Notes under the pieces: model-generated
What the model saw: the letters and a program-made list of their open reading frames with translations, nothing else
Database searches by the model: none
Told to the model about the DNA's origin: nothing
Part shown: positions 1 through 64,000 of the stretch, piece by piece
Layout of the letters: each line of letters starts with the position of its first letter
How positions within the stretch are numbered: position 1 is the first letter of the stretch
Program-made: the position numbers and the translations under genes
NCBI GenBank assembly: GCA_964017235.1
Contig: OZ024938.1
Location: 6,067,454 to 6,131,453, forward strand
Length of the DNA stretch: 64,000 nucleotides
Origin: Sabellastarte sp. h YS-2021
Lineage: Eukaryota; Annelida; Polychaeta; Sabellida; Sabellidae
Reading direction: 5' to 3'

Positions 1-887
1 CCACTTCTAAAACTTCTAAAAGCAATAATAAAGGAGATAAAAACCAAACACACAGTTTTTTAGACTCTCTGCATGTATGGTTTCCTATCACCTCCCAATG
101 TATTTTATGGCTCTAAATGCAACAGATAAAGAGATAATAGGGGGGTTCTGATAACTACCTGATGTAAAAATGCTCATAAATAACTCAATTATGGTCCAAT
201 CGCACCCAAAGTCTGATCAACTCCAGATTTTGATTTTACTGACATTATAATAGTCAAAAAACCACCCTCCTACAGTAAGTAGTTTTATCTGAGTGGTGAT
301 AATAAAGGGGTGAACCAGAAAAAAACTTCTGTTTGATCATGTGACCTTGATAAAGGTCAAAGTTCAACAATAAGCATGTGGAAAAAGTGTCCCATGCCTA
401 AGGTATATCAATGCCAAAAATGGTTACAATGTGCCCACTAATAAGGGAGATATTTAAGGGAGACGATAATGCGGTGGCGGCGGTAGCGGAACTCAACCTG
501 AAAACAAATAAGTGTCCTTTTCAAGGGACGCTTAAGTAGTAGGAAGCTGGGATGGTATTCATGAAACTTTTATGCTTTTCACATTTTTGTTTATGAGATT
601 ATTGCAGACTCAAGCATAAGAGCTGGCTAAGACCTCTGATAATGATGGGCCCCCTAAGGCTATAATTCGGCTGCAAACACATGAAAAAAAATGGCTTAAA
701 TTTCAATTTATGAATTTATATTTATGCATGTTATGGAAACAACTAATATTCTCTACTGGAAAGCGCCTAAGCACAAATATACACCCATTCATATAAATCA
801 ATTTTAAATGCAAACAAGCATTTATTGGGAGAGCATAAATCCTTACCCAGGAATCCTGAATTTTTTGGAGTCTCGATACAGGGGCCA
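1..887. other. Intergenic, nothing recognised
   Basis: AT-rich sequence without a supportable reading frame, RNA gene or clear repeat structure. Around 420-560 there are a few GC-richer words, but nothing matches another part of the window. Confidence 0.5.
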
Positions 888-1077
888 TATTCTACAAAAA
901 TACTTAGATCATTTCTAGATTATACTTGAAGTATTTCTTAGATTTCAAGTAAGAAATGATGAAACTGAACATTCCTAACTTTTGTTTCTTGAATACAAAG
1001 TGCAAGTAAAACTTAAAGTGAAAAACCTTCCCTTACTTAGATCTAAGGTCACCTTATCTAAGTATTGTTGTAGAATA
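888..1077. mobile_element. Short MITE with 22-bp terminal inverted repeats
   Basis: The left end (from 888, TATTCTACAAAAATACTTAG) and the right end (1056-1077) are inverted copies that match at 21 of 22 positions. Each carries the word CTTAGAT. The interior has no coding potential and itself contains AGAAATGAT/ACTTGAAGT-like inverted words. A 190-bp AT-rich element with inverted ends and no ORF fits a miniature inverted-repeat transposable element. No clear target duplication was identified, so the superfamily is unknown. Confidence 0.7.
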
Positions 1078-1444
1078 CAACCTCTGATCTAGACTGAGTC
1101 ATAACAAGACCCACACAAGATACTATGACCCTCATCTGTGATCTTTAGTTTTTGACTAACGTCTGCAAACAAACGATCACAATTTCAATATGCTCGGGTC
1201 TCTCCTTGAGGGAGGTGAGAGTAATAAATATGAGTAAGAAATAGCTGGCTGTGATCTCATCCACAAACACTGGATTCTCATTCTAAGTCAACTTTTATAG
1301 AGATTAATGTCTGCGAACCGCAGATTCTAAGGTGCAAAATATCCATCAGCCGGAGCACCACATCAGATATCCAGGGGCAAAAAGAGGTCAGGAACCTCTT
1401 CATTGAGTCTTTTACATGACCTGTTGTATTTTATATTTCCCCAA
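1078..1444. other. Intergenic with a possible LINE/SINE 3' tail
   Basis: The stretch around 1290-1340 has the pattern CTTTTATAG followed by ATTCTAAGGTGC. It resembles the 3' tails of the LINE copies at 9985 and 59137 (TTTATAG...TCTAAGGCGCAAC). This is probably an old 3'-tail relic. Nothing else was recognised. Confidence 0.35.
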
Positions 1445-1552
1445 AATATAGTTCATTATTTTGTTGAACCCACACAGAGTTGACAGCCTGTGATTAGATG
1501 CCAAACCTGTTAACCCACAAGGCCACTGAGGAACAAGTTGATAGAAATTTAG
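1445..1552 (-). repeat. tRNA-derived SINE fragment, family with GGCCT...AGCAAG head
   Basis: Read on the minus strand this has a tRNA-like head. It begins with GGCCTTGTGGGTTAACAG, followed by the TTTGGCATCTAATCACAGGC block, GTCAACTCTGTGTGGGTTCA and a B-box-like GGTTCAAC. It is clearly related to copies at 55350 (minus), 55606, 61727 and 63701 (plus). No tRNA cloverleaf is intact, so it is a SINE and not a tRNA gene. Confidence 0.6.
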
Positions 1553-2180
1553 TGCAATAAAAGTTCACATTAGATTAGATTCCCTGAATCCATTCAAAGA
1601 TCGGAGCCTAGTTTCTGGAAAAGTGTGAACATACCACAAAGAGGTATTTGTGTACACAGGTTGACAATTGACAAATGGACAATAGGTTGGCAACAGATGT
1701 GTGAGAATTGGCCTTCTGCAGTTAACAATTGACTTGTGAGTTTGAATTCTAAAAAAAAAGTGTATAGTCACTTGTGTCTGAATTATATTGAAAATTTATC
1801 AACTACAAAATTTATTATCCTGGTAAAACAGCATGAAGTTTTTATTGCTCTGATTAATGTATGTAACCAAACCTGTATATTTCAAAATATATGGGAAATC
1901 ATGTGTTAAACATAAAACGATTACAGGTACCATTGTAGAATGATGTCACTGTACAAGTAAGGACTTGTTCAACTCTGCTGTACAATCTTGTAAGTTATCT
2001 TGTAAGTTATAACTTCACAATATCCCAAGTAGAATAAGACACATAATATCAATATATTGGTGTGTTTGTTGTCATTGTATGTTGGTATTTTTGCCCCTTG
2101 CTATTGGGAAATAAATAAAATAAACTGGCTAATTTGCCAACATCAGGAGCATAGGGCTTAACCCACGCAAATTTTAACCA

Positions 2181-2370
2181 TATTTCACCATGGTCATACA
2201 TGGTTTACTATATTTTGTAAAATGGCACCACGGTCATGTGACCGTGGTCATCCATGAACAAAGAGAGTGGATACTAACCATGATCTACTATGGTCTGAAA
2301 AAGTTGCATCATCATGGTCAAACATGGTCTACCATGGTCCTGTGACCATGGTCAAACATGGTTAAATCTA
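2181..2370. repeat. Cluster of CCATGG/CATGGTCA inverted words
   Basis: Repeated ACCATGGTCA/CATGGT words occur on both strands. They include two tight inverted repeats: ACCACGGTCA with TGACCGTGGT (2-nt loop, about 2227-2248) and ACCATGGTC with GACCATGGT (about 2332-2353). The cluster is preserved in the second duplication copy (about 5490-5660). It may be the terminal or subterminal region of an unknown DNA transposon, or a hairpin-forming satellite. Confidence 0.6.
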
Positions 2371-3124
2371 TTTTATTGACTGTGAGTGTTCCCTCATTGT
2401 ACCAACTATTCATCTGTATATTTTACCACCTACAGTTAATAAAACTTAAAATATTTCTCTTTTGCCTAGTTTTAAGGTCTCTCAGAGCTGAAATATACCT
2501 TTTATAAGTTTTACTGTATATTCGTTGGTAGCATATTTTTCGTTTCATCAACCTACCCATGCAAACCGCCAATGAAATAGGCCAATGAGAGTAAGCAAAA
2601 CTCATGAAACCAATACATGGAAGTTTCCTCTCTACAAAATTGAAATAAAAATCCTCTAATAACCAAAAATATGCAAAAAAGGCACTTTTTCAGATGAGGG
2701 GTTTCTTTCCAATATGTTATATTTCCTTACATAATAGGTGTTGACAAGCACGATGGCGGCTGTAGGATATCATTACAGTATTTTTGTAAAATGTTCTGGA
2801 TACCAAGGTCCCCGGGTTACCGACCTATCTCTCAGTTTGACCAAAAAATACCAAACCCTTGAAACGTTAAATCTTGAAAGTCTTTTCAGAAAAGACTTTC
2901 ATGTCCATCTAGTATTTTTGATGTTGCAAATAATTCTTTCATGCAAATATGTTTTAGAAAACATCCAAATTTTCATGCATTTAGACTGTTAAAAAGTTAA
3001 AATTTGTCTCTCAGACTGCAAGAATTCATTACAAATACTAGCTCATGGATAACCATCAATACAATTAAATGGTTTTGAATAATATTCAAAATATAACATA
3101 ATAATAACAACATTTATCACCTTG

Positions 3125-3195
3125 TTCAGAAAAAAGTTGAAACTTTATCTCTTTGCAAAAGCTCATGCACCCTACTGTGTTGGTTTTTTCCCTGT
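3125..3195 (+). pseudogene. Relic of LINE ORF2 C-terminus
   Basis: The plus-strand translation contains FRKKLKLYLFAKAYAPY. This resembles the C-terminal FRKRLKSYLFKKAFP motif of the CR1/L2-like LINE fragment at 10127-10369. Only about 20 codons are recognisable. The same relic is present in the second duplication copy at about 6426-6500. Confidence 0.45.
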
Positions 3196-4547
3196 GTTTT
3201 CTTGATAGGGCTGATCCCTGCTACGTCTCTGGTCAGAGATTATTTGGGCCTTTACGTTTCTGTATGATGTGCCTTATACCCCATTCACAGCATAGGTAGT
3301 ACATCCCGCAGTTATAGGCGTTTAGCAAAATGTCCCAGTCCTTTGACTACCACTCCAGATGTAATATGGTGACATAAGGTAAGTTGAGGTATTGGACGTT
3401 TCGCCACTGTGACACAAAGTCACATACAAATCTTGGACAGCAGTTAAAGAACAGGAGCGTTTCACCAAACGCCTAGAACCGCAAATTACACCGTCTGTAG
3501 TTTGAACAGCTCGGATGAAATGTGGCACCCTGGGAGAGGTTCCGCCACTGGGTGAAACTTCTAACCACGGTACATACACCTATAGTGTGAAAGGGACATT
3601 ACGTCATCTCTCTAGCTTCATTAAAACATTCAGGCTGGAGAGGTGGGATTGGTTTACATGGTGGGTCCTTTTAATGCATGCACACTATAGAAGGTCTCTT
3701 GTCGGAGTCATAAGGACAAGATCGTGAGGAAAAATTCAAAAACGAGTTATGACCATACAGAGCAGTGTGAATGGGACATAACAGACTGTCAGAAGATATT
3801 ATAACGCATCAAACTGTCAGTTGCTGGTTGCAAAAAGTTGCTAAAATCTCTCTTATTGAGAGATACAATTGATAGATGAAACTGAGAGATATGCATGACC
3901 AGAAAAAGCCTTTGAACATGTCATGGGAAGGGTTTTCTATAAAACTGTCTATTATATCCCATTTGGCAAGGTAATTAGGTGCACAAAAACAAGCGGCTTG
4001 CGTTAAGAAACCACATACAAAACTGTGGGCTATGTATGTGAAAAACTGTTTAAACACTGTCTCTTTTCATAAAAACCTTGAGTTAAAGGCTACCATTCAG
4101 TCACATTCGCCAACCTAAACAATTCATATTTGACAAAAACTTGCTTAGTTTAGTATAAATTTGACATTATATAATTAGAAAGGTTTTTATAGCCCTTCTG
4201 CTCCTTTTTGTTGCATAAAAATCCATGCAGAAATAGCTGAGACATTGCAAGTTAAAGACTGACGTTTTCTGTTGACTGGTGCCCCCGTAAATATGAGAAC
4301 CTTTTCGCATTCTCTCATTAAACATGGACTTATTTAGGTCATAAAACATACAAAATGGTGGATAGTAAAAGCAAAACATCCCTCATTACACGTATACAGG
4401 AAAACTAGATCACTCATGAAGATTAACAAAATAACACTCATGCTACAGACTCGTATAATATTTTTATCTTCATTTGTGATATATTTTGTTCTGCATATGT
4501 CATTTGGGCAGTTTTCATATTGTATGAACAGCTTTTTAAGTTACAGA

Positions 4548-4875
4548 CTGAGGTGTTAATTTTGTATACTGCCCTCTACCGTGTACATATTAGGTTGCGA
4601 CAGGACGTAACAGCATCTTAAAGCAATTTAGAAAACACGCCCCCCCCAAAAAAAAAAAAAGAAAAAGAAAAATCCCGCTGAATTACACAAAGCGGAAAAT
4701 GCCCCAAAAATTCACAACTAAAGGTTTGGTTGTAGCTAAATGAACCACAACAAACAAAAGCGTAGCCCGAGTAGTTAGAGGTTTTACTCGGCAGCGGAAC
4801 CCTGTCCAGGGATGCCTCATATCTTCTGAGATTGGTGTTTTCATCACAATACAGGAGGTATAACCTGTGGTTGAT
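4548..4875. other. Spacer between the two duplication copies
   Basis: This 328-bp stretch is not shared by the two copies. It holds a C8/A13 homopolymer junction (about 4641-4660) and a segment (4750-4830) similar to the dispersed ACTCGGCAGCGGAACC / CCTTCCGAGG-type repeat seen in the transporter intron near 22700. No gene. Confidence 0.6.
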
Positions 4876-7857
4876 TTAGATTAGATTCCCTGAATCCATT
4901 CAAAGATCGGAGCCTATTTTCTGGAAAAGTGTGAACATACCACAAAGAGGTATTTGTGTACACAGATTGACAATTGACAAATTGACAATAGGTTGGCAAC
5001 AGATGTGTGAGAATTGGCCTTCTGCAGTGAACAATTGACTTGTGAGTTTGAATTCTAAAAAAAAAGTGTATAGTCACTTGTGTCTGAATTATATTGAAAA
5101 TTTATCAACTACAAAATTTATTATCCTGGTAAAACAGCATGAAGTTTTTATTGCTCTGATTAATGTATGTAACCAAACCTGTATTTTTCAAAATATATGG
5201 GAAATCATGTGTTAAACATAAAACGATTACAGGTACCATTGTAGAATGATATCACTGTACAAGTAAGGACTTGTTCAACTCTGCTGTACAATCTTGTAAG
5301 TTATCTTGTAAGTTATAACTTCACAATATCCCAAGTAGAATAAGACACATAATATCAATATATTGGTGTGTTTGTTGTCATTGTATGTTGGTATTTTTGC
5401 CCCTTGCTATTGGGAAATAAATAAAATAAACTGGCTAATTTGCCAACATCAGGAGCATAGGGCTTAACCCACGCAAATTTTAACCATATTTCACCATGGT
5501 CATACATGGTTTACTATATTTTGTAAAATGGCACCACGGTCATGTGACCGTGGTCATCCATGAACAAAGAGAGTGGATACTAACCATGTTCTACTATGGT
5601 CTGAAAAAGTTGCATCATCATGGTCAAACATGGTCTACCATGGTCCTGTGACCATGGTCAAACATGGTTAAATCTATTTTATTGACTGTGAGTGTTCCCT
5701 CATTGTACCAACTATTCATCTGTATATTTTACTACCTACAGTTAATAGAACTTAAAATATTTCTCTTTGGCCTAGTTTTAAAATCTCTCAGAGTTGAAAT
5801 ATACCCTTTATAAGTTTTACTGTATATTCGTTGGTAGCATATTTTTCGTTTCATCATCCTACCCATGCAAACCGCCAATGAAATAGGCCAATGACAGTAA
5901 GCAAAAATCATGAAATCATGGAAGTTTACTCTCTACAAAATTGAAATAAAAACCCTCCAATAACCAAAAATATGCGACAAAAGCAATTTTTTCAGGTGAG
6001 GGGTTTCTTTCCAATATGTTATATTTCCTTACATAATAGGTGTTGACAACCAAGATGGTGACTGTAGGATATCATTACAGTATTTTTGTAAAATGTTCTG
6101 GATACCAAGGTCCCCGGGTTACCGACCTATCTCTCAGTTTGACCAAAAAATACCAAACCCTTGAAACGTTAAATCTTGAAAGTCTTTTCAATTTTTGTTT
6201 TATGTCCATCTAGTATTTTTGATGTTGCAAATAATTCTTTCATGCAAATATGTTTTAGAAAACATCCAAATTTTCATGCATTTAGACTGTTAAAAAGTTA
6301 AAATTTGTCTCTCAGACTGCAAGAATTCATTACAAATACTAGCTCATGGATAACCATCAATACAATTAAATGGTTTTGAATAATATTCAAAATATAACAT
6401 AATAATAACAACATTTATCACCTTGTTCAGAAAAAAGTTGAAACTTTATCTCTTTGCAAAAGCTTATGCACCCTACTGTGTTGGTTTTTTTTCCCTGTGT
6501 TTTCTTGATAGGGCCGATCCCTGCTACGTCTCTGGTCAGAGATTATTTGGGCCTTTACGTTTCTGTATGATGTGCCTTATACCCCATTCACAGCATAGGT
6601 GGTACATCCCGCAGTTATAGGTGTTTAGCAAAATGTCCCAGTCCTTTGACTACCAATCCAGATGTAATATGGTGACATAAGGTAAGTTGAGGTATTGGAT
6701 GTTTCACCACTGTGACACAAAGTCGCATATGAATCTTGGACAGTAGTTAAAGAACAGGAGCGCTTCACCAAATGAAAATAACCGCAAATTACAACGCCTG
6801 TAGTTTGAACAGCTCAGATGAAATGTGGCACCCTGGGAGAGGTTCCGCCACTGGGTGAAACTTCTAACCACGGTACATACACCTATAGTGTGAAAGGGAC
6901 ATTACGTCATCTCACTAGCTTCATTGAAACATTCAGGCCAGATGGGCAGGATTGCTTTACATGCTGGGTCCTTTTTATGCATGCACACTATAGAAGGTCT
7001 CTTGTCGGAGTCATAAGGACAAGATCGTGAGGAAAAATTCAAAAACAAGTTATGATTAACTTATGACCATACGGAGCAGTGTGAATGGGACATAACAGAC
7101 TGTCAGAAGATATTAGAATGCTTCAAACTGTTGCTGCTTGCAAAAAGTTGTTAAAATCTTTCTTATTTAGATATACAATTGAAAGATGAAACTGAGAGAT
7201 ATGCATGATCAAAAAAAGCCTTTGAACATGTCATGGGAAAGGTTTTCTATAAAACTGTCTACTATATCCCATTTGGCAAGGTAATTAGGTGCACAAAAAC
7301 AGGCGGCTTGCGTTAAGAAACCACATACAAAACTGTGGGCTAGGTATGTGAAAAACTGTTTAAACACTGTCTCTTTTCATAAATAACTTTACTTAAAGGC
7401 TACCATTCAGTCACATTCGCCAACCTAAACAATTCATATTTGACAAAAACTTGCTTAGTTTAGTATAAATTTGACATTATATAATTAGAAAGGTTTTTAT
7501 AGCCCTTCTGCTCCTTTTTGTTGCATAAAAATCCATGCAGAAATAGCTGAGACATTGCAAGTTAAAGACTGACGTTTTCTGTTGACTGGTGCCCCTGTAA
7601 ATATGAGAACCTTTTCGCATTCTCTCATTAAACATGGACTTATTTAGGTCATAAAACATACAAAATGGTGGATAGTAAAAGCAAAACATCCCTCATTACA
7701 CGTATACAGGAAAACTAGATCACTCATGAAGATTAACAAAATAACACTCATGCTACAGACTCGTATAATATTTTTATCTTCATTTGTGATATATTTTGTT
7801 CTGTATATGTCATTTGGGCAGTTTTCATATTGTATGAACAGCTTTTTAAGTTACAGA
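4876..7857 (+). repeat. Segmental duplication, copy 2 (~2.98 kb)
   Basis: Direct-orientation copy of 1570-4547 with the same internal landmarks in the same order: CATGGTCA cluster about 5490-5660, ATG-containing repeat at about 6045, LINE relic about 6426, dispersed repeat about 6585-6890. After GTTACAGA the two copies diverge abruptly. No coding function is supported. Confidence 0.9.
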
Positions 7858-8012
7858 ACCTCAAGGATGTTGATAAATGGTCTTCCAGTTAGGGGAATGT
7901 CAGTTACTTGTGAGTTGGGGCTGTACCTGTACAGTCGGATTGGTTAAATAGTGCTTTGAGTCCTGTGGTATATGGAGATATTGCACTGAGTATAAATACA
8001 TAATAATAATAA
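7858..8012 (+). repeat. SINE 3' tail ending in (TAA)n
   Basis: The GAGTTGGGGCTGTACCTGTA... GCTTTGAGTCCTGTGGTATA block followed by AGTATAAATACA and a TAATAA microsatellite matches the tail of the SINE at 18187-18515. Only the 3' half is present here, as expected for a 5'-truncated SINE. It starts exactly where the duplication copy ends. Confidence 0.6.
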
Positions 8013-8302
8013 TAATAAAAAGTTCTGACACAGTGGCAAAACGTTCATTTACCTCCACTCGTCTTATGGCGCTGTGTCACAAACCTAATATACACCTTGG
8101 ACTACACCTTCAGTTACAGTAGCAAGATATTCATCTGCGCATGCTCGCATTCACCTGTGCATGCCCTAGGTACCAAATTTAGAGGCGGAAGGACATACAA
8201 AGAAATGGACATTTTGCCACTGTGTAGCAAAGTCACACATGAACCTTAGATGGTAGCTGACGGTAGTTGGAGGCCAGGCATGTTTTGCTCAATGCCTATA
8301 AC
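8013..8302. repeat. Dispersed non-coding repeat, left part (split by MITE)
   Basis: Phrases such as ACACAGTGGCAAAACGTTCA, GCTCAATGCC and the CACCTTCAGTTACAGTAGC block recur at 3280-3590, 6585-6890, 22660-23190, 40700-40860 and 53140-53275. It looks like an old non-autonomous element. This copy is interrupted at 8303 by a MITE and resumes at 8759. Confidence 0.55.
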
Positions 8303-8758
8303 TATATCGGGCCGTTTAGACACCAGCGCCAGGTCGAAACGGCTCACTGCACTGTTTCAACACCACGGTTAATTTACATTATGTGTGAGGGTTACCAGCT
8401 GTGGTACACTGTAACTGTGTGAGATATGCAGGTGAAGATAAATGGAACTGTGAAAAATGTAAAATGTGCTGTGTATATATGTTCAGTTTTTAGTGTCTTT
8501 GTGTTTTGGCTTTTGTACTTGTAGTGCTTTTACTGTATTGCTGTCGAAATAAATGGATGTTATATTGAGAGATTTTGGGGGGGAAATAAACCTGCCTGGC
8601 ATGAAAAACATAAAGGTATAGATAAAACCTTTTGTTATGTGCCATTTACCTTCATATGACCTCTAAATGTTATAATTTGAGCAGAAAAGGTGTTGAAACG
8701 ACACACATATTGAGTGTGCCAGGTCGAAACGGCACATGGAGCTGAAACGGCCCGTAAC
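8303..8758. mobile_element. MITE with GGGCCGTTT ends and 5-bp target duplication
   Basis: The ends form an imperfect inverted repeat of about 55-65 bp built from GGGCCGTTT, AGGTCGAAACGGC and GTTTCAACACC words. The element is flanked by ATAAC on both sides (8298-8302 and 8759-8763). Removing it restores the surrounding dispersed repeat (GCCTATAAC joined to CACGGGTTATACTGCC). It has no coding capacity. Confidence 0.7.
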
Positions 8759-8763
8759 ATAAC

Positions 8764-9984
8764 CACGGGTTATACTGCCTGTTGTGCGACTCGGGTTTAA
8801 TGTATGATTGAAATATATAAATATGAATCTCACAAAGGCAAGAGCACTCACACAGTACATAACTCCGCCAAATCCCAACACCTCCACTACTGCTCAATGA
8901 GTGATAAAACATTCTTTAAAATTTTCTGAATCCAGAAATGGCTGCAGATCACTGACAAACTTGAACCAATTCTATGGTAAACTAGGATCCATCCACTGTG
9001 CAAAATTTCATGTAAATCTGTACAGTAATTTTTCTGTAAGCTTACTAACAAACAAACTGAATCCAATGATCACATAACACCCATACTGGAGAAAATAAGA
9101 CATATACAAATAGGGATTTTATGCCTTTTTTAATTTGATTTTTTTGTGATTTTAATTCTCAAACATATGCTATCTTTTACTGTGAATTGTGATTGTAAAG
9201 AAGGTTGAACCTAAAATGGAGTCTTTAAGCATTATTTACCAATAAAATAAAGTATCAACAAAACGCATTATCTATTTTCACAAAAGCGCTTCAGTGCAAG
9301 TCTGAACTATTACTGTCCAACGAATAATTTAATTTTCCCATTTATATTCAATAAAAAGGATTTTAAATGTGTAAAAAAGTGAATTTTTTATTGCATTTAA
9401 TGCAAATTGTGATAAATGACATCAAATAAAACTATAACTAGACTATTAGCACAACCACAATGAGGTAATGAAATAGGTTATATCATTTTTATGAAGACAT
9501 ATCTGATTTTGATTATGCCTCCTTCATATAACTCCGGGCTAACAGAATCATTCAGAGCATATGTACAGGTCATGTTAAACAAGGCAGAATGTTATTATTA
9601 TATGTGAACTTTTATAGCGCCTAATACCATGATAGCATGTATTCTAAGGCACAAAGAAACAATGTGACTATAGCTTGTTAGGGATCTACGTAGAAATTCA
9701 AGATGGCTGCCAAAAATGGTGGGAAAGTGATTTTCGAAATAAGACGCCAGTACACTCTGCAGATGCCCTATGGGTCAACAATTTCATTGAAATCGCTCTA
9801 TCACCGTTTCTGAGATATTAAACATTTTTCATTTATTAGCATTAAGAAAAATCGTGCTGTTTAGTTAAGCGTTAGTAAGTCGGCCATTTTGCATTGGATC
9901 ACTTCCAAATATTAACGATTTTCGGACATCCATATAACTAACCCACTTGCCAAATTTCATGTGAATAGATGAAGCCATTTTCAA
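8764..9984. other. Intergenic, mostly unrecognised
   Basis: After a short remainder of the dispersed repeat (to about 8800) there is AT-rich DNA without a supportable gene. At about 9590-9660 the pattern TTTATAGCGCCTAA followed by TTCTAAGGCACA again resembles the LINE 3'-tail consensus. It may be a short tail-only relic. Confidence 0.4.
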
Positions 9985-10372
9985 TTCTATTTTATTCTCT
10001 ACTTTTATAGTGCTTAATATCTGCTAGGCAGACTCTAAGGCGCAACACCAAAATCAAATTCAAAAAATCATCTGTCCATAGCCGTTGCCAGGTCCAGTAC
10101 CATGGAGACGCCGGATAGAGTGTATGCTAAGTTGGAAATGCCTTTTTGAAGAGATACGATTTTAACCTTTTCCTGAAACAGGCGAGAGTTGGGGCAGAAC
10201 GGACCTCATCAGGCAAATGATTCCAAACCGTGGGAGCATCAAAAGCAAAGCTGTGGCCAAAGTGATTTTTGGATTTATGTATAGATGGACAGAATTGAGG
10301 AACCTCCAACAACCTTTTATCTGGATGGTTGTATCTATAAACATAAATGGAACATAAGACTTTAAACAAAAC
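9985..10372 (-). pseudogene. CR1/L2-like LINE, 3' end of ORF2 plus 3'UTR
   Basis: The minus-strand frame 10127-10369 encodes the C-terminal signature of CR1/L2-type ORF2 proteins (FAFDAPTVWNHLPDEVRSAP followed by LACFRKRLKSYLFKKAFPT). The 3'UTR-like tail (9985-10126) shares TTTTATAGTGCTTAATATCT and ACTCTAAGGCGCAACACC with the LINE at 59137-60360, so both are one family. This is a heavily 5'-truncated, dead copy; reverse transcriptase and endonuclease are absent. Confidence 0.8.
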
Positions 10373-11004
10373 CTAGTAAGTTATTAACTTTTGATTAAAT
10401 TAATGGAATGACATTCTTCCAGGATTCAATTTTTATAAATCCTAAAACCTTGAATTTTTCCAGCTAACAGAAACTAAAAGGCACCGGATAGTTTAAATAA
10501 AATCAAATTTAGGTTTTTACTCCACAATTTAAATTAATGGTCTGGGGCTTCCCCCCAAGGGCACCAATAACTTGAAGGACTTCTCTCCTGTAGGGGTTTT
10601 CTCTGTAGGGCATTTCTCCAGGATTATTTTACACAGTCAAAAATATCCAAAGCAACAGTGTCCACACATTAGTGATAAGAAGCTTTGCCACAGAATGCAC
10701 AAAACCCTCTCTTGTGGATTGATCCTAGATCGATGATCTCATTCTGGTTAATGTTTGAGTAAGATCAAGCCATGGGTAAATCCCATATGTTCTGAAAATA
10801 TAATCCTGATTCAAAGCATAGTTTTCAAGTTATGCACAAGGACTGACCAACAAACAAACCAATGAACCTCAGATAACAATACTCTCACCCCTCCCTTGTT
10901 GGTGAGGGAGGTGAAAATCAAATGCTTACATTCACTATTATAATACAGATATTCTCTTTGTTTCAGGCATGAACTTAGTGACCAGTCATAGGAGTAGGTG
11001 CGCA
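10373..11004. other. Intergenic, nothing recognised
   Basis: AT-rich sequence with no repeat match inside the window and no open frame with a recognisable domain. Confidence 0.5.
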
Positions 11005-11615
11005 GACTATTGGCTGGCGGACAATTGCCCAGTGGACAACTGGCCAGCGGACAACTGGCCTGTGGACATTCGGTGACTTTTTACATGTTGTTTCAATATT
11101 GTGCCAAATGAAATAAAACTCTCCCCCCCCAAAAAAAAAAAATTTATTTCAATTTTATTGACACAAAACATAATATAGCAATACGTAAGAACATTACAAC
11201 ACCATAAACACTGTCATTAACTGGGATGTATACGGACACTTTTTTAAAGAAAGTATTGACACAAAACATAATTTAGCAATACATCAAAACATTACATAAT
11301 CATTAGCACTATCATAAACAAATAATAGGGTCTTTAGTTCTTTTATGAACATATTAATCCTAAAACCTTTTTCATTAAATGTAGCAATCCTGAGCAGTTA
11401 TCAGAGTCTAAACTCATCTGCTATTACAAATTCTGAGTAGTAATCAAAGGATTTTTGGTTCTTTTATGAACATTACATTTAATACAATTTGGCACAATAT
11501 TAAAACAACATCTAAAAAAACACCGGCCAATCGTCCTACCCCACAAAAAAGTCAACGGTCAAATGTCCACTGGCCAATTGTCCACCGGTCAGTTGTCCGC
11601 CGGCCAATTGTCCCA
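11005..11615. mobile_element. Foldback/MITE with ~110-bp ends made of GGACAAYTGGCC units
   Basis: The left arm (about 11008-11125) and right arm (about 11470-11613) are inverted copies. Each is built of tandem ~17-bp units with the core GGACAACTGGCCAG and then a shared non-repetitive stretch (TTTCAATATTGTGCCAAA on the left). The ~340-bp centre is AT-rich with short A-tracts and no ORF. Terminal arrays of short units inside inverted repeats are typical of foldback-type non-autonomous DNA transposons. Confidence 0.75.
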
Positions 11616-13744
11616 GATTCACAGGGGTGTTAGTATCTCCACCACAGAGGTAAGGTAATTATTGGATTCTCGGTTTCTTTTTTTGTAAGATTATGAAAAA
11701 AATGCTTCAGCAAGTTACATCAATTTTTCATAGTGTGTAGGTCTTGGGCTAACACAGAAAAGATTTAATTTTAAGAGTGATCCACAATAAATTCTGGATC
11801 AAGAATGTTTATCATTGCACCAATATGGGATAGTGGCGGTGTTTGACCTTGGCAGAGGTTAGAACTCTATGAGTGCTCACTTTTTGTGGCAGTGAGAATT
11901 AACATTGAGATCCTGAAAACTTATACAAATACACTTACCCTGATTGATCATATACTCCAAGCCTATTGTCAGGCTTTTATCTGTACACCAACACGTATTT
12001 TGCAAAAGTTTTGTATAAATATATATCCTTTTTCAAGATATGGTGAAATTTACAAAGTATTTTCTTTCATTATAAGTTTTTGGAACTGACAAGGCTTTTC
12101 CATAAGCCGGTGTGTATCCAAAACAAGTTAAAATACCTGTAAAAGTACTTAATACAAAGTCATGTTAAAGCTCAGTAGTTGACACACACTGAGTATTGAG
12201 ATCCCCCCTCATAACAATATGGCCTCAAATACATGCTTACTTTTATGGAGTTTGTTTGCTTCGTGCAGACACGAGAACTCTTTTTGGGTACATTAGTTTC
12301 ATACACTACTTTTCTGAAATAATGCCTAGTCACAGAAATATGTAGTGGCTAGCACATTCGGCTCCTAACGTAAACCGGATGAATTGATCTATCAATCAAT
12401 GGATCAATGTATAAATTAATGAATTAATTGATTGGTTGATTCAATCAATCACTATATTCGGGGAAAAAATTTAAAAGTAGCATCTCCATACAAAAATTTA
12501 CAGTCAAGGATTTTTACATATTTAATGACATTTACATATCAATTACAATGATTTTGGTTTATTCACAAGTCATAGTTACATCACTAATGTTTGAATTATA
12601 TTTTTTATAAATGTTTGGTTTGGCAGAGTTTATATTTAATTTATTTTAGTAAAGACGCACACAAAATATATTTAGCCATCTATACTTAAGAAGTGTGACA
12701 TTCAAAACAACTCTTTTATGGAATAAATAGGTGACTATTGTCGTAGTCATGTGACCTAACAGAATGGGCATCAAACGAATGGAAAGAATAGCAATTTAAT
12801 TTTTATGCCGATCTAAACTAACGTGACTATTTTCTGACAGTTTTAGCGATCAATAAAATAGATACTATTGCCCACTCTAAAAGGAAACAAATTCACCTCT
12901 TGTATTGACCAAACCAACAGACGCTTTCATAAAATTAGCATCAGGGAGATGTTATTGATTTACAGTTGAAGTTTTGTGGGTGTGATTGAATTTAAGGCAT
13001 ACTTTATTTAAGCACTGTTAGATACGAGGACGTCATGATTGTCATCCATCCAGACAGGAAAGATGTACAGTACTAGTTGACTTTGGTTGTTTTGCACAAT
13101 AAAGAGAAAATCCTTATTAGCACATGCTATATGCAAATGAGTGTGGATTGGTCTGTTTAAATATGCAGTGATGCATAAATCTGCATTTATTATCCACCGT
13201 GGGCGACATTTCACCTAGTATCGGGGCATACAGTCCATTAATACATGTGTTGTTTTCTCATGTTACTTGCTGCTACTTACAATGGGCATTTATTGTGTAA
13301 CCAACAAATACGTGATTTACATCATTAGAAAGATACTGCCTTTCTACCAATTATCACCGGATACCAACCATCACCAGACAGAATTCAAGTTGACAAAACT
13401 TGACCAAAAATACATGCCAAGTGTAGTAAATAAAGTAGAACCATTTTCAAAACAAACAGAACACATACACAACAAAAGGCTTTCAAAATATATGGCCATT
13501 ACTGAAATATGAACTTTTCATTTACTGCTGGCGATAATTTGTACCCGGCTATAATTGGTAGCAAGGCAGTAACTTTACAGAGCTACTGCTAAACTTTCGT
13601 CAAGTTTTGTTTCTTATGTACTATATGGGTACTTTATGACTTTTGGAGAAACAGACAGCCCTGACAAAAGGACTTTTCTCATCCAATATAGGCAGTGGCT
13701 GTCCGCCTAATGTTGAAAACTGAAGAACCCATCATCCCTTAGAC
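11616..13744. other. Intergenic, no gene recognised
   Basis: About 2.1 kb of AT-rich sequence. At 12385-12460 there is a cluster of TCAATCAATGGATCAATG / TTGATTGGTTGATTCAAT words forming a local inverted repeat. Short open frames here have no recognisable domain and no neighbouring splice signals that I could trust. Confidence 0.5.
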
Positions 13745-13895
13745 TTGCTCACAAGTCTCTACTTTGGGGTTTTTTAAGACAATGAATGAGTGCATTTTAT
13801 AACAGTCTGGATTTTGCACTCTCAGTGGAAGTAGATTCCTTCTAGAGGGAAATGTTCTCATAGAATCATAGTGCACTAAGGAAGGACCTTGCACA
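13745..13895 (+). repeat. Dispersed ~150-bp repeat, copy 1
   Basis: It contains AATGAATGAGTGCATTTTAT and AACAGTCTGGATTTT, and ends CATAGTGCACTAAGGAAGGA. Same-strand copies lie at about 20205-20345 and 53340-53500. It is non-coding and its origin is unknown. Confidence 0.75.
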
Positions 13896-14214
13896 AGGTT
13901 TAATCATCCCTGTGCGCTGTACAGCAAATACCCCCCACCCTTTTATATCCATTGGATAGTTCTATTTTTAACGCAACCACAGTTTTATTTAACCAGAATA
14001 TTGGTCTGTGTAAAATAAAACCCCAAATAAAAAAGGGATGTTCAATATTTTTATGTTTTGTAGTCTAAAAATTATAGTTTTTTTTTCAATAATTTCTTTC
14101 ACATTTTCACTATTATCTCCAAAATAAAGAGCTTTTAAGCCTTGTAAGTGCGAGCTCTAGCGAGACTTGCCCTTCTAGAGATCACTTTTTTCATTATTTG
14201 GTCTCCAGACTTTC

Positions 14215-14390
14215 ATGAATTGTGGCACATCATGATGGGTATATATCTGTCTGTTCACTGAAGTTAAACAACAATGGACTGTGTTAGTACTGGGATGGGT
14301 CACCACCTCAGTGCACTACTCATGTATGTGATGAATTTGCAGCTCGTAATAGTAAACTGAAACCCCTTTCGGCCTTGTTTCTTTTTCAGA
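14215..14390 (+). repeat. 5S rRNA-derived SINE (SINE3-like head)
   Basis: The core at about 14255-14315 (CACTGAAGTTAAACAAC, then GTTAGTACTGGGATGGGT and CACC) follows the internal promoter and 3' half of 5S rRNA (AAGCTAAGC...GTTAGTACTTGGATGGGAGACCGCC). It is followed by an AAACCCCTTTCGGCCTTGTT tail. The same tail follows the 5S-like copy at 60610-60775. A real 5S gene would keep the 5' domain and a T-run terminator in the correct place; here the rest is unrelated. Confidence 0.7.
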
Positions 14391-14639
14391 GACTTATTCC
14401 AGAATGATTGCGGTATGATAAACGCCTCAAAGTTTCCAACGTAAATTCAAATGTTCAGGTTACTGATGGATACAAAGACTTAGAGCAAGTCTAAGCTACA
14501 GCTGCTTGCCTAAGCAAATGCATGGTTTTGAGTCCGCATGCTCATGTTTTGAAAAGTACAAATTCCATGCGAGCATATAAAATGCAATATATAAGTGGTT
14601 AAAAATTCATAAAATTTCCATTTCTTTATGTAAATCTAA

Positions 14640-15605
14640 TCTAATCTACTGCTTTGCAGACGCAATATCTTCCCCACTAAGGGGAACTCGGTGCGCTAGT
14701 TAACAAAAATCATTTTTAATAAGGAGAGTAGAGAGGCGTTCAAGGTCAGTATTCCAGAGTTGTGGGTGGGACCAAGAGGTAAGGAGACTAAGTTGGGAAA
14801 CTAGAATTGAAAAGGTGGGTTTTGAGGTGTTTCCTGAAAGATGCGACAGAAGGACTGTTTCTTATTTGGAAGGGGAAAGAGTTCCAAAGAACTGGGGCGT
14901 AGTGACTAAAAGAATTAGAAAAGTGTTTAATTATTTTGAATTGTACCCTATACCTGACTGGAAGCCAATGGAGTTTTTCAGTTGAGGGATGATGTGAGAA
15001 AATTTTGAGGAACAGATGACAACCCTGCAGAGTGAGTTTTGAACTAGCTGCAATCTCCTTAACTCAAAAGCAGTGAGTGATACGAACAGGGAATTGCAGT
15101 AGTCCAGTCTGCCGCTCACCAAAGCATTTGCTAGAAGAACTGATGTTTTAAGGTCTAGAAGGGGGAGAAATTCTGCAGAGGTCTCTCGCATGAACTCTAG
15201 TGGACTTTATGACCTGTGACACATGTTCAGAGAAGGTGTAATTGGAATCAAACACCACTCTGAGGTGCTGGTGAGACCTGATTACCAAGAATATTGATTG
15301 GAAAGTGAGGAAGGAGTTGTTTTCAGTTGTTTTTCGAACCTATCAAAATGAACTCGGTTTTGTCAAGCTTGAGTTTTAATTTATTTGTGAACATGAAATT
15401 TTGAATGGTTTTTGTACAGAGTGAGAGAAATTTGCTGGAGAGAGTACAATGTATAACTGGGTGTCATCAGTGTAGAAATGGTAATTAATACTACTGTGAG
15501 AGTGAATGATTCAGCTGATTGGGTTAGTGTAGGACGGAGCCCAAAATCCCAAAATTTGTGCAACGGAGGAGGGCTGAGATGAAGTAGAAATTATATTGCG
15601 CCCTT
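14640..15605 (-). pseudogene. CR1/L2-like LINE fragment, RT core to C-terminus
   Basis: Read on the minus strand, the segment near 15440-15480 gives FYTDDTQLYIVLSP, the YxDD active-site region of a non-LTR reverse transcriptase. The frame 14931-15191 continues with LLDLKTSVLLANALVSGRLD and YCNSLF, and further downstream WNSFPFQIRNSP, SFRKHLKTHLF and a stop (about 14790-14900). These are the standard C-terminal blocks of Jockey-superfamily (CR1/L2-like) ORF2. Frameshifts separate the blocks and the N-terminal endonuclease is missing. It belongs to the same subfamily as the relic at 61120-61410. Confidence 0.8.
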
Positions 15606-15939
15606 AAAATTACTGTTACTGGTCAGTTGAATTAATCTTATGTTGATGAAGTGCAATGATAACTTGCTCTGGTGTCAATTCATATGTTAATAGAAATAAA
15701 TCCACAGTGCTACACTTAAGCAGGCACCAATAAGAACTTTGTGTCCACGCTGTACTAATTAGGAGTAGGTTTGAAGTACACTTACAAGTTATTTTTTTTT
15801 CATAATTGATGCTGATTGTCCGGAAAAGATTTCACCTTTTATTGTTTATTTGCGCCGAATTTAACGCGAGCAGAATTACCAAATGAAACTGTACTTTCTC
15901 AAGGGTTTTGTTGTAAATGAGTACGTCATGAATTCTGTA

Positions 15940-16080
15940 CACCAAGGTACTGAAATCTACAAGCTCTGTTAGTACCCGGATGGGTAACCATCTGAGTTCT
16001 GGGCCAGGTTAGCCTTGCCACAGCCTAGCTTGCTGAGGAGAACAATGCTTAATTGCTTGCTGTCTCCCAGGCTAGAAAGG
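15940..16080 (+). repeat. Second 5S-like SINE head
   Basis: GTTAGTACCCGGATGGGTAA with CCATCTGAG (about 15968-16000) resembles the 5S rRNA box C region. It is followed by an unrelated GCC-rich tail containing CTAGCTTGCTGAGG and CTCCCAGGCTAGAAAGGCC. It is more diverged than the copy at 14215, and its downstream part does not match that copy. Confidence 0.5.
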
Positions 16081-16524
16081 CCTGTGATACAGTGTGCATT
16101 ATGGCAAAGGTATTTCATGTTTGCATTATGGCTCAGACAGCCTGGAAGGCCAGGCTAGGGCTAGGTATGTGCAGATACGGTGTGACTCGGATGATTACTT
16201 AAGTGGTCCAGTCACAATATAACATAAGCAGTGTACTAGGTCCGACATTACATCAACCAATTAGAACAGAATTATGATGCAGGGTAAAATATACATGCAA
16301 AGTACACGTGAGTGTATCTTACAGCACATGCAAACAATGTAAGTAAATGGGGAGAACCTACAACACTAGTAAGGAGAATGCACGCGCCTAAGTCTCTCTT
16401 AAGTTACCCTTGAGATATGGATGCGTTTATGGCCATAATGTGTGTACGCAGAGAAAATGTGCATGTCATTTTTCATTGCAGGGCCTGTGCGACCTTTAAA
16501 TTATAAAATCTCACGTGTGGCTTA

Positions 16525-16686
16525 AGTGTCCCTTGCAAATTAGGCGATTTTACTCTGTAACCAGGACGTACGTGCACATACGATGGGATGTAAGAGAGGC
16601 TTTAAATGTCCCTTGCAAATCAGCTGATTTTTCTTCGTAACCAGGACGTATGTGCACGTACGACAGGATGTAAGAAAGGCTTTATC
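16525..16686 (+). repeat. Two-unit ~78-bp tandem repeat
   Basis: Two adjacent units each contain TGTCCCTTGCAAAT, GTAACCAGGACGTA, a TGTGCACGTACGA-like word and GGATGTAAGA. They begin near 16528 and 16606. The unit holds the near-palindromic ACGTACGTGCACATACG. No gene; the overlapping short open frames on both strands come from the repeat itself. Confidence 0.75.
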
Positions 16687-16689
16687 GTG

Positions 16690-17799
16690 AAAATAAGTCG
16701 ATTTGTAACTTGGGAGAGGGTTACGATTAATGCTGCTATAGAATGTTGTTTTCAAGAGATACAATACCTACAAAAGTCAATAGAAACAATATTTCATGTA
16801 TTTGTGATATCAAAATTGGACTTAGATTATTGCTAATGAATTGATAATTAAAATCAATTATTGCAGAGATTTCAGTACATACAAAATGTAGCGGCCAGCA
16901 GTGTTTAAATAATATTAAGAAATATTTTGAATTATATGTTTAACTTTCATCACTTCTGAGAAGACAAAATACACAAGATATATCCCCTTCTGATCCGAAT
17001 GGCATATATTTGCCCTTTCTAGAGATCAATTTACCCTTAGAGTCTTCTTCAATGCCGAGATTAAGTGCTATAGAAGTCTAGTATATAATATAATAGAACA
17101 GAACATATATGTATTACTGTACTGAGGACAGAGATAAAAACAATCTATAAAAGTATACCATGAGCCTTAAAAATCTGGTGTGTAGGCTAATGGTAATGTC
17201 GGTCATTGTTTTTCTTCAATTTTCAATGATTAACATTGTTATAAATTTCAGTTCAAAATATGTTAAGACATTTTCTAAATAACAGTACTTACCTGATTTA
17301 ATCTGATTAGAAAATATGTATGGTTATTTTAAAAATATATATCCATTGTTTATCTATTGTTTTCTCATATGAGAACAATTGTTTATTTTGTTAGTTACAA
17401 ATAAACAAAGTGATATCAAAGTCATATATTCAGTCACTTAGATTGCATGTTTATGTGTCACAGAAAAAATTATTATGTCCAAAAATTATCAATAAACCAG
17501 TATATTGTTTGTGTAGCTCCCTTTTAGATCCCTGAGGTCAAATGTGAGATGCCTAAACATTTACTAGAATGTCAATCTGTTTGGAGTCAAATGTGGCTTT
17601 CCATATAGGCGAACATCAAAACTAAATTGCAATTTTAGATATCTCTGTACTGCGGTCAACAAATATATGTGTAATGTGACTAAATAATAAATATAAAATC
17701 ACACATTGTAAATACATATTTGAAAAAAAAATTGACAATATATTAGGGATGAGTTGGTATAAAAATGTGTAGAATCCGTGTTGTAGTATCAAACAGACC
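16690..17799. other. Intergenic, nothing recognised
   Basis: A very AT-rich stretch without repeat matches in the window and without a supportable open frame. Confidence 0.5.
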
Positions 17800-18120
17800 A
17801 CTGACAGCAAGTGAAATTAATGAAACCAAAACATGGACATTTCATCTCAAGGAAATCGCAATAAAAGTCCCCAGATGCACAAAAATATGGGAAAAAAGTG
17901 TGTTATTTCTTCAGATTTTGATTTGTTTCTAGTAGTCTATGTTTACCTTCCATTATATGCGTTGGCAAGCAAGATAGAGGTTATATAGTGTCGTCACTTA
18001 TTTGCTAAGAAACCTCTATAGAAGGCTGCGAATATTCAAAATATGTGATGAACGTTAGCAATTTATTCGGATTTAGGGTTTCCAAGATTTTAAGTTTTAC
18101 CTTCCATAACATGTGTTGAG
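17800..18120 (+). repeat. Diverged third copy of part of the duplicated block
   Basis: The order ATGAAACCAAAACATGG, GCAATAAAAGTCC, CAAAAATATGGGAAAAAAG and TTGGCAAGCAAGAT parallels 2600-2760 (ATGAAACCAATACATGG, AATAAAAATCC, CAAAAATATGCAAAAAAGG, TTGACAAGCACGATGG). Part of the ~3 kb duplicated unit is therefore itself an older dispersed element. Confidence 0.6.
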
Positions 18121-18186
18121 AATTGAAGTAGTGGTTCAGTCACAGTATTCCGTTAAAAAGAACAGTTCATCTAAATAAATGTGCTT

Positions 18187-18515
18187 CTATCTGCCACTGT
18201 GGCCTAGATGGTAACACTGTTGCCTGGGAACACAGTGTACCTCAGTTCTACCCCAGATACAGGCAGATATATAGTGGCTCAGGTGATCAATTAAAATGGC
18301 GGTCCTCTGTTATTGGGTCCTATCCCCAGTGGCAGGTTAAAAAAAATCCAGGAGAATTGATAAATTGTTATCCGAAAACTGTGTTTGAGTTAAGGTAATG
18401 TCAGTCACTAGAGAGCTTGCACTGTACTTGTACAGTCAGGGTGGACCAAGTAGCACTTTGAGTCCTGTAGTACAAGGAGACGTTGCTCTGGGTATAAATA
18501 CACAATATGATATAA
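18187..18515 (+). repeat. tRNA-derived SINE, near full length
   Basis: The head CTGCCACTGTGGCCTAGATG with GTAACACTG resembles a tRNA A box, and CAGTTCTACCCC lies where a B box would be. The body continues to a tail (TTGCACTGTACTTGTACAGT, AGCACTTTGAGTCCTGTAG, GTATAAATACACA) shared with 7858-8012. It has no protein capacity. A Pol III-transcribed SINE is the simplest reading. Confidence 0.65.
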
Positions 18516-18689
18516 ACAGTGCCTGATAATGAACAAACCCCTGCTGGAAAGTAGTGTTGATAAAAAGGAGAAAACAATTTTGAGGGTGTATTTAGAACCA
18601 GATCCAGGCCAACTATGAATTATGCAAGGGAAGACAGACACGATTACAATACAAGGTTTAAAAAGTCTCCTACAATTTGAGAAATTATA

Positions 18690-18832
18690 TTCAGTTGGTC
18701 AAGGTTCTGTACTGTAAACTGCCGACCATCAGTAAACTACCAGCTTTCCCACATAGGGTCCGGGGTTTGAACCGCCGACTTCAGAGGTCGCAGGCCAGTG
18801 TGTTACCACTGTGCCACGGTGGCCATCAATTT
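18690..18832 (-). repeat. tRNA-derived SINE, GTGGCACAGTGGTAACAC family
   Basis: On the minus strand it starts GGCCACCGTGGCACAGTGGT (A-box-like). It carries GGCGGTTCAAACCCCGG (B-box-like) about 45 nt later, then CCCTATGTGGGAAAGC and GGTCGGCAGTTTACAGTA. Related copies lie at 53800-53930 and 56545-56695 (both minus), with a tail-only copy at about 39255-39300 (plus). Confidence 0.7.
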
Positions 18833-19747
18833 GAGAAATTAATGATCACTCTGAAAGGTTAAATTACATGAATTTTTGTCAGTAAAGTAATCTTATAACT
18901 TGACCTTGTGTTAAAACATATTTTGTATCCACTCTGTAACACATAAAACAAGGACAACTAAGGATTTTTTATGATCAAGTTGTAGCAAGTAACGGAGGAA
19001 AACATAAGACATACCATCAAAACTTTTAAGTAGATCGCCTATCTGGAACCATACACTAAGCCATAACAAAACACGCTGGATAAATTGATAAATAATGTTC
19101 GGACAAAATCCACATGTTAAAACTATATTCTTTGAAAGTTTTGTTTCATAATTAAACAAGTGTAGAGTTTCAAATGTAATTTACACAATTTGAAGCTATA
19201 GAGTGAAAGTCAAAACCATTCCCCATGAATAGGTGACAGGTAGTAAAACTGTCCCGTTTTAAATACCTTGACAATTAAACAATACCTTTAATTAATATGA
19301 TAAACAGACACATTATTTCATTTGATTTGGACCACTTTAGATTTCAGTGTGAAATGGTTGCTTTCTTTAAGTAATAAGTTGTATTTGTTACTTGATCAAT
19401 ATTTATGATGAGAATAACCTCGAAAAAAAAACTGGTTGAATAATATCTTTCAGCATTAGCCTTTCTCAGACCCACAGAAATTATAAGGTTGATTAATTGA
19501 ATTTTAATTCACCATAAACCATATGAGTCCCAAATATACAGACCGGGTAATATTTTCTTGTATTCCCCTGTGTCACGTACAATGTATAATCACTGTTATG
19601 AATTCATCAAAAGTATCAATATTTAAGTTATTTTTCTTTGACTATGTGAGCTACAAATATGATGCATACATCATTAGAAAGGTATTTTACAGAGTGGAGA
19701 ACTCTCAAGTTAAACACTTGTCAGTACCTTGTATAGATTTGACAATA
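18833..19747. other. Intergenic, nothing recognised
   Basis: AT-rich sequence with no matches elsewhere in the window. Short open frames on either strand have no domain signature. Confidence 0.45.
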
Positions 19748-19800
19748 TATATATATTTTATTTTGCACCAACTGTTTGGAACACTCTTCCTCTTCAAATA
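19748..19800 (+). pseudogene. Very short LINE ORF2 relic
   Basis: One plus-strand frame reads FAPTVWNTLPLQIKN, the conserved C-terminal block of CR1/L2-like ORF2 (compare DAPTVWNHLPDEV at about 10240). Only about 16 codons are preserved, so this is a fossil scrap. Confidence 0.45.
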
Positions 19801-20204
19801 AAAAATGACTTAATTCAAAGTACACACAGTCGATCAGATAGATATACAGACAACATTGATTTCATTACATTTTGATGTAAGAAATAATAAATTATTGACA
19901 AATACACGAACAAACTCATGTTTTTCCTTGGTATGGTGTTCAAATAACTGTCTTGTGACCATAAGCTACAGAATTGAAATGAAGAAAAGACAGAGAGATT
20001 TGTTATTTAATACTATATTCTATGAGATCATATGTTTTATAGATAGATACTAAAAACATCTTCAGTAAAAAGTAGAAGCTGAGGACACCCAAAGACTTGC
20101 CATAGGGCACTACTGAAAAAAACCCAACAAAATGAATCTTGTCCACAGAAGCATCCTTGACTGAATTGTTTGAAATTTAAAAAGATGCTCGACTGTAGAC
20201 TTGC

Positions 20205-20345
20205 ACACAAGTATTTTCTTTTGTGATTTTGAAGACAATGAATGAGTGCATTTTATAACAGTCTGGATTTAACACTCTCACTGGAAGTCCTTCATTCTAC
20301 AGGCAAATGCTCTCAGTTAATCATAGTGCACTAAGGAAGGACAAG
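20205..20345 (+). repeat. Dispersed ~150-bp repeat, copy 2
   Basis: Same core as 13745-13895: AATGAATGAGTGCATTTTAT, AACAGTCTGGATTTAACACT and CATAGTGCACTAAGGAAGGA. It has the same orientation as the other two copies. Confidence 0.75.
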
Positions 20346-21189
20346 GTCTAGCTCGACTGTGACCATCATTTTGTGCTTTCATTTCTCCCTCTTTTATTGG
20401 TTTGCACTTAATGACCCCAACACGCCCTCCCTTGTCTTTTGTTTACAGTCTTCTGTGCTGTCACATTTTTTATCCAATAAGACGTTAATATTTGTCAAAA
20501 AATGGGAAATAAATAAATCTGGTTCCGGATCATTTTTTGAGAGAACCGAGACATAGGTAGACCCGATCAGTGTGAAATTATGACCCTAATCCCATATATA
20601 GTTTTCAGGTTATGCAATCAGACATACCGGGTTACAATACCTTCAGGGAGAAGGGTAATAACAGTAGATCCATGTGGGGAGACACTTATACAAGTAGTTT
20701 GTAAGACATAAAATCCTTTTGTACAGTATACCTACTAATGCACACTGGGGCACGAGTTCATGGGTAAGCAATCACACTAGTCTTCTCATTTCTCCAAATT
20801 ATTTATCCAAACCATTTTGCATGTGTAAGTTTCTCCTGTTCTCAGTCTCTACAATACAAGGTACAAGGTAAAAACACCCTGTGGTTCCATTCATAAATCA
20901 GCCAGACAATTTACTTTACATTCCAATGAACATGCAGTGTGGAATTAGAGGCCTGATGAAATTCCTGCTTCTTCCTTTACAAAAACTTTAGTCTTATCTC
21001 TTTCTGAAAACATATCCACCAAAAATCGATTTTACTAATCCTGCATCTCCATGGTGCTTGCCTTTCTTCTTCACCCCAAACTTTTGAAATAGGAGGTATT
21101 TTTTCTTGTGTCTACTTTTTAGCAGAGATTAAACACAATGGATGTTGGTTAGATTGAGAATTAGTCTCCACTTAATAAGTCTTACACAT
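20346..21189. other. 3' flank of the transporter gene
   Basis: This region is downstream of the minus-strand transporter stop codon and probably includes its 3'UTR. A minus-strand AATAAA lies at about 20394-20399, but it is too far from the stop to assign with confidence. No other gene or repeat was recognised. Confidence 0.35.
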
Positions 21190-22258
21190 TTACTTTGATA
21201 AATGATCAGAGAAAAATGTAATTACCGGAGAGGCTAGTGATGCAATTACTATACAAATAATTCCAAACACTTCCATAACATTGGCATTACCAGGATGAAA
21301 CATTTTAAGCACTGTTCTTTGGATGACATACAACCCTATTGTTGCCAAGGGGAATATCATACCTCCAACAGACACAGGGAAATACACAAGTGGAAACATG
21401 TTCATCAAATGTGAGGCAGTCATCGCCATTATAAATACGATAGTAAATGCAAGGCAGGCATGTCCAGATGGGAATGAAAGATTGCTATCATATGCAAGTG
21501 CAAGTCCTGCCAAAATGACTCCAGTTATCACAACTTGAATGACAGCATTCCAGAAGATAAGACACAATGCAGAATAGGTCTGCAAAAGTGAGCGCGAGAA
21601 ATTGTCAGCGACTACGAGTGACACTGTTCCAAACATGACCATAAGATAGCCGAGTAATAATGAGTTAAAACCGAGACTCGAACTGTATGACATTTCACCA
21701 AGAACTGAATCATTTCGATGAACTATTAAAGAATAATTATTGTCTATATAGTCACATGGAGACATTCTGATTTCCTCAGAAAAGTGCCATGGTTGTGTCA
21801 GTAGAAGTAGTCCAGTTATAGCTAGCACAGATGTAATGATGAAATACCTTGATACCTGCTTCCGTACTATGTCCAGAGTGGTGGCGAGGGCTATGTATAG
21901 TCCGGCATAGATGCCATCCATATTGCCAACTGGTAACAATGGAGCTGCCAGATAGAACAAGGTGGTGTAGATATAATTCAGACAGGCTGCCAAGACAAGC
22001 TTACAGGTATCTGACTTCTGTACAACAAAGGATAGTTTCCCAACAGCCATACACAGAGATGACAGAATGATATCGAATGTAAATCTGAAAATATTTGGAA
22101 TGAAGATAGAAGTCTTATTTCCTGCTACCTGGGATGAAGTTATGGACAAAATGCAACATACTACCCCCAACAGGACGCAGATGTAGCCTTTTATAAGTGA
22201 TTGTATTGTGCTTGGTCCAGATTTCATGTCATCTGCAGTACCCTGGATATTTCCATTG
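21190..22258 (-). CDS. DMT-superfamily-like 10-TM transporter, terminal coding exon
   Basis: The 3' coding exon encodes 355 residues plus part of a split Ser codon and ends at the stop 21190-21192. The protein is almost entirely hydrophobic helices: about ten membrane segments in two sets of five, separated by a polar loop with several Asn/Ser near the middle. This matches the EamA / SLC35-like drug/metabolite transporter fold, and the length (374 residues with exon 1) fits that superfamily. No substrate can be inferred; the family is assigned by topology and overall composition only. The open frame upstream of 22258 reads through a polypyrimidine tract ending TTCTTCTTATGCAG, a typical acceptor, so the exon starts at 22258 and not at an upstream codon. 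An in-frame Met at 22227 is an alternative start if exon 1 is skipped. The protein probably sits in an internal or plasma membrane. Confidence 0.85.
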
Positions 22259-23787
22259 CTGCATAAGAAGAAATATATCAATTAAATTATGTGGCAAAGA
22301 TATGTGATTATTTAGAGCACATCATATAGTAGTCTGGTTTTATGTTAAATATATCCTTATAACAATAAAATGTGGATTGATCACAAAAATTGATTTCTTT
22401 TTTAAAAATAACATGCCTTCTGATTGCACACAGAAATAAACACCAGTTTAGCTCTTTAACCAGATGAGATAAAGGGGAATTCCCGAAGTCCAGGTATTAA
22501 TAGAACTGATATACATGAGGACATTACAGTATGCCTATAGGAGTAAGTACATGTATACATGATGTGGATAATCTCAGAGTGTACATAATTTAGCTTCTGT
22601 TTAAAATACCACTTTAAAGCTTCAAAAGTAGCTTTGTCTTTTTTATTTGTAACCTAATGCCCCAGTCACACTACAGGCAGTATGTCCTGCAGTCATAGGT
22701 TTTTACTCGTCGGCCAAACGGCCTTCCGGGATGCTTCATACCTTCCGAGGTTTGGTTTATCCACCATACTACAGACGGCATAAGTCGTGGTTATAGGCAT
22801 TGGGCAAAATGCCCCTGTTCTTCAAATACAGTCTGAGGTTCGTTTGCAAACATATGACACAGTGACAACATGTCCAATTCCTCCACTCACCTTATGTTTG
22901 CCTTATTACCCGGAAGCATGACCGAATGATCACCTTATATAAACTGTGGATCACACCTTCAGTTACTGTAGCCAAAAATTCATCTGCGCATGCTCATGAT
23001 GAGGCGATCAGAGGCAGAAGTTTTAAACATTTTAAAACCTCTGGAGGATGTGCAAGGTATTGGACGTTTTGCAATTGTATCACAAGTTTGAATATGAACC
23101 TCAGACGGTTGTTGAAGAACAGGGGCGCTTCACCCAACAACTTTAACTGTGTGTTATACTGCCTGTAATGTGACCTGGGTATAATACTCCAAAGAGAGCT
23201 GCCATACTGTAAACGAAGATTACTAAAGCCGTTTTTTAGACTTATTTCACTTTGATGTTGTTTGAATTTATCCAGCAAACAGTTTCTTTTGTGGTGCATA
23301 CCAGAGCAGACAAGAAAAAGGTAAAAAAAATATAAATTTTGAAAACCATTGAAATGCCACTTTTGATAGGTGGATCAGCCATATTTCTGGATGCAAAAAA
23401 TCACTCCAAACTGGCACAATGAGAGTTTGTGATATGTACATTATGGCCTTTTTAATTGCAAACAATAAACAAGAACACTCAGATGGTGCATGCTTTTGCC
23501 AAGGCCCAACACTACAATATATCTTTATATTAAATTGATGAAAAAATCCTCCTGGATTGCAAACGAAATTTCCTAAAAAATTTGTCTAACATTGTCTATA
23601 GCTTTTGAACTTAGTTTTCAAACAAACTTACTTTTCATGCAAACTCTTATCAAAAGGAATCCACTGTTGTTGGTAATAGCAGGTAACGATTTTGCCTTGA
23701 AGGTGTTTTAATTTAGGACAGGAATGACTAAGGTTTATAATACATTCTCTATACATTTAAGTCATTAGTTGTCAGTACTTTACCAAC
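22259..23787 (-). other. Transporter intron (phase 2) with repeats
   Basis: GT-AG intron inferred from donor CTCAG|GTTGGTAAAG at 23788/23787 and acceptor TTATGCAG|C at 22259/22258. Splicing keeps the frame (AG + C = Ser). About 22660-23190 is filled with two pieces of the dispersed repeat that also occurs at 3280, 8013, 40700 and 53140 (GGCATTGGGCAAAATGCCCC, CAGGGGCGCTTCACC). Short open frames here derive from that repeat. Confidence 0.75.
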
Positions 23788-23862
23788 CTGAGTTCTTGCT
23801 TGTCCAACAGCCTGCTATCCTCTTTTCCAGAGTAATCTGCCATTTTTGTAATGTCTTTCTAC
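23788..23862 (-). CDS. Transporter exon with the start codon
   Basis: Starts after a strong acceptor (TCTGTTTTTTCTTGTAG, AG at 23863-23864). It has 19 nt of 5'UTR, then ATG at 23841-23843 in good context (AAAATGG), and encodes MADYSGKEDSRLLDKQEL plus two bases. It ends at donor CTCAG|GTTGG. The phase-2 end joins exactly in frame to the exon at 22258, giving one 374-codon protein. The N-terminus is hydrophilic and acidic, with a RLLD/QEL segment resembling a dileucine-type sorting signal; that last point is a guess. The acceptor upstream of the ATG implies at least one non-coding 5' exon further right, possibly beyond Harbinger element A. Confidence 0.75.
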
Positions 23863-24405
23863 CTACAAGAAAAAACAGAGAAATGTCATGGGAAACCGAT
23901 GTGTCTAAGGATTCTGAACTTTTCCATCACCCAATGTGGCTCCAACACCTTATAATACAATGGGGATTATGCAATATAAAAGCATTTATTGCATTACATT
24001 ACACTACCAAATCCACATATATGCTACAGTAGTGTGATAAGCAGATGCCTGTTTGTATTAGCATTTAAACAATAGCCAATTTTAGAACATCGATAAAAAA
24101 TTGAAGTAGCATGTTAATTACACTTTCCCTTAAAAGGGAGCAGGAAGGAACTGGAATAATGTAATCAGGCATGCACTTCTGTTTGTCCTTGTGCATAACT
24201 CAAAAATTCTACATCTGATCCGGGACATATTTTTATACAAGGTGGGGTTTATCTGTGGCTTAGTCATCCTGAAAGATAATTTGGATCCTTTTTAGCAGGA
24301 GACTACAAGGGACAAGGAAAGTGTGTAGCTAGGTCACTGAGCGCAAACCAATTAAATGTGAAAAAATAAGACCACCAGATGATGGTCACAGGAAGAGCCT
24401 CTTCC
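23863..24405. other. Probable 5'UTR intron / upstream region of the transporter gene
   Basis: No coding exon recognised. The acceptor at 23863 indicates this belongs to an intron on the minus strand. It ends at the insertion site of Harbinger element A (TAA at 24406-24408). Confidence 0.4.
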
Positions 24406-24408
24406 TAA

Positions 24409-24450
24409 TGCCCCTGTTTCACCAAAGGACTAAGCCCTGATCCTGTCTGT
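24409..24450 (+). repeat. Left terminal repeat of Harbinger A
   Basis: Matches, with few changes, the reverse complement of the right end of element B (52690-52733), including the GATCCTGTC and ACCCTTAATCGTGGACAGTC words that follow. Confidence 0.85.
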
Positions 24451-24519
24451 GACCCTTAATCGTGGACAGTCGGTGAAGAAAATGGTAAAATGGGAGGGAA
24501 TACTGAATCGGTATCAAAG

Positions 24520-25201
24520 CCTGAAGAAACCCAAGAACTCTGGAGCCCTGTACCACAACTATAAGGGATTCTTTTCAATAGTAATGTTGGCCTTGGTTGA
24601 TGGACAGTACAAGTTCAGATGGGTGGATGTGGGTACAGCTGGATCTTGCTCAGATGCCCAGATATTTAATACTTGTCACCTGAAGAGGAAGATTGATGAT
24701 GGCAGCATAGGCTTCCCTGACCCAGCACCTATAACCCAGGGTGGTCGAGATGTCCCCTACTTCATCCCGGCAGATGATGCGTTTGCCCTGAAGACCTGGC
24801 TGATGAAACCCTATGGCAGAAGTATGTTAACCAGAGAGGAAAGGATTGCCAACTACAGAATATCAAGGGGCAGGAGAGTTGTTGAGAATGCTTTTGGCAT
24901 CCTGGTTTCAAGATTTAGAGTCATGATGACCACTATTGAACTACCCCCAGAAACAGTCAGGGATGTGGTCATGACCTGTGTGGTTCTGCACAACATACTG
25001 AGAAGCCAGTATCAAGGTCAACATGTTGGTCAACGGCCTGGTGGTGATGATGATGTGCCTGGTGATGGTCGTTTGATTGGTGGTGCTGCTGATTGTGGTC
25101 GAGACAGAAACCCTGCCAGAGAAGCCAAAAGACTGAGGGATTACCTCAAGGACTACTTCAATAATGAGGGAGCAGTGGCCTGGCAAGATGGCAGAATATA
25201 A
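24520..25201 (+). pseudogene. HARBI1-like DDE transposase, N-terminally truncated
   Basis: The open frame runs to the stop at 25199-25201 and matches the element B transposase from its KKPKNSGALYHNYKGF block onward. Visible features are the VDVGTAGSCSDAQIF block, the second catalytic Asp region (PADDAFALKTWLMKPYG), the catalytic Glu in RRVVENAFGILVSRFR, and a basic C-terminus. The first catalytic Asp (GALDGKHV in element B) was removed by the deletion, so this protein cannot be an active DDE nuclease. Codons before about 24520 are subterminal DNA read through in frame (no ATG start at 24449), so the apparent N-terminus is an artefact. The junction lies at a short shared CTGA-like word, suggesting microhomology repair. 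Confidence 0.9.
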
Positions 25202-25218
25202 CTGGTACTGCAGCAACC

Positions 25219-25260
25219 AGTCCTTTGCAGGACTAATAACCAGTCCTTTTCAGGACTACC
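25219..25260 (+). repeat. 3'UTR stem-loop motifs after the transposase
   Basis: Two short hairpins, AGTCCTTTGCAGGACT and AGTCCTTTTCAGGACT, lie just after the stop codon. Element B has three equivalents at 43961-44030. A shared CAAATATTCCAAAAACAATT word follows. Confidence 0.7.
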
Positions 25261-25314
25261 AAATATTCCAAAAACAATTAATCAGCTGTACTTGTTCCAA
25301 ATAACCCAACCATT

Positions 25315-25535
25315 ACCAAACATAAGTCACCCAACCAACAAACAGACAAACCCAATGCCCAACATAATTCCCACAAATAACAGACAAACAGACAAACCCA
25401 ATGCCCAACATAATTCCCACAAATAACAAACAGACAAACCCAATGCCCAAAATAATTCCCACAAATAACAGACAAACCCAATGCCAAACATAAGTCACCC
25501 AACCAAGAAACAGACAAACCCAATGCCAAACATAA
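25315..25535. repeat. Minisatellite array, C-rich strand (Harbinger A)
   Basis: About five units of 40-50 bp are built from ACAGACAAACCCAATGCC followed by AACATAATTCCCACAAATAA or AAACATAAGTCACCCAACCA. Long open frames across it (Leu/Val/Gly/Cys-rich) are periodic artefacts. The opposite-orientation partner array is at 25735-25935. Confidence 0.85.
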
Positions 25536-25734
25536 CTTGCTAAATGGAATAAATATTGCATATATTTTGAAAGCTACACCCTAATTTCACTTACATTTGG
25601 TTTTTATTCTGGAAAAATAACTGAAACTGAATTTTTTTCCTTTATTGCAATTTCTCAAAATTAAATTTTTCTATTCCACTTCAAGAAAATTTAGAAAATA
25701 TAACCACCCAAATGGTTCTCTTTACAGTATGGTT

Positions 25735-25935
25735 TATCTGTCTGTTGGTTGTTCGTTGGTTGAGGGTTATGTTTGCTATTGGGTTTGCCTGTTTGTTGGT
25801 TGGGGGGAGTTATGTTTGCAAATTCGTTTGTCAGTTCGTTGGTTGAGGGTTATGTTTGCTATTGGGTTTGTCTGTTTGTTGGTTGGGGGGTTATGTTTGG
25901 TATTGGGTTTGTCTGTTTGTTGGTTGGTGGCTATG
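25735..25935. repeat. Minisatellite array, G-rich strand (Harbinger A)
   Basis: About four units of ~40-50 bp contain TTATGTTTGCTATTGGGTTT and GTCTGTTTGTTGGTTG. They are the reverse complement type of the array at 25315-25535. Together the arrays make a large inverted repeat between the two convergent genes, with a ~200-bp AT-rich spacer. Confidence 0.85.
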
Positions 25936-26274
25936 TGATAACATAATATCTTTTAACTCTAGGAATGGTGTAAGTGTTGGACTTTTTTTATTACACATTT
26001 AAAGCAATCCCATGGATTTTAAACTACAAATGGGCAGATTATTGGCCATATTGGGAGTTTATTTATCTATTTTTTTCTATGTGGCCTTCTGTTGTTATGT
26101 ATATTACCATGGGTTATTTGTTTCATGTTTGGGGTGGTGTGGGTGTTGAGCTTTTTTTTTGTTTTGTGATAAGTATTTGTATTGAACTGTTATGTTTTGA
26201 GAGGGGAATTTGAACAACTTTGGGCGGCCCTGAATAGTCCCTATGGGGGTATGAGACCCACCCGGACTGGCTGG

Positions 26275-27435
26275 CTACTGAGGAGGCTGCTGCTGTTGCT
26301 GCTGCTGAGGCTGCTCAATGATCTGTGTTGTTAGATCTGGTATCTGGCTTAGTATTCCACTTAAGTTGTGTCTGCTGCCCTCGTCCTGTACTGTGAGCAC
26401 TGATGGAGGGTTTCCAAAGCCAATGGGGCTGGGTGTGTAGTAGACATAACTGCTGGATCTGCTGCCTGCTGCAGCCTGGGTGGAACTAGACGCCTGTTGA
26501 GTGGTTGTTGGCAATATCCCGACCCTCTGTGACTCTTTGGTAATAATGGCTGATCTCTTGGGTAGAACTTGACGTCTATGAGTGTTCTTTACTTCTTCAA
26601 TGTCTCTAAAAATCCTGCCCTTGAGGTCCTCAAACTCCTCTTTGGTCATCGTTTCAGCCTCTGATGCCACATAGTCAAAGAAGGGCTGCCTGTCTGACTT
26701 CTGCTGCAGGAAACCTGAGATCAGTGTCCTCATCTAGTCAAAGTGCTCGAGTATCTTTGAATCTGTAGAAACTGGTGTAGATGTAATAATTGGTTGACTT
26801 GTACTCTCCCTCAGGACACTGGACTCAAGATGTTCTGTATCAGTAGTAGAGCTACACGATTCTTCATGCCTGCTGGTGTTGGGACTGGCCTCGAACCCAG
26901 AACTTCTGTTGGCCCCCTTGCATCTGACGTGGGTCTTAAGGAAACCCATCTGCTGGTAGACCCAGGACTGTCTCTTGGTCATCTCCCTTGGGGCTTGGCC
27001 AGACTGTAGCTTGGAGAGCTTTCCATAACAAGTTCTCTGTGACTCAAACCACCTTCTGACATGAAAGGGCTGGAGCTTCAGTTTTGCAGAGATTTCTGCC
27101 CAGAGAGCCTCCTTCCTATGTCTGTCATGGAAACGTCCATGCTCCTTGTCGTACAGCTCTGGGTGCTACTTCACAAACTCAACAATGGCAATTTCTTGGC
27201 TGTCAGTAAATGTAGCACAAACCCTGGCTCTCTTGGCTGCTGAGTGGCACTCTGATTCTTCCTCACACCTCTCATTTTCTTCGCAAGTTTCCTCAGTAAC
27301 TTCTAAACCTTCTTCCGTCTTTTCTGTACCCTCCTCTGTCCTCTCCTCTGTCCTTTCCTCTCTCCTCTCCTCTTGCCTCTCCTCCATCTTCTTCTTTCGT
27401 CTTTTTCCTCTCTTTCCTCCTTTCTCTTTCCTCAT
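26275..27435 (-). pseudogene. MADF (Myb/SANT-like) Harbinger partner gene, two stops
   Basis: One minus-strand frame of 387 codons from ATG 27433-27435 to TGA/TAG-type termination at 26275, interrupted by two in-frame TAG codons (27163-27165 and 26734-26736). Element B has sense codons at both sites (CTG and CAG). Order: Arg/Lys/Glu-rich N-terminus (about 1-75) with a basic KRAR patch, MADF domain (about 80-165; ATFTDSQEIAIVEFVK, the tryptophan in WAEIS, RRWFESQR), Ser/Thr-rich linker, a block starting MRTLISGFLQQKSDRQPFFD, and a Gln-rich tail. In PIF/Harbinger elements a Myb/SANT-type protein binds the element ends and helps nuclear import of the transposase; I infer that role here. The gene converges on the transposase. 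Confidence 0.88.
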
Positions 27436-27599
27436 AACTCCAGTGAATATCACAAAAAAGTAAAAAAAACTGAAATGTGTCTCCTAACTGTTAAATTTGC
27501 CCTAAATCAAGTAAAATGTGAAATGTAAAAAAACTGAAAACCCCTAAGCAGTAAGTGACACTCTCAGTAGCCAACCAGTCTAAACACAGAAAGTGTGTG

Positions 27600-28235
27600 C
27601 GCAGTCGCTTATATAGTCCCAGACCCCCTCATTGCCTCTTTTTGGTTTCAGACACGCGGAAAATAGTCGGTGCTTAATCGGTACTTAGTCCCAGGCCTCC
27701 TGGGACGTCCTCAGACCGTCGCAGATTAAATTTCAGTGGTCCTAGGCAGCCTGAGGAGGCCGATTTGGATCGGTTTGGATCGGCTTCTCTTAGTCGGGGC
27801 TTAGTCCCAGACCCAGATTTCTTAGTCCCAGGACACCTGAGACGATCTGAGGCTTCCCAGGACTAATGAAACCGATTCCTTTTCACACGCATGAAACTTC
27901 AAAGATCTGTTATGAGTTGAGGACTGACAAACAGGCCTCCTGGGACTAAGTTACAGACGCCTGGGACTAAGGGTCGCAGGAAGCCTCAGACAACATAGGA
28001 CTGTGTAAATTTGGGTCTGAGGAGGCCTGAGGAAGCCTGGGACTGGACATTTTGTTGACTGTGGGAAATAAGAATCGGTTTGGGTCGTGAGAAATATCAA
28101 ACATGTTTGATATTTCTCATGGCCCCAACCGACAACTACGGATCCATACCGAACGCCTGGGACTAAGCAAATATTTGAAACCGACTACAAAAAACCCTTA
28201 ATCGGTAAGTTTAGTCGTGTGGTGGAATGCCCACA
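27600..28235. repeat. Right subterminal zone of Harbinger A
   Basis: Dense repeats of TTAGTCCCAGGC / GCCTGGGACTAAG and GAGGCCTGAGGA words on both strands. It includes a perfect 30-bp palindrome at 28091-28120 (half-site GAGAAATATCAAACA). It ends in the terminal repeat. The homologous zone of element B is 40921-41540. Such clusters are candidate binding sites for the transposase or MADF protein (inference). Confidence 0.75.
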
Positions 28236-29424
28236 TTAATTTTAAACAACTTTATCAAGCATGCATGTGTGATAAGGTTGATTTTGTCTGTTTTTCAGCA
28301 CTACAGCAGGGTGAGGGTTTACGCATTCCCTGGTACCACTTGTTGGTCATGTGACAATGTGAGACTATTATTTCATGTAGAAATTTCTTTTTCAACCAAT
28401 AAATGTCTAACAGGACAATTATTTGGTATATTGTGGTAGAAAGTACTGTTCACATTATTACCCCCCACAAGAGGTTATGTTATCGGGTGTGTATGTCTGG
28501 AATGAATGCTTTTTTCTTAAATTCTTTATGTCAGTAAGATCTGAACAATAGAAGAAAAGTTTGAATTTTGGGAAAGATCTGGCTCATATGTTGGATACAA
28601 TATAATCTAACGTTTTCAAAGGGCCCATTTTCAATGTCTATTCGATTGCTATGGCTTTGGTTTGTTGTCATTACTACGAAACTACACAATTTTTGTGTGG
28701 AGGTGTTTAATGATAAGCTAGTGAGAAAATCCTGATTTTTTGTATCCAGATCGTGATCCCGATCAGTCTCAGAATATAATACAAGCTGTGTTAGCCCAAG
28801 ACCCATCTGATTGTTTCATGAAGTTCCAACCAATAGTAATTGTGCAATCCAGGTAAACAAATAAACAAACAAATGGTCATGAAAATAAAACCTCCTTGGT
28901 GGAGACAAATATTCCGCTCAGTGTGTCCTCCTAAATAGGCCAAACAAGACTTAAATGGGGCATAGTAAATGACCCTTTGTAAAAGGTAATGCCATATATA
29001 ATACTTATAACCTACAGGAATCTTCTTTATGGCATTTTGCACTGAATGTTCAGTGGAGTTGTAGATCCTGCAACACAATAAGTGAACCTTATCATGCACT
29101 TGCTGGCTTACTTTTTCTTTCACAGGGGAAGATAACTAACCAAATACAAAACACAGCATGGTTAAAACACCAACAATGTTACAGTTCCAGTGTAGCAAGA
29201 GATAATGACTCGCCTATATTTGTCACTAGGGATGGTAAAATATTACAATGTGGGGTTGAAATATTTTAATCCCTCCCAATATTGGTGATTACTATTGTGT
29301 TGGGGATTGTAGCAAACACTTGTGTTCTATTTAACATTGATGTGGGGGATTAACTTGAAACAATGCATTTGTAAATACTGAAATATTGCGCTTAAGGTAA
29401 TCATATTGCTTATAAGCATGACAG
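28236..29424. other. Intergenic, nothing recognised
   Basis: AT-rich sequence, no repeat matches in the window, no supportable gene. Several 70-110 codon open frames on the minus strand lack domain signatures, splice context and composition typical of coding DNA. Confidence 0.45.
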
Positions 29425-30310
29425 TAGCGTAGGGAGCAATTTTTGGTTGGGGGACGAGGAACTAGATTGCACCGACTCAACTCGACACCAACAGTTTTGG
29501 TTAATTTTAGAGATTGTATTACATGTAGGTAATATACAAATTCAAATGGTCTAATTAAAATATTTTTAAATTCCTTTACCAAAGGAAATCTTTGTGACGA
29601 TAGTGTGACTGACATCAATCCTACATTTCCCTGACCTTGTCTGGGTATAGAAATACATATAGTCACCTCTGCATTTGAAAGGTATTTCTAATATCTTGAC
29701 TACATGTTTCCAGAACCTGTGACCTTTCCTTCAAGTGCCGAGCTGATACAAGATCTATTTTTAGCAAGGTTAATCCCCAGATTGAGGGGGATGTATAATC
29801 ATTGGACTGGCTAGGTCCAATAAACACACAGTAAAGAAAGAAGAGTTTTCTGGGAAAAATCTTATCAGCTGACAAATTGCTATGCTAAACCATTACTCTG
29901 TGTAAATATGAAACTACACGTCTAACTTCTAAATAATTAGCAACAAGGTAAATTAAATGTAGAAGATTACTATATGTATGATTTTGTTCTGCATATGTGA
30001 AACATTTCACAGAATTTTACAAATCCCATGACAGGTTGACTGAAAATGTTCCTTTTACAAATCATAAAAATAAATATTTTATTGTACATTTGTAGCTTAC
30101 ACAATGGTACATGTGAGCAGTGAACAAGGTAAAAGTGTAATTTGATCATATATTATTGAGTTTCCTTTAAAAATTTACATAAACTTCAAAATTGGAGTTT
30201 AGTTCTATTTGAAAAAGTTGGGAGGGCAAAAAGATGTCACCGCCCACCCCAACCATAAAGTTGGGGGGCTGACCGCCCCCGCTGCCCCCCTAGTTCCTAC
30301 GCCTATGGCA
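29425..30310. mobile_element. Candidate hAT-like non-autonomous element
   Basis: The left end AGTAGCGTAGGGAGC (about 29428) and the right end CTAGTTCCTACGCCTATG (about 30290-30307) are short imperfect inverted repeats of the CAGNGGCGTAGG type seen at many hAT ends. The flanks share GCATG. Next to the right end is a C/G-rich ACCGCCC...GACCGCCCCCGCTGCCCCCC segment. There is no transposase. The repeat ends are short, so this is tentative. Confidence 0.35.
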
Positions 30311-30543
30311 TGTACATATGTAAAATATCGCCACACAATATATTGAAAAGGTCTTAGCCAATTTTCTTTAACCAGAATTGTCAGTGATACACACACATTG
30401 ACAATTCTCCAATTGATTAAATAAATACACCTATGTATTGTCCCATTGTCTCTTTCAACAGAGAGGGAGTAAATATTTAGTAGAGGGTGATTATCTTGCA
30501 GCCTTTGCTGCAATAATCTAACCCCCATAACCCCTATATTATC

Positions 30544-30560
30544 GGGGGGGGGGGGGGGGG
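30544..30560 (+). repeat. G17 homopolymer
   Basis: Uninterrupted run of 17 G, flanked by a short GC-poor sequence. It could form a G-quadruplex; length may be affected by sequencing error. Confidence 0.9.
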
Positions 30561-33029
30561 CAAAACCTTGGTTGCAAGATAACTACTCTCCTAAAGATCA
30601 AAGGACGGGTTACATAATATCAAGCGGAAATTATCTTGCATTACACCATTGCAAAAAGAGCTGGAGTATTAGTCAAATTTTAAATTACAGGATTTTGTAA
30701 TCAGTATAAATTTTATAGGAATTATCGCTTTAAGGATAGTTATTCAATTGATGTTGGAACACGCAAAAAATCCCTTCCCCTCCCTTCTGGCCCCCTTTTA
30801 CTGAAATTGTAGTACTGTGGAACGTTTTATTTCAGTATTTTGTCATTCCAATAAACTTTGAAGAAAGATTCGACCATTTAAGTACTGAATACAAAGATGG
30901 CCATTTTGTTGTACAAAAAGTAAAAAATATTGGTTTTACATAAAAAAGAGTTTTTTTTTTCAGTAAAAGTCACAAATCTATCCAATAAGTTCACGAAGAT
31001 TTTAAATAATCTCAAAAATTAAATTTTAAAGTTTAAAAAAGAGCTTTTTAAAAAATTTTCGAAAAAAAATCAAAATCTTCAGAAATAGTATCATTTTTCA
31101 CACTGTATCCCTTAGTCCATTTTGTTCCTTTTGTTACTTAATTTCCAAAGGTACACTCTCCCAGAAAGATGACTGCCCATCTGGAAACCACCCCCCACAA
31201 GCCACAACCTTGCTCATGCTTCACCACCCTGTCCAAACTGGGTTCAGTCCCTCCAACAACAGATGGCCCAGATGATTCAATATTAAAACTTCAGTGCTTG
31301 CCAGATGCTTTACATCACCCAGACCAAATAACTACACCCAACCATTGATTCCACACAAAGACAACCCGCTTCTTCTAAAACATGACTAACACCTTCCAAC
31401 CTTCATGACAGCACTGTGTATGTTCTATATTAGCAGCAACAAAACAAATCCAGAGCCTTTAGCTATGCAGAAACGCAATGTGCATTGCCTCTTCCATAGC
31501 TGACAGCTCTAGACCCTCAAATGAACGCAGAATAAATTATTCCGCAGTACTCTACTGCAATTCTGGGTTCTTCAACAGAACGGTCATGAGATCCACAAGG
31601 AGAAAGAGATTCACCTTTTCCCTCTGGAACTAGCCCCCAAGGACTTTCATCCATCAAATGTACACACCAAAATGGCAGGATATCTTCACACTGAACATTT
31701 CTGTTAGAAGAAACATTGTAACAACAAGATACCAGAACAGCACCATACCCTTCCTCATGGACCAGTCAATAAGAGGTCTATTTATCAAGCCTAGATATAT
31801 ATATATAGATAGAAATTATTTCAGGCTCACATGAATGAAATATAGTACAATAAAAATAAAAGAAAATGTAGCCATAAAAAGACCAAAAAGATGACTATTA
31901 AATGTTCATGTTAAAAACTAGATAATACATGTCAGCAAAGTGTATATAGAGCTGGTTGTCAGCAAAATTATCCCATATAGTTTTAACAAATAGAGTTGTT
32001 GGGTGTTTCTGTCTATTAAACCTAGAAGCACCTTTCTCCCGAAGTTAGATATCACCAAGGTTCCTGCTATCCAAATGCCTAGCCTTGCTTAAGGCTCAAA
32101 TTTGCATGATATATTTTCAAACATGCACACAAATATTTGGTATTCATAAAGCACTCATACATGTTATGACATAGAAGCTTATTAGACAGAGAGCCTTGTA
32201 AACTTTGCAGAGACAGTTCAGCTTTGCAATCCATGACTACCAAATGATTGACAGGGTGTCTTCTGAGGGAAGAATTCCCCCAAACTCCAGTTGACTGAAA
32301 CCATATGTGTGTTTTATGACATGCACAGCAAGCCATCTGCGTATTCTATAATGCATACTGCTGTGGTTAACCCACTTGAAATGCCAATCACAGATAAAAA
32401 CTTTTCAAATTATCTTGCTCTCTCAACTCGTATGTATTTTCAAAAGCAAAAAGTATTTCATAATTTGAGATAATTTTCTTTATGTAACCTGCTTAGTTTA
32501 CTTTTAAAATTTATTTCATTGTGATAAATTATTTAACCTCCTGCCTTATATATCAAGGCAATGTGTTAATCACAAAGAGATGAGGCAAATTTCAAACACA
32601 CACACTTAATCTTATTTCAAACACACATACTTAACATAAGCAAAATCTTTACCAAAGACCAATTTACACTGACAGTGGCTGAAACAGGATCTAAAAACAG
32701 ATTGCTTTAGAAACAAGAAAATGTGTCAAAATATGAAATTTGCAACTAAATTTAGACTTTAGCCTCTGTTATCCAACCATGTGGAAAGAGTTAGATTTTG
32801 TTTGGATGACAGAAAGTTTGTAAAACGGAATGGGTAATTAAAAGATACACTGGATTGTTTAATGATATTTACTTCATATTTTATAAGGACATTTGTATAT
32901 ATGTATATTTGCTTCCATCAGAGGTTATGTTTGTCTGTCAGTTATAGGTGTGTTCCACTGGGACCATCTTGTTGGTAACTAAGAATTTTTTGAGGGTTGG
33001 GAGCAATGTTTATTGAGTCGGTTAGGATC
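30561..33029. other. Intergenic; C-rich-strand segment 31140-31790 possibly a decayed gene
   Basis: Most of this is AT-rich. From about 31140 to 31790 the plus strand shifts to a CA-rich, codon-like composition without a long open frame. In shifting frames near 31540-31700 I can read CNSGF, then HLFPLEL, and then TEHF. This order loosely resembles a THAP zinc finger (Cys pair, HxFP, C/TxxHF), but a cysteine is missing and frames change. A (TA)n tract sits at 31794-31808. No intact gene. Confidence 0.3.
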
Positions 33030-33130
33030 AGTTGTGGTTTCCTGGCTTGCCGTGTTGGGTCGCCAAAATATCAAACAAGTTTGATATTTCACCGACCCTC
33101 CCCACACCTGGAAACCAACTTGTCGTAGTC
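33030..33130. repeat. Palindromic module related to the Harbinger subterminal palindrome
   Basis: AATATCAAACAAGTTTGATATTT flanked by GGGTCG on the left and CGACCC-like sequence on the right. Element A (28075-28130) has the same arrangement: TGGGTCG, a near-identical palindrome, then CCCCAACCGAC. It is probably a remnant or MITE derived from the same Harbinger family. Confidence 0.5.
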
Positions 33131-33269
33131 TCTTCCCGTCATGTACTAATTACTTCCAGTATTGTCGTATTACTTCCAGTCTTTTTCTTATCAATTCCAG
33201 TCTTCTCCTTATCACTTCAGGTCTTATCCTATCAAGAAACCAGCTTGTTATAAAACGCCCTCTGTATGT

Positions 33270-33945
33270 GCGTCCGTCTGTGTGTCTGTTCATTACGTTT
33301 TTGCATAAACCTTAATATCTCATTCATTTATTAAGATATCTTCACCAAATTTGCAGGAAATGTTTATGGCTATAATAACCTGTCTCTGCAAAATTTTGGC
33401 CTCATTTTGAAAAACAAAATGGCGGCCATAGCTAATTGTTTTAAAATCATAAAGGTGCTCTAAATCTTGAAATATTCCAGCTAGCTTCATCAAATTTGCA
33501 CAAAAGCTATATGGCTAGAAAAGCTAGCCTGATAGTAATTTTGGCCTAGTTCAAAAAAATAAATGGCTGCCATATCACATGTTTAATGCCAAACAGGGTT
33601 ATCCTATTAAAAAGGCCTTATATCTCCCCTAATATTGCTCCTAGAGGTTTGGAATGTGAAACAATTTGCAGGAAGTTATGGCCTGGGAATCTTTTCCAGG
33701 TGTTGAATTTGACCTTTGACCCCTGATACAAAAAATAAGGTTAAATGGGGTCGTCACACTACATAAACCAAACATCTCATTCATTTATAAAGATATCTTC
33801 ACCAAATTGGCAGGGAATGTTTATGGCTCTCCTGAGGATAATTTTGACTTCTGGGCTACCAAAGGGTGGCCAGATCTCTGCCATAGCAAGCCACTTGCAA
33901 AGTTTTAATGGAATCCCAAAAGAAATGTGGCTTGTAGATTGAACA
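33270..33945 (+). repeat. Internally repeated non-coding element
   Basis: The phrase ATCTCATTCATTTAT, AAGATATCTTCACCAAATT, then GCAGG and AATGTTTATGGCT occurs at about 33318-33375 and again at about 33770-33830. Other words (AAAATGGCGGCCATA, AAATGGCTGCCATA) also recur. It looks like an old dispersed repeat with a duplicated unit; no coding potential. Confidence 0.5.
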
Positions 33946-35305
33946 CAAGAAATCTCTGTGTATGCGGGCTCGTATATGGAGATGTACACGTATGATGACC
34001 ATGCATGATCCATAGTATCCCCAATTTTCAGGGATACAATGAATAGTTCTTTCTGCAGTTTATATGGACATGTAGTTATTACATTTGGAAAGGAAAAACA
34101 CTATTGGTGGAGGTCTGCACTCCATGAGTACTTTCTAGTTTATTTATTTTTTATTTATCCTTGGCCTTCAGATTATTATAATACCCTTTGTCTTGATTAT
34201 TTACATAAAATTTAAAATTGAAATTTGGTTGCACTGCGATGAATTAGATTTCTATCACAGCTATCTGCAGATGAAAATGAAGAGTGAAAATAATTTACAA
34301 AACAATTTAAATTCTTAATTCTTCTGTATAATACAACTTTGGAAAAGTTGGTTGTTGGTGTGACACAGATTTGTAAGATCTTTTTACAATAGTATTCATA
34401 GGAATCAATGGGTACTTCATTAATATTTTCTAAAAAAAAATATTTCAGAGTAAACATTTCACAAAGTTTATAAAAGAATTTAGACCATAGAAAAGCAGTA
34501 TCAAGTTTAAAAAGAATTTATATACCACAAAAAAGCAGCATCAGTTTTATTGCAGTATTGTGAAGACAGGTACAGTTTACAAAGTGTTGTTACACTTTTG
34601 TTGTGATCTGGGTCTGTGGAGATAAAAGGCCACATAAACTCATTATGTGGCTTTTTATGTTAGGCCCTTGTGTATGTAAAGAAAACAGAATGCATATAAA
34701 GAGGTCGGGCTAGGAGGGATTTGACTTCAAGCAAAGTTTACAAGGCTCTTTCTCTTAGCTTTATGCTGCTTTAAAAGTCAGTACATGTATGAGTACATTA
34801 TAGTAACTGAAACTCCATTATCTGAACTGAAAACTTTTCCTAACTGCAAAGAAACTTGAGCCTTCAGCAAGGCTACCAAATGCCCAATAGATACAGTGTC
34901 TTAAGAGAAGAACTCACAGCAACCAGAAACAGCAACTAAAATTCTCTGCCAGCAACCCAACACACAACCTGACCTACAGATACCTGCCAACACTGACCCA
35001 GCTAAGCCACAGAGGACCTAGGCCCATTCAGTAAAGATACCACCTATGACAGAATCAAAAGGACTCAATGGAATCCCTTTCAGTATCAGTAGGCCAATTT
35101 CAGTGAACAACTACCTCACAACAGAGATCCAAAACAAGATTAGCTGCAGAATATACCACACTCGTCAACCCTAAACCCTTCAGCCATAGCTGCATATCCA
35201 GGCAACAACTTTTTATGCCAAACTACCGTCGATTGACATGGCTGATCCCAGATGCAACTGTCGTACTTCATTTAGAAATCCTCATCAGCCTAGTGGCTTT
35301 GGTAT
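33946..35305. other. Intergenic, nothing firm
   Basis: AT-rich to 34840, then a CA-rich stretch (34840-35300) with codon-like composition but many stops in all frames. It might be another decayed coding segment. No domain recognised. Confidence 0.35.
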
Positions 35306-35309
35306 TTAA

Positions 35310-36563
35310 CCCTATTCATTCCGACATATTTTACAACCTATTCATACCATGTGGGGTCATAAATGACCCTATGTATATTTTTGTGGATTTGCCAATAAAT
35401 TTTTGAGTAATAAATTGATTTTGTTAACCATATTAAAGTTAGTCAATGTAAAATAAGACATTTCACGTGTATTAATCTGGTATTAATAATCAATTATCCA
35501 AACAAAGATACATACAAAGGATAACAAATTCACATTTTTGGCAGTAACATTGCATATACTTATTGGGTAAGTTTTATGTTCCCGAGGTTACAGAAATGAC
35601 AAACGATTCTTTACATTAATTGCATGTTTCTACAAACCTACTGGTAAATGAAAAGAACTGTGTTGGGAATAATCATTTACTTTATAGCAATACAGTTGAC
35701 ATGAAAGTATAACCATGCTAAGACCAGTTGTTATCTTAATAACATCAAATTGTAAATTTACTTTTGAAAATTAATTTATTGCATGACACAAGATCAGTGC
35801 CTCCCTATCACTTCAATGACAATTATGTATCATTTTGGACATTACAGAGAACTGGTTATCAATTTAGACATTCTGATCAACTACATTTTGAAATATTTTG
35901 TTTGGAGCATAGTGGGATGCTGCAGTTGAACATCAACAGCTGACTACCCAGTTAGATTCACAACAGATTAAATTATAGTTCCTTTGACATTTATAGCCCT
36001 GACATTTCTTTTAGTCATGCAGACAGGCTGCATCATTATTTTGACCTACAATATCTTTTCTGCACCATCTTTATAGCCTGTTGTAACCTTTGTAACTCTT
36101 ATTTTTAATAGGGCACAGGAATGTTATGATTGAATTTCTATGGCACCGACAAAATACTTTTTCGCAGTCCACATCCATTTGCCCTCCATAGCCCCAACCC
36201 ACCTATATTCTAAATCTTTCCTACCTTTATTCTAAATCTTTCCTACTTTCTACAATGCTAGCTATTATTTGTATTTCAGCCACATTTCCATTCAGCAAGA
36301 CAAAATAAATTTCTGCTTTATTTTATTAGATAATGATTTGTACAAAATGCTCTATTTTAGCTTGGTTATTTATGACCGCAGGAGTAATTACCATATTCTT
36401 TTGTGAACATCTTATACATGAATTCGTTTGTCTTGGTTTGCAAAATGTTGGTAAAAGACTAACAAATTCATGAAATATGATAAAGAAAATTGAACATATT
36501 AAAATTTTATCAAGCATTTGTAGTGTGCGGGTTCAAAAAAGACCCCAAGTGGTATGAAAAAAG
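35310..36563. mobile_element. Candidate piggyBac-like non-autonomous element (TTAA flanks)
   Basis: TTAA occurs directly outside both ends (35306-35309 and 36564-36567). Near the left end TTCATACCATGTGGGGTCAT and, inverted near the right end, GACCCCAAGTGGTATGAA form an imperfect inverted repeat. The left end seems to carry an extra partial copy of the CCTATTCAT word. The ~1.25 kb interior is AT-rich without a transposase. TTAA target sites are the hallmark of piggyBac, but the terminal repeats here are imperfect. Confidence 0.4.
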
Positions 36564-36829
36564 TTAATCACAGGCTGTGACCTATATGTGGGTTCAACCA
36601 TTACAATTGACAAAACTGAGGGCCAACTTTGACCTTTGATCTTTGACCCAACATTGTTTCTGTTACACACATTAAGTTTAGAGAAAAGGCCCACAAATCC
36701 CAGTTACCCCAATTTATGAAATCACTCCAACACACAGGTCACAGCAGATCCATATACCAGGGGAGCAGTTTGTAGTTTTTTTTGTTTGGTATTGCCTCAT
36801 TTTGAAGATGTTGTGGTTTTATGAGACAT

Positions 36830-38330
36830 TTGATCAGTGTGGAGGCGTGGAGTGTCTAAAAGGCTTAAAGGCTGAGCTGAGTAGCCTGGACTTTGATGAA
36901 GTGCTTTTTAGGACGTTGCACATATCATAGGAAATTGTACATATCATTTTTGATTCTCCCCCCAGCTGCCAATCAATTTTTTTCAGAACCAGAATATCCC
37001 ACCAGAAAGAACAACAGGTGTCATCTTCATTAGAATCTGGTCCTACTTTGTGATGTTGGTTTTCAAATTTCAAAGATCACTGATACAGGATTCAATTTTC
37101 TTGAAGCATTCCACCTGCTGTTCGGGGTTGTTGGGATTCGTTGGGAGATATACCTGGCTATCATCTGCAAACAAATGAAAAATGATGCCATGAGATCGAA
37201 TAATATCTCCTGTGGGCCTGGTATACTGAGAATACAAGACTGGTCCTTATACCGATCCTTGGGGAACATAACAATCCAAGGGGCAACTGTGTGACATCAC
37301 TACAGCAAGGCTTACCCTTTGAGATGTTCCTGACAGCTATGACTTGAACCATTTGAGTGCAGTGCCAATGATGCAAAACATATGTTCCGGCCTATTTATC
37401 ATAATTTTATGGTCAACAGTGTCAAAATGCTGCATATAGATCTAACAAAGCAAGCAACACTGTCCTTTTGTCATGCATGCGTAAAAGGATCTCATCAAAG
37501 ATTTTAATAAATGCTGTCTCAGTACTGTCATTTGGATGGTAAGCTGACTGCAGGGGTTCCTGTAAGTCCTTTGCCTCCACAAAGTCCTTAATTTGACCAG
37601 TGACAGCTCTTTCAGTTAATTTTGACATGAATTTTAGGTTAAACACGGGCCTGTAATTTTTGTATGTCAGTTCCAAACCAGGTTTCTTCAAAAGTGGAGT
37701 TACTACAGCATCTTTGAAAAATGAAGGTACATCACCCTTGGTGAGAGATGAGTTTATGATTCTTGTAATAACTGGAAGAAATTCATTTGAGCACTGCTTG
37801 AGAACAGAGGTGGGGATTGGATCTTCTCCACAAGACTTTGTTGTGACCATCTGCAAGAGTTTTGTAACATCATCCTCTGAAAGACAATCAAAGTTTTCAA
37901 GTGGGGATTCACCAGAAACGGAAAGATCGTGACTAGAGAAATCACACGTGTTCTCAAATGTGTCCCTTAATTTTTTGAGTTTTTGTCTAAAAGACCTTCA
38001 CAAACCAGTTTGCAAGATCTTCTGTAGATTCATCGGGTGGCAATGGCATTTCAGTAGCTTTGTTCAATAGTGAGTTTGTGATGTGGATACATGTTGGCAC
38101 AAATATATTGAGGAGCTCTGTAAATGACTCTGGATGGTCTTTTTTTGCATCATCTAAATGGAAATTAAAGTCACCAACAACCAGAAGTTTTCCATCAGTG
38201 TGATTATTATCTGAAGTTGCTTTGAAAATTCTTCACGACACATACTGACTGGGACATTTTGAATACAGGGTGGTCTATAAATCACTGCAAGATTGATGAC
38301 TGTGTTTAAGAGATTTTAGCTTGACATTCA
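36830..38330 (-). pseudogene. CR1/L2-like LINE fragment: endonuclease end plus RT
   Basis: Minus-strand order: AVIYRPPC (about 38270) and LLVVGDFNFHLDD (about 38160-38200), both APE-type endonuclease motifs. Then the RT N-terminus in the open frame 37422-37856 (GEDPIPTSVLKQC, YRPVFNLKFMSKLTE, LQSAYHPNDSTETAF, ALLDLYAAF). Then LFADDSQVYLPTNP with the catalytic FADD near 37150-37200 in a shifted frame. The domain order is that of a Jockey-superfamily ORF2. Several frameshifts and stops make it dead, and the C-terminal WNSLP-type block is not recognisable. It appears to be a different, more complete family member than the 3' fragments elsewhere. Confidence 0.85.
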
Positions 38331-39695
38331 TGCAACCCAACCACAGAAAGCCAACCACACTAGACTATGAATTTATTGCACATACTCAGCCATACGTAGC
38401 TAGTGTATCATAAGTGCTATAAAATCACATTAGAATAGAGTATGAACTGAAATATATATTGTACGCATGATGATCCTCAATGATCAGGTGTTTGTGAATC
38501 CGCCTGCCAATATATATTTGTGATTTATTTATGCCAGACTTTTACAACTACAATTTAACTGTATATTTTTTCTAAACCGAAGAACAGAAATAACACTTTT
38601 TGCATAATGTCTATGAAGGCTGTAGTATTCTAAAATTTAACAAGGCCAAAAAAGGTGTCTTGACTGAGTTAACTATTTGTTATACTTACCCCCAAATTAT
38701 TAAAAGCAGATCTGATTATTAATATTTTATCTTGATAACATCATGTATGTTGCACAACAATATATCATATACTTTTCTCAATATTGTGGTACTTCTAAAA
38801 GCTTTAGTTTCATTTTAAGTATTTACAAACTATAATCATATTCCATCAGTCAGTATCTATCCCAAACATTTAAATATCCTTATAAGTAACTGATGAAAAC
38901 ACTCTTTTGAAACATACTTATATACTCTAGTATTGATATCTCCCCACTTTCTTTGTAATATTTATGTGGATTGGAATATTTATGTTGTTTCTCATTGTGG
39001 TAAGCACAAAAAGTGGATAAAAGGGCTAGGAGTTCATTGAGTTCATTTAAATAAAGAAAGGTTATTTCACCAACAACAACTCTTTAAGGTGTGACATGGT
39101 ATGAATAGTTGGTTTGTTGTGGATAATGCAGACAAACTATCTAGTCATTTACATGTCTTGATTTTTGAGGGGGTCATAGTGGGGTAGTTGTAACACCCTC
39201 TCATCCGACCTCTGAGATCTGTGTTTGTATTTCAATCAAACAATAAGTGGGAAAGCTGGTGGATGCTTGCCATTGGTCGGCAGTTTACAGTAGAGAATGT
39301 CGACTAATTGTATGAATTGGTTTCATCCCCCTTCTAATTACATGTCACAATGTAACAGATAACAAGGTACAAGGCATGACATCAAACACTATTTAGAATA
39401 TCTGTTTCTTTATTTTCTGGGGTCTGGTCTCTTTAGATTGATCTACATTGCATGAGACTAAAAGATACAGCAAAATGTACCTTCCTAATTTCATATTATG
39501 TTGTATCCTGGAAAATGTCAATGTGGTTTTTTTTCATTCTTAAGATTTTTAGCCAAGTGTTGTTAATCAAATGGTTACTACACGCATATCTGAGAACAAG
39601 TTATTGATGTACTTTTGAGAATTGTGTCCATGATAAAGTTGCTGAAATGAACGGCCAAACTTCCTGTTATACCTACAATTACCTACAGCCTTTGA
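38331..39695. other. Intergenic; SINE tail at about 39255
   Basis: AT-rich. The only match is the plus-strand tail GAAAGCTGGTGGATGCTTGC with CGGCAGTTTACAGTA (about 39250-39300), shared with the SINE family at 18690. No gene. Confidence 0.45.
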
Positions 39696-39795
39696 GTTGG
39701 GGTGAGTGACTTAGTGAGTGAGCAAGTACGTAAGTAAATAAATAAATAACTAAATAAGTAAGTGAGTAACTGAGTGAGAATATAAGTAAGTAAGA
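39696..39795. repeat. GTAA/GTGA-type tetranucleotide microsatellite
   Basis: Imperfect GTGA, GTAA and ATAA units run for ~95 bp. A LINE-like tail (TTTATAAAGCGCC ... CTCTAAGACGCTG) follows at 39798-39845, suggesting an insertion tail next to a simple repeat. Confidence 0.8.
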
Positions 39796-40452
39796 AGCAT
39801 TTATAAAGCGCCAAAATTGATGTAAACATCCTCTAAGACGCTGTTGTCCAAAAAGGGATAGTCCAGTTCCAAAAAGGGTGAGTGTCTATATTAGCATCAG
39901 GTAGGGAAGATAGGCTATTGTGGAGGATAGGCTAACATAACAATGTCTTCTCTTCCTACTCAGTCTTTGTCATCTAACTGGAATAGAACTTAGACTTAAA
40001 TTAACATTAGACAGTCTTACAGACAGGACACTCAAAACGGACATATGAAGTTTTCCGTTTGCCGGTTATATAACTGTTCTGGTTGCATGAAAGTCCACCC
40101 CTGTAATAGTGTATAATTCAGAATAACAAAAGAAACACAACACAGAATGTTTGCAACCCCAGATCTGCCTTATAAAAACCTCACAAACAAGGAAAACTCT
40201 CCTGAATATGTCTTTGAATGACTGTACAACCCTGTTTGTATTATGTATACATAGCATGTAACACAGATTTCAGTGTATAAATGATGCATGTTTTCAACCA
40301 TATTCATTTATAAATCAAACTCTGACTGGATACAAGAATGTATGCATAATGACCTTATTTGATGACATGTTTCAAAGTGGGGCCTGTGGTATACCTCTCA
40401 TCTATTTATTTAGATAGAAACGGAGATTATTTTGTCTGACTGTATATCTAAG

Positions 40453-40560
40453 AGGCAAGAAACTTTGTGTCTTTTACACTGGTAGAACTTTTGTCCCAAA
40501 TTCCCAAGGGCAAGAAACTTTGTGTCTTTTACACTGGCAGAACTTTTGTCCCAAATTGCA
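40453..40560 (+). repeat. Two-unit ~53-bp tandem repeat
   Basis: GGCAAGAAACTTTGTGTCTT followed by TTACACTGG and AGAACTTTTGTCCCAAATT occurs twice in a row with one internal base difference. Confidence 0.85.
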
Positions 40561-40599
40561 AGTGAGATGTCCTACTTTCATAGATATTTTGTAAGATCT

Positions 40600-40905
40600 G
40601 TCTGTAAATTTTGCATGCTATTGCTTTCTGGGGCCATACATGCTAATACTTTATTCACGTTACCGGCGGTATCACCCGCGGTAACCTGCGTTTGGTGGAA
40701 CGATGTTGCTTCTCGATGACCAATGATGGTTAAAAAGCCGTGTCCAATCAGTAGCCCTCTGCCTGTAGTGTGAACAACTTGGATGAAATGGGGTGACCTG
40801 GGGGCGGTTCCGGAGGCAAGAAAAACTTCTAACCACCTGTAATGTGAATGGGACATAAAGTTTTAAACTGTAAAGAATTACCCGCCCATCATATCAAAGT
40901 TACTT
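40600..40905 (+). repeat. Dispersed repeat flanking Harbinger B on the left
   Basis: AATTTTGCATGCTATTGCTT, GGGGCCATACATGCTAATAC, GGTTGCTTCTCGATGACCAA-like words and CATATCAAAGTTACTTT occur here and again in the same order and orientation at 53020-53310, just beyond the other end of element B. The second half belongs to the repeat also seen at 3280 and 22660. Confidence 0.8.
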
Positions 40906-40920
40906 TGACTGTATATCTAA

Positions 40921-41560
40921 TGTGGGTGTTCCACCACATGACTAAGGCTCCCGATTAAGGGTTTTGGGGGGTCGGAAATATTTGCTTAGTCCCAGACCTT
41001 CTGTAAGGGTCGGTTGGGGCCGTGTGAAAAATCAAACATGTTTGATACTTCTCATGACTACAACCGATTCATATTTCCCGCCGTCAACAAAATGTCCAGT
41101 CCCAGGCGTCATCAGGCCTCCTCAGACCCAAATTTACACAGTCCTGTGTTGTCCCAGGCCGCCTGCGACCTTTAGTCCCAGACCTCCCTAGCTTAGTCCC
41201 AGGAGGCTGGTTGTTAATCCCAGACTCAAATATGATGCGTATGAATTTCATGCGTGTGAAAGTGGGTCGGTTGCATTAGTCCCCGGAAGCCTCAGATCGT
41301 CTGCGGTGTCCTGGGACCCAAAAATCAAGGTCTGGGACTAAGCCCCGACTAAGGGTAACCGACCCTAACCGATCCAAACCGGCCTCCCCAGGACGCCTGG
41401 GACAGCACAAATTTAGTCTGCGACAGTCTGAGGACGCCCCAGGAGGCCTGGGACTAACAACCGATTAAGAACTGACTGTTTTCCGCGCGTCGGAAATTAA
41501 AACGAGGCAATAAGCAGGTCTGGGACTATATAAGCAACCGCGCACACTTTGTCATTGTTA
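40921..41560. repeat. Left subterminal zone of Harbinger B
   Basis: Homologous to 27600-28235 of element A in inverted orientation. It has many GGGACTAAG/CTTAGTCCCAG and GCCTCCTCAG words and a decayed version of the palindrome (AATCAAACATGTTTGATACT near 41028-41047). It probably contains the MADF promoter just inside, but no core promoter could be fixed. Confidence 0.75.
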
Positions 41561-41707
41561 CTGACTGTTTGGCTACTGAGAGACGTGTGTCACTGATTTG
41601 TAGGGGTTTTCAATTTTTATTTTATATATATTATACTTGAGCTTAAGCCAAATTTCACAGTTAGGAGACACATTTTACTATTTTTTTATTATTTTATCGA
41701 CTGGATC

Positions 41708-42878
41708 ATGAGAAAAGAAAAAGGAGGGAAGAGAGGAAGGAAAAAGATGGATGAGAGGGAGAAGGAAAGTCAAGTAGAGGAGAGGAGTGAAGTTATTAGA
41801 GAAGAAGGAACTGAGAGGAGAGAGGAGGAGATTGAGGAAGGTCCAGCTATTGGGGAAGTTGTGGCAGAAGAAGACAGGTGTGAAGAAGATCCGGAGTGCC
41901 ATTCTTCAGCCAAGAGAGCCAGGGTGTGTGCCACTTTTACAGACAGTGAGGAAGTTTCCATTGTGGAATTTGTAAAGCTGCACCCAGAACTGTATGACAA
42001 GGAACATTCACGTTTCCACGACAGGAACAGAAGAGAGGCTCTCTGGGCAGAAATATCTGCAGATTTCAAGCTCCAGCCATTTGATGTGAGACGCTGGTTT
42101 GAGTCCCAGCGAACCCATTATGGAAAGCTGTCTAAGCTCCAATCTGGCCAAGCCCCGAGGAAGATGACCAAGAGACAGTCCTGGGTCTACCAACAGATGG
42201 GTTTTCTCAAAACCCACATCAGAAGAAAGGGGGCCAACAGAAGTTCAGGTTTTGAGGCCAGTCCAAATACCAGCAGGCAGGACGAATCACACGGGTCAAC
42301 TACTGACACAGAACACCTCGAGTCCAGTGTCCTGAGGGAGAGGAGTCAGTCCATCATTACATCAACACCCGTTTCAACTACAAGATTCTCGAACACTTTG
42401 AGCAGATGAGGACACTTATCTCAGGTTTTCTGCATCAGAAGTCAGACAGGCAGCCCTTCTTTGACTACGTGGCATCAGAGGCCGAAAAGATGACTCAAGA
42501 AGAATTTAAAGAATTAAAGGGCAAGATATTTAGAGACATCGAAACTATTAAGGGCAACCGTAGATGTCAGCCATTGCCCAGAAGATCAGCCACTGTTACC
42601 ACGGAGTCCCACAGGGTCGGCCTACTGCCAACAACCACTCCACAGGCGTATAGTTCCACTCAAGCAGCAGCTAGCAGCAGTTTTGTGTACTATACACCAA
42701 GCCCCATTGGCTTCAGCAACCCTACATCTGTCCTAACTGTACAGGACGAAGGGAGCAGACACATGGAATCTTTAGCCAGCTACCAGATCTGACATCAACA
42801 CAGATCGTCGAGCAGCCTCAGCAGCAGCAGCAACAACCGCAGCAGCAGCTCTTTACTATCACCACTTCAGCTCAGTAG
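41708..42878 (+). pseudogene. MADF (Myb/SANT-like) Harbinger partner gene, frameshifted
   Basis: Starts ATG 41708 (MRKEKGGKRGRKKM), with a Glu/Arg-rich acidic-basic N-terminus and a nuclear-localisation-like KRAR. A MADF domain follows at about residues 78-165 (SIVEFVKLHPELYDKEHSRF, WAEIS, RRWFESQRTHYGKLSKL), then KRQSWVYQQMGF and a Ser/Thr-rich region. Near 42375-42380 a net loss of four bases relative to element A shifts the frame. The correct continuation (KILEHF, MRTLISGFLHQKSDRQ) is read from about 42376 in the second frame. A further shift near 42765 separates the Gln-rich C-terminus, which reaches a stop at 42876-42878. Its likely role is a DNA-binding partner of the transposase, by analogy with other Harbinger elements. 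Confidence 0.88.
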
Positions 42879-42899
42879 CCATCCAGTCAGGGTGGGTCT

Positions 42900-43990
42900 T
42901 TGACCTGCCAGGCCCTTTTCAGGGCCACCAAATCTTCCAAAAACAATTATTCAGGTACATGTTATTCCAATTCCCCTCCCAAAACAAAAAAGTTCAGTAC
43001 AAATACTTATCACAAGAAAAAAAAGTTAAAGTCCAACACCTACACTACCCCAAACATGAAACAAATAACCCATTGTACCACATATAACAAAAAAGGCCAC
43101 ATAAAAAAAATAAAAATAACTCCCAATATGGCCATTAATCAGACCATTTTTAGATTAAACTCCATGGGACAGTTTAAAATCTGTAATTGAAAAGTCCAAC
43201 ACTTACACCTTCCCTAGAGTTAAAAGGCATTATTACATACTTGCCAACCCACCAACAGACAAACCCAATTACCAAACATAACCCCCAAATAACAAACCCA
43301 GTAAGAAACCCAACATCCATCTAGCAATAATAAACCCAACCCCAGTAACCACCAACCAAGAAACCCAAAAACCCAAAATTAAATAGAACCCATGCCAACG
43401 AACTGACAAACTATTTTGCAAACACAATCCCCCATTATTGAAAACAAAACTAGTTTCATGGTTATATTTTCTGCATTTTTGTGATTAGAAGTGAAGATTT
43501 AAAATTGAAGATTTCCATAAAAACATTTCTGCTACAAATACATTTTCAACCCATGAACAAAAAAAGTGTTGAAATTAGGAGGTGGATTTCCAAATATACA
43601 AAAAAAATAATTCAATTTAGGATATTATGTGTGACTTTGTGTTTTGCTTTTGTTTAACACTGGGTTTGTCTGATTGTTGGGTGAGTAACTTGTGTTTGTC
43701 TGTTTGTCCGTCTGAACAAGTTATGTTTGGCATGGGGTTTGTCTGTTTGTCCGTCAGTACAAGTTATGTTTGGCATGGGGTTTGTCTGTTTGTCCGTCGG
43801 TACAAGTTATGTTTGGCATGGGGTTTGTCTGTTTGTCCGTCTGTACAAGTTATGTTTGGCACGGGGTTTGTCTGTTTGTCCATCTGAACAAGTTATGTTT
43901 GGCATGGGGTTTGTCTGTCTGTAGCAAGCATAGCTGATTAATTGTTTTTGGAATATTTGGTAGTCCTGAAAAGGACTGTTTGTTAGTCCT
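42900..43990. repeat. Inverted central region of Harbinger B
   Basis: Between the two convergent stop codons, the edges are inverted copies. TTTTCAGGGCCACCAAATCT with TCCAAAAACAATTA on the left (about 42915-42952) matches the reverse complement of about 43935-43985. Inside lie a C-rich minisatellite (43236-43345; CAAACCCAATTACCAAACAT) and a G-rich array (43640-43925; about five 43-bp units of TTATGTTTGGCATGGGGTTT plus GTCTGTTTGTCCGTC). Long periodic frames in the G-rich array are artefacts. Confidence 0.85.
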
Positions 43991-44035
43991 GAAAAGGACT
44001 GTTATAGTTAGTCCTGAAAAGGACTGTTTACTGCC
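43961..44035 (-). repeat. Three tandem stem-loops in the transposase 3'UTR
   Basis: Three copies of AGTCCTGAAAAGGACT, each a 6-bp stem with a GAAA loop, follow the transposase stop. Element A has two such hairpins in the same place. The GAAA (or, on the other strand, TTTC) loop and conserved position suggest an RNA-level role or a recombination-generated repeat. Confidence 0.7.
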
Positions 44036-44042
44036 ACAGGAC

Positions 44043-45180
44043 TTATATTCTGCCATCTTGCCAGGCCACTGCTCCCTCATTATTGAAGTAGTCCTTCAGG
44101 TAATCCCTCTGTCTTTTGGCCTCTCTAGCAGGGTTTCTGTCTTGGCCACCACCAGCAGCACCACCAATCAATCCACAATCACCATGCACATCATCATCAT
44201 CATCCTCCCCAGGCTGCTGACCAGCAGGTTGACCTTGATACTGGCTTCTGAGTATGTTGTGCAGAACGACACAGGTCATGACCACTTCTCTAACTGTTTC
44301 TGGGGGTAGTTCAATGGTGGTCCTCATCACTCTAAATCTTGAGACCAGGATGCCAAAAGCGTTCTCCACAACTCTCCTGACCCTTGATATTCTATAGTTG
44401 GCAATCCTTTCCTCTCTTGTTAACAGCCTTCTTCCATAGGGTTTCATGAGCCAGGTCTTCAGGGCAAAAGCATCATCTGCCAGAATGAAGTAGGGGACAT
44501 CTCTACCACCCTGGGTTATAGGAGCTGGGTCAGGGAAGCCTATCCTGCCATCTTCAATCCTCCTTTTCAGCTGAGAGGCATTAAATATCTGGGCATCTGA
44601 GCAAGATCCAGCTGTACCCACATCCACCCATCTGAACTTGTACTGTCCATCTACAAGGGCCAACATGACAATGGAAAAGAACCCCTTGTAGTTGTAGTAG
44701 AGGGCTCCAGAGTTCTTGGGTTTCTTCAGGGCCACATGCTTCCCATCCAGGGCTCCTAGGGCATGTGGAACATTCCACCTGATCCTGAATTCCCTCTCCA
44801 GTTCTTTCCACTCATCTGGGGTAGTAGGACATTTGAGGTACTCTCTGATGAACTCATCCTGGATGGCCCTGCAGACCTCTGGTAGAAACTTGGAAATGGT
44901 GGATCTTCCAACCCTGAACTGACAGGATAATGATGTGTATGACTCTCCAGTGGCCAGATATCAGATGGTGAGGGCTAACTTCTCCCCAACACTGAGCTCT
45001 GTAGTTGGTGGCCTGCCTGGCTAGACGTGGTTCCAGTCTGGTCTTCATCATTTCAAAGAATTCTGGGGTCATCCTCATGTAGTTGGTGAATCCTGGAATG
45101 TCTGTGGCATACAGATCAGCCATAATGTTGTGGTAGGCCCCCCTCTCCTCTCTCTGCAGTAGCCATGGCCTGACCCACAT
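44043..45180 (-). pseudogene. HARBI1-like DDE transposase with frameshift and stop
   Basis: Starts near ATG 45178-45180 (MWVRPWLLQREERGAYHN) and may extend in frame further up through a Pro-rich stretch to about 45235, where a possible splice acceptor lies. A helix-turn-helix-like N-terminal half (MRMTPEFFEMMKTRLEP) follows. A frameshift at about 44985-45000 moves to the frame VGEKLALTI, in which TGA (44961-44963) replaces what is probably an Arg codon. The rest is open: GRSTISKFLPEVCRAIQDEF, first catalytic Asp in GALDGKHV, second Asp in ILADDAFALKTW, Glu in RRVVENAFGIL, and a stop at 44043-44045. It would be a complete DDE nuclease but for the two lesions, and is unlikely to be active. Confidence 0.9.
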
Positions 45181-45240
45181 GTTGTGTCTTTTTGTAGGTC
45201 TCTGTATGGGTGCTGGTGGTGCTGGTGGTGGTTGCTGTGC

Positions 45241-45494
45241 TTGACATAAAAAAATGGAAATACATGATTATTTGTAACTGAATAAAAACCAAAAAAGACC
45301 TAAGTTGTTGTTGAATCTGTCTTCCATTAAAAGGTGGCATCCTGCTGTGTTCCTAGAAAAGCAATGGTGATTAGATCACGAATTTTATATATATATACCC
45401 AGAAAATCCAGCAACTTTGCAAAACAATAATCGGGGATCCTGGTCTGGGGAAGACTGAGGAGGCCTGAGGACGCCAGGACTTAATCGTGGGTTA
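45241..45494. other. 5' region of Harbinger B transposase
   Basis: An ATG at 45338-45340 opens MPPFNGRQIQQQL, followed by AG|GTCTTTT, a possible donor. A T-rich tract ending TTATGTCAAG is a possible acceptor about 60 bp downstream. The phases I tried do not join to the transposase frame, so a short first exon is only a possibility. From 45420 subterminal GAGGCCTGAGGA words begin, running into the LTR insertion site. Confidence 0.35.
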
Positions 45495-45499
45495 GTCGG

Positions 45500-46513
45500 T
45501 GTTACGGTCACGGGCAAGCACGGTAGCAATTACCGGTTGTCTTTAAGTTGTAACAGAAAAAGCAAAAAGTTAAACTTAACAAAGTTATTTAATAGTCAAC
45601 AATAATGATTACAGACAAGTAGTATGCTCTTAACCAAACACACTAATACAATAATAAGATCTAGCTGACCTGACCACAGCGATTATGAGTTAAGTTTATC
45701 CGCCGTATCCAGCAATCTGTTCCGTAATCCTTCCTGTAGTATATTCTGTGGTCTATCCAATGTCCTGTGGTCTGTCCTGTGATCTGTCCAGTGTTCACTC
45801 ACACACAGATATCTATATCTTGTGACCTGTCTCACACTCAACAACACAAAAGGTTCTTGTCCTGCTATTCTTTATATATCCAGTCACACAGAATGTCTGT
45901 CTGGAGATATTTAGAGAGTTAACACAACTGTACTGACTGCTCCAAGATGTGGACAATGTCCAAAATGCAGTAAATTCACTCTCTGTTATATGAATGTACA
46001 ATATCCAAAATATCCAAAGTACAATAAATCTGTCCAGATGATGTATCCAGTTCACTCCAGTAAAAGTTCACAGTGATATAAGCATATATTATTCTCCAAA
46101 ACACAATAGCTCTACTTATAGCAAGCGAATACAAAGTTTTTTTGTGGTCAGATGTACATTCCTTATATACCTTCACAGATTCCTCTGGAATTGTACAGAA
46201 CCAACTCAAAAGAAGATTGAGCCATCTAGGCCAAATGAGGAAGTTCTAGAAACTACTGGCAATTGGGTTTCCCCAAATCTATCATAACCACTGAGGGGGG
46301 GATTTCCCCCAGTCTGTGAACAAATCAATAAACACTAAAACACAAAAATCAATAAGTCCCTTACTTTAAATGTTAACACACAAAAAGAACCAACAACACA
46401 ATTATCTTTTATGACAATGTATAAACATAAAGCTTAAATTAAACAATGCACTAATATAGTGCCTAATATATGTAATATACAATGTACTAATATAGTGTCC
46501 AATATATGTAACA
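45500..46513 (-). repeat. 3' LTR of the Gmr1-type element
   Basis: 1014 bp, TG...CA ends. In this copy the putative polyadenylation signal is AATAAC (near 45584-45589), whereas the other LTR has AATAAA. As this LTR would terminate the transcript, its signal has been damaged since insertion. Confidence 0.95.
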
Positions 46514-46524
46514 CCTCCCCACTT
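46514..46524 (-). promoter_or_regulatory. Polypurine tract
   Basis: On the element strand AAGTGGGGAGG sits directly against the 3' LTR (TGTTACATA). This is the expected second-strand primer site. Confidence 0.85.
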
Positions 46525-46595
46525 AAAGAAAAATTTTGGAAACCAAGGGGTTACAAAATTTTACAAGAGATTTTCACCAGGTATATACACACAGG

Positions 46596-49500
46596 TTATA
46601 ACTTTTTACAAAGCATTTTGTGCAAGAAGACTAAAGGATTGTGATCTGTGTATACAACGGTGGCTTTTGATGATGAAGATATGTATATGTCAAAATGCTG
46701 GATGGCCAAAATGAGTGCTAAACATTCTTTTTCTACTGTAGAGTAGTTCTTTTGATCAACATTAAATTTTTTTGAAAAATAGCAGATGGGATGTTCAATA
46801 TCTTCATTATCACATTGCAGTAAAACTGCACCTGCACCCACATCACTGGTGTCTACAGCCAGCTGGAAAGGTTTACTGAAGTCCGGAGCAGTTAGTACGG
46901 GCTCTAAACAGAGAAGGTTCTTTACTTTGTCAAATGATTTTTGACAAGTCTCTGACCAGTGATATTTTACATTCTTTTTCAGTAATTCAGTCAATGGAGC
47001 AGTGACTTCTGAAAAGTTTTTGCAAAATTTTCTATAATATCCCGCCATTCCAAGGAACCTCATTAAGCTTTTCTTATTTTCAGGAATGGGATAGTCAATG
47101 ATGCTTTTCACTTTAGCTTTGATTGGTGTCACCACTCCATCACCCACTACATGCCCTAAGTACACAACCTTTGCTTTTACAAAGTCACTCTTTGACAAAT
47201 TTACAGTGAGGTTTGCCTCTTTGAGCCGAAACAAGACTTGTTCAAGCCTTTTTAAATGTTCTTCCCAAGTATCACTAAAGATGACAATATCATCCACATA
47301 CACTTCAACACCTTCTAAGTCTTTTAAACATATATTCATTAGTCTTTGAAATGTGGCCTGGGAATTCTTCATGCCAAATGGCATCACCTTGTACTGATAT
47401 AGACCATCAGGGGTCACGAAGGCTGATATTTCTTAGGCTTGCTCATTGACGGGTACACACCAATATCCTTTCAGTAAATCACACTTTGTGATGTATTTGG
47501 CATTGCCAATCCGATCAATACAGTCTTCCATCCTTGGGATAGGGAAGGAATCCGTTTTACACAAAACATTGACCTTTCTGTAGTCAGTGCAATATCTGAT
47601 TGAACCGTCTGGTTTCGGGACCAAAACACAAGGAGATGCCCAACTACTTTGAATTGGTTCAATTATATCTTTTTCTAGCATGTATTGCACTTCCTGCCTT
47701 AATTTTTCAAGTTTCATAGGATTTACCCGATACGGATGCTGTTTGATCGGACGGGCATCGCCGACATCGACATCATGCATGAGTATATTTGTCCTATTAG
47801 GGGCATTTGGGAACACTGACTTATACTTTAAGAGCAATTCAATGAGTGGAACCCTCTTATCTGGTGGTACATGACTCAGTTTGGTTTCCAAAGCATCAAG
47901 GATCTCAGAATTACTCAACCTAATTTTACATTCAACATCAAGATCAGGAGTGTCGTCCCATATTTCGTGCTCCTGATTACTGTTACTTTCTATATTACAG
48001 TCAGTAATCATAACAGGCTTTTTCACACCCCTTTCAAAGTATGGTTTTACCATATTTACATGACATAGTTGGGTTGACTTTCTTCTGTCCGGGGTTTCAA
48101 TGATATAGTCCAGGTCACCTACTCTCTTTAACACTTTGTATGGCCCGTGATATCTGGCCTGTAACGTATTTCCCTGGACAGGTAGTAACACTAAAACCTT
48201 GTCACCTGGTTTGAAAGTACGGTTTTGCGACTTCCTATCGTAAAGCATCTTCATTTTTGACTGAGAATTTTTCAAATTTTGTTGCGCCAGCTCACAAGCC
48301 TTCTTCAACTTATCTCTGAACTTTGAAACATAATCTAGCAGATTTAGGCTCTCGGTGTTCTCAGATAACCAATTTTCCTTCAACAGCTTGAGAGGACCAC
48401 GGACTGAATGGCCAAAGACCAATTCGAAGGGACTAAAGCCTAAAGACTCTTGAACAGACTCTCTAACTGCAAACAATAATAAGCTGATGCCTTCATCCCA
48501 ATCTTTTTCATTGTCTAAACAATATGTCCTAATCATATTCTTCAGAGTTGAATGGAACCTTTCAAGTGCACCTTGGGATTCTGGGTGATAAGCACTAGAT
48601 TTGATCTGTTTGGCACCTAACTGAAATACAACCTGTTGAAATAGTCCTGACATAAAATTTGACCCTTGATCTGACTGGATCTCTTTTGGTAAGCCAACTA
48701 GAGTAAAGAAATTAACCAGAGCTTTTAGGATTTTGGGAGCTGTTATGTTGGTCAATGGTATGGCTTCGGGAAATCTGGTTGAGGCGCACATAATGGTCAA
48801 AAGATATTGGTTTCTGGATTTAGTTTTTGGTAAGGGACCTACACAGTCAATTATCACTTTGCTAAATGGTTCCTCAAATGCTGGAATGGGTTTGAGAGGA
48901 GCTACAGGAATTTTTTGGTTTGGCTTTCCTACCATTTGACAAGTGTGACAAGTTTTGCAAAATTCTGCCACACAGTGCCGAATTTGAGGCCAATAGAAAT
49001 GTTTGGTTATCTTGTTGTAAGTTTTGTTGATGCCTAAATGGCCACCCATTGGAGACTCATGGGCCAATTTCAGTATCTCACTTTGGTACATTTTTGGTAC
49101 AACAATCTGGTGTACTACTGACCATTCTTCAGATGCAGGGACATTTGGTGGCCTCCACTTTCGCATAAGTACACCATTTCTGACATAATAGCCTACAGGG
49201 ACCTGATCTAGCTCTACTGGTGGCAAGACCAACTTGAATAAAGGAGCTAATTCAGGGTCATTTTCCTGCTCTGAAATCAATTTTGATTTTGAAAGCGATA
49301 CATCTTTGCAGTCAATTGGGTCTTGTTTTTCAGAATCTACCCTATCCTTGGGATTAGTATCACTAAAATTCTGCACATCATGGTCATAGTTGTTCAAGAA
49401 TGTATCTGACAAATCAACTAAGACATCTGTAGATTGTTTACAATCTTTTGGTTCTTCTTGGGCCTTTTTGGCCATAGCTCGAGTCACAGCACAGGAGGGA

Positions 49501-51299
49501 AAAATACCAGGAATAACCTCTTCTAATTTCTCAGTGCTAACCAAAGTGATCGGCTTAGAAGTAACCTTAGGATCAGCAACTACCTTTCCACCTGCCAGAT
49601 CATTTCCCAATAACAAAGATACCCCTTTAATGGGTAAAGTGGGCCTGGCACCCACAACAACAGAACCAGTAACTAAGTCTGATACTAAGTTGACCTTATG
49701 CAAGGGAACGTTCACACAGCCTCCTTCAATACCTTGAGCAATGACACTCTCACCAGTAGATGTGCTTATACTCAATGGCAATACACCTTCTAAAAGTAAG
49801 GACTGAGTAGCTCCAGTGTCTCTTAATATCTTAATGGGGACCTGACTGGAACTACTTTCCAAGGATACAAAACCCTCAGACACAAAAGGTTTGAACTCTT
49901 CCCTAATAATCTCAGACTTGTCTAAACCAATACTAGACTCTGCTCTATTGGGATTTGAATGCCAGTTAGACTTGCTAGACACAAAGGCGTTGGGCGTTGC
50001 CTCCTTTTCTCTTCTCTTTTTTAAGAGCCAACAGTCAGACATAACATGCCCAGGTTTCTTACAATAATGGCACACAGGAGCAAAGGATCTGGGTTTCCTA
50101 TCCTTACTCATAGTCTGATTTGAGGTTTGACCCTTATCTGAACTCTTTTCTGGAGCTACATTTTCAGATTTCTTTCCTATTTCTGGATAAGACTTTTTAG
50201 CAGGACCAAAGGACTTATTCTTGTTGAAAGTGGACTTGTGAGTTAGCGCATAGTCATCAGCATAAGCTGCTGCTTTTGCCAAATTTTCAACTTTCTGTTC
50301 ATCTAGATAGGTTTTAATGTCAGCACGAACACACCTTTTGAACTCTTCAATCAAAATAACTTGCCTAAGTTTTTCAAAGCCTGTACCTACTTCCCTAGAA
50401 TTACACCATCTGTCAAAGTACACTTCTTTCTCATGGGCAAATTCAACATGAGTTTGACTTTCTTGTTTACGATAATTTCTGAATTTTTGACGATATGCTT
50501 CTGGTACCAACTCATATGGTTTCAAAATAGCATTTTTGACAGAGTTATAGTCCACACATTCAGAAATTGGCAAAGCCGTGTATGCCTCCTGGGCCTTTCT
50601 CCTCAAAACCTTTTGCAGCAATAAAGGCCACTGGTCTATAGGCCATTTCAAATTTTGAGCTACTCTTTCAAAGTGTTGAAAGTACTTATCAACTTCTGAT
50701 TCATTGAAAGGTGGTACCAGTCGCACATTTTTACCCAAATCAAATTTGGTAGCAATGGACTCTTCATGGGCAATTCTACGGGCATTGAGTTCTAAAGCTC
50801 TCATTTCTCTTTCATGTTTAAGCTCAAGTTCCTTTTCTCGCTGTTGAGCTTCAAGCTCTTCTTTTCGTTGTTGAGCTTCAAGCTCTTCTTTTCGTTGTTG
50901 AGCTTTAAGCTCTTCTTTTCATTGTTGAGCTTCAAGCTCTTCTTTTCGTTGTTGAGCTTCAAGCTCTTCTTTTCGCTGTTGAGCCTGAAGCTCTTCTTTT
51001 CGTTGTTGAGCTTGAGTTTCAAGCTCTTTAAGTCTTAACTCTCTTTCAATTTCTAATCGCCTGATCTCATATTGCCCAGAAGGTTCCATTGGTAGAGGCT
51101 TATACACTTCAAAACAAATATCAGGTAAAACATCTTCATCAACTAACTGTTCAACAATAAGCCTTTTAAGTTCATGTTTACGTGTTGACCTTTTCACCTC
51201 TAACTGTAACTCTTGTGCTATCTGCATTAACATATCTTTTTTAAAAGTTTCTAGAACTTCTACAGATGGTGACTGTACAAACTCTTTAGCACTAGCCAT
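46596..51299 (-). pseudogene. Gag-Pol of the Gmr1-type element, two nonsense codons
   Basis: Single frame of 1567 codons from ATG 51297-51299 (MASAKEF) to the stop 46596-46598, broken by TGA at codon 127 (50919-50921; the neighbouring repeat units have CGA) and TAA at codon 1289 (47433-47435). Approximate order by codon: Gag N-terminus; a coiled-coil of KEELEAQQR repeats (about 90-155); Gag core (190-360); CCHC zinc knuckle CHYCKKPGHVMSDC (about 409); aspartic protease DTGA (about 492); integrase HHCC finger (about 745-785); integrase catalytic Asp near 816 (VIIDCVGPL), Asp near 878 (QSDQGSNF) and Glu near 912 (ALERFHS); an SH3-like C-terminal domain; RT from about 1150 with YVDD near 1334; RNase H from about 1480 with DTSDVGAGAV. 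It ends shortly after TDHNPLVFLHKM, before the usual RNase H end, indicating a 3' deletion. Confidence 0.92.
50826..51030 (-). repeat. 27-bp coding minisatellite in gag
   Basis: Seven to eight tandem 27-bp units encode KEELEAQQR (or close variants, e.g. KEELQAQQ). They give a charged coiled-coil near the Gag N-terminus. One unit carries the CGA-to-TGA change. Opposite-strand frames full of LLSFKLFF are artefacts. Confidence 0.9.
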
Positions 51300-51394
51300 T
51301 TTGAGCACTGTTGACTGTAACCAATTACTAAATCAAATGGATTTTCAAAATGTTAATTGAACGGTTGATCAAATGGTTGTAATCAAATGGTTGG

Positions 51395-51412
51395 ATCCCG
51401 GACGAGCCCCCA
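51395..51412 (-). promoter_or_regulatory. Primer binding site, tRNA-Pro type
   Basis: On the element strand, 7 nt after the 5' LTR, TGGGGGCTCGTCCGGGAT is the classical 18-nt sequence complementary to the tRNA-Pro 3' end (the primer site also used by murine leukaemia virus). Confidence 0.9.
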
Positions 51413-51419
51413 ATTTTCC

Positions 51420-52434
51420 TGTTACGGTCACGGGCAAGCACGGTAGCAATTACCGGTTGTCTTTAAGTTGTAACAGAAAAAGCAAAAAGTTAAACTTAAC
51501 AAATTTATTTAATAGTCAACAATAATGATTACAGTCAACTAGTATGCTCTTAACCAAACACACTAATACAATAATAAGATCTAGCTGACCTGACCCACAG
51601 AGATTATGAGTTAAGTTTATCCGCCGTATCCAGCAATCTGTTCCGTAATCCATCCTGTAGTATATTCTGTGGTCTATCCAATGTCCTGTGGTCTGTCCTG
51701 TGATCTGTCCAATGTTCACTCACACACGGATATCTATATCTTGTGATCTGTCTCACACTCAACAACACAAAAGGTTCTTGTCCTGCTATTCTTTATATAT
51801 CCAGTCACACAGAATGTCTGTCTGGAGATATTTAGAGAGTTAACACAACTGTACTGACTGCTCCAAGATGTGGACAATGTCCAAAATGCAGTAAATTCAC
51901 TCTCTGTTATATGAATGTACAATATCCAAAATATCCAAAGTACAATAAATCTGTCCAGATGATGTATCTAGTTCACTCCAGTAAAAGTTCACAGTGATAT
52001 AAGCATATATTATACTCCAAAACACAATAGCTCTCCTTATAGCAAGCGAATACAAAGTTTTTTTGTGGTCAGATGTACATTCCTTATATACCTTCACAGA
52101 TTCCTCTGGAATTGTACAGAACCAACTCAAAAGAAGATTGAGCCATCTAGGCCAAATGAGGAAGTTCTAGAAACTACTGGCAATTGGGTTTCCCCAAATC
52201 TATCATAACCACTGAGGGGGGGATTTCCCCCAGTCTGTGAACAAATCAATAAACACTAAAACACAAAAATCAATAAGTCCCTTACTTTAAATGTTAACAC
52301 ACAAAAAGAACCAACAACACAATTATCTTTTGTGACAATGTATAAACATAAAGCTTAAATTAAACAATGCACTAATATAGTGCCTAATATATGTAATATA
52401 CAATGTACTAATATAGTGTCCAATATATGTAACA
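51420..52434 (-). repeat. 5' LTR of the Gmr1-type element
   Basis: 1015 bp, TG...CA ends. On the element strand, TATA-like words GGTATATAAGGA (52081-52092) and GGATATATAAAG (51791-51802) precede AATAAA (51504-51509), about 290 nt after the second one. A start near 51770 and R/U5 over the last ~350 bp would fit. This assignment is inference. Confidence 0.92.
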
Positions 52435-52439
52435 GTCGG

Positions 52440-52733
52440 GGCTTAGTCCCAGGAGGCCTGAGGCGTTCTGGGACCCAGTCGGTTTGTGTGTGACAGGATC
52501 GTGGTTGAAACTGACCAGAAAACTGGCTTAGTCGGTTCTTAGTCCCAGACCAGTCGGGGACTGTCTGTGGCCGCCTGAGGTGTCCTGAGGCGTCCTGGGG
52601 ATGATCTGTTCTTAATCTCAGACTTCAGTACCGACCCAGTATTCCCGCCCATTTTTGTTATTTTTCAACCGACTGTCCACGATTAAGGGTCGTCGACAGG
52701 ATCGGGGCTTAATCTTTTGGTGGAACAGGGGCA
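52440..52733. repeat. Right terminal zone of Harbinger B
   Basis: Contains GGGGCTTAGTCCCAGGAGGC, GTCCTGAGGCGTCCTGGGG and similar subterminal words. It ends with CGATTAAGGGTCGTCGACAG, GATCGGGGCTTAATC and TGGTGGAACAGGGGCA. This part is intact here but mostly deleted in element A. Confidence 0.85.
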
Positions 52734-52736
52734 TAA

Positions 52737-53019
52737 GTATGTACAACATAAATATTGTAATACCCTGTCAATTGTTATAAACATAAAGGAATAATTATAG
52801 GTACACCTAAGTGAAAAAATATATATATACATAACTAAATAAACCTTTCTAAATACAGAAGTATTATAAGCTTCTTAAGCTTATTTTAAGAACTTTAAAC
52901 TGTACACACTGTCAATAAAATTGTGTCAATTTCATGTAGTTTGAAAAAAAATGAGTAATTATAACTATCTCTACAATGCAATATATCTTTTATGATTTCA
53001 GTACCATGATCTCTCTATA
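52737..53019. other. Intergenic, nothing recognised
   Basis: AT-rich sequence between Harbinger B and the right copy of its flanking repeat. Confidence 0.5.
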
Positions 53020-53310
53020 AATTTTGCATGCTATTGCTTTCTGGGGCCATACATGCTAATACCTTATTCACAGGTGGTATCACTTGCGGTAACCCGCGTT
53101 TGGTGAAACAAGGTTGCTTCTCGATGACCAATGTTTGTAGTACTGTCAAGCTGTGTCCAATCAGTGGCCGTTCGCCTGTGGAGTGAACAACTCAGATGAC
53201 ATGGGATGACCTGGGGGCAGTTCGCCGCCAAGAAAAACTTCTAACCAACTGTAGTTTAAATGGGGCATAAAGTTTTAACCTGTAAACAAAATTACCAGCC
53301 CGCATATCAA
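53020..53310 (+). repeat. Dispersed repeat flanking Harbinger B on the right
   Basis: Second copy of 40600-40905 in the same orientation (AATTTTGCATGCTATTGCTT through CATATCAAAGTTACTTTC). It is diverged by several small indels. Confidence 0.8.
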
Positions 53311-53339
53311 AGTTACTTTCCTAACTGTCCATACCTGCC

Positions 53340-53500
53340 TAGACTTGCTCATAAGTCTTTAATTTGTGGGTTTTGTTTGGAGAAAATGAATGAGTGCATT
53401 TTATAACAGTCTGGATTTTATACTCCATGTGGTAGTAACTTCCTTCTGGAGATAAATTGTTCTCAGAGAATCATAATACACTAAGAAAGGAGCATACACA
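53340..53500 (+). repeat. Dispersed ~150-bp repeat, copy 3
   Basis: AATGAATGAGTGCATTTTAT and AACAGTCTGGATTTTATACT, then CATAATACACTAAGAAAGGA. It is related to the copies at 13745 and 20205. Confidence 0.75.
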
Positions 53501-53799
53501 TGGTCTAATAACTGTCAGGTGTCCTAAAATTTCGGTAGCCTTTCTTCTACATTTCCTGCTGGTTCTCTATTATTCTGTATCTATCTGTGTCTCCATAATA
53601 GCTAAATATTTTCCATATCATTACCATATATTTTCCATATATTTTTGTATGTTTTCTATGGAAACTATGACGTCACATTTATGAACATTTTCGTCTTAGT
53701 AGACCAGTGGCTACAGGTGGGTACCTGGCTTTTGTAAGAGATATGATTTTCTGTCTATCTTTTTTTTTCTGTCGGCTTATTAGTTATACTGTGAAGGTA

Positions 53800-53932
53800 G
53801 TTGGAAGGGCACTGTATACAGCTGACCAATGGCATCAACTACCAGCATTCCCACATGAGGTCAGGCTGAGATTCGAACTCTGATCTCAGAGGTGAAAGGC
53901 AAGTGTGCTACCACTGCACCACCGTTACCCTT
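53800..53932 (-). repeat. tRNA-derived SINE, GTGGTAGCAC family
   Basis: On the minus strand: GGTAACGGTGGTGCAGTGGT (A-box-like), AGAGTTCGAATCTCAG (B-box-like), CCTCATGTGGGAATGC and GGTCAGCTGTATACAGTG. It is a diverged relative of 18690-18832. Confidence 0.65.
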
Positions 53933-55349
53933 TTCTGATATTAATCACAAACAAATCTGCCTTTCACCAAATCTGTCTTTGTCAAATTGTAAAATACTCC
54001 TGTCAAATCGGCCCAAGAAAGTTAATGTACTCTCAAAGACAAAAATAATAAATTATGTGCTAGTAAACAGAAACCATGGGTTTAACTATCTTGTAGTCTA
54101 ACAAAACATTTTCAACTACTTAATCTTCCTTAAGCCAATTACACTTTTAATGATTCTAACACAGATATGTGAGTAAAAGGACAGAGAATAAAATGTAATG
54201 AGTACATCATCCAAAAATCTTTGATGTATGTTGATCACACTTTTGCAAAATATCCCTAAAGTAGTTTCCACACTTGACATAATGTGATTATCTAAATTCA
54301 TTTATCCTACAGAAAGAAAAGTCTAAAGGACATAAGTTAAAAGGACTATATGGAACATTATAATATCTTTTATTAATAATACATGTGGACTGACTTTCCA
54401 GGGGCTGAATTTTTAGGGCTGATTTGTTGAAGGGCCAATTTGTCCAGCTCTCTTCTGTCACCAATCTCCAAAATATATCACCCATAGTTTGGCACAGTTT
54501 CGAAAATGTATTAAATGATGCATACCGGGTCATTATCCAGATTTGGCCCAACTTATTTTGACAGACTTTTGATTTACATGTACCTTACACAATAGTGGAA
54601 TACTTTAGAGAGACTACCTTGAAGGAATTGTTATATTGTGTTGCTTCAAGCATAGCAAACTATTTTAAAGGAAGTTGGTTTATTGTTAATGTTTTAGTTG
54701 TTTCACATGCTTTGTATTGTGTTCAGAATCTGTATAAATGACTTAAGGTGAGCTCAAGCTAGAATAACCGAATTAACTTAATGTTGGGAGTCAAAATTTG
54801 ATGAACAATGATTCTTCTTCTCCTGAGTTACAGCAGAAAAGTCAAGCTCATAAGCAAGAGCAAAGTCAGCTCATAAGCAAATACAGTTACCTAAAACATT
54901 ACTGACCCTGTAATGACATTATTACGCAGGCTTCACTCCAGTAAAAAAGATATTTTCAAACATATACAGACGTTAAAGCAACAGAAAACCTTTTACTCCT
55001 TCTGTTCAATCAACTGTAGCTTACCTCCACCACACAGCAAAAAACATTGCTAACATTGCATGTTGTGTTTAACCAGGTTCTACCTGAACAGAGCCCAAAA
55101 AAGCAGATCATCGAATGTAGGATGGAAAAGAACATAGGGCATATACAACATGCAGGATGTATTTCACCCAGAGAACTGTTAAATGTTTATTCATCAGTGA
55201 TTCATCTTTTGGCTGAGTAAGACAGTAAACAAAGAACAAACGTCTGCATGGTAAGAGTCCAAAGATTTTGTCAGGACAATGTCAAAGTAGGAGTTTTACA
55301 CCGAGTTTAACAGCAAGGGCCATATTGGACAGGTCCTTTGTATTGTCAC
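53933..55349. other. Intergenic, nothing recognised
   Basis: AT-rich sequence with no repeat matches and no recognisable protein. A short tandem CTCATAAGCAA word occurs around 54847-54882. Confidence 0.45.
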
Positions 55350-55435
55350 TTGCGGGAGTCTAACCCACACAGAGGTGACAGCCGGTTAATAAATGTCAAA
55401 CCTACTAACCCACCAGGCCATCGAGGACCCCTCTT
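55350..55435 (-). repeat. tRNA-derived SINE fragment (GGCCT..AGTAGG family)
   Basis: On the minus strand: CGATGGCCTGGTGGGTTAGT, GGTTTGACATTTATTAAC, TGTCACCTCTGTGTGGGTTA and a B-box-like GGTTAGACTCC. Inverted relative to the copy at 55606-55760. Confidence 0.6.
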
Positions 55436-55605
55436 TTTGTCGGGAAGCTTTCATGCCAAAGACACCAGTGCATGAGATTGCCACAAAAAGGAATTTTTTA
55501 GGAAATTAAACAGCAACAGGCTAAAATGACCTACCCCAGTGGGTATCATGGCAGCTCTATAGTACCATATATATCAAAGTTTAAAATGCAATCTATATCA
55601 TGAAG

Positions 55606-55765
55606 GTCCGTTGTGGCCTAGTGGTTTAGCAAGTTGGCATCTAATTATGGGCTGTCACCTCTGTGTGGGTTCGACTCCAACAAGTGATAATGCTGTGGGC
55701 CTGTCCCAATGTTACCCTGGATGTTGGACAGGAAGCAAAACCCCAACTTTGAACTTTGCAATGCA
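55606..55765 (+). repeat. tRNA-derived SINE (GGCCTAGTGG family)
   Basis: GTTGTGGCCTAGTGGTTTAG (A-box-like), GGCATCTAATTATGGGCTGT, GTGTGGGTTCGACTCC (a near-perfect B box), TGCTGTGGGCCTGTCCCAA and a CCCCAAC tail. Sister copies at 61727 and 63701 are in the same orientation. Confidence 0.75.
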
Positions 55766-56544
55766 TACCACACTATACCAGATGATATAGGCCATGGTAT
55801 ATGTGTGGCATTGCATCTGGGTGCACAGAAGCCCATTCCTGGGGGCCTCGTTAAAGTTTCAACATTTAGTATCTAGTATTTGTATTCTTAATTTTGAACC
55901 CTGTAGTTCCAGACGGGCAGGAGCTGTTCATACACGTGGCCTACAGTTTTGGGCTTATATTTGTCTCTATACATGTGGATGTCAAGCAATGTGCAGTAAA
56001 TTTTTTCCCAATCCCTGAATTATACCCCCTTCCCCTTTATACTACATTGGTTTGATGTCATTTTCTTGGTGCTCTGGTTGATTTTGGTTTGGTAGTTTCA
56101 GATGCCTTGGTGTAGTGGTGAGCTGAGTCTTCCTAGTTGAAACCCTGCTGTAATGATTCCTGATACTCTTCATGGCTAAGCTGCATACTTCTGATGCTTT
56201 CTGCCTGGCATAAAGAAAGTGCTGTCCATTGAAACTGTGATGCTGTAGTGCGGGAGCTGGTTGCTGTTAGCAAGATTTGTTTTTTTCCTCCTTCTGTGCT
56301 CATTTTTGTACTGCCTTCTTGATGCTGATGTGTGTTAAGTGTGCACACCTGGATTTAGGTCCTTCCACAATGGCCTGTTGCCTGCTGATCGTGAGTTGCC
56401 TGCAGTTGTATTTCAATATTATGTGGCCATAGTGGATGTACAACACCTGTGTTGCCTAGTTTATTTATTTATTTGGGGGTTTAAGTCGCTTTCAACACTG
56501 TATAGGTCATATCACGATCGGTAGTTTTATGGGTGGAGGAAACA
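55766..56544. other. Intergenic, nothing recognised
   Basis: No repeat matches except at the edges. Short open frames have no domain signature. Confidence 0.45.
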
Positions 56545-56695
56545 AGTACATAAAGTTGGTCAGTATTCTGTACTGTAAACTGCCGACCATGGGTAAGCAA
56601 CTACCAACTTTCCCACATATGGTCGGGAGTTTTAGCTGCTGACCTCGTAGGTGAGAGGTGAGTGTGTTACCACTGTGCCACCGTGCCCCCTGTGT
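56545..56695 (-). repeat. tRNA-derived SINE, GTGGCACAGTGGTAACAC family
   Basis: On the minus strand: GGCACGGTGGCACAGTGGTA, a degraded B box, CATATGTGGGAAAGTTGGTA, then GGTCGGCAGTTTACAGTACA. It is close to 18690-18832. Confidence 0.7.
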
Positions 56696-57164
56696 TGCTT
56701 AATAGCCTTAGATACAGTATGTTATAGTATAAAGATACAGGTGGCATCTGGGCAGTGATAATATCAACTCGGGGACTGAGCTTCAGTGTATTGAGAATAT
56801 GTTGTCTCTGGAGAAACTGGTTAGTGTCATCTGGCAGTTGACGGCGTCATTTAGTGTCAACTGGCTCCCTCGATGTGTGTTTAACTGTTATATATTTCAC
56901 CCATAAAATCATTGTGATGTTGCATAATGATTGGAAATGTATTTTCGTAGCTGAGCTTAAATAGTTGATAAGCTGACATCACTGAGGTTACTAGATTGAA
57001 TCATCTGGTGCTCATCAAGGTGTCACAAGAATCTTAGGGTTTAGGATGCTGTATTTCAACTAAAATTATCATAAAAACCTAAAAGTACACATCAGAAATA
57101 TAAGAATCAAAAGTAGGGATGTTAAACAACATCTTCAAAATAACAAATCAAGTGAGGGTTATAA

Positions 57165-57272
57165 TTTAAATAGCTTAATAGCCTCGTAAGTGTCCAATAT
57201 TTTAAAATAATGGACTGTCAGTCTAACAGTCCATTATTATCAAACATTGGACACTTAGTTGGCTGTTAACCT
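57165..57272. repeat. Hairpin element, copy 1
   Basis: The arms at about 57189-57218 (GTGTCCAATATTTTAAAATA, then ATGGACTGT) and 57226-57255 are inverted, separated by only ~7 nt. The outer GTTAACCT/AATAGCCT words extend the symmetry. The same arms occur at 57455-57575. Confidence 0.8.
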
Positions 57273-57454
57273 ATACTTAGAATGCACAAAATATGTTCCA
57301 TAACCTATCCACAGTGAAGTAAACAGGAGAACACAAAGCTTCACTTTTGTAACTTAAGATTTTACATACCTTTCAACACACTAACTACCCACAGTAAGTG
57401 GACTGGGAAACTAAACCAAAATATTACTCAATATGTAGGTCTAATACATTATGT

Positions 57455-57575
57455 ATAGGTTAATGGTCAAGTAACTGTCCAATATTGGAAAATAATGGAC
57501 TGTTTACGAGGTCCTGTAGGGCGTCAACAGTCCATTATTTTCCAATATTGGACACTTAGGAGGCTATTAACCTAT
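57455..57575. repeat. Hairpin element, copy 2
   Basis: 33-nt arms (57472-57504 and 57526-57558; start TAACTGTCCAATATTGG) match in inverted orientation at 32 of 33 positions, with a 21-nt loop. TAGGTTAA and TTAACCTA words sit at the outer ends. It is a short MITE-like foldback or could be transcribed as a hairpin RNA. Confidence 0.85.
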
Positions 57576-59136
57576 TTAAATTACACCTCTTCCTTAATTT
57601 ATAATTTTTAAGATGTGGTTTAACATCATCACACTTATTTTTTATATTCCTGGTGTGTATTTTTGAGGTTTTTCTGATCATTTTAGTTGAAATAAATGTA
57701 AAAGGGTTTCTTTGGAAATGTGCTAAAAAACTTCTATATATGGTCAAAAGTACAAAGTGGACAATAGTGAAAGGTATTGGGACACTTTTAACAAAAGAAA
57801 AACTCTCAGGTGTAATTTAAATGAATGATAATACTTATTTTTTTTAAATGTTAGAAGATAGAAATATAACCACTTGGCCGAATCTAAGACTGACTAAGTG
57901 CTCATGTAGTATGGTGTGTAAAAAATGTGAGAATCATAATGTTTTAAGTTTGATAGAGTGCATTATGACACCATATAAAAATACTTGAACATTTATGAGT
58001 ACGTTATGTACATAAAGAGAAACCCTTAAGCTTGAACTATTAGGTGTTGTAACCTGGCACACTTCTCAAATTGGCAAGGAAATAAACTAAACAATGAAAT
58101 TTACTTCATCCATTCACAATATAAATCGCTATATAAAAAAACTACTGACTTATAAACTGTATCCTCATTGGCCCCAATTTGGTTCAAATGTGTGAGTCTA
58201 CATGTTCGCCATTAAAAGACATTGTGAAAATTAAGAGGGTGTTATTCTTGTGCAAACTATGTTTATAAAGTGCACTTTTTCAAAGGAAATTATCTTTAAA
58301 CTTTTCCAAACAGGTGCAAATAAAGAATTTGTCTTCAGCTGTGTATGTAACATTACAAAGCTTTATGTGTTCATGTGTCAGTTTCCAGATCTGAGGTCAA
58401 GGTCAGGTATAACATATCAGAATGCCAAATAAAGCCTCGATTTGATTATATTTATTCACGTATTAATCCTCTCTATACAGACAAGATTTAAAATGTATCA
58501 AAGAGGTTTTTAGAATTTTATAAAACCATGAAAGGTTTTAAGCCCGATACTCAGTGTTGTGAATTTATAAGTGTTATATTTTTTCCTGTGTGGATGATAT
58601 AAATAGTTGGTATGTCATAGTTAGTCAGGTCACATTGCAAACTTTGATTCATTTTTATTCATATTCTTTTACGAATTGTACATGTATAGGATAATTATAT
58701 ATTTTGTTTTTTTTATACAAACTTGTAATTTAAAGTGTCATTTATTTTTTGGTCATCTTAACTTTCTTTAAAACTTTAACTTAATATAATACTCAAAATT
58801 CATACTTATTGTTTGCATCTTCTTTTCAGAACCCAAGGCTTTTTGTTTTGTTTCTTTAATCTGACCATATTTATAACACTGGGTAACTGGCTGACTAGAA
58901 AAATGTCAAAAAATTTAAACTTTTATGTAGACTTGTGCCTTTTGCTATGGCAACGTATTGATTCTTTATAATTTTCCTGTAATGCCAATTGATAATATTT
59001 TTACTCTATGTGATATGTTTTCAAAGAAATTTACAATTAACATATGCACATTATTTGCATAGAATTGTTTGTTGTGACACACTGGAGTGGAACAGATAGA
59101 TATATATGTCAGGTGACTTCCCATATTTTCTATTGT
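57576..59136. other. Intergenic, nothing recognised
   Basis: Strongly AT-rich, with no matches elsewhere in the window and no supportable gene. Confidence 0.5.
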
Positions 59137-60360
59137 ATTCTGTTCTTTTATAGCACTTAATCTCTGCCAGGCTGACTCTAAGGCGCAACACCAGAAATCA
59201 TCATTCTATAGCCTTTGCCAAGTCCAACGCCACGGAGATGCTAGATAGAGTGTATGCTAAGTTGGGAAAGAGATACAGTTTTAATCTTTTTCTGAAACAG
59301 GCCAAACTTGGGGCAGAATGAACTTCATCAGGTAAATCATTCCAAACTGAGGGAGCAAAGCTCCAAAGTGTTTTTTATTCATGTACCAGTGAATAGAATT
59401 GAGGGAACCTGCAAGAACCTTTTATGTGGACAGTTGTATCTTGTACTATATCTTCCACAACAAGAACACAAAAGAGAACCAAAGTAACTGGGATGACCAC
59501 TGCGGAGAAACTTGTAAACAAGAGTGGCAGTTTTGAAGATGCAGCGAAATTCATCTGGGGCCAATGGAGTTGTTTGATAAAAGGAGATGAACGTGTGTAT
59601 TTATTACAGTTTGTGACAATCCTAGCAAGTGTGTTTCTAATACACTGCAGTTTGCGCATGTTGAGACTGGGCAGACTCCTGAAGCGAGTGATGCAGTAGT
59701 CAAGGCAACTACTCACCAAGGCATTAGCCACCGAGATAGCAGACTCATCAGTCAAATACTGTCTAACTTGCCTGATATCATGCATTTGAATGAAGCATGT
59801 CTAACAAATATTTTGGACATAATCAGCGAAGGAGAAATTAGCATGGATGCATGAAATTACCCATTATCTTAACAGGGAAATAGTAATCTAATTATTTGAG
59901 TTGAGCATGAGATCCAATGATGATAAATTCTGTTTTGTCAGGGTTTAATTTAAGCATACTTGATGACATCCATTCCTGAACATGTAGAAGCCACGAATTT
60001 GGTTTGTCAACAGTCAGGGCTGTATTTTCGTGAGACATATGAATAAACAACTGGGTGTTGTTCACATAAAAATGGAATTTAATGTCAGGATGCATTCCAA
60101 TATTCTTACTCAAAGGAGTGGTTATAAGGAGAACAGCAGAGGACCATGGACTGAGCCTTGTGGAACTCGAAACAGCAGGCCACACAATTCAGAGAGGGTT
60201 GCCCCAATAATTATTGCTTGGAATTGGTGGCTGACAGAGGACGTGAACCATTTCAAGGCCATGCTGCACCCACCAAACCATGACTTAAGACAATTGACAA
60301 GAGTAGTGTGATCAGTTATGTTAAATGCAGCTGAGAGATCCAGTAAGACCAATGCACTAG
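59137..60360 (-). pseudogene. CR1/L2-like LINE fragment: RT to 3'UTR
   Basis: Minus-strand blocks in order: VLLDLSAAFNITDHTTL, RVPQGSVHGPLLF, then YVNNTQLFIHMSHEN (normally YADD; the catalytic aspartates are both Asn here), MLKLNPDKTEFIIIGS, ISVANALVSSCLDYC and RKLQCIRNTLARI, then a 3'UTR with TTTTATAGCACTTAATCTCT and ACTCTAAGGCGCAACACC that matches 9985-10126. Frames shift several times. The endonuclease and RT N-terminus are missing. Same family as 9985-10372 but a longer copy. Confidence 0.85.
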
Positions 60361-60413
60361 ACTCCCCCGTGATAGTAAGAGATGCATCTCATTTTTGGAA
60401 TTTATAAATGACA

Positions 60414-60545
60414 GAGCCAAATTTCAAGTCACATACATTCTATACCTGGCCTGAAACTCAAACAGTCACCCGTCCAAGTACTAACGTAGCCCATTGCTGT
60501 TTAACTTCAGTAATGAGGCTGGCACTTATCACACTACGCCAATTT
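60414..60545 (-). repeat. 5S-derived SINE, inverted copy
   Basis: On the minus strand: GGCGTAGTGTGATAAGTGCC, CTGAAGTTAAACAGCAAT, GGGCTACGTTAGTACTTGGA and CGGGTGACTG, the 5S-like core. It forms an inverted pair with 60600-60778. Confidence 0.7.
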
Positions 60546-60599
60546 TTTTCTTTTTAAGGGCAAGCTCTATAGAGTCTTACGCTGCTATATATCACTTTT

Positions 60600-60778
60600 T
60601 TGTTTGTGGACTTTCATGACTTGTGGCGTAGTGTGATGAGTGTCTGTTCACTGAAGTTAATCAGTAATAGGCTACATTAATACTGAGATGGATGACCGCT
60701 TCAGTACACTACTCTGGGCCCTAGGAATTTGCAGCTTGTGCTAGCAGACTGAAACCCCTTTCGGTCTTGTTTAAAAAA
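60600..60778 (+). repeat. 5S-derived SINE, direct copy
   Basis: GTGGCGTAGTGTGATGAGTG, CACTGAAGTTAATCAGTAAT, TTAATACTGAGATGGATGAC, then AAACCCCTTTCGGTCTTGTT. The tail matches the copy at 14215-14390. Together with 60414-60545 it could fold into a long hairpin. Confidence 0.7.
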
Positions 60779-60873
60779 AATGATCTCTAGAAGCTTGAGC
60801 CTCGCTAGAACTCCCACTTAAAAATGGCTACAAAGTTTTTTGTGGTGCTCACACTAGAAAACTGACCATCTGT

Positions 60874-61100
60874 TAGAGTAAGAAATTTAAAATTCGCCAC
60901 ATATCTGAAATTCGCCACATGTTGAAATACTAATAAAATAAATTAATTGAGGGGAGATTTGTTGAATGTAGAGTAAATTAAGGCTTTTTGAACTGAAAAA
61001 TACCAATTTTAAGACAAAATATCATTTTCTTGTAAAATTAACTGAGGTTTTAGAGGTGGCGAATTTTAGATTCCTGGCGAATTTTAGATTTCTTACTCTA
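60874..61100. mobile_element. 227-bp MITE with two-unit inverted ends
   Basis: The left end TAGAGTAAGAAATTTAAAAT then TCGCCAC and the right end (inverted) are highly similar. Each end carries two copies of an AAATTCGCCA unit. The interior is AT-rich and non-coding. No certain target duplication. Confidence 0.8.
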
Positions 61101-61119
61101 CTACATCTGAGTTTGATTG

Positions 61120-61410
61120 AATTTATCATTGTATACAGATGAAGAGGTTAACTAAAATAGTGGAGTTGTCACGAAAATACAAGATATGCCTTAGGAGATA
61201 TTTCTTATTTGGAAAGGAAGAGAGTTCCAGAAGGTTTGTGTAAAATGGCTGAAGGAGTTTTAAATAATGTTTATGTGATATGTGAACTTTATGGTCAAAA
61301 GAGTGGATGTGAAGAAAGTTAAGGTTTTTGATGTTATGTCTATTATTTCTGGGTGAAATATACAGAAGGCCTTTTTTCGCCGGGATATGTTGGTCGGCCA
61401 TGTTTTAGAA
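61120..61410 (-). pseudogene. LINE ORF2 C-terminal relic
   Basis: One minus-strand frame reads FSHFTQTFWNSLPFQIRNIS, the same subfamily as the LINE at 14640-15605 (HYAPVLWNSFPFQIRNSP). The continuous 91-codon frame on this strand is in a different register and is an artefact. Confidence 0.6.
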
Positions 61411-61726
61411 TTTTGTCTTTTCATATAATTATTGTTTATTGAATACAGCCTGAAGCCAAAACTCTGAGACCTTCAGTGCATTGCACCTGAAAATAAAATG
61501 TTAAGTCTTATTCAAATCTGAGATACGACAGTGAAGTTCAGATTTGTGAATCTCTTCAAAGTTAAACACCATATTACTTTTTTATAATTTTTTAATGATT
61601 TTTATGTAATTTATACAATTAATATATTGTAATGGCTACATGTACAGATATTAATGACTAGAAAGGGAATAGACTGTCTATACCACAGTCAGACTACAGG
61701 CGCTATAACGGTTCATTCCTCAATGA
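61411..61726. other. Intergenic, nothing recognised
   Basis: AT-rich, no repeat match. Confidence 0.5.
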
Positions 61727-61880
61727 AGGTCATCAGTGGCTTAGTTGGTCAGCAGGTTTGCTGTCTAATCACAGGCTGTCACTCTCTGTGTGGGTTTGAC
61801 TCCCTCAAGTGACAATGCTGTGGGCCTGTCGCAATATGACCCTGGCTGTTGAAACGGGACATAAAAGATTAATTTCAACT
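61727..61880 (+). repeat. tRNA-derived SINE (GGCTTAGTTGG variant)
   Basis: GTGGCTTAGTTGGTCAGCAG, TGCTGTCTAATCACAGGCTG, TGTGTGGGTTTGACTCC, then GACAATGCTGTGGGCCTGTC. It matches 55606-55765 and 63701-63850. Confidence 0.75.
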
Positions 61881-62229
61881 TTGACATTACTTCATGTACT
61901 GTCACACTATGGTCAGTTACTAGTGTAATACTGTGGTATTCCCTGTTGTCTTGCCCATTCACACAGATGTTTGAACCTGTTCAATAGTTTAGCATACCAT
62001 CGACCGTAGCAAGGTCACCTGCCAGATCCAGCGCAAACCGTTGCATGTCACCATTCGCTTGGACTACTGTATCTTTCTGAGTTTCCAATCAAGTCGTATT
62101 TTTTGCTGTAAATTTATTATATCTTTGTCAGATCTTTTGGGCATGATTTTTCTGTAAAACTGTGGACATTTTCCTCCCAAATTTTGATTCTCTACTTTAG
62201 AAAAAAACTGTAGTTAGAGTTTTATATCT
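61881..62229. other. Intergenic, nothing recognised
   Basis: Unmatched AT-rich sequence. Confidence 0.5.
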
Positions 62230-62814
62230 GGGCCCGTATTCATGAATGGTCTTAGCCAGGGCTTAGACTTAAAGTTGAGACTTTTGTCTCAAGTTTCTGC
62301 ACAAAAACTGCTAAAACTTTTGTCTTAGGCTTAGTGGTATTCACAAAGAATTTAAGACTGGTCTTAGGCTTAGCCAAGGGCTCAACTTTAAGACTGGTTA
62401 GTAGTGGGCTTAAATTTTGTAAAGAGGACTTAAATATGGCCACCATAAACTTTTCTCCACTTCAAAATTTGAAATGGCTGTAAATAAAGTATAATTATAC
62501 AGAACATCTCACTAAAGCAGTCTTTGGAAGTTTATATGTGGTAACAAGGTTTTCAATTTCAAAACAGCACTTTTCCTTAGATAAAATGCATTAAATGAAG
62601 GATATATGTCACCAATAGTATAGTTTGAATAGAAAAGAAAGGTCACATGACACAGAAAACCAATGTGGTTATTTGATAATATTGGACTTAGCTAAGTCAC
62701 CCTTTGTGAATATGGTTTTAAGACAAAACTTAGCTGAGACAAAAGTCGTAGCTTTAAGACTGGATTTAAGTCTAAGACCTGGCTAAGTCTAAGACCTTTC
62801 ATGAATACGGGCCC
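62230..62814 (+). mobile_element. MITE, first of an inverted pair
   Basis: Ends are GGGCCCGTATTCATGAATGG and its inverted partner (about 62795-62814), followed by imperfect inverted subterminal TTAGACTTAAG/TCTTAGNCTTAG words. The interior (about 62430-62670) has no ORF and contains AAATATGGCCACCATAAACT and GGTCACATGACACAGAAAAC. Confidence 0.85.
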
Positions 62815-62815
62815 T

Positions 62816-63350
62816 GGGGCCGGTTTCACAAAGGGTCTCAGACTTAGGCTAAGTCAGGGACTTAAATCTGAGCCTTTTGGCTTTGCCAAGTCCTGGACTT
62901 AAATGGATTTCACAAAGGGTGACTTAGCTTTTCATATAACCACGGTGGTTTTCTAGGTCATGTGACCCTTTATTTCTACTCAAAATATTTTAGTGGTAAC
63001 ATATATCCCTTGTTTAGCTCATTTTATCTTTGAAAAAATGCTGCATTTTTAAATGGGAAGCCTTATAATCGCACAGACATGTCCAAAGAATAATTTAGGG
63101 CAGTGTTCTATATATTTATTCTTTATTTTCAAGCATTTCAAATTTTGAAGTGAGAAAAATATATGGCGTCCATATTTAAGCCTTTGTTTACAAAAGTTAA
63201 GCCCACTCTTGGGTAGACTTAGCCAAAGCCTAGACTTAGCAGCTTTGTGAAATCCTCCAAGTCTAAGATCACAGACTTAGCTTCATTTTAAGACAAAAAT
63301 CTTCAATTTAAGTCTAAGTCTGGGCTAAGTCCTTTTGTGAAATCGACCCC
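62816..63350 (-). mobile_element. MITE, second of the pair, inverted
   Basis: Ends are GGGGCCGGTTTCACAAAGGG and the inverted GTGAAATCGACCCC. The interior is the reverse complement of the first MITE's interior (e.g. AAATATGGACGCCATATATT on the minus strand, and GGTTTTCTAGGTCATGTGAC on plus). It starts one base after the first MITE ends. Confidence 0.85.
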
Positions 63351-63700
63351 TGGGTTTCACTGGAGGCACATCATTCTGCGTCTGTGTGACTGACCATAAA
63401 AAAAAATATATAGATATGTAAATCTTCCGTACATGAGAGCATTATATCTGAGTGAAATCTATTAATTCTTATGTAAGGGGGCATTGTGAACTAATCAGCA
63501 ATAGGAATAAATACAATCAACCTCACACTATTACATGAGGACATTATTATGCAGTACCTCTATCATTTCATAGTTAAGACTGCTGAAGGGTGGTTTACAC
63601 TAAATCAATTGGTAAAAAGCGCAAATGAAGATTTTGATTAACTTCATAAAAGGTAGCATTAACAAAATGCAAAGGCCAAAAAGCCTACTTATGATAGTAA
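63351..63700. other. Intergenic, nothing recognised
   Basis: AT-rich sequence without matches. Confidence 0.5.
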
Positions 63701-63850
63701 TGTGGTCCTCAGTAGCCTAGTGGCTAGCAAGTTTGGCATCTAATTACAGGCTGTCACCTCTATGGGTTTGACCCTACAAATGGCAGTGCTGAAGACGTGT
63801 CCCAACATGACCCTGGCTGTTGAACGGGTTGTTAAACCCCAACTGTGACT
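63701..63850 (+). repeat. tRNA-derived SINE (GCCTAGTGGCTAGCAAG family)
   Basis: TCAGTAGCCTAGTGGCTAGC, TTTGGCATCTAATTACAGGC, a weakened B box (ATGGGTTTGACCC), GTGTCCCAACATGACCCTGG, then a CCCCAAC tail. It is related to 55606 and 61727. Confidence 0.75.
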
Positions 63851-64000
63851 TCATAAGATTAATGGTTAATATTGTGGAATATTTGACAAACTTTTATCCC
63901 TTGGGCCTTGAATATTGGATAATAAATAAATATATATGACTCATCACTTGTATCCTTACTCAACTTGGAACTTAATGACCAAAATTTTGGTCAGTACAAA

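Follow-up and report, generated by a model that had tools for sequence, protein, structure and literature searches.

The retrotransposon at positions 45,500–52,434 on the minus strand of the window (the whole 64,000-nt stretch analysed here) is quite probably a decayed, RT-bearing copy from a young family of Gmr1-type Ty3/gypsy elements, in which a reverse transcriptase (RT)-bearing form and an RT-less form make up one recombining pool and the RNAs of the RT-less form are copied in trans. What we observed, and what this reading builds on, are the element structures, the marker counts, the low age of the copies sampled, their target duplications and the variation that the forms share. RNAs of both forms would be packaged in common particles, where the RT of the RT-bearing form would copy them both, as the shared variation suggests, and template switching would homogenise everything but the segment linked to the RT deletion.

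We located in the window copy the LTRs, the target duplication, the primer binding site, which we take to be of the tRNA-Pro type, and the polypurine tract reported in the initial annotation (Table 1). The two LTRs differ at 12 of 1,014 sites, with one gap (K = 0.0119, i.e., about 1.2% apart). The Pfam domains follow one another in one frame on the minus strand, which the initial annotation had left unnamed, in the order SCAN, CCHC, a weak protease, Integrase_H2C2/rve/p58_C, RVT_1 and RT_RNaseH. Several of them match with E-values between 1e-20 and 1e-32, which excludes chance. The catalytic triad of the integrase is D, D-35-E. Three calls fall short of the Pfam cut-offs: the protease, called by eye from its DTGA motif (E 0.24), the zinc knuckle, at 19.1 of the 20.8 bits required, and the N-terminal piece of RT on its own, at 23.8 of 29.6 bits. 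The order Gag-CCHC-protease-integrase-RT-RNase H read initially holds, with protease and CCHC under cut-off, but its frame is not uninterrupted, as two in-frame stops break it. Because of these stops and of the loss of about 206 nt from the RNase H end, the copy is not structurally complete, as had been claimed, and would make a poor reference copy for this host.

Table 1. Features of the window copy and its flanks (positions in the window).
Feature	Position	Strand	Evidence
5′ LTR, 1,015 bp, TGTTA...TAACA	51420..52434	-	
3′ LTR, 1,014 bp, 98.7% identity to 5′ LTR	45500..46513	-	
Target-site duplication CCGAC (5 bp), upstream copy	52435..52439	.	
Target-site duplication CCGAC (5 bp), downstream copy	45495..45499	.	
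Primer binding site TGGGGGCTCGTCCGGGAT, 18 nt, 7 nt inward of 5′ LTR	51395..51412	-	
Polypurine tract adjoining 3′ LTR	46514..46524	-	
Gag N-terminal part from ATG, including part of 27-nt coiled-coil-like repeats	50922..51299	-	
In-frame stop within Gag repeats	50919..50921	-	
SCAN domain of Gag	50235..50504	-	PF02023, E 8.6e-12
CCHC zinc knuckle	50031..50075	-	PF00098, E 0.0014, slightly under cut-off
Aspartic protease, DTGA motif	49602..49838	-	weak RVP match under cut-off; motif by eye
Integrase zinc-binding domain	48927..49100	-	Integrase_H2C2, E 8.7e-21
Integrase core, DD35E	48582..48872	-	rve
Integrase C-terminal domain	48042..48146	-	Integrase_p58_C, E 1.1e-10
Reverse transcriptase, two pieces either side of stop	47148..47621	-	RVT_1
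In-frame stop inside RT	47433..47435	-	
RNase H without C-terminal part	46617..46883	-	RT_RNaseH
Truncated frame end; ~206 nt of RT-bearing copies absent here	46596..46614	-	

The family very likely belongs to the Gmr1 clade, as had been proposed, because its sequences combine a gypsy-type RT and integrase, the placing of integrase ahead of RT, one Gag-Pol frame and a Gag that carries SCAN. The integrase lies upstream of RT in the window and also in RT-bearing copies from other parts of the genome, so that the domain order recurs; 46 of the 139 scored RT matches sit in open frames of at least 1,560 aa, and domain searches covered two of these copies. The intact copies L018 (1,618 aa) and L025 (1,569 aa) have a single Gag-Pol frame with no frameshift, which is broken in the window copy. 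Pfam assigns RT, RNase H and integrase to the gypsy type in the window and the tested copies, in line with the Ty3/gypsy-like motifs noted at the outset, and the matches listed are of the RVT_1, RT_RNaseH and RVT_3 types, with no copia-type RT (RVT_2) among them. The SCAN domain recurs as well, with the best 150 of 1,635 genome candidates all above cut-off; for RNase H, the best 150 of 22,815 candidate places were scored. The gene order alone could suggest a chimera, with a copia-like integrase joined to a gypsy RT, which is nevertheless highly improbable: the integrase matches Integrase_H2C2 and Integrase_p58_C and has Ty3 Gag-Pol as its best match among solved structures (PDB), albeit in a library that may lack a copia integrase, and RT-RNase H matches best 4ol8, presumably the Ty3 RT, and Ty3 Gag-Pol. 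A scan of viral contigs gave no relative of the RT-RNase H piece.

The Gmr1 arrangement is already known. The Gmr1 clade of Ty3/gypsy has members in fish, frogs and crustaceans, in one tunicate and in one annelid. Gmr elements are described with integrase upstream of RT, as here, in three reports (PMC8220671, PMC6238403, PMC3587641). Fish Gmr1-4 likewise have one Gag-Pol frame (1,506–1,634 aa), whereas their LTRs, at 337–518 bp in the table of the same source, are shorter than the ~1,015 bp found here (PMC11117352). Among frog LTR elements, SCAN is reported from Gmr elements only (PMC4131045), and it is in Gag here too. A mollusc survey has 21 Gypsy clades in its Table 1, Gmr1 not among them (PMC6238403). 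In the present genome, the best 150 of 316 C1q candidates were scored, many of them in arrays, an expansion that would fit a bivalve but is no proof of one, and MHC class I gave no match in a search whose controls were silent too; if the host is indeed a mollusc, the family may bring in a further host phylum for Gmr1. Unlike the Gmr elements described in these sources, the present family comes with a commoner RT-less form.

The RT-bearing form encodes Gag, protease, integrase, RT and RNase H in one frame of about 1,570–1,618 aa, and in the RT-less form RT-RNase H is deleted and a Gag-protease-integrase frame of ~1,050–1,110 aa ends in a stop right after the integrase. We fetched 35 SCAN loci (alternate rows among the first 40 and the last 30 of the 150 SCAN matches, a sample ranked by SCAN score and not random), of which 25 are RT-less, eight have RT, incomplete in L003, and two are truncated before the point of decision. 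Genome-wide, 28-mer markers (at most one mismatch) gave 578 matches for the RT-less junction, 287 for RT/RNase H and 919 for the common SCAN, and reversed-pattern controls gave none; by marker, the RT-less form outnumbers the RT-bearing form. The ~100 nt past the RT-less stop aligned to the RT-RNase H region with a score of 26 (shuffle 95% value 25, maximum 30), and homology is not convincing. While non-autonomous LTR elements as such are known, the RT-less partner is a new version of them. We recognised no RT-less, integrase-bearing LTR element or non-autonomous Gmr1 in the open-access literature, which is not proof of absence.

LTR elements often carry internal deletions, and part of RNase H is gone from the window copy too, though present in the four RT-bearing copies with which it was aligned. 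The RT-less copies might on these grounds be taken for independent deletion wrecks with no transposition history of their own, but this is scarcely credible, as one junction occurs in 578 places and is thus common to many separate insertions, and the sampled RT-less copies have their own LTR pairs, nearly identical, and target duplications. In age, the RT-less copies of the sample match the RT-bearing ones: their median LTR divergence is 0.003 (16 copies) compared to 0.0049 (five copies, window included). Target duplications of 4 or 5 bp flank 17 of the 21 copies with an LTR pair; the other four adjoin a neighbouring copy on one side, and the LTR pairs of copies in such arrays cannot be read as plain insertion clocks. 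With no RT, yet with LTRs, target duplications and recent insertions of its own, the RT-less form is a non-autonomous element.

We then compared the two forms by Fst. On the coding side, 16 of the 25 RT-less and six of the eight RT-bearing loci were used, the others being truncated, indel-shifted or old; the 3′ side had 13 RT-less and three RT-bearing copies, without L004 and L024 (insertions) and with L031, L011, L009 and L021 dropping out. The copies were picked for unshifted coordinates, which in part accounts for their lack of indels, and the RT-bearing ones are few. From capsid to integrase core, Fst was −0.06 to 0.09 in 15 windows (two with p 0.035 and 0.045), rose to 0.74 and 0.82 (p 0.005) in the two final coding windows ahead of the deletion, and was −0.14 to 0.12 in eight windows of the 3′ UTR and LTR, none with p < 0.05. 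Next to the deletion, the RT-less form has a divergent integrase C-terminal domain, and the points at which shared sequence gives way to private sequence vary (~4,760 in L014, ~4,820 in L016, ~4,955 or later in L021/L022). Since nearly all the sequence variation is common to both forms, the RT-less form is probably copied by the complete one; gene conversion between chromosomal copies could be another route by which variants spread.

In the private segment, the forms differ by Ka 0.32 and Ks 0.49, with a sharp boundary to the nearly identical adjoining sequence. Such a boundary would fit an integrase end taken from another gypsy family rather than long separate evolution, an origin we regard as rather doubtful: the best 150 of 2,806 segment candidates share at least 95% identity and none lies in a frame longer than 1,118 aa, so that no RT-bearing donor is among them, though a more distant one may exist. 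Less likely still is a mutual partnership, in which the RT-less form adds Gag, protease and integrase core to the particles, corrects a 1:1 Gag:RT ratio set by the fused frame of its RT-bearing partner and is kept for helping the pool. The unshifted Gag-Pol frame of L018 and L025 is consistent with this, as are the 40 of 150 scored SCAN matches in frames of 1,000–1,120 aa (RT-less in all ten that were fetched) and the Ka/Ks of 0.27 (SCAN-protease) and 0.09 (integrase core) among 14 RT-less copies, recombinants L021/L022 left out. However, the low core Ka/Ks may be borrowed, because the core sequence is common to the RT-bearing form (Fst ~0). Moreover, the RT-less form's own shared variants in the private segment (12 nonsynonymous, seven synonymous; omega ~0.59) do not differ from neutral, the Pfam integrase C-terminal match is gone in both RT-less copies tested (L014, L030), and a catalytic residue is changed in 3 of 24 RT-less loci compared to none of eight RT-bearing copies. 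Within one recombining pool, we tentatively consider it possible that the RT-less form has persisted as a second "allele" for much longer than the present insertions have existed (private Ks ~0.49, median LTR divergence 0.003), which codes for Gag, protease and integrase core and not RT, is tied to the RT-bearing form by constant template switching and may be the main supplier of structural proteins.

LARD, TRIM, MusD/ETn and IAP-delta1 are non-autonomous LTR elements for which mobilisation in trans is thought or shown. Compared to them, the RT-less form described here has lost RT-RNase H but retains a frame for Gag, protease and integrase. How an RT-less element and its helper coexist could be tested cleanly on this natural two-form pool: in the compared copies recombination erased nearly all differences except the deletion and its flanks, so that the RT-less form can be dated separately from its copies. 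The non-autonomous elements listed above are named in PMC4608283 and PMC10924933, the second of which simulates defective copies driving out their helper, a kind of model that could be tested on this pool. According to PMC10924933, in the competent/defective pair of cattle ERVK[2-1-LTR] the shorter, non-autonomous form also outnumbers the complete one, and trans-complementation and pervasive recombination were inferred; that pair is an ERVK and not a Gmr1-type retrotransposon, and its defective form has no intact frames, whereas many RT-less copies here keep theirs open. In non-autonomous grass pararetroviruses (PMC5491270), defective and autonomous partners are likewise homogenised by region-specific recombination, but there the homogenised part is noncoding regulatory sequence, and here it takes in most of the coding region too.

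The long terminal repeats, target duplication, primer site and polypurine tract reported for the Gmr1-type element in the initial annotation are all present: between the LTRs (1,015 and 1,014 bp) there are 12 substitutions plus a single gap (K = 0.0119), CCGAC flanks both ends, the primer site (18 nt) is found 7 nt inside the 5′ LTR, and the 3′ LTR is bordered by a polypurine tract. The element's frame starts at an ATG (51,299) and extends to 46,596, and the order of Pfam matches along it (see table) agrees with the claim that integrase precedes reverse transcriptase (RT) and RNase H in a single frame. The copy is nevertheless not structurally complete, as had been stated, since two in-frame stops (50,919-50,921 and 47,433-47,435) break the frame and RNase H lacks its final stretch, the shared RNase H match ending 17 nt from the 3′ UTR vs 223 nt in, for example, the RT-bearing copies L004 and L018. 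In the window Gag, 27-nt direct repeats (50,778-51,040) encode a charged, coiled-coil-like unit, whose number varies among copies by a crude motif count.

Features of the window; domains are listed in their order along the element frame
Feature	Position	Strand	Evidence
Open 363-aa frame	21,190-22,281	-	multi-pass membrane protein-like by eye; no Pfam match over cut-off
PIF/Harbinger-like transposase frame	24,434-25,201	+	DDE_Tnp_4 E 4.2e-28 (24,434-25,198)
MADF/Myb-like frame	26,734-27,165	-	Pfam
Non-LTR-type reverse transcriptase fragment	37,422-37,997	-	RVT_1 E 0.00088, below cut-off; LINE by eye
MADF/Myb-like frame	41,597-42,409	+	Pfam
Tandem repeats, ~86 bp	43,694-43,922		94-96% identical
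PIF/Harbinger-like transposase frame	44,043-44,960	-	DDE_Tnp_4 E 1.8e-33 (44,046-44,960)
PIF/Harbinger-like frame	44,854-45,267	-	no Pfam match (frame 44,857-45,267)
Gmr1-type element	45,500-52,434	-	LTR pair, target duplication, domains
SCAN	1st along frame	-	Pfam E 8.6e-12
Zinc knuckle	2nd	-	Pfam E 0.0014, below cut-off
RVP (protease)	3rd	-	weak Pfam E 0.24, below cut-off
Integrase_H2C2	4th	-	Pfam E 8.7e-21
rve	5th	-	Pfam E 7.3e-10
Integrase_p58_C	6th	-	Pfam E 1.1e-10
RVT_1	7th, two pieces	-	Pfam E 4.2e-5 (first piece, below cut-off) and 1.4e-20
RT_RNaseH	8th	-	Pfam E 3.1e-28

The RT-RNase H piece was searched against the host genome (1.786 Gb, 647 contigs), and the best 139 of 9,945 candidates were scored, every one at least 96% identical. 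Open frames of at least 1,560 aa (longest 1,618) surround 46 of these 139 matches; in two of them, L018 and L025, Pfam searches of separate pieces placed integrase ahead of RT and RNase H as in the window, so that the integrase-first order recurs in other copies. Better-preserved copies than the broken window element therefore exist, and it makes a poor choice for the reference copy proposed for this host. Among solved structures, the integrase best matches Ty3 Gag-Pol (5.3e-36) and the RT-RNase H best matches 4ol8 (3.1e-55), which we take to be the Ty3 RT, and Ty3 Gag-Pol (5.3e-55). The RT-bearing form has integrase ahead of RT, domains of gypsy type, a single Gag-Pol frame and a SCAN domain within Gag; placed by domain order and content, it is very likely a new Gmr1 member. 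In the literature consulted, Gmr1 is defined by integrase position (PMC8220671, PMC6238403, PMC3587641) and known from fish, a tunicate, frogs, an annelid and crustaceans, fish elements have single Gag-Pol frames of 1,506-1,634 aa (PMC11117352), and among frog LTR elements SCAN is noted only in Gmr elements (PMC4131045).

A second form lacks RT. A SCAN search of the host genome (best 150 of 1,635 candidates scored) gave two classes of long open frame, 1,000-1,120 aa at 40 of the 150 matches and at least 1,400 aa at 24. We fetched 35 loci (L001-L035): 25 are without RT and RNase H, 8 carry RT, and the other 2 break off before the form can be recognised; all ten with 1,000-1,120 aa frames are RT-less and all four with frames of at least 1,400 aa have RT. 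Frames were inspected in 20 RT-less loci: in 16, the last long frame closes with identical terminal residues and a stop directly after integrase; that of L013 ends at the same place with variant residues, and the frames of L001, L015 and L017 are disrupted earlier. The 14 aligned RT-less copies agree with RT-bearing copies in the final ~30 nt of RNase H, in the 3′ UTR and in the polypurine tract, and carry ~100 unrelated nt ahead of this stretch. Allowing at most one mismatch, the RT-less junction marker occurs 578 times in the whole genome, the RT/RNase H marker 287 times and the common SCAN marker 919 times, and the controls not at all; the RT-less to RT-bearing ratio of about 2:1 is an estimate, because the markers were picked for conservation in the sample (neighbouring 28-mers in 18/19 RT-less and 8/8 RT-bearing sequences).

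Among the 21 copies that have both LTRs, the window copy included, 17 bear target duplications (11 of 4 bp, 6 of 5 bp); in the other four (L012, L018, L030, L034) one flank is a neighbouring copy's sequence, as in LTR-sharing arrays. Both lengths occur in both forms. The LTRs of 16 RT-less copies diverge by a median of 0.003, those of 5 RT-bearing copies by 0.0049. The RT-less form, though unable to code for RT, therefore has insertions about as recent as those of its RT-bearing counterpart. Evenly spaced neighbouring family copies, as in LTR-sharing arrays, lie for example at G000:C5:23.186-23.199 M, C8:60.882-60.897 M and C14:30.937-30.952 M, and similar spacing is seen at RNase H places of other gypsy families in this genome.

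We then examined constraint on the RT-less proteins. Ka/Ks was 0.27 in SCAN-protease and 0.09 in the integrase core among 14 RT-less copies, and 0.22 and 0.07 among 6 RT-bearing copies; since this region is common to both forms, the low RT-less values may derive from the RT-bearing one. The private integrase C-terminal segment beside the deletion, across which L014 aligns with L018 without gaps, has Ka 0.32 and Ks 0.49 between forms and Ka/Ks 0.47 within RT-less copies, and its variants common to RT-less copies and absent from others (12 nonsynonymous, 7 synonymous) are not different from neutral. Integrase_p58_C matches the RT-bearing integrase of L018 at 1e-11 and, similarly, the recombinant RT-less copy L022; the RT-less segments of L014 and L030 gave no Pfam match over cut-off. 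All eight RT-bearing copies in which the catalytic triad was read (the window copy among them; L003 gave no match) keep it intact. Of 24 RT-less loci, three (L006, L022, L030) have a changed residue; L006 is entered twice in this comparison, and for L017 just two of the triad residues are seen. Because L022 and L030 have the identical change and L022 possesses an LTR pair and target duplication of its own, inheritance of the change through transposition is probable; recurrent mutation is a possible alternative. The RT-less integrase is thus probably defective at its C-terminal end and, in some copies, at the active site.

Variation is shared between the forms except beside the deletion. On the coding side (16 RT-less vs 6 RT-bearing copies), Fst was -0.06 to 0.09 in the 15 windows that run from capsid to integrase core (2501-4750 in the aligned loci), two of them with permutation p < 0.05 (0.035 and 0.045). 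At the integrase end it rose to 0.74 (4751-4900) and 0.82 (4901-4984), with p at its smallest possible value (0.005), and to 0.86 and 0.91 when the recombinants L021/L022 were left out. Eight windows of 3′ UTR and LTR (13 RT-less, only 3 RT-bearing copies) gave Fst of -0.14 to 0.12 and no p < 0.05, and 3′ UTR variants are common to both forms. In the RT-less copies L014, L016 and L021/L022 the changeover from shared to private sequence lies at different points. The simplest cause of such a pattern would be template switching in particles holding both RNAs; gene conversion on chromosomes is a possible route for the same spread. From the observed structure, number, youth and shared variation of the RT-less form, we propose that it is most likely mobilised in trans by the RT-bearing form, as its partner or its parasite. 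RNAs of both forms would be co-packaged, in particles that either form might make, and RT would be supplied in trans; the RT-less Gag-protease-integrase frame would stay open mainly because of continued recombination with the RT-bearing pool. Such trans-mobilised, recombining pairs are already known from cattle ERVK (PMC10924933) and grass pararetroviruses (PMC5491270), which the pool proposed here would resemble. Among the literature entries listed, we saw no published LTR element that retains Gag, protease and integrase but has lost RT-RNase H in such a way.

One PIF/Harbinger-like transposase frame adjoins the Gmr1-type element in the window; the two MADF/Myb-like frames in the window belong to a type that goes with PIF/Harbinger transposases. 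Elsewhere in the host genome, C1q-domain gene arrays, which may point to a bivalve host, lie at C1:4.1-6.4 M, C5:150-154 M, C7:5.1-5.5 M and C11:9.2-9.8 M (best 150 of 316 candidates).
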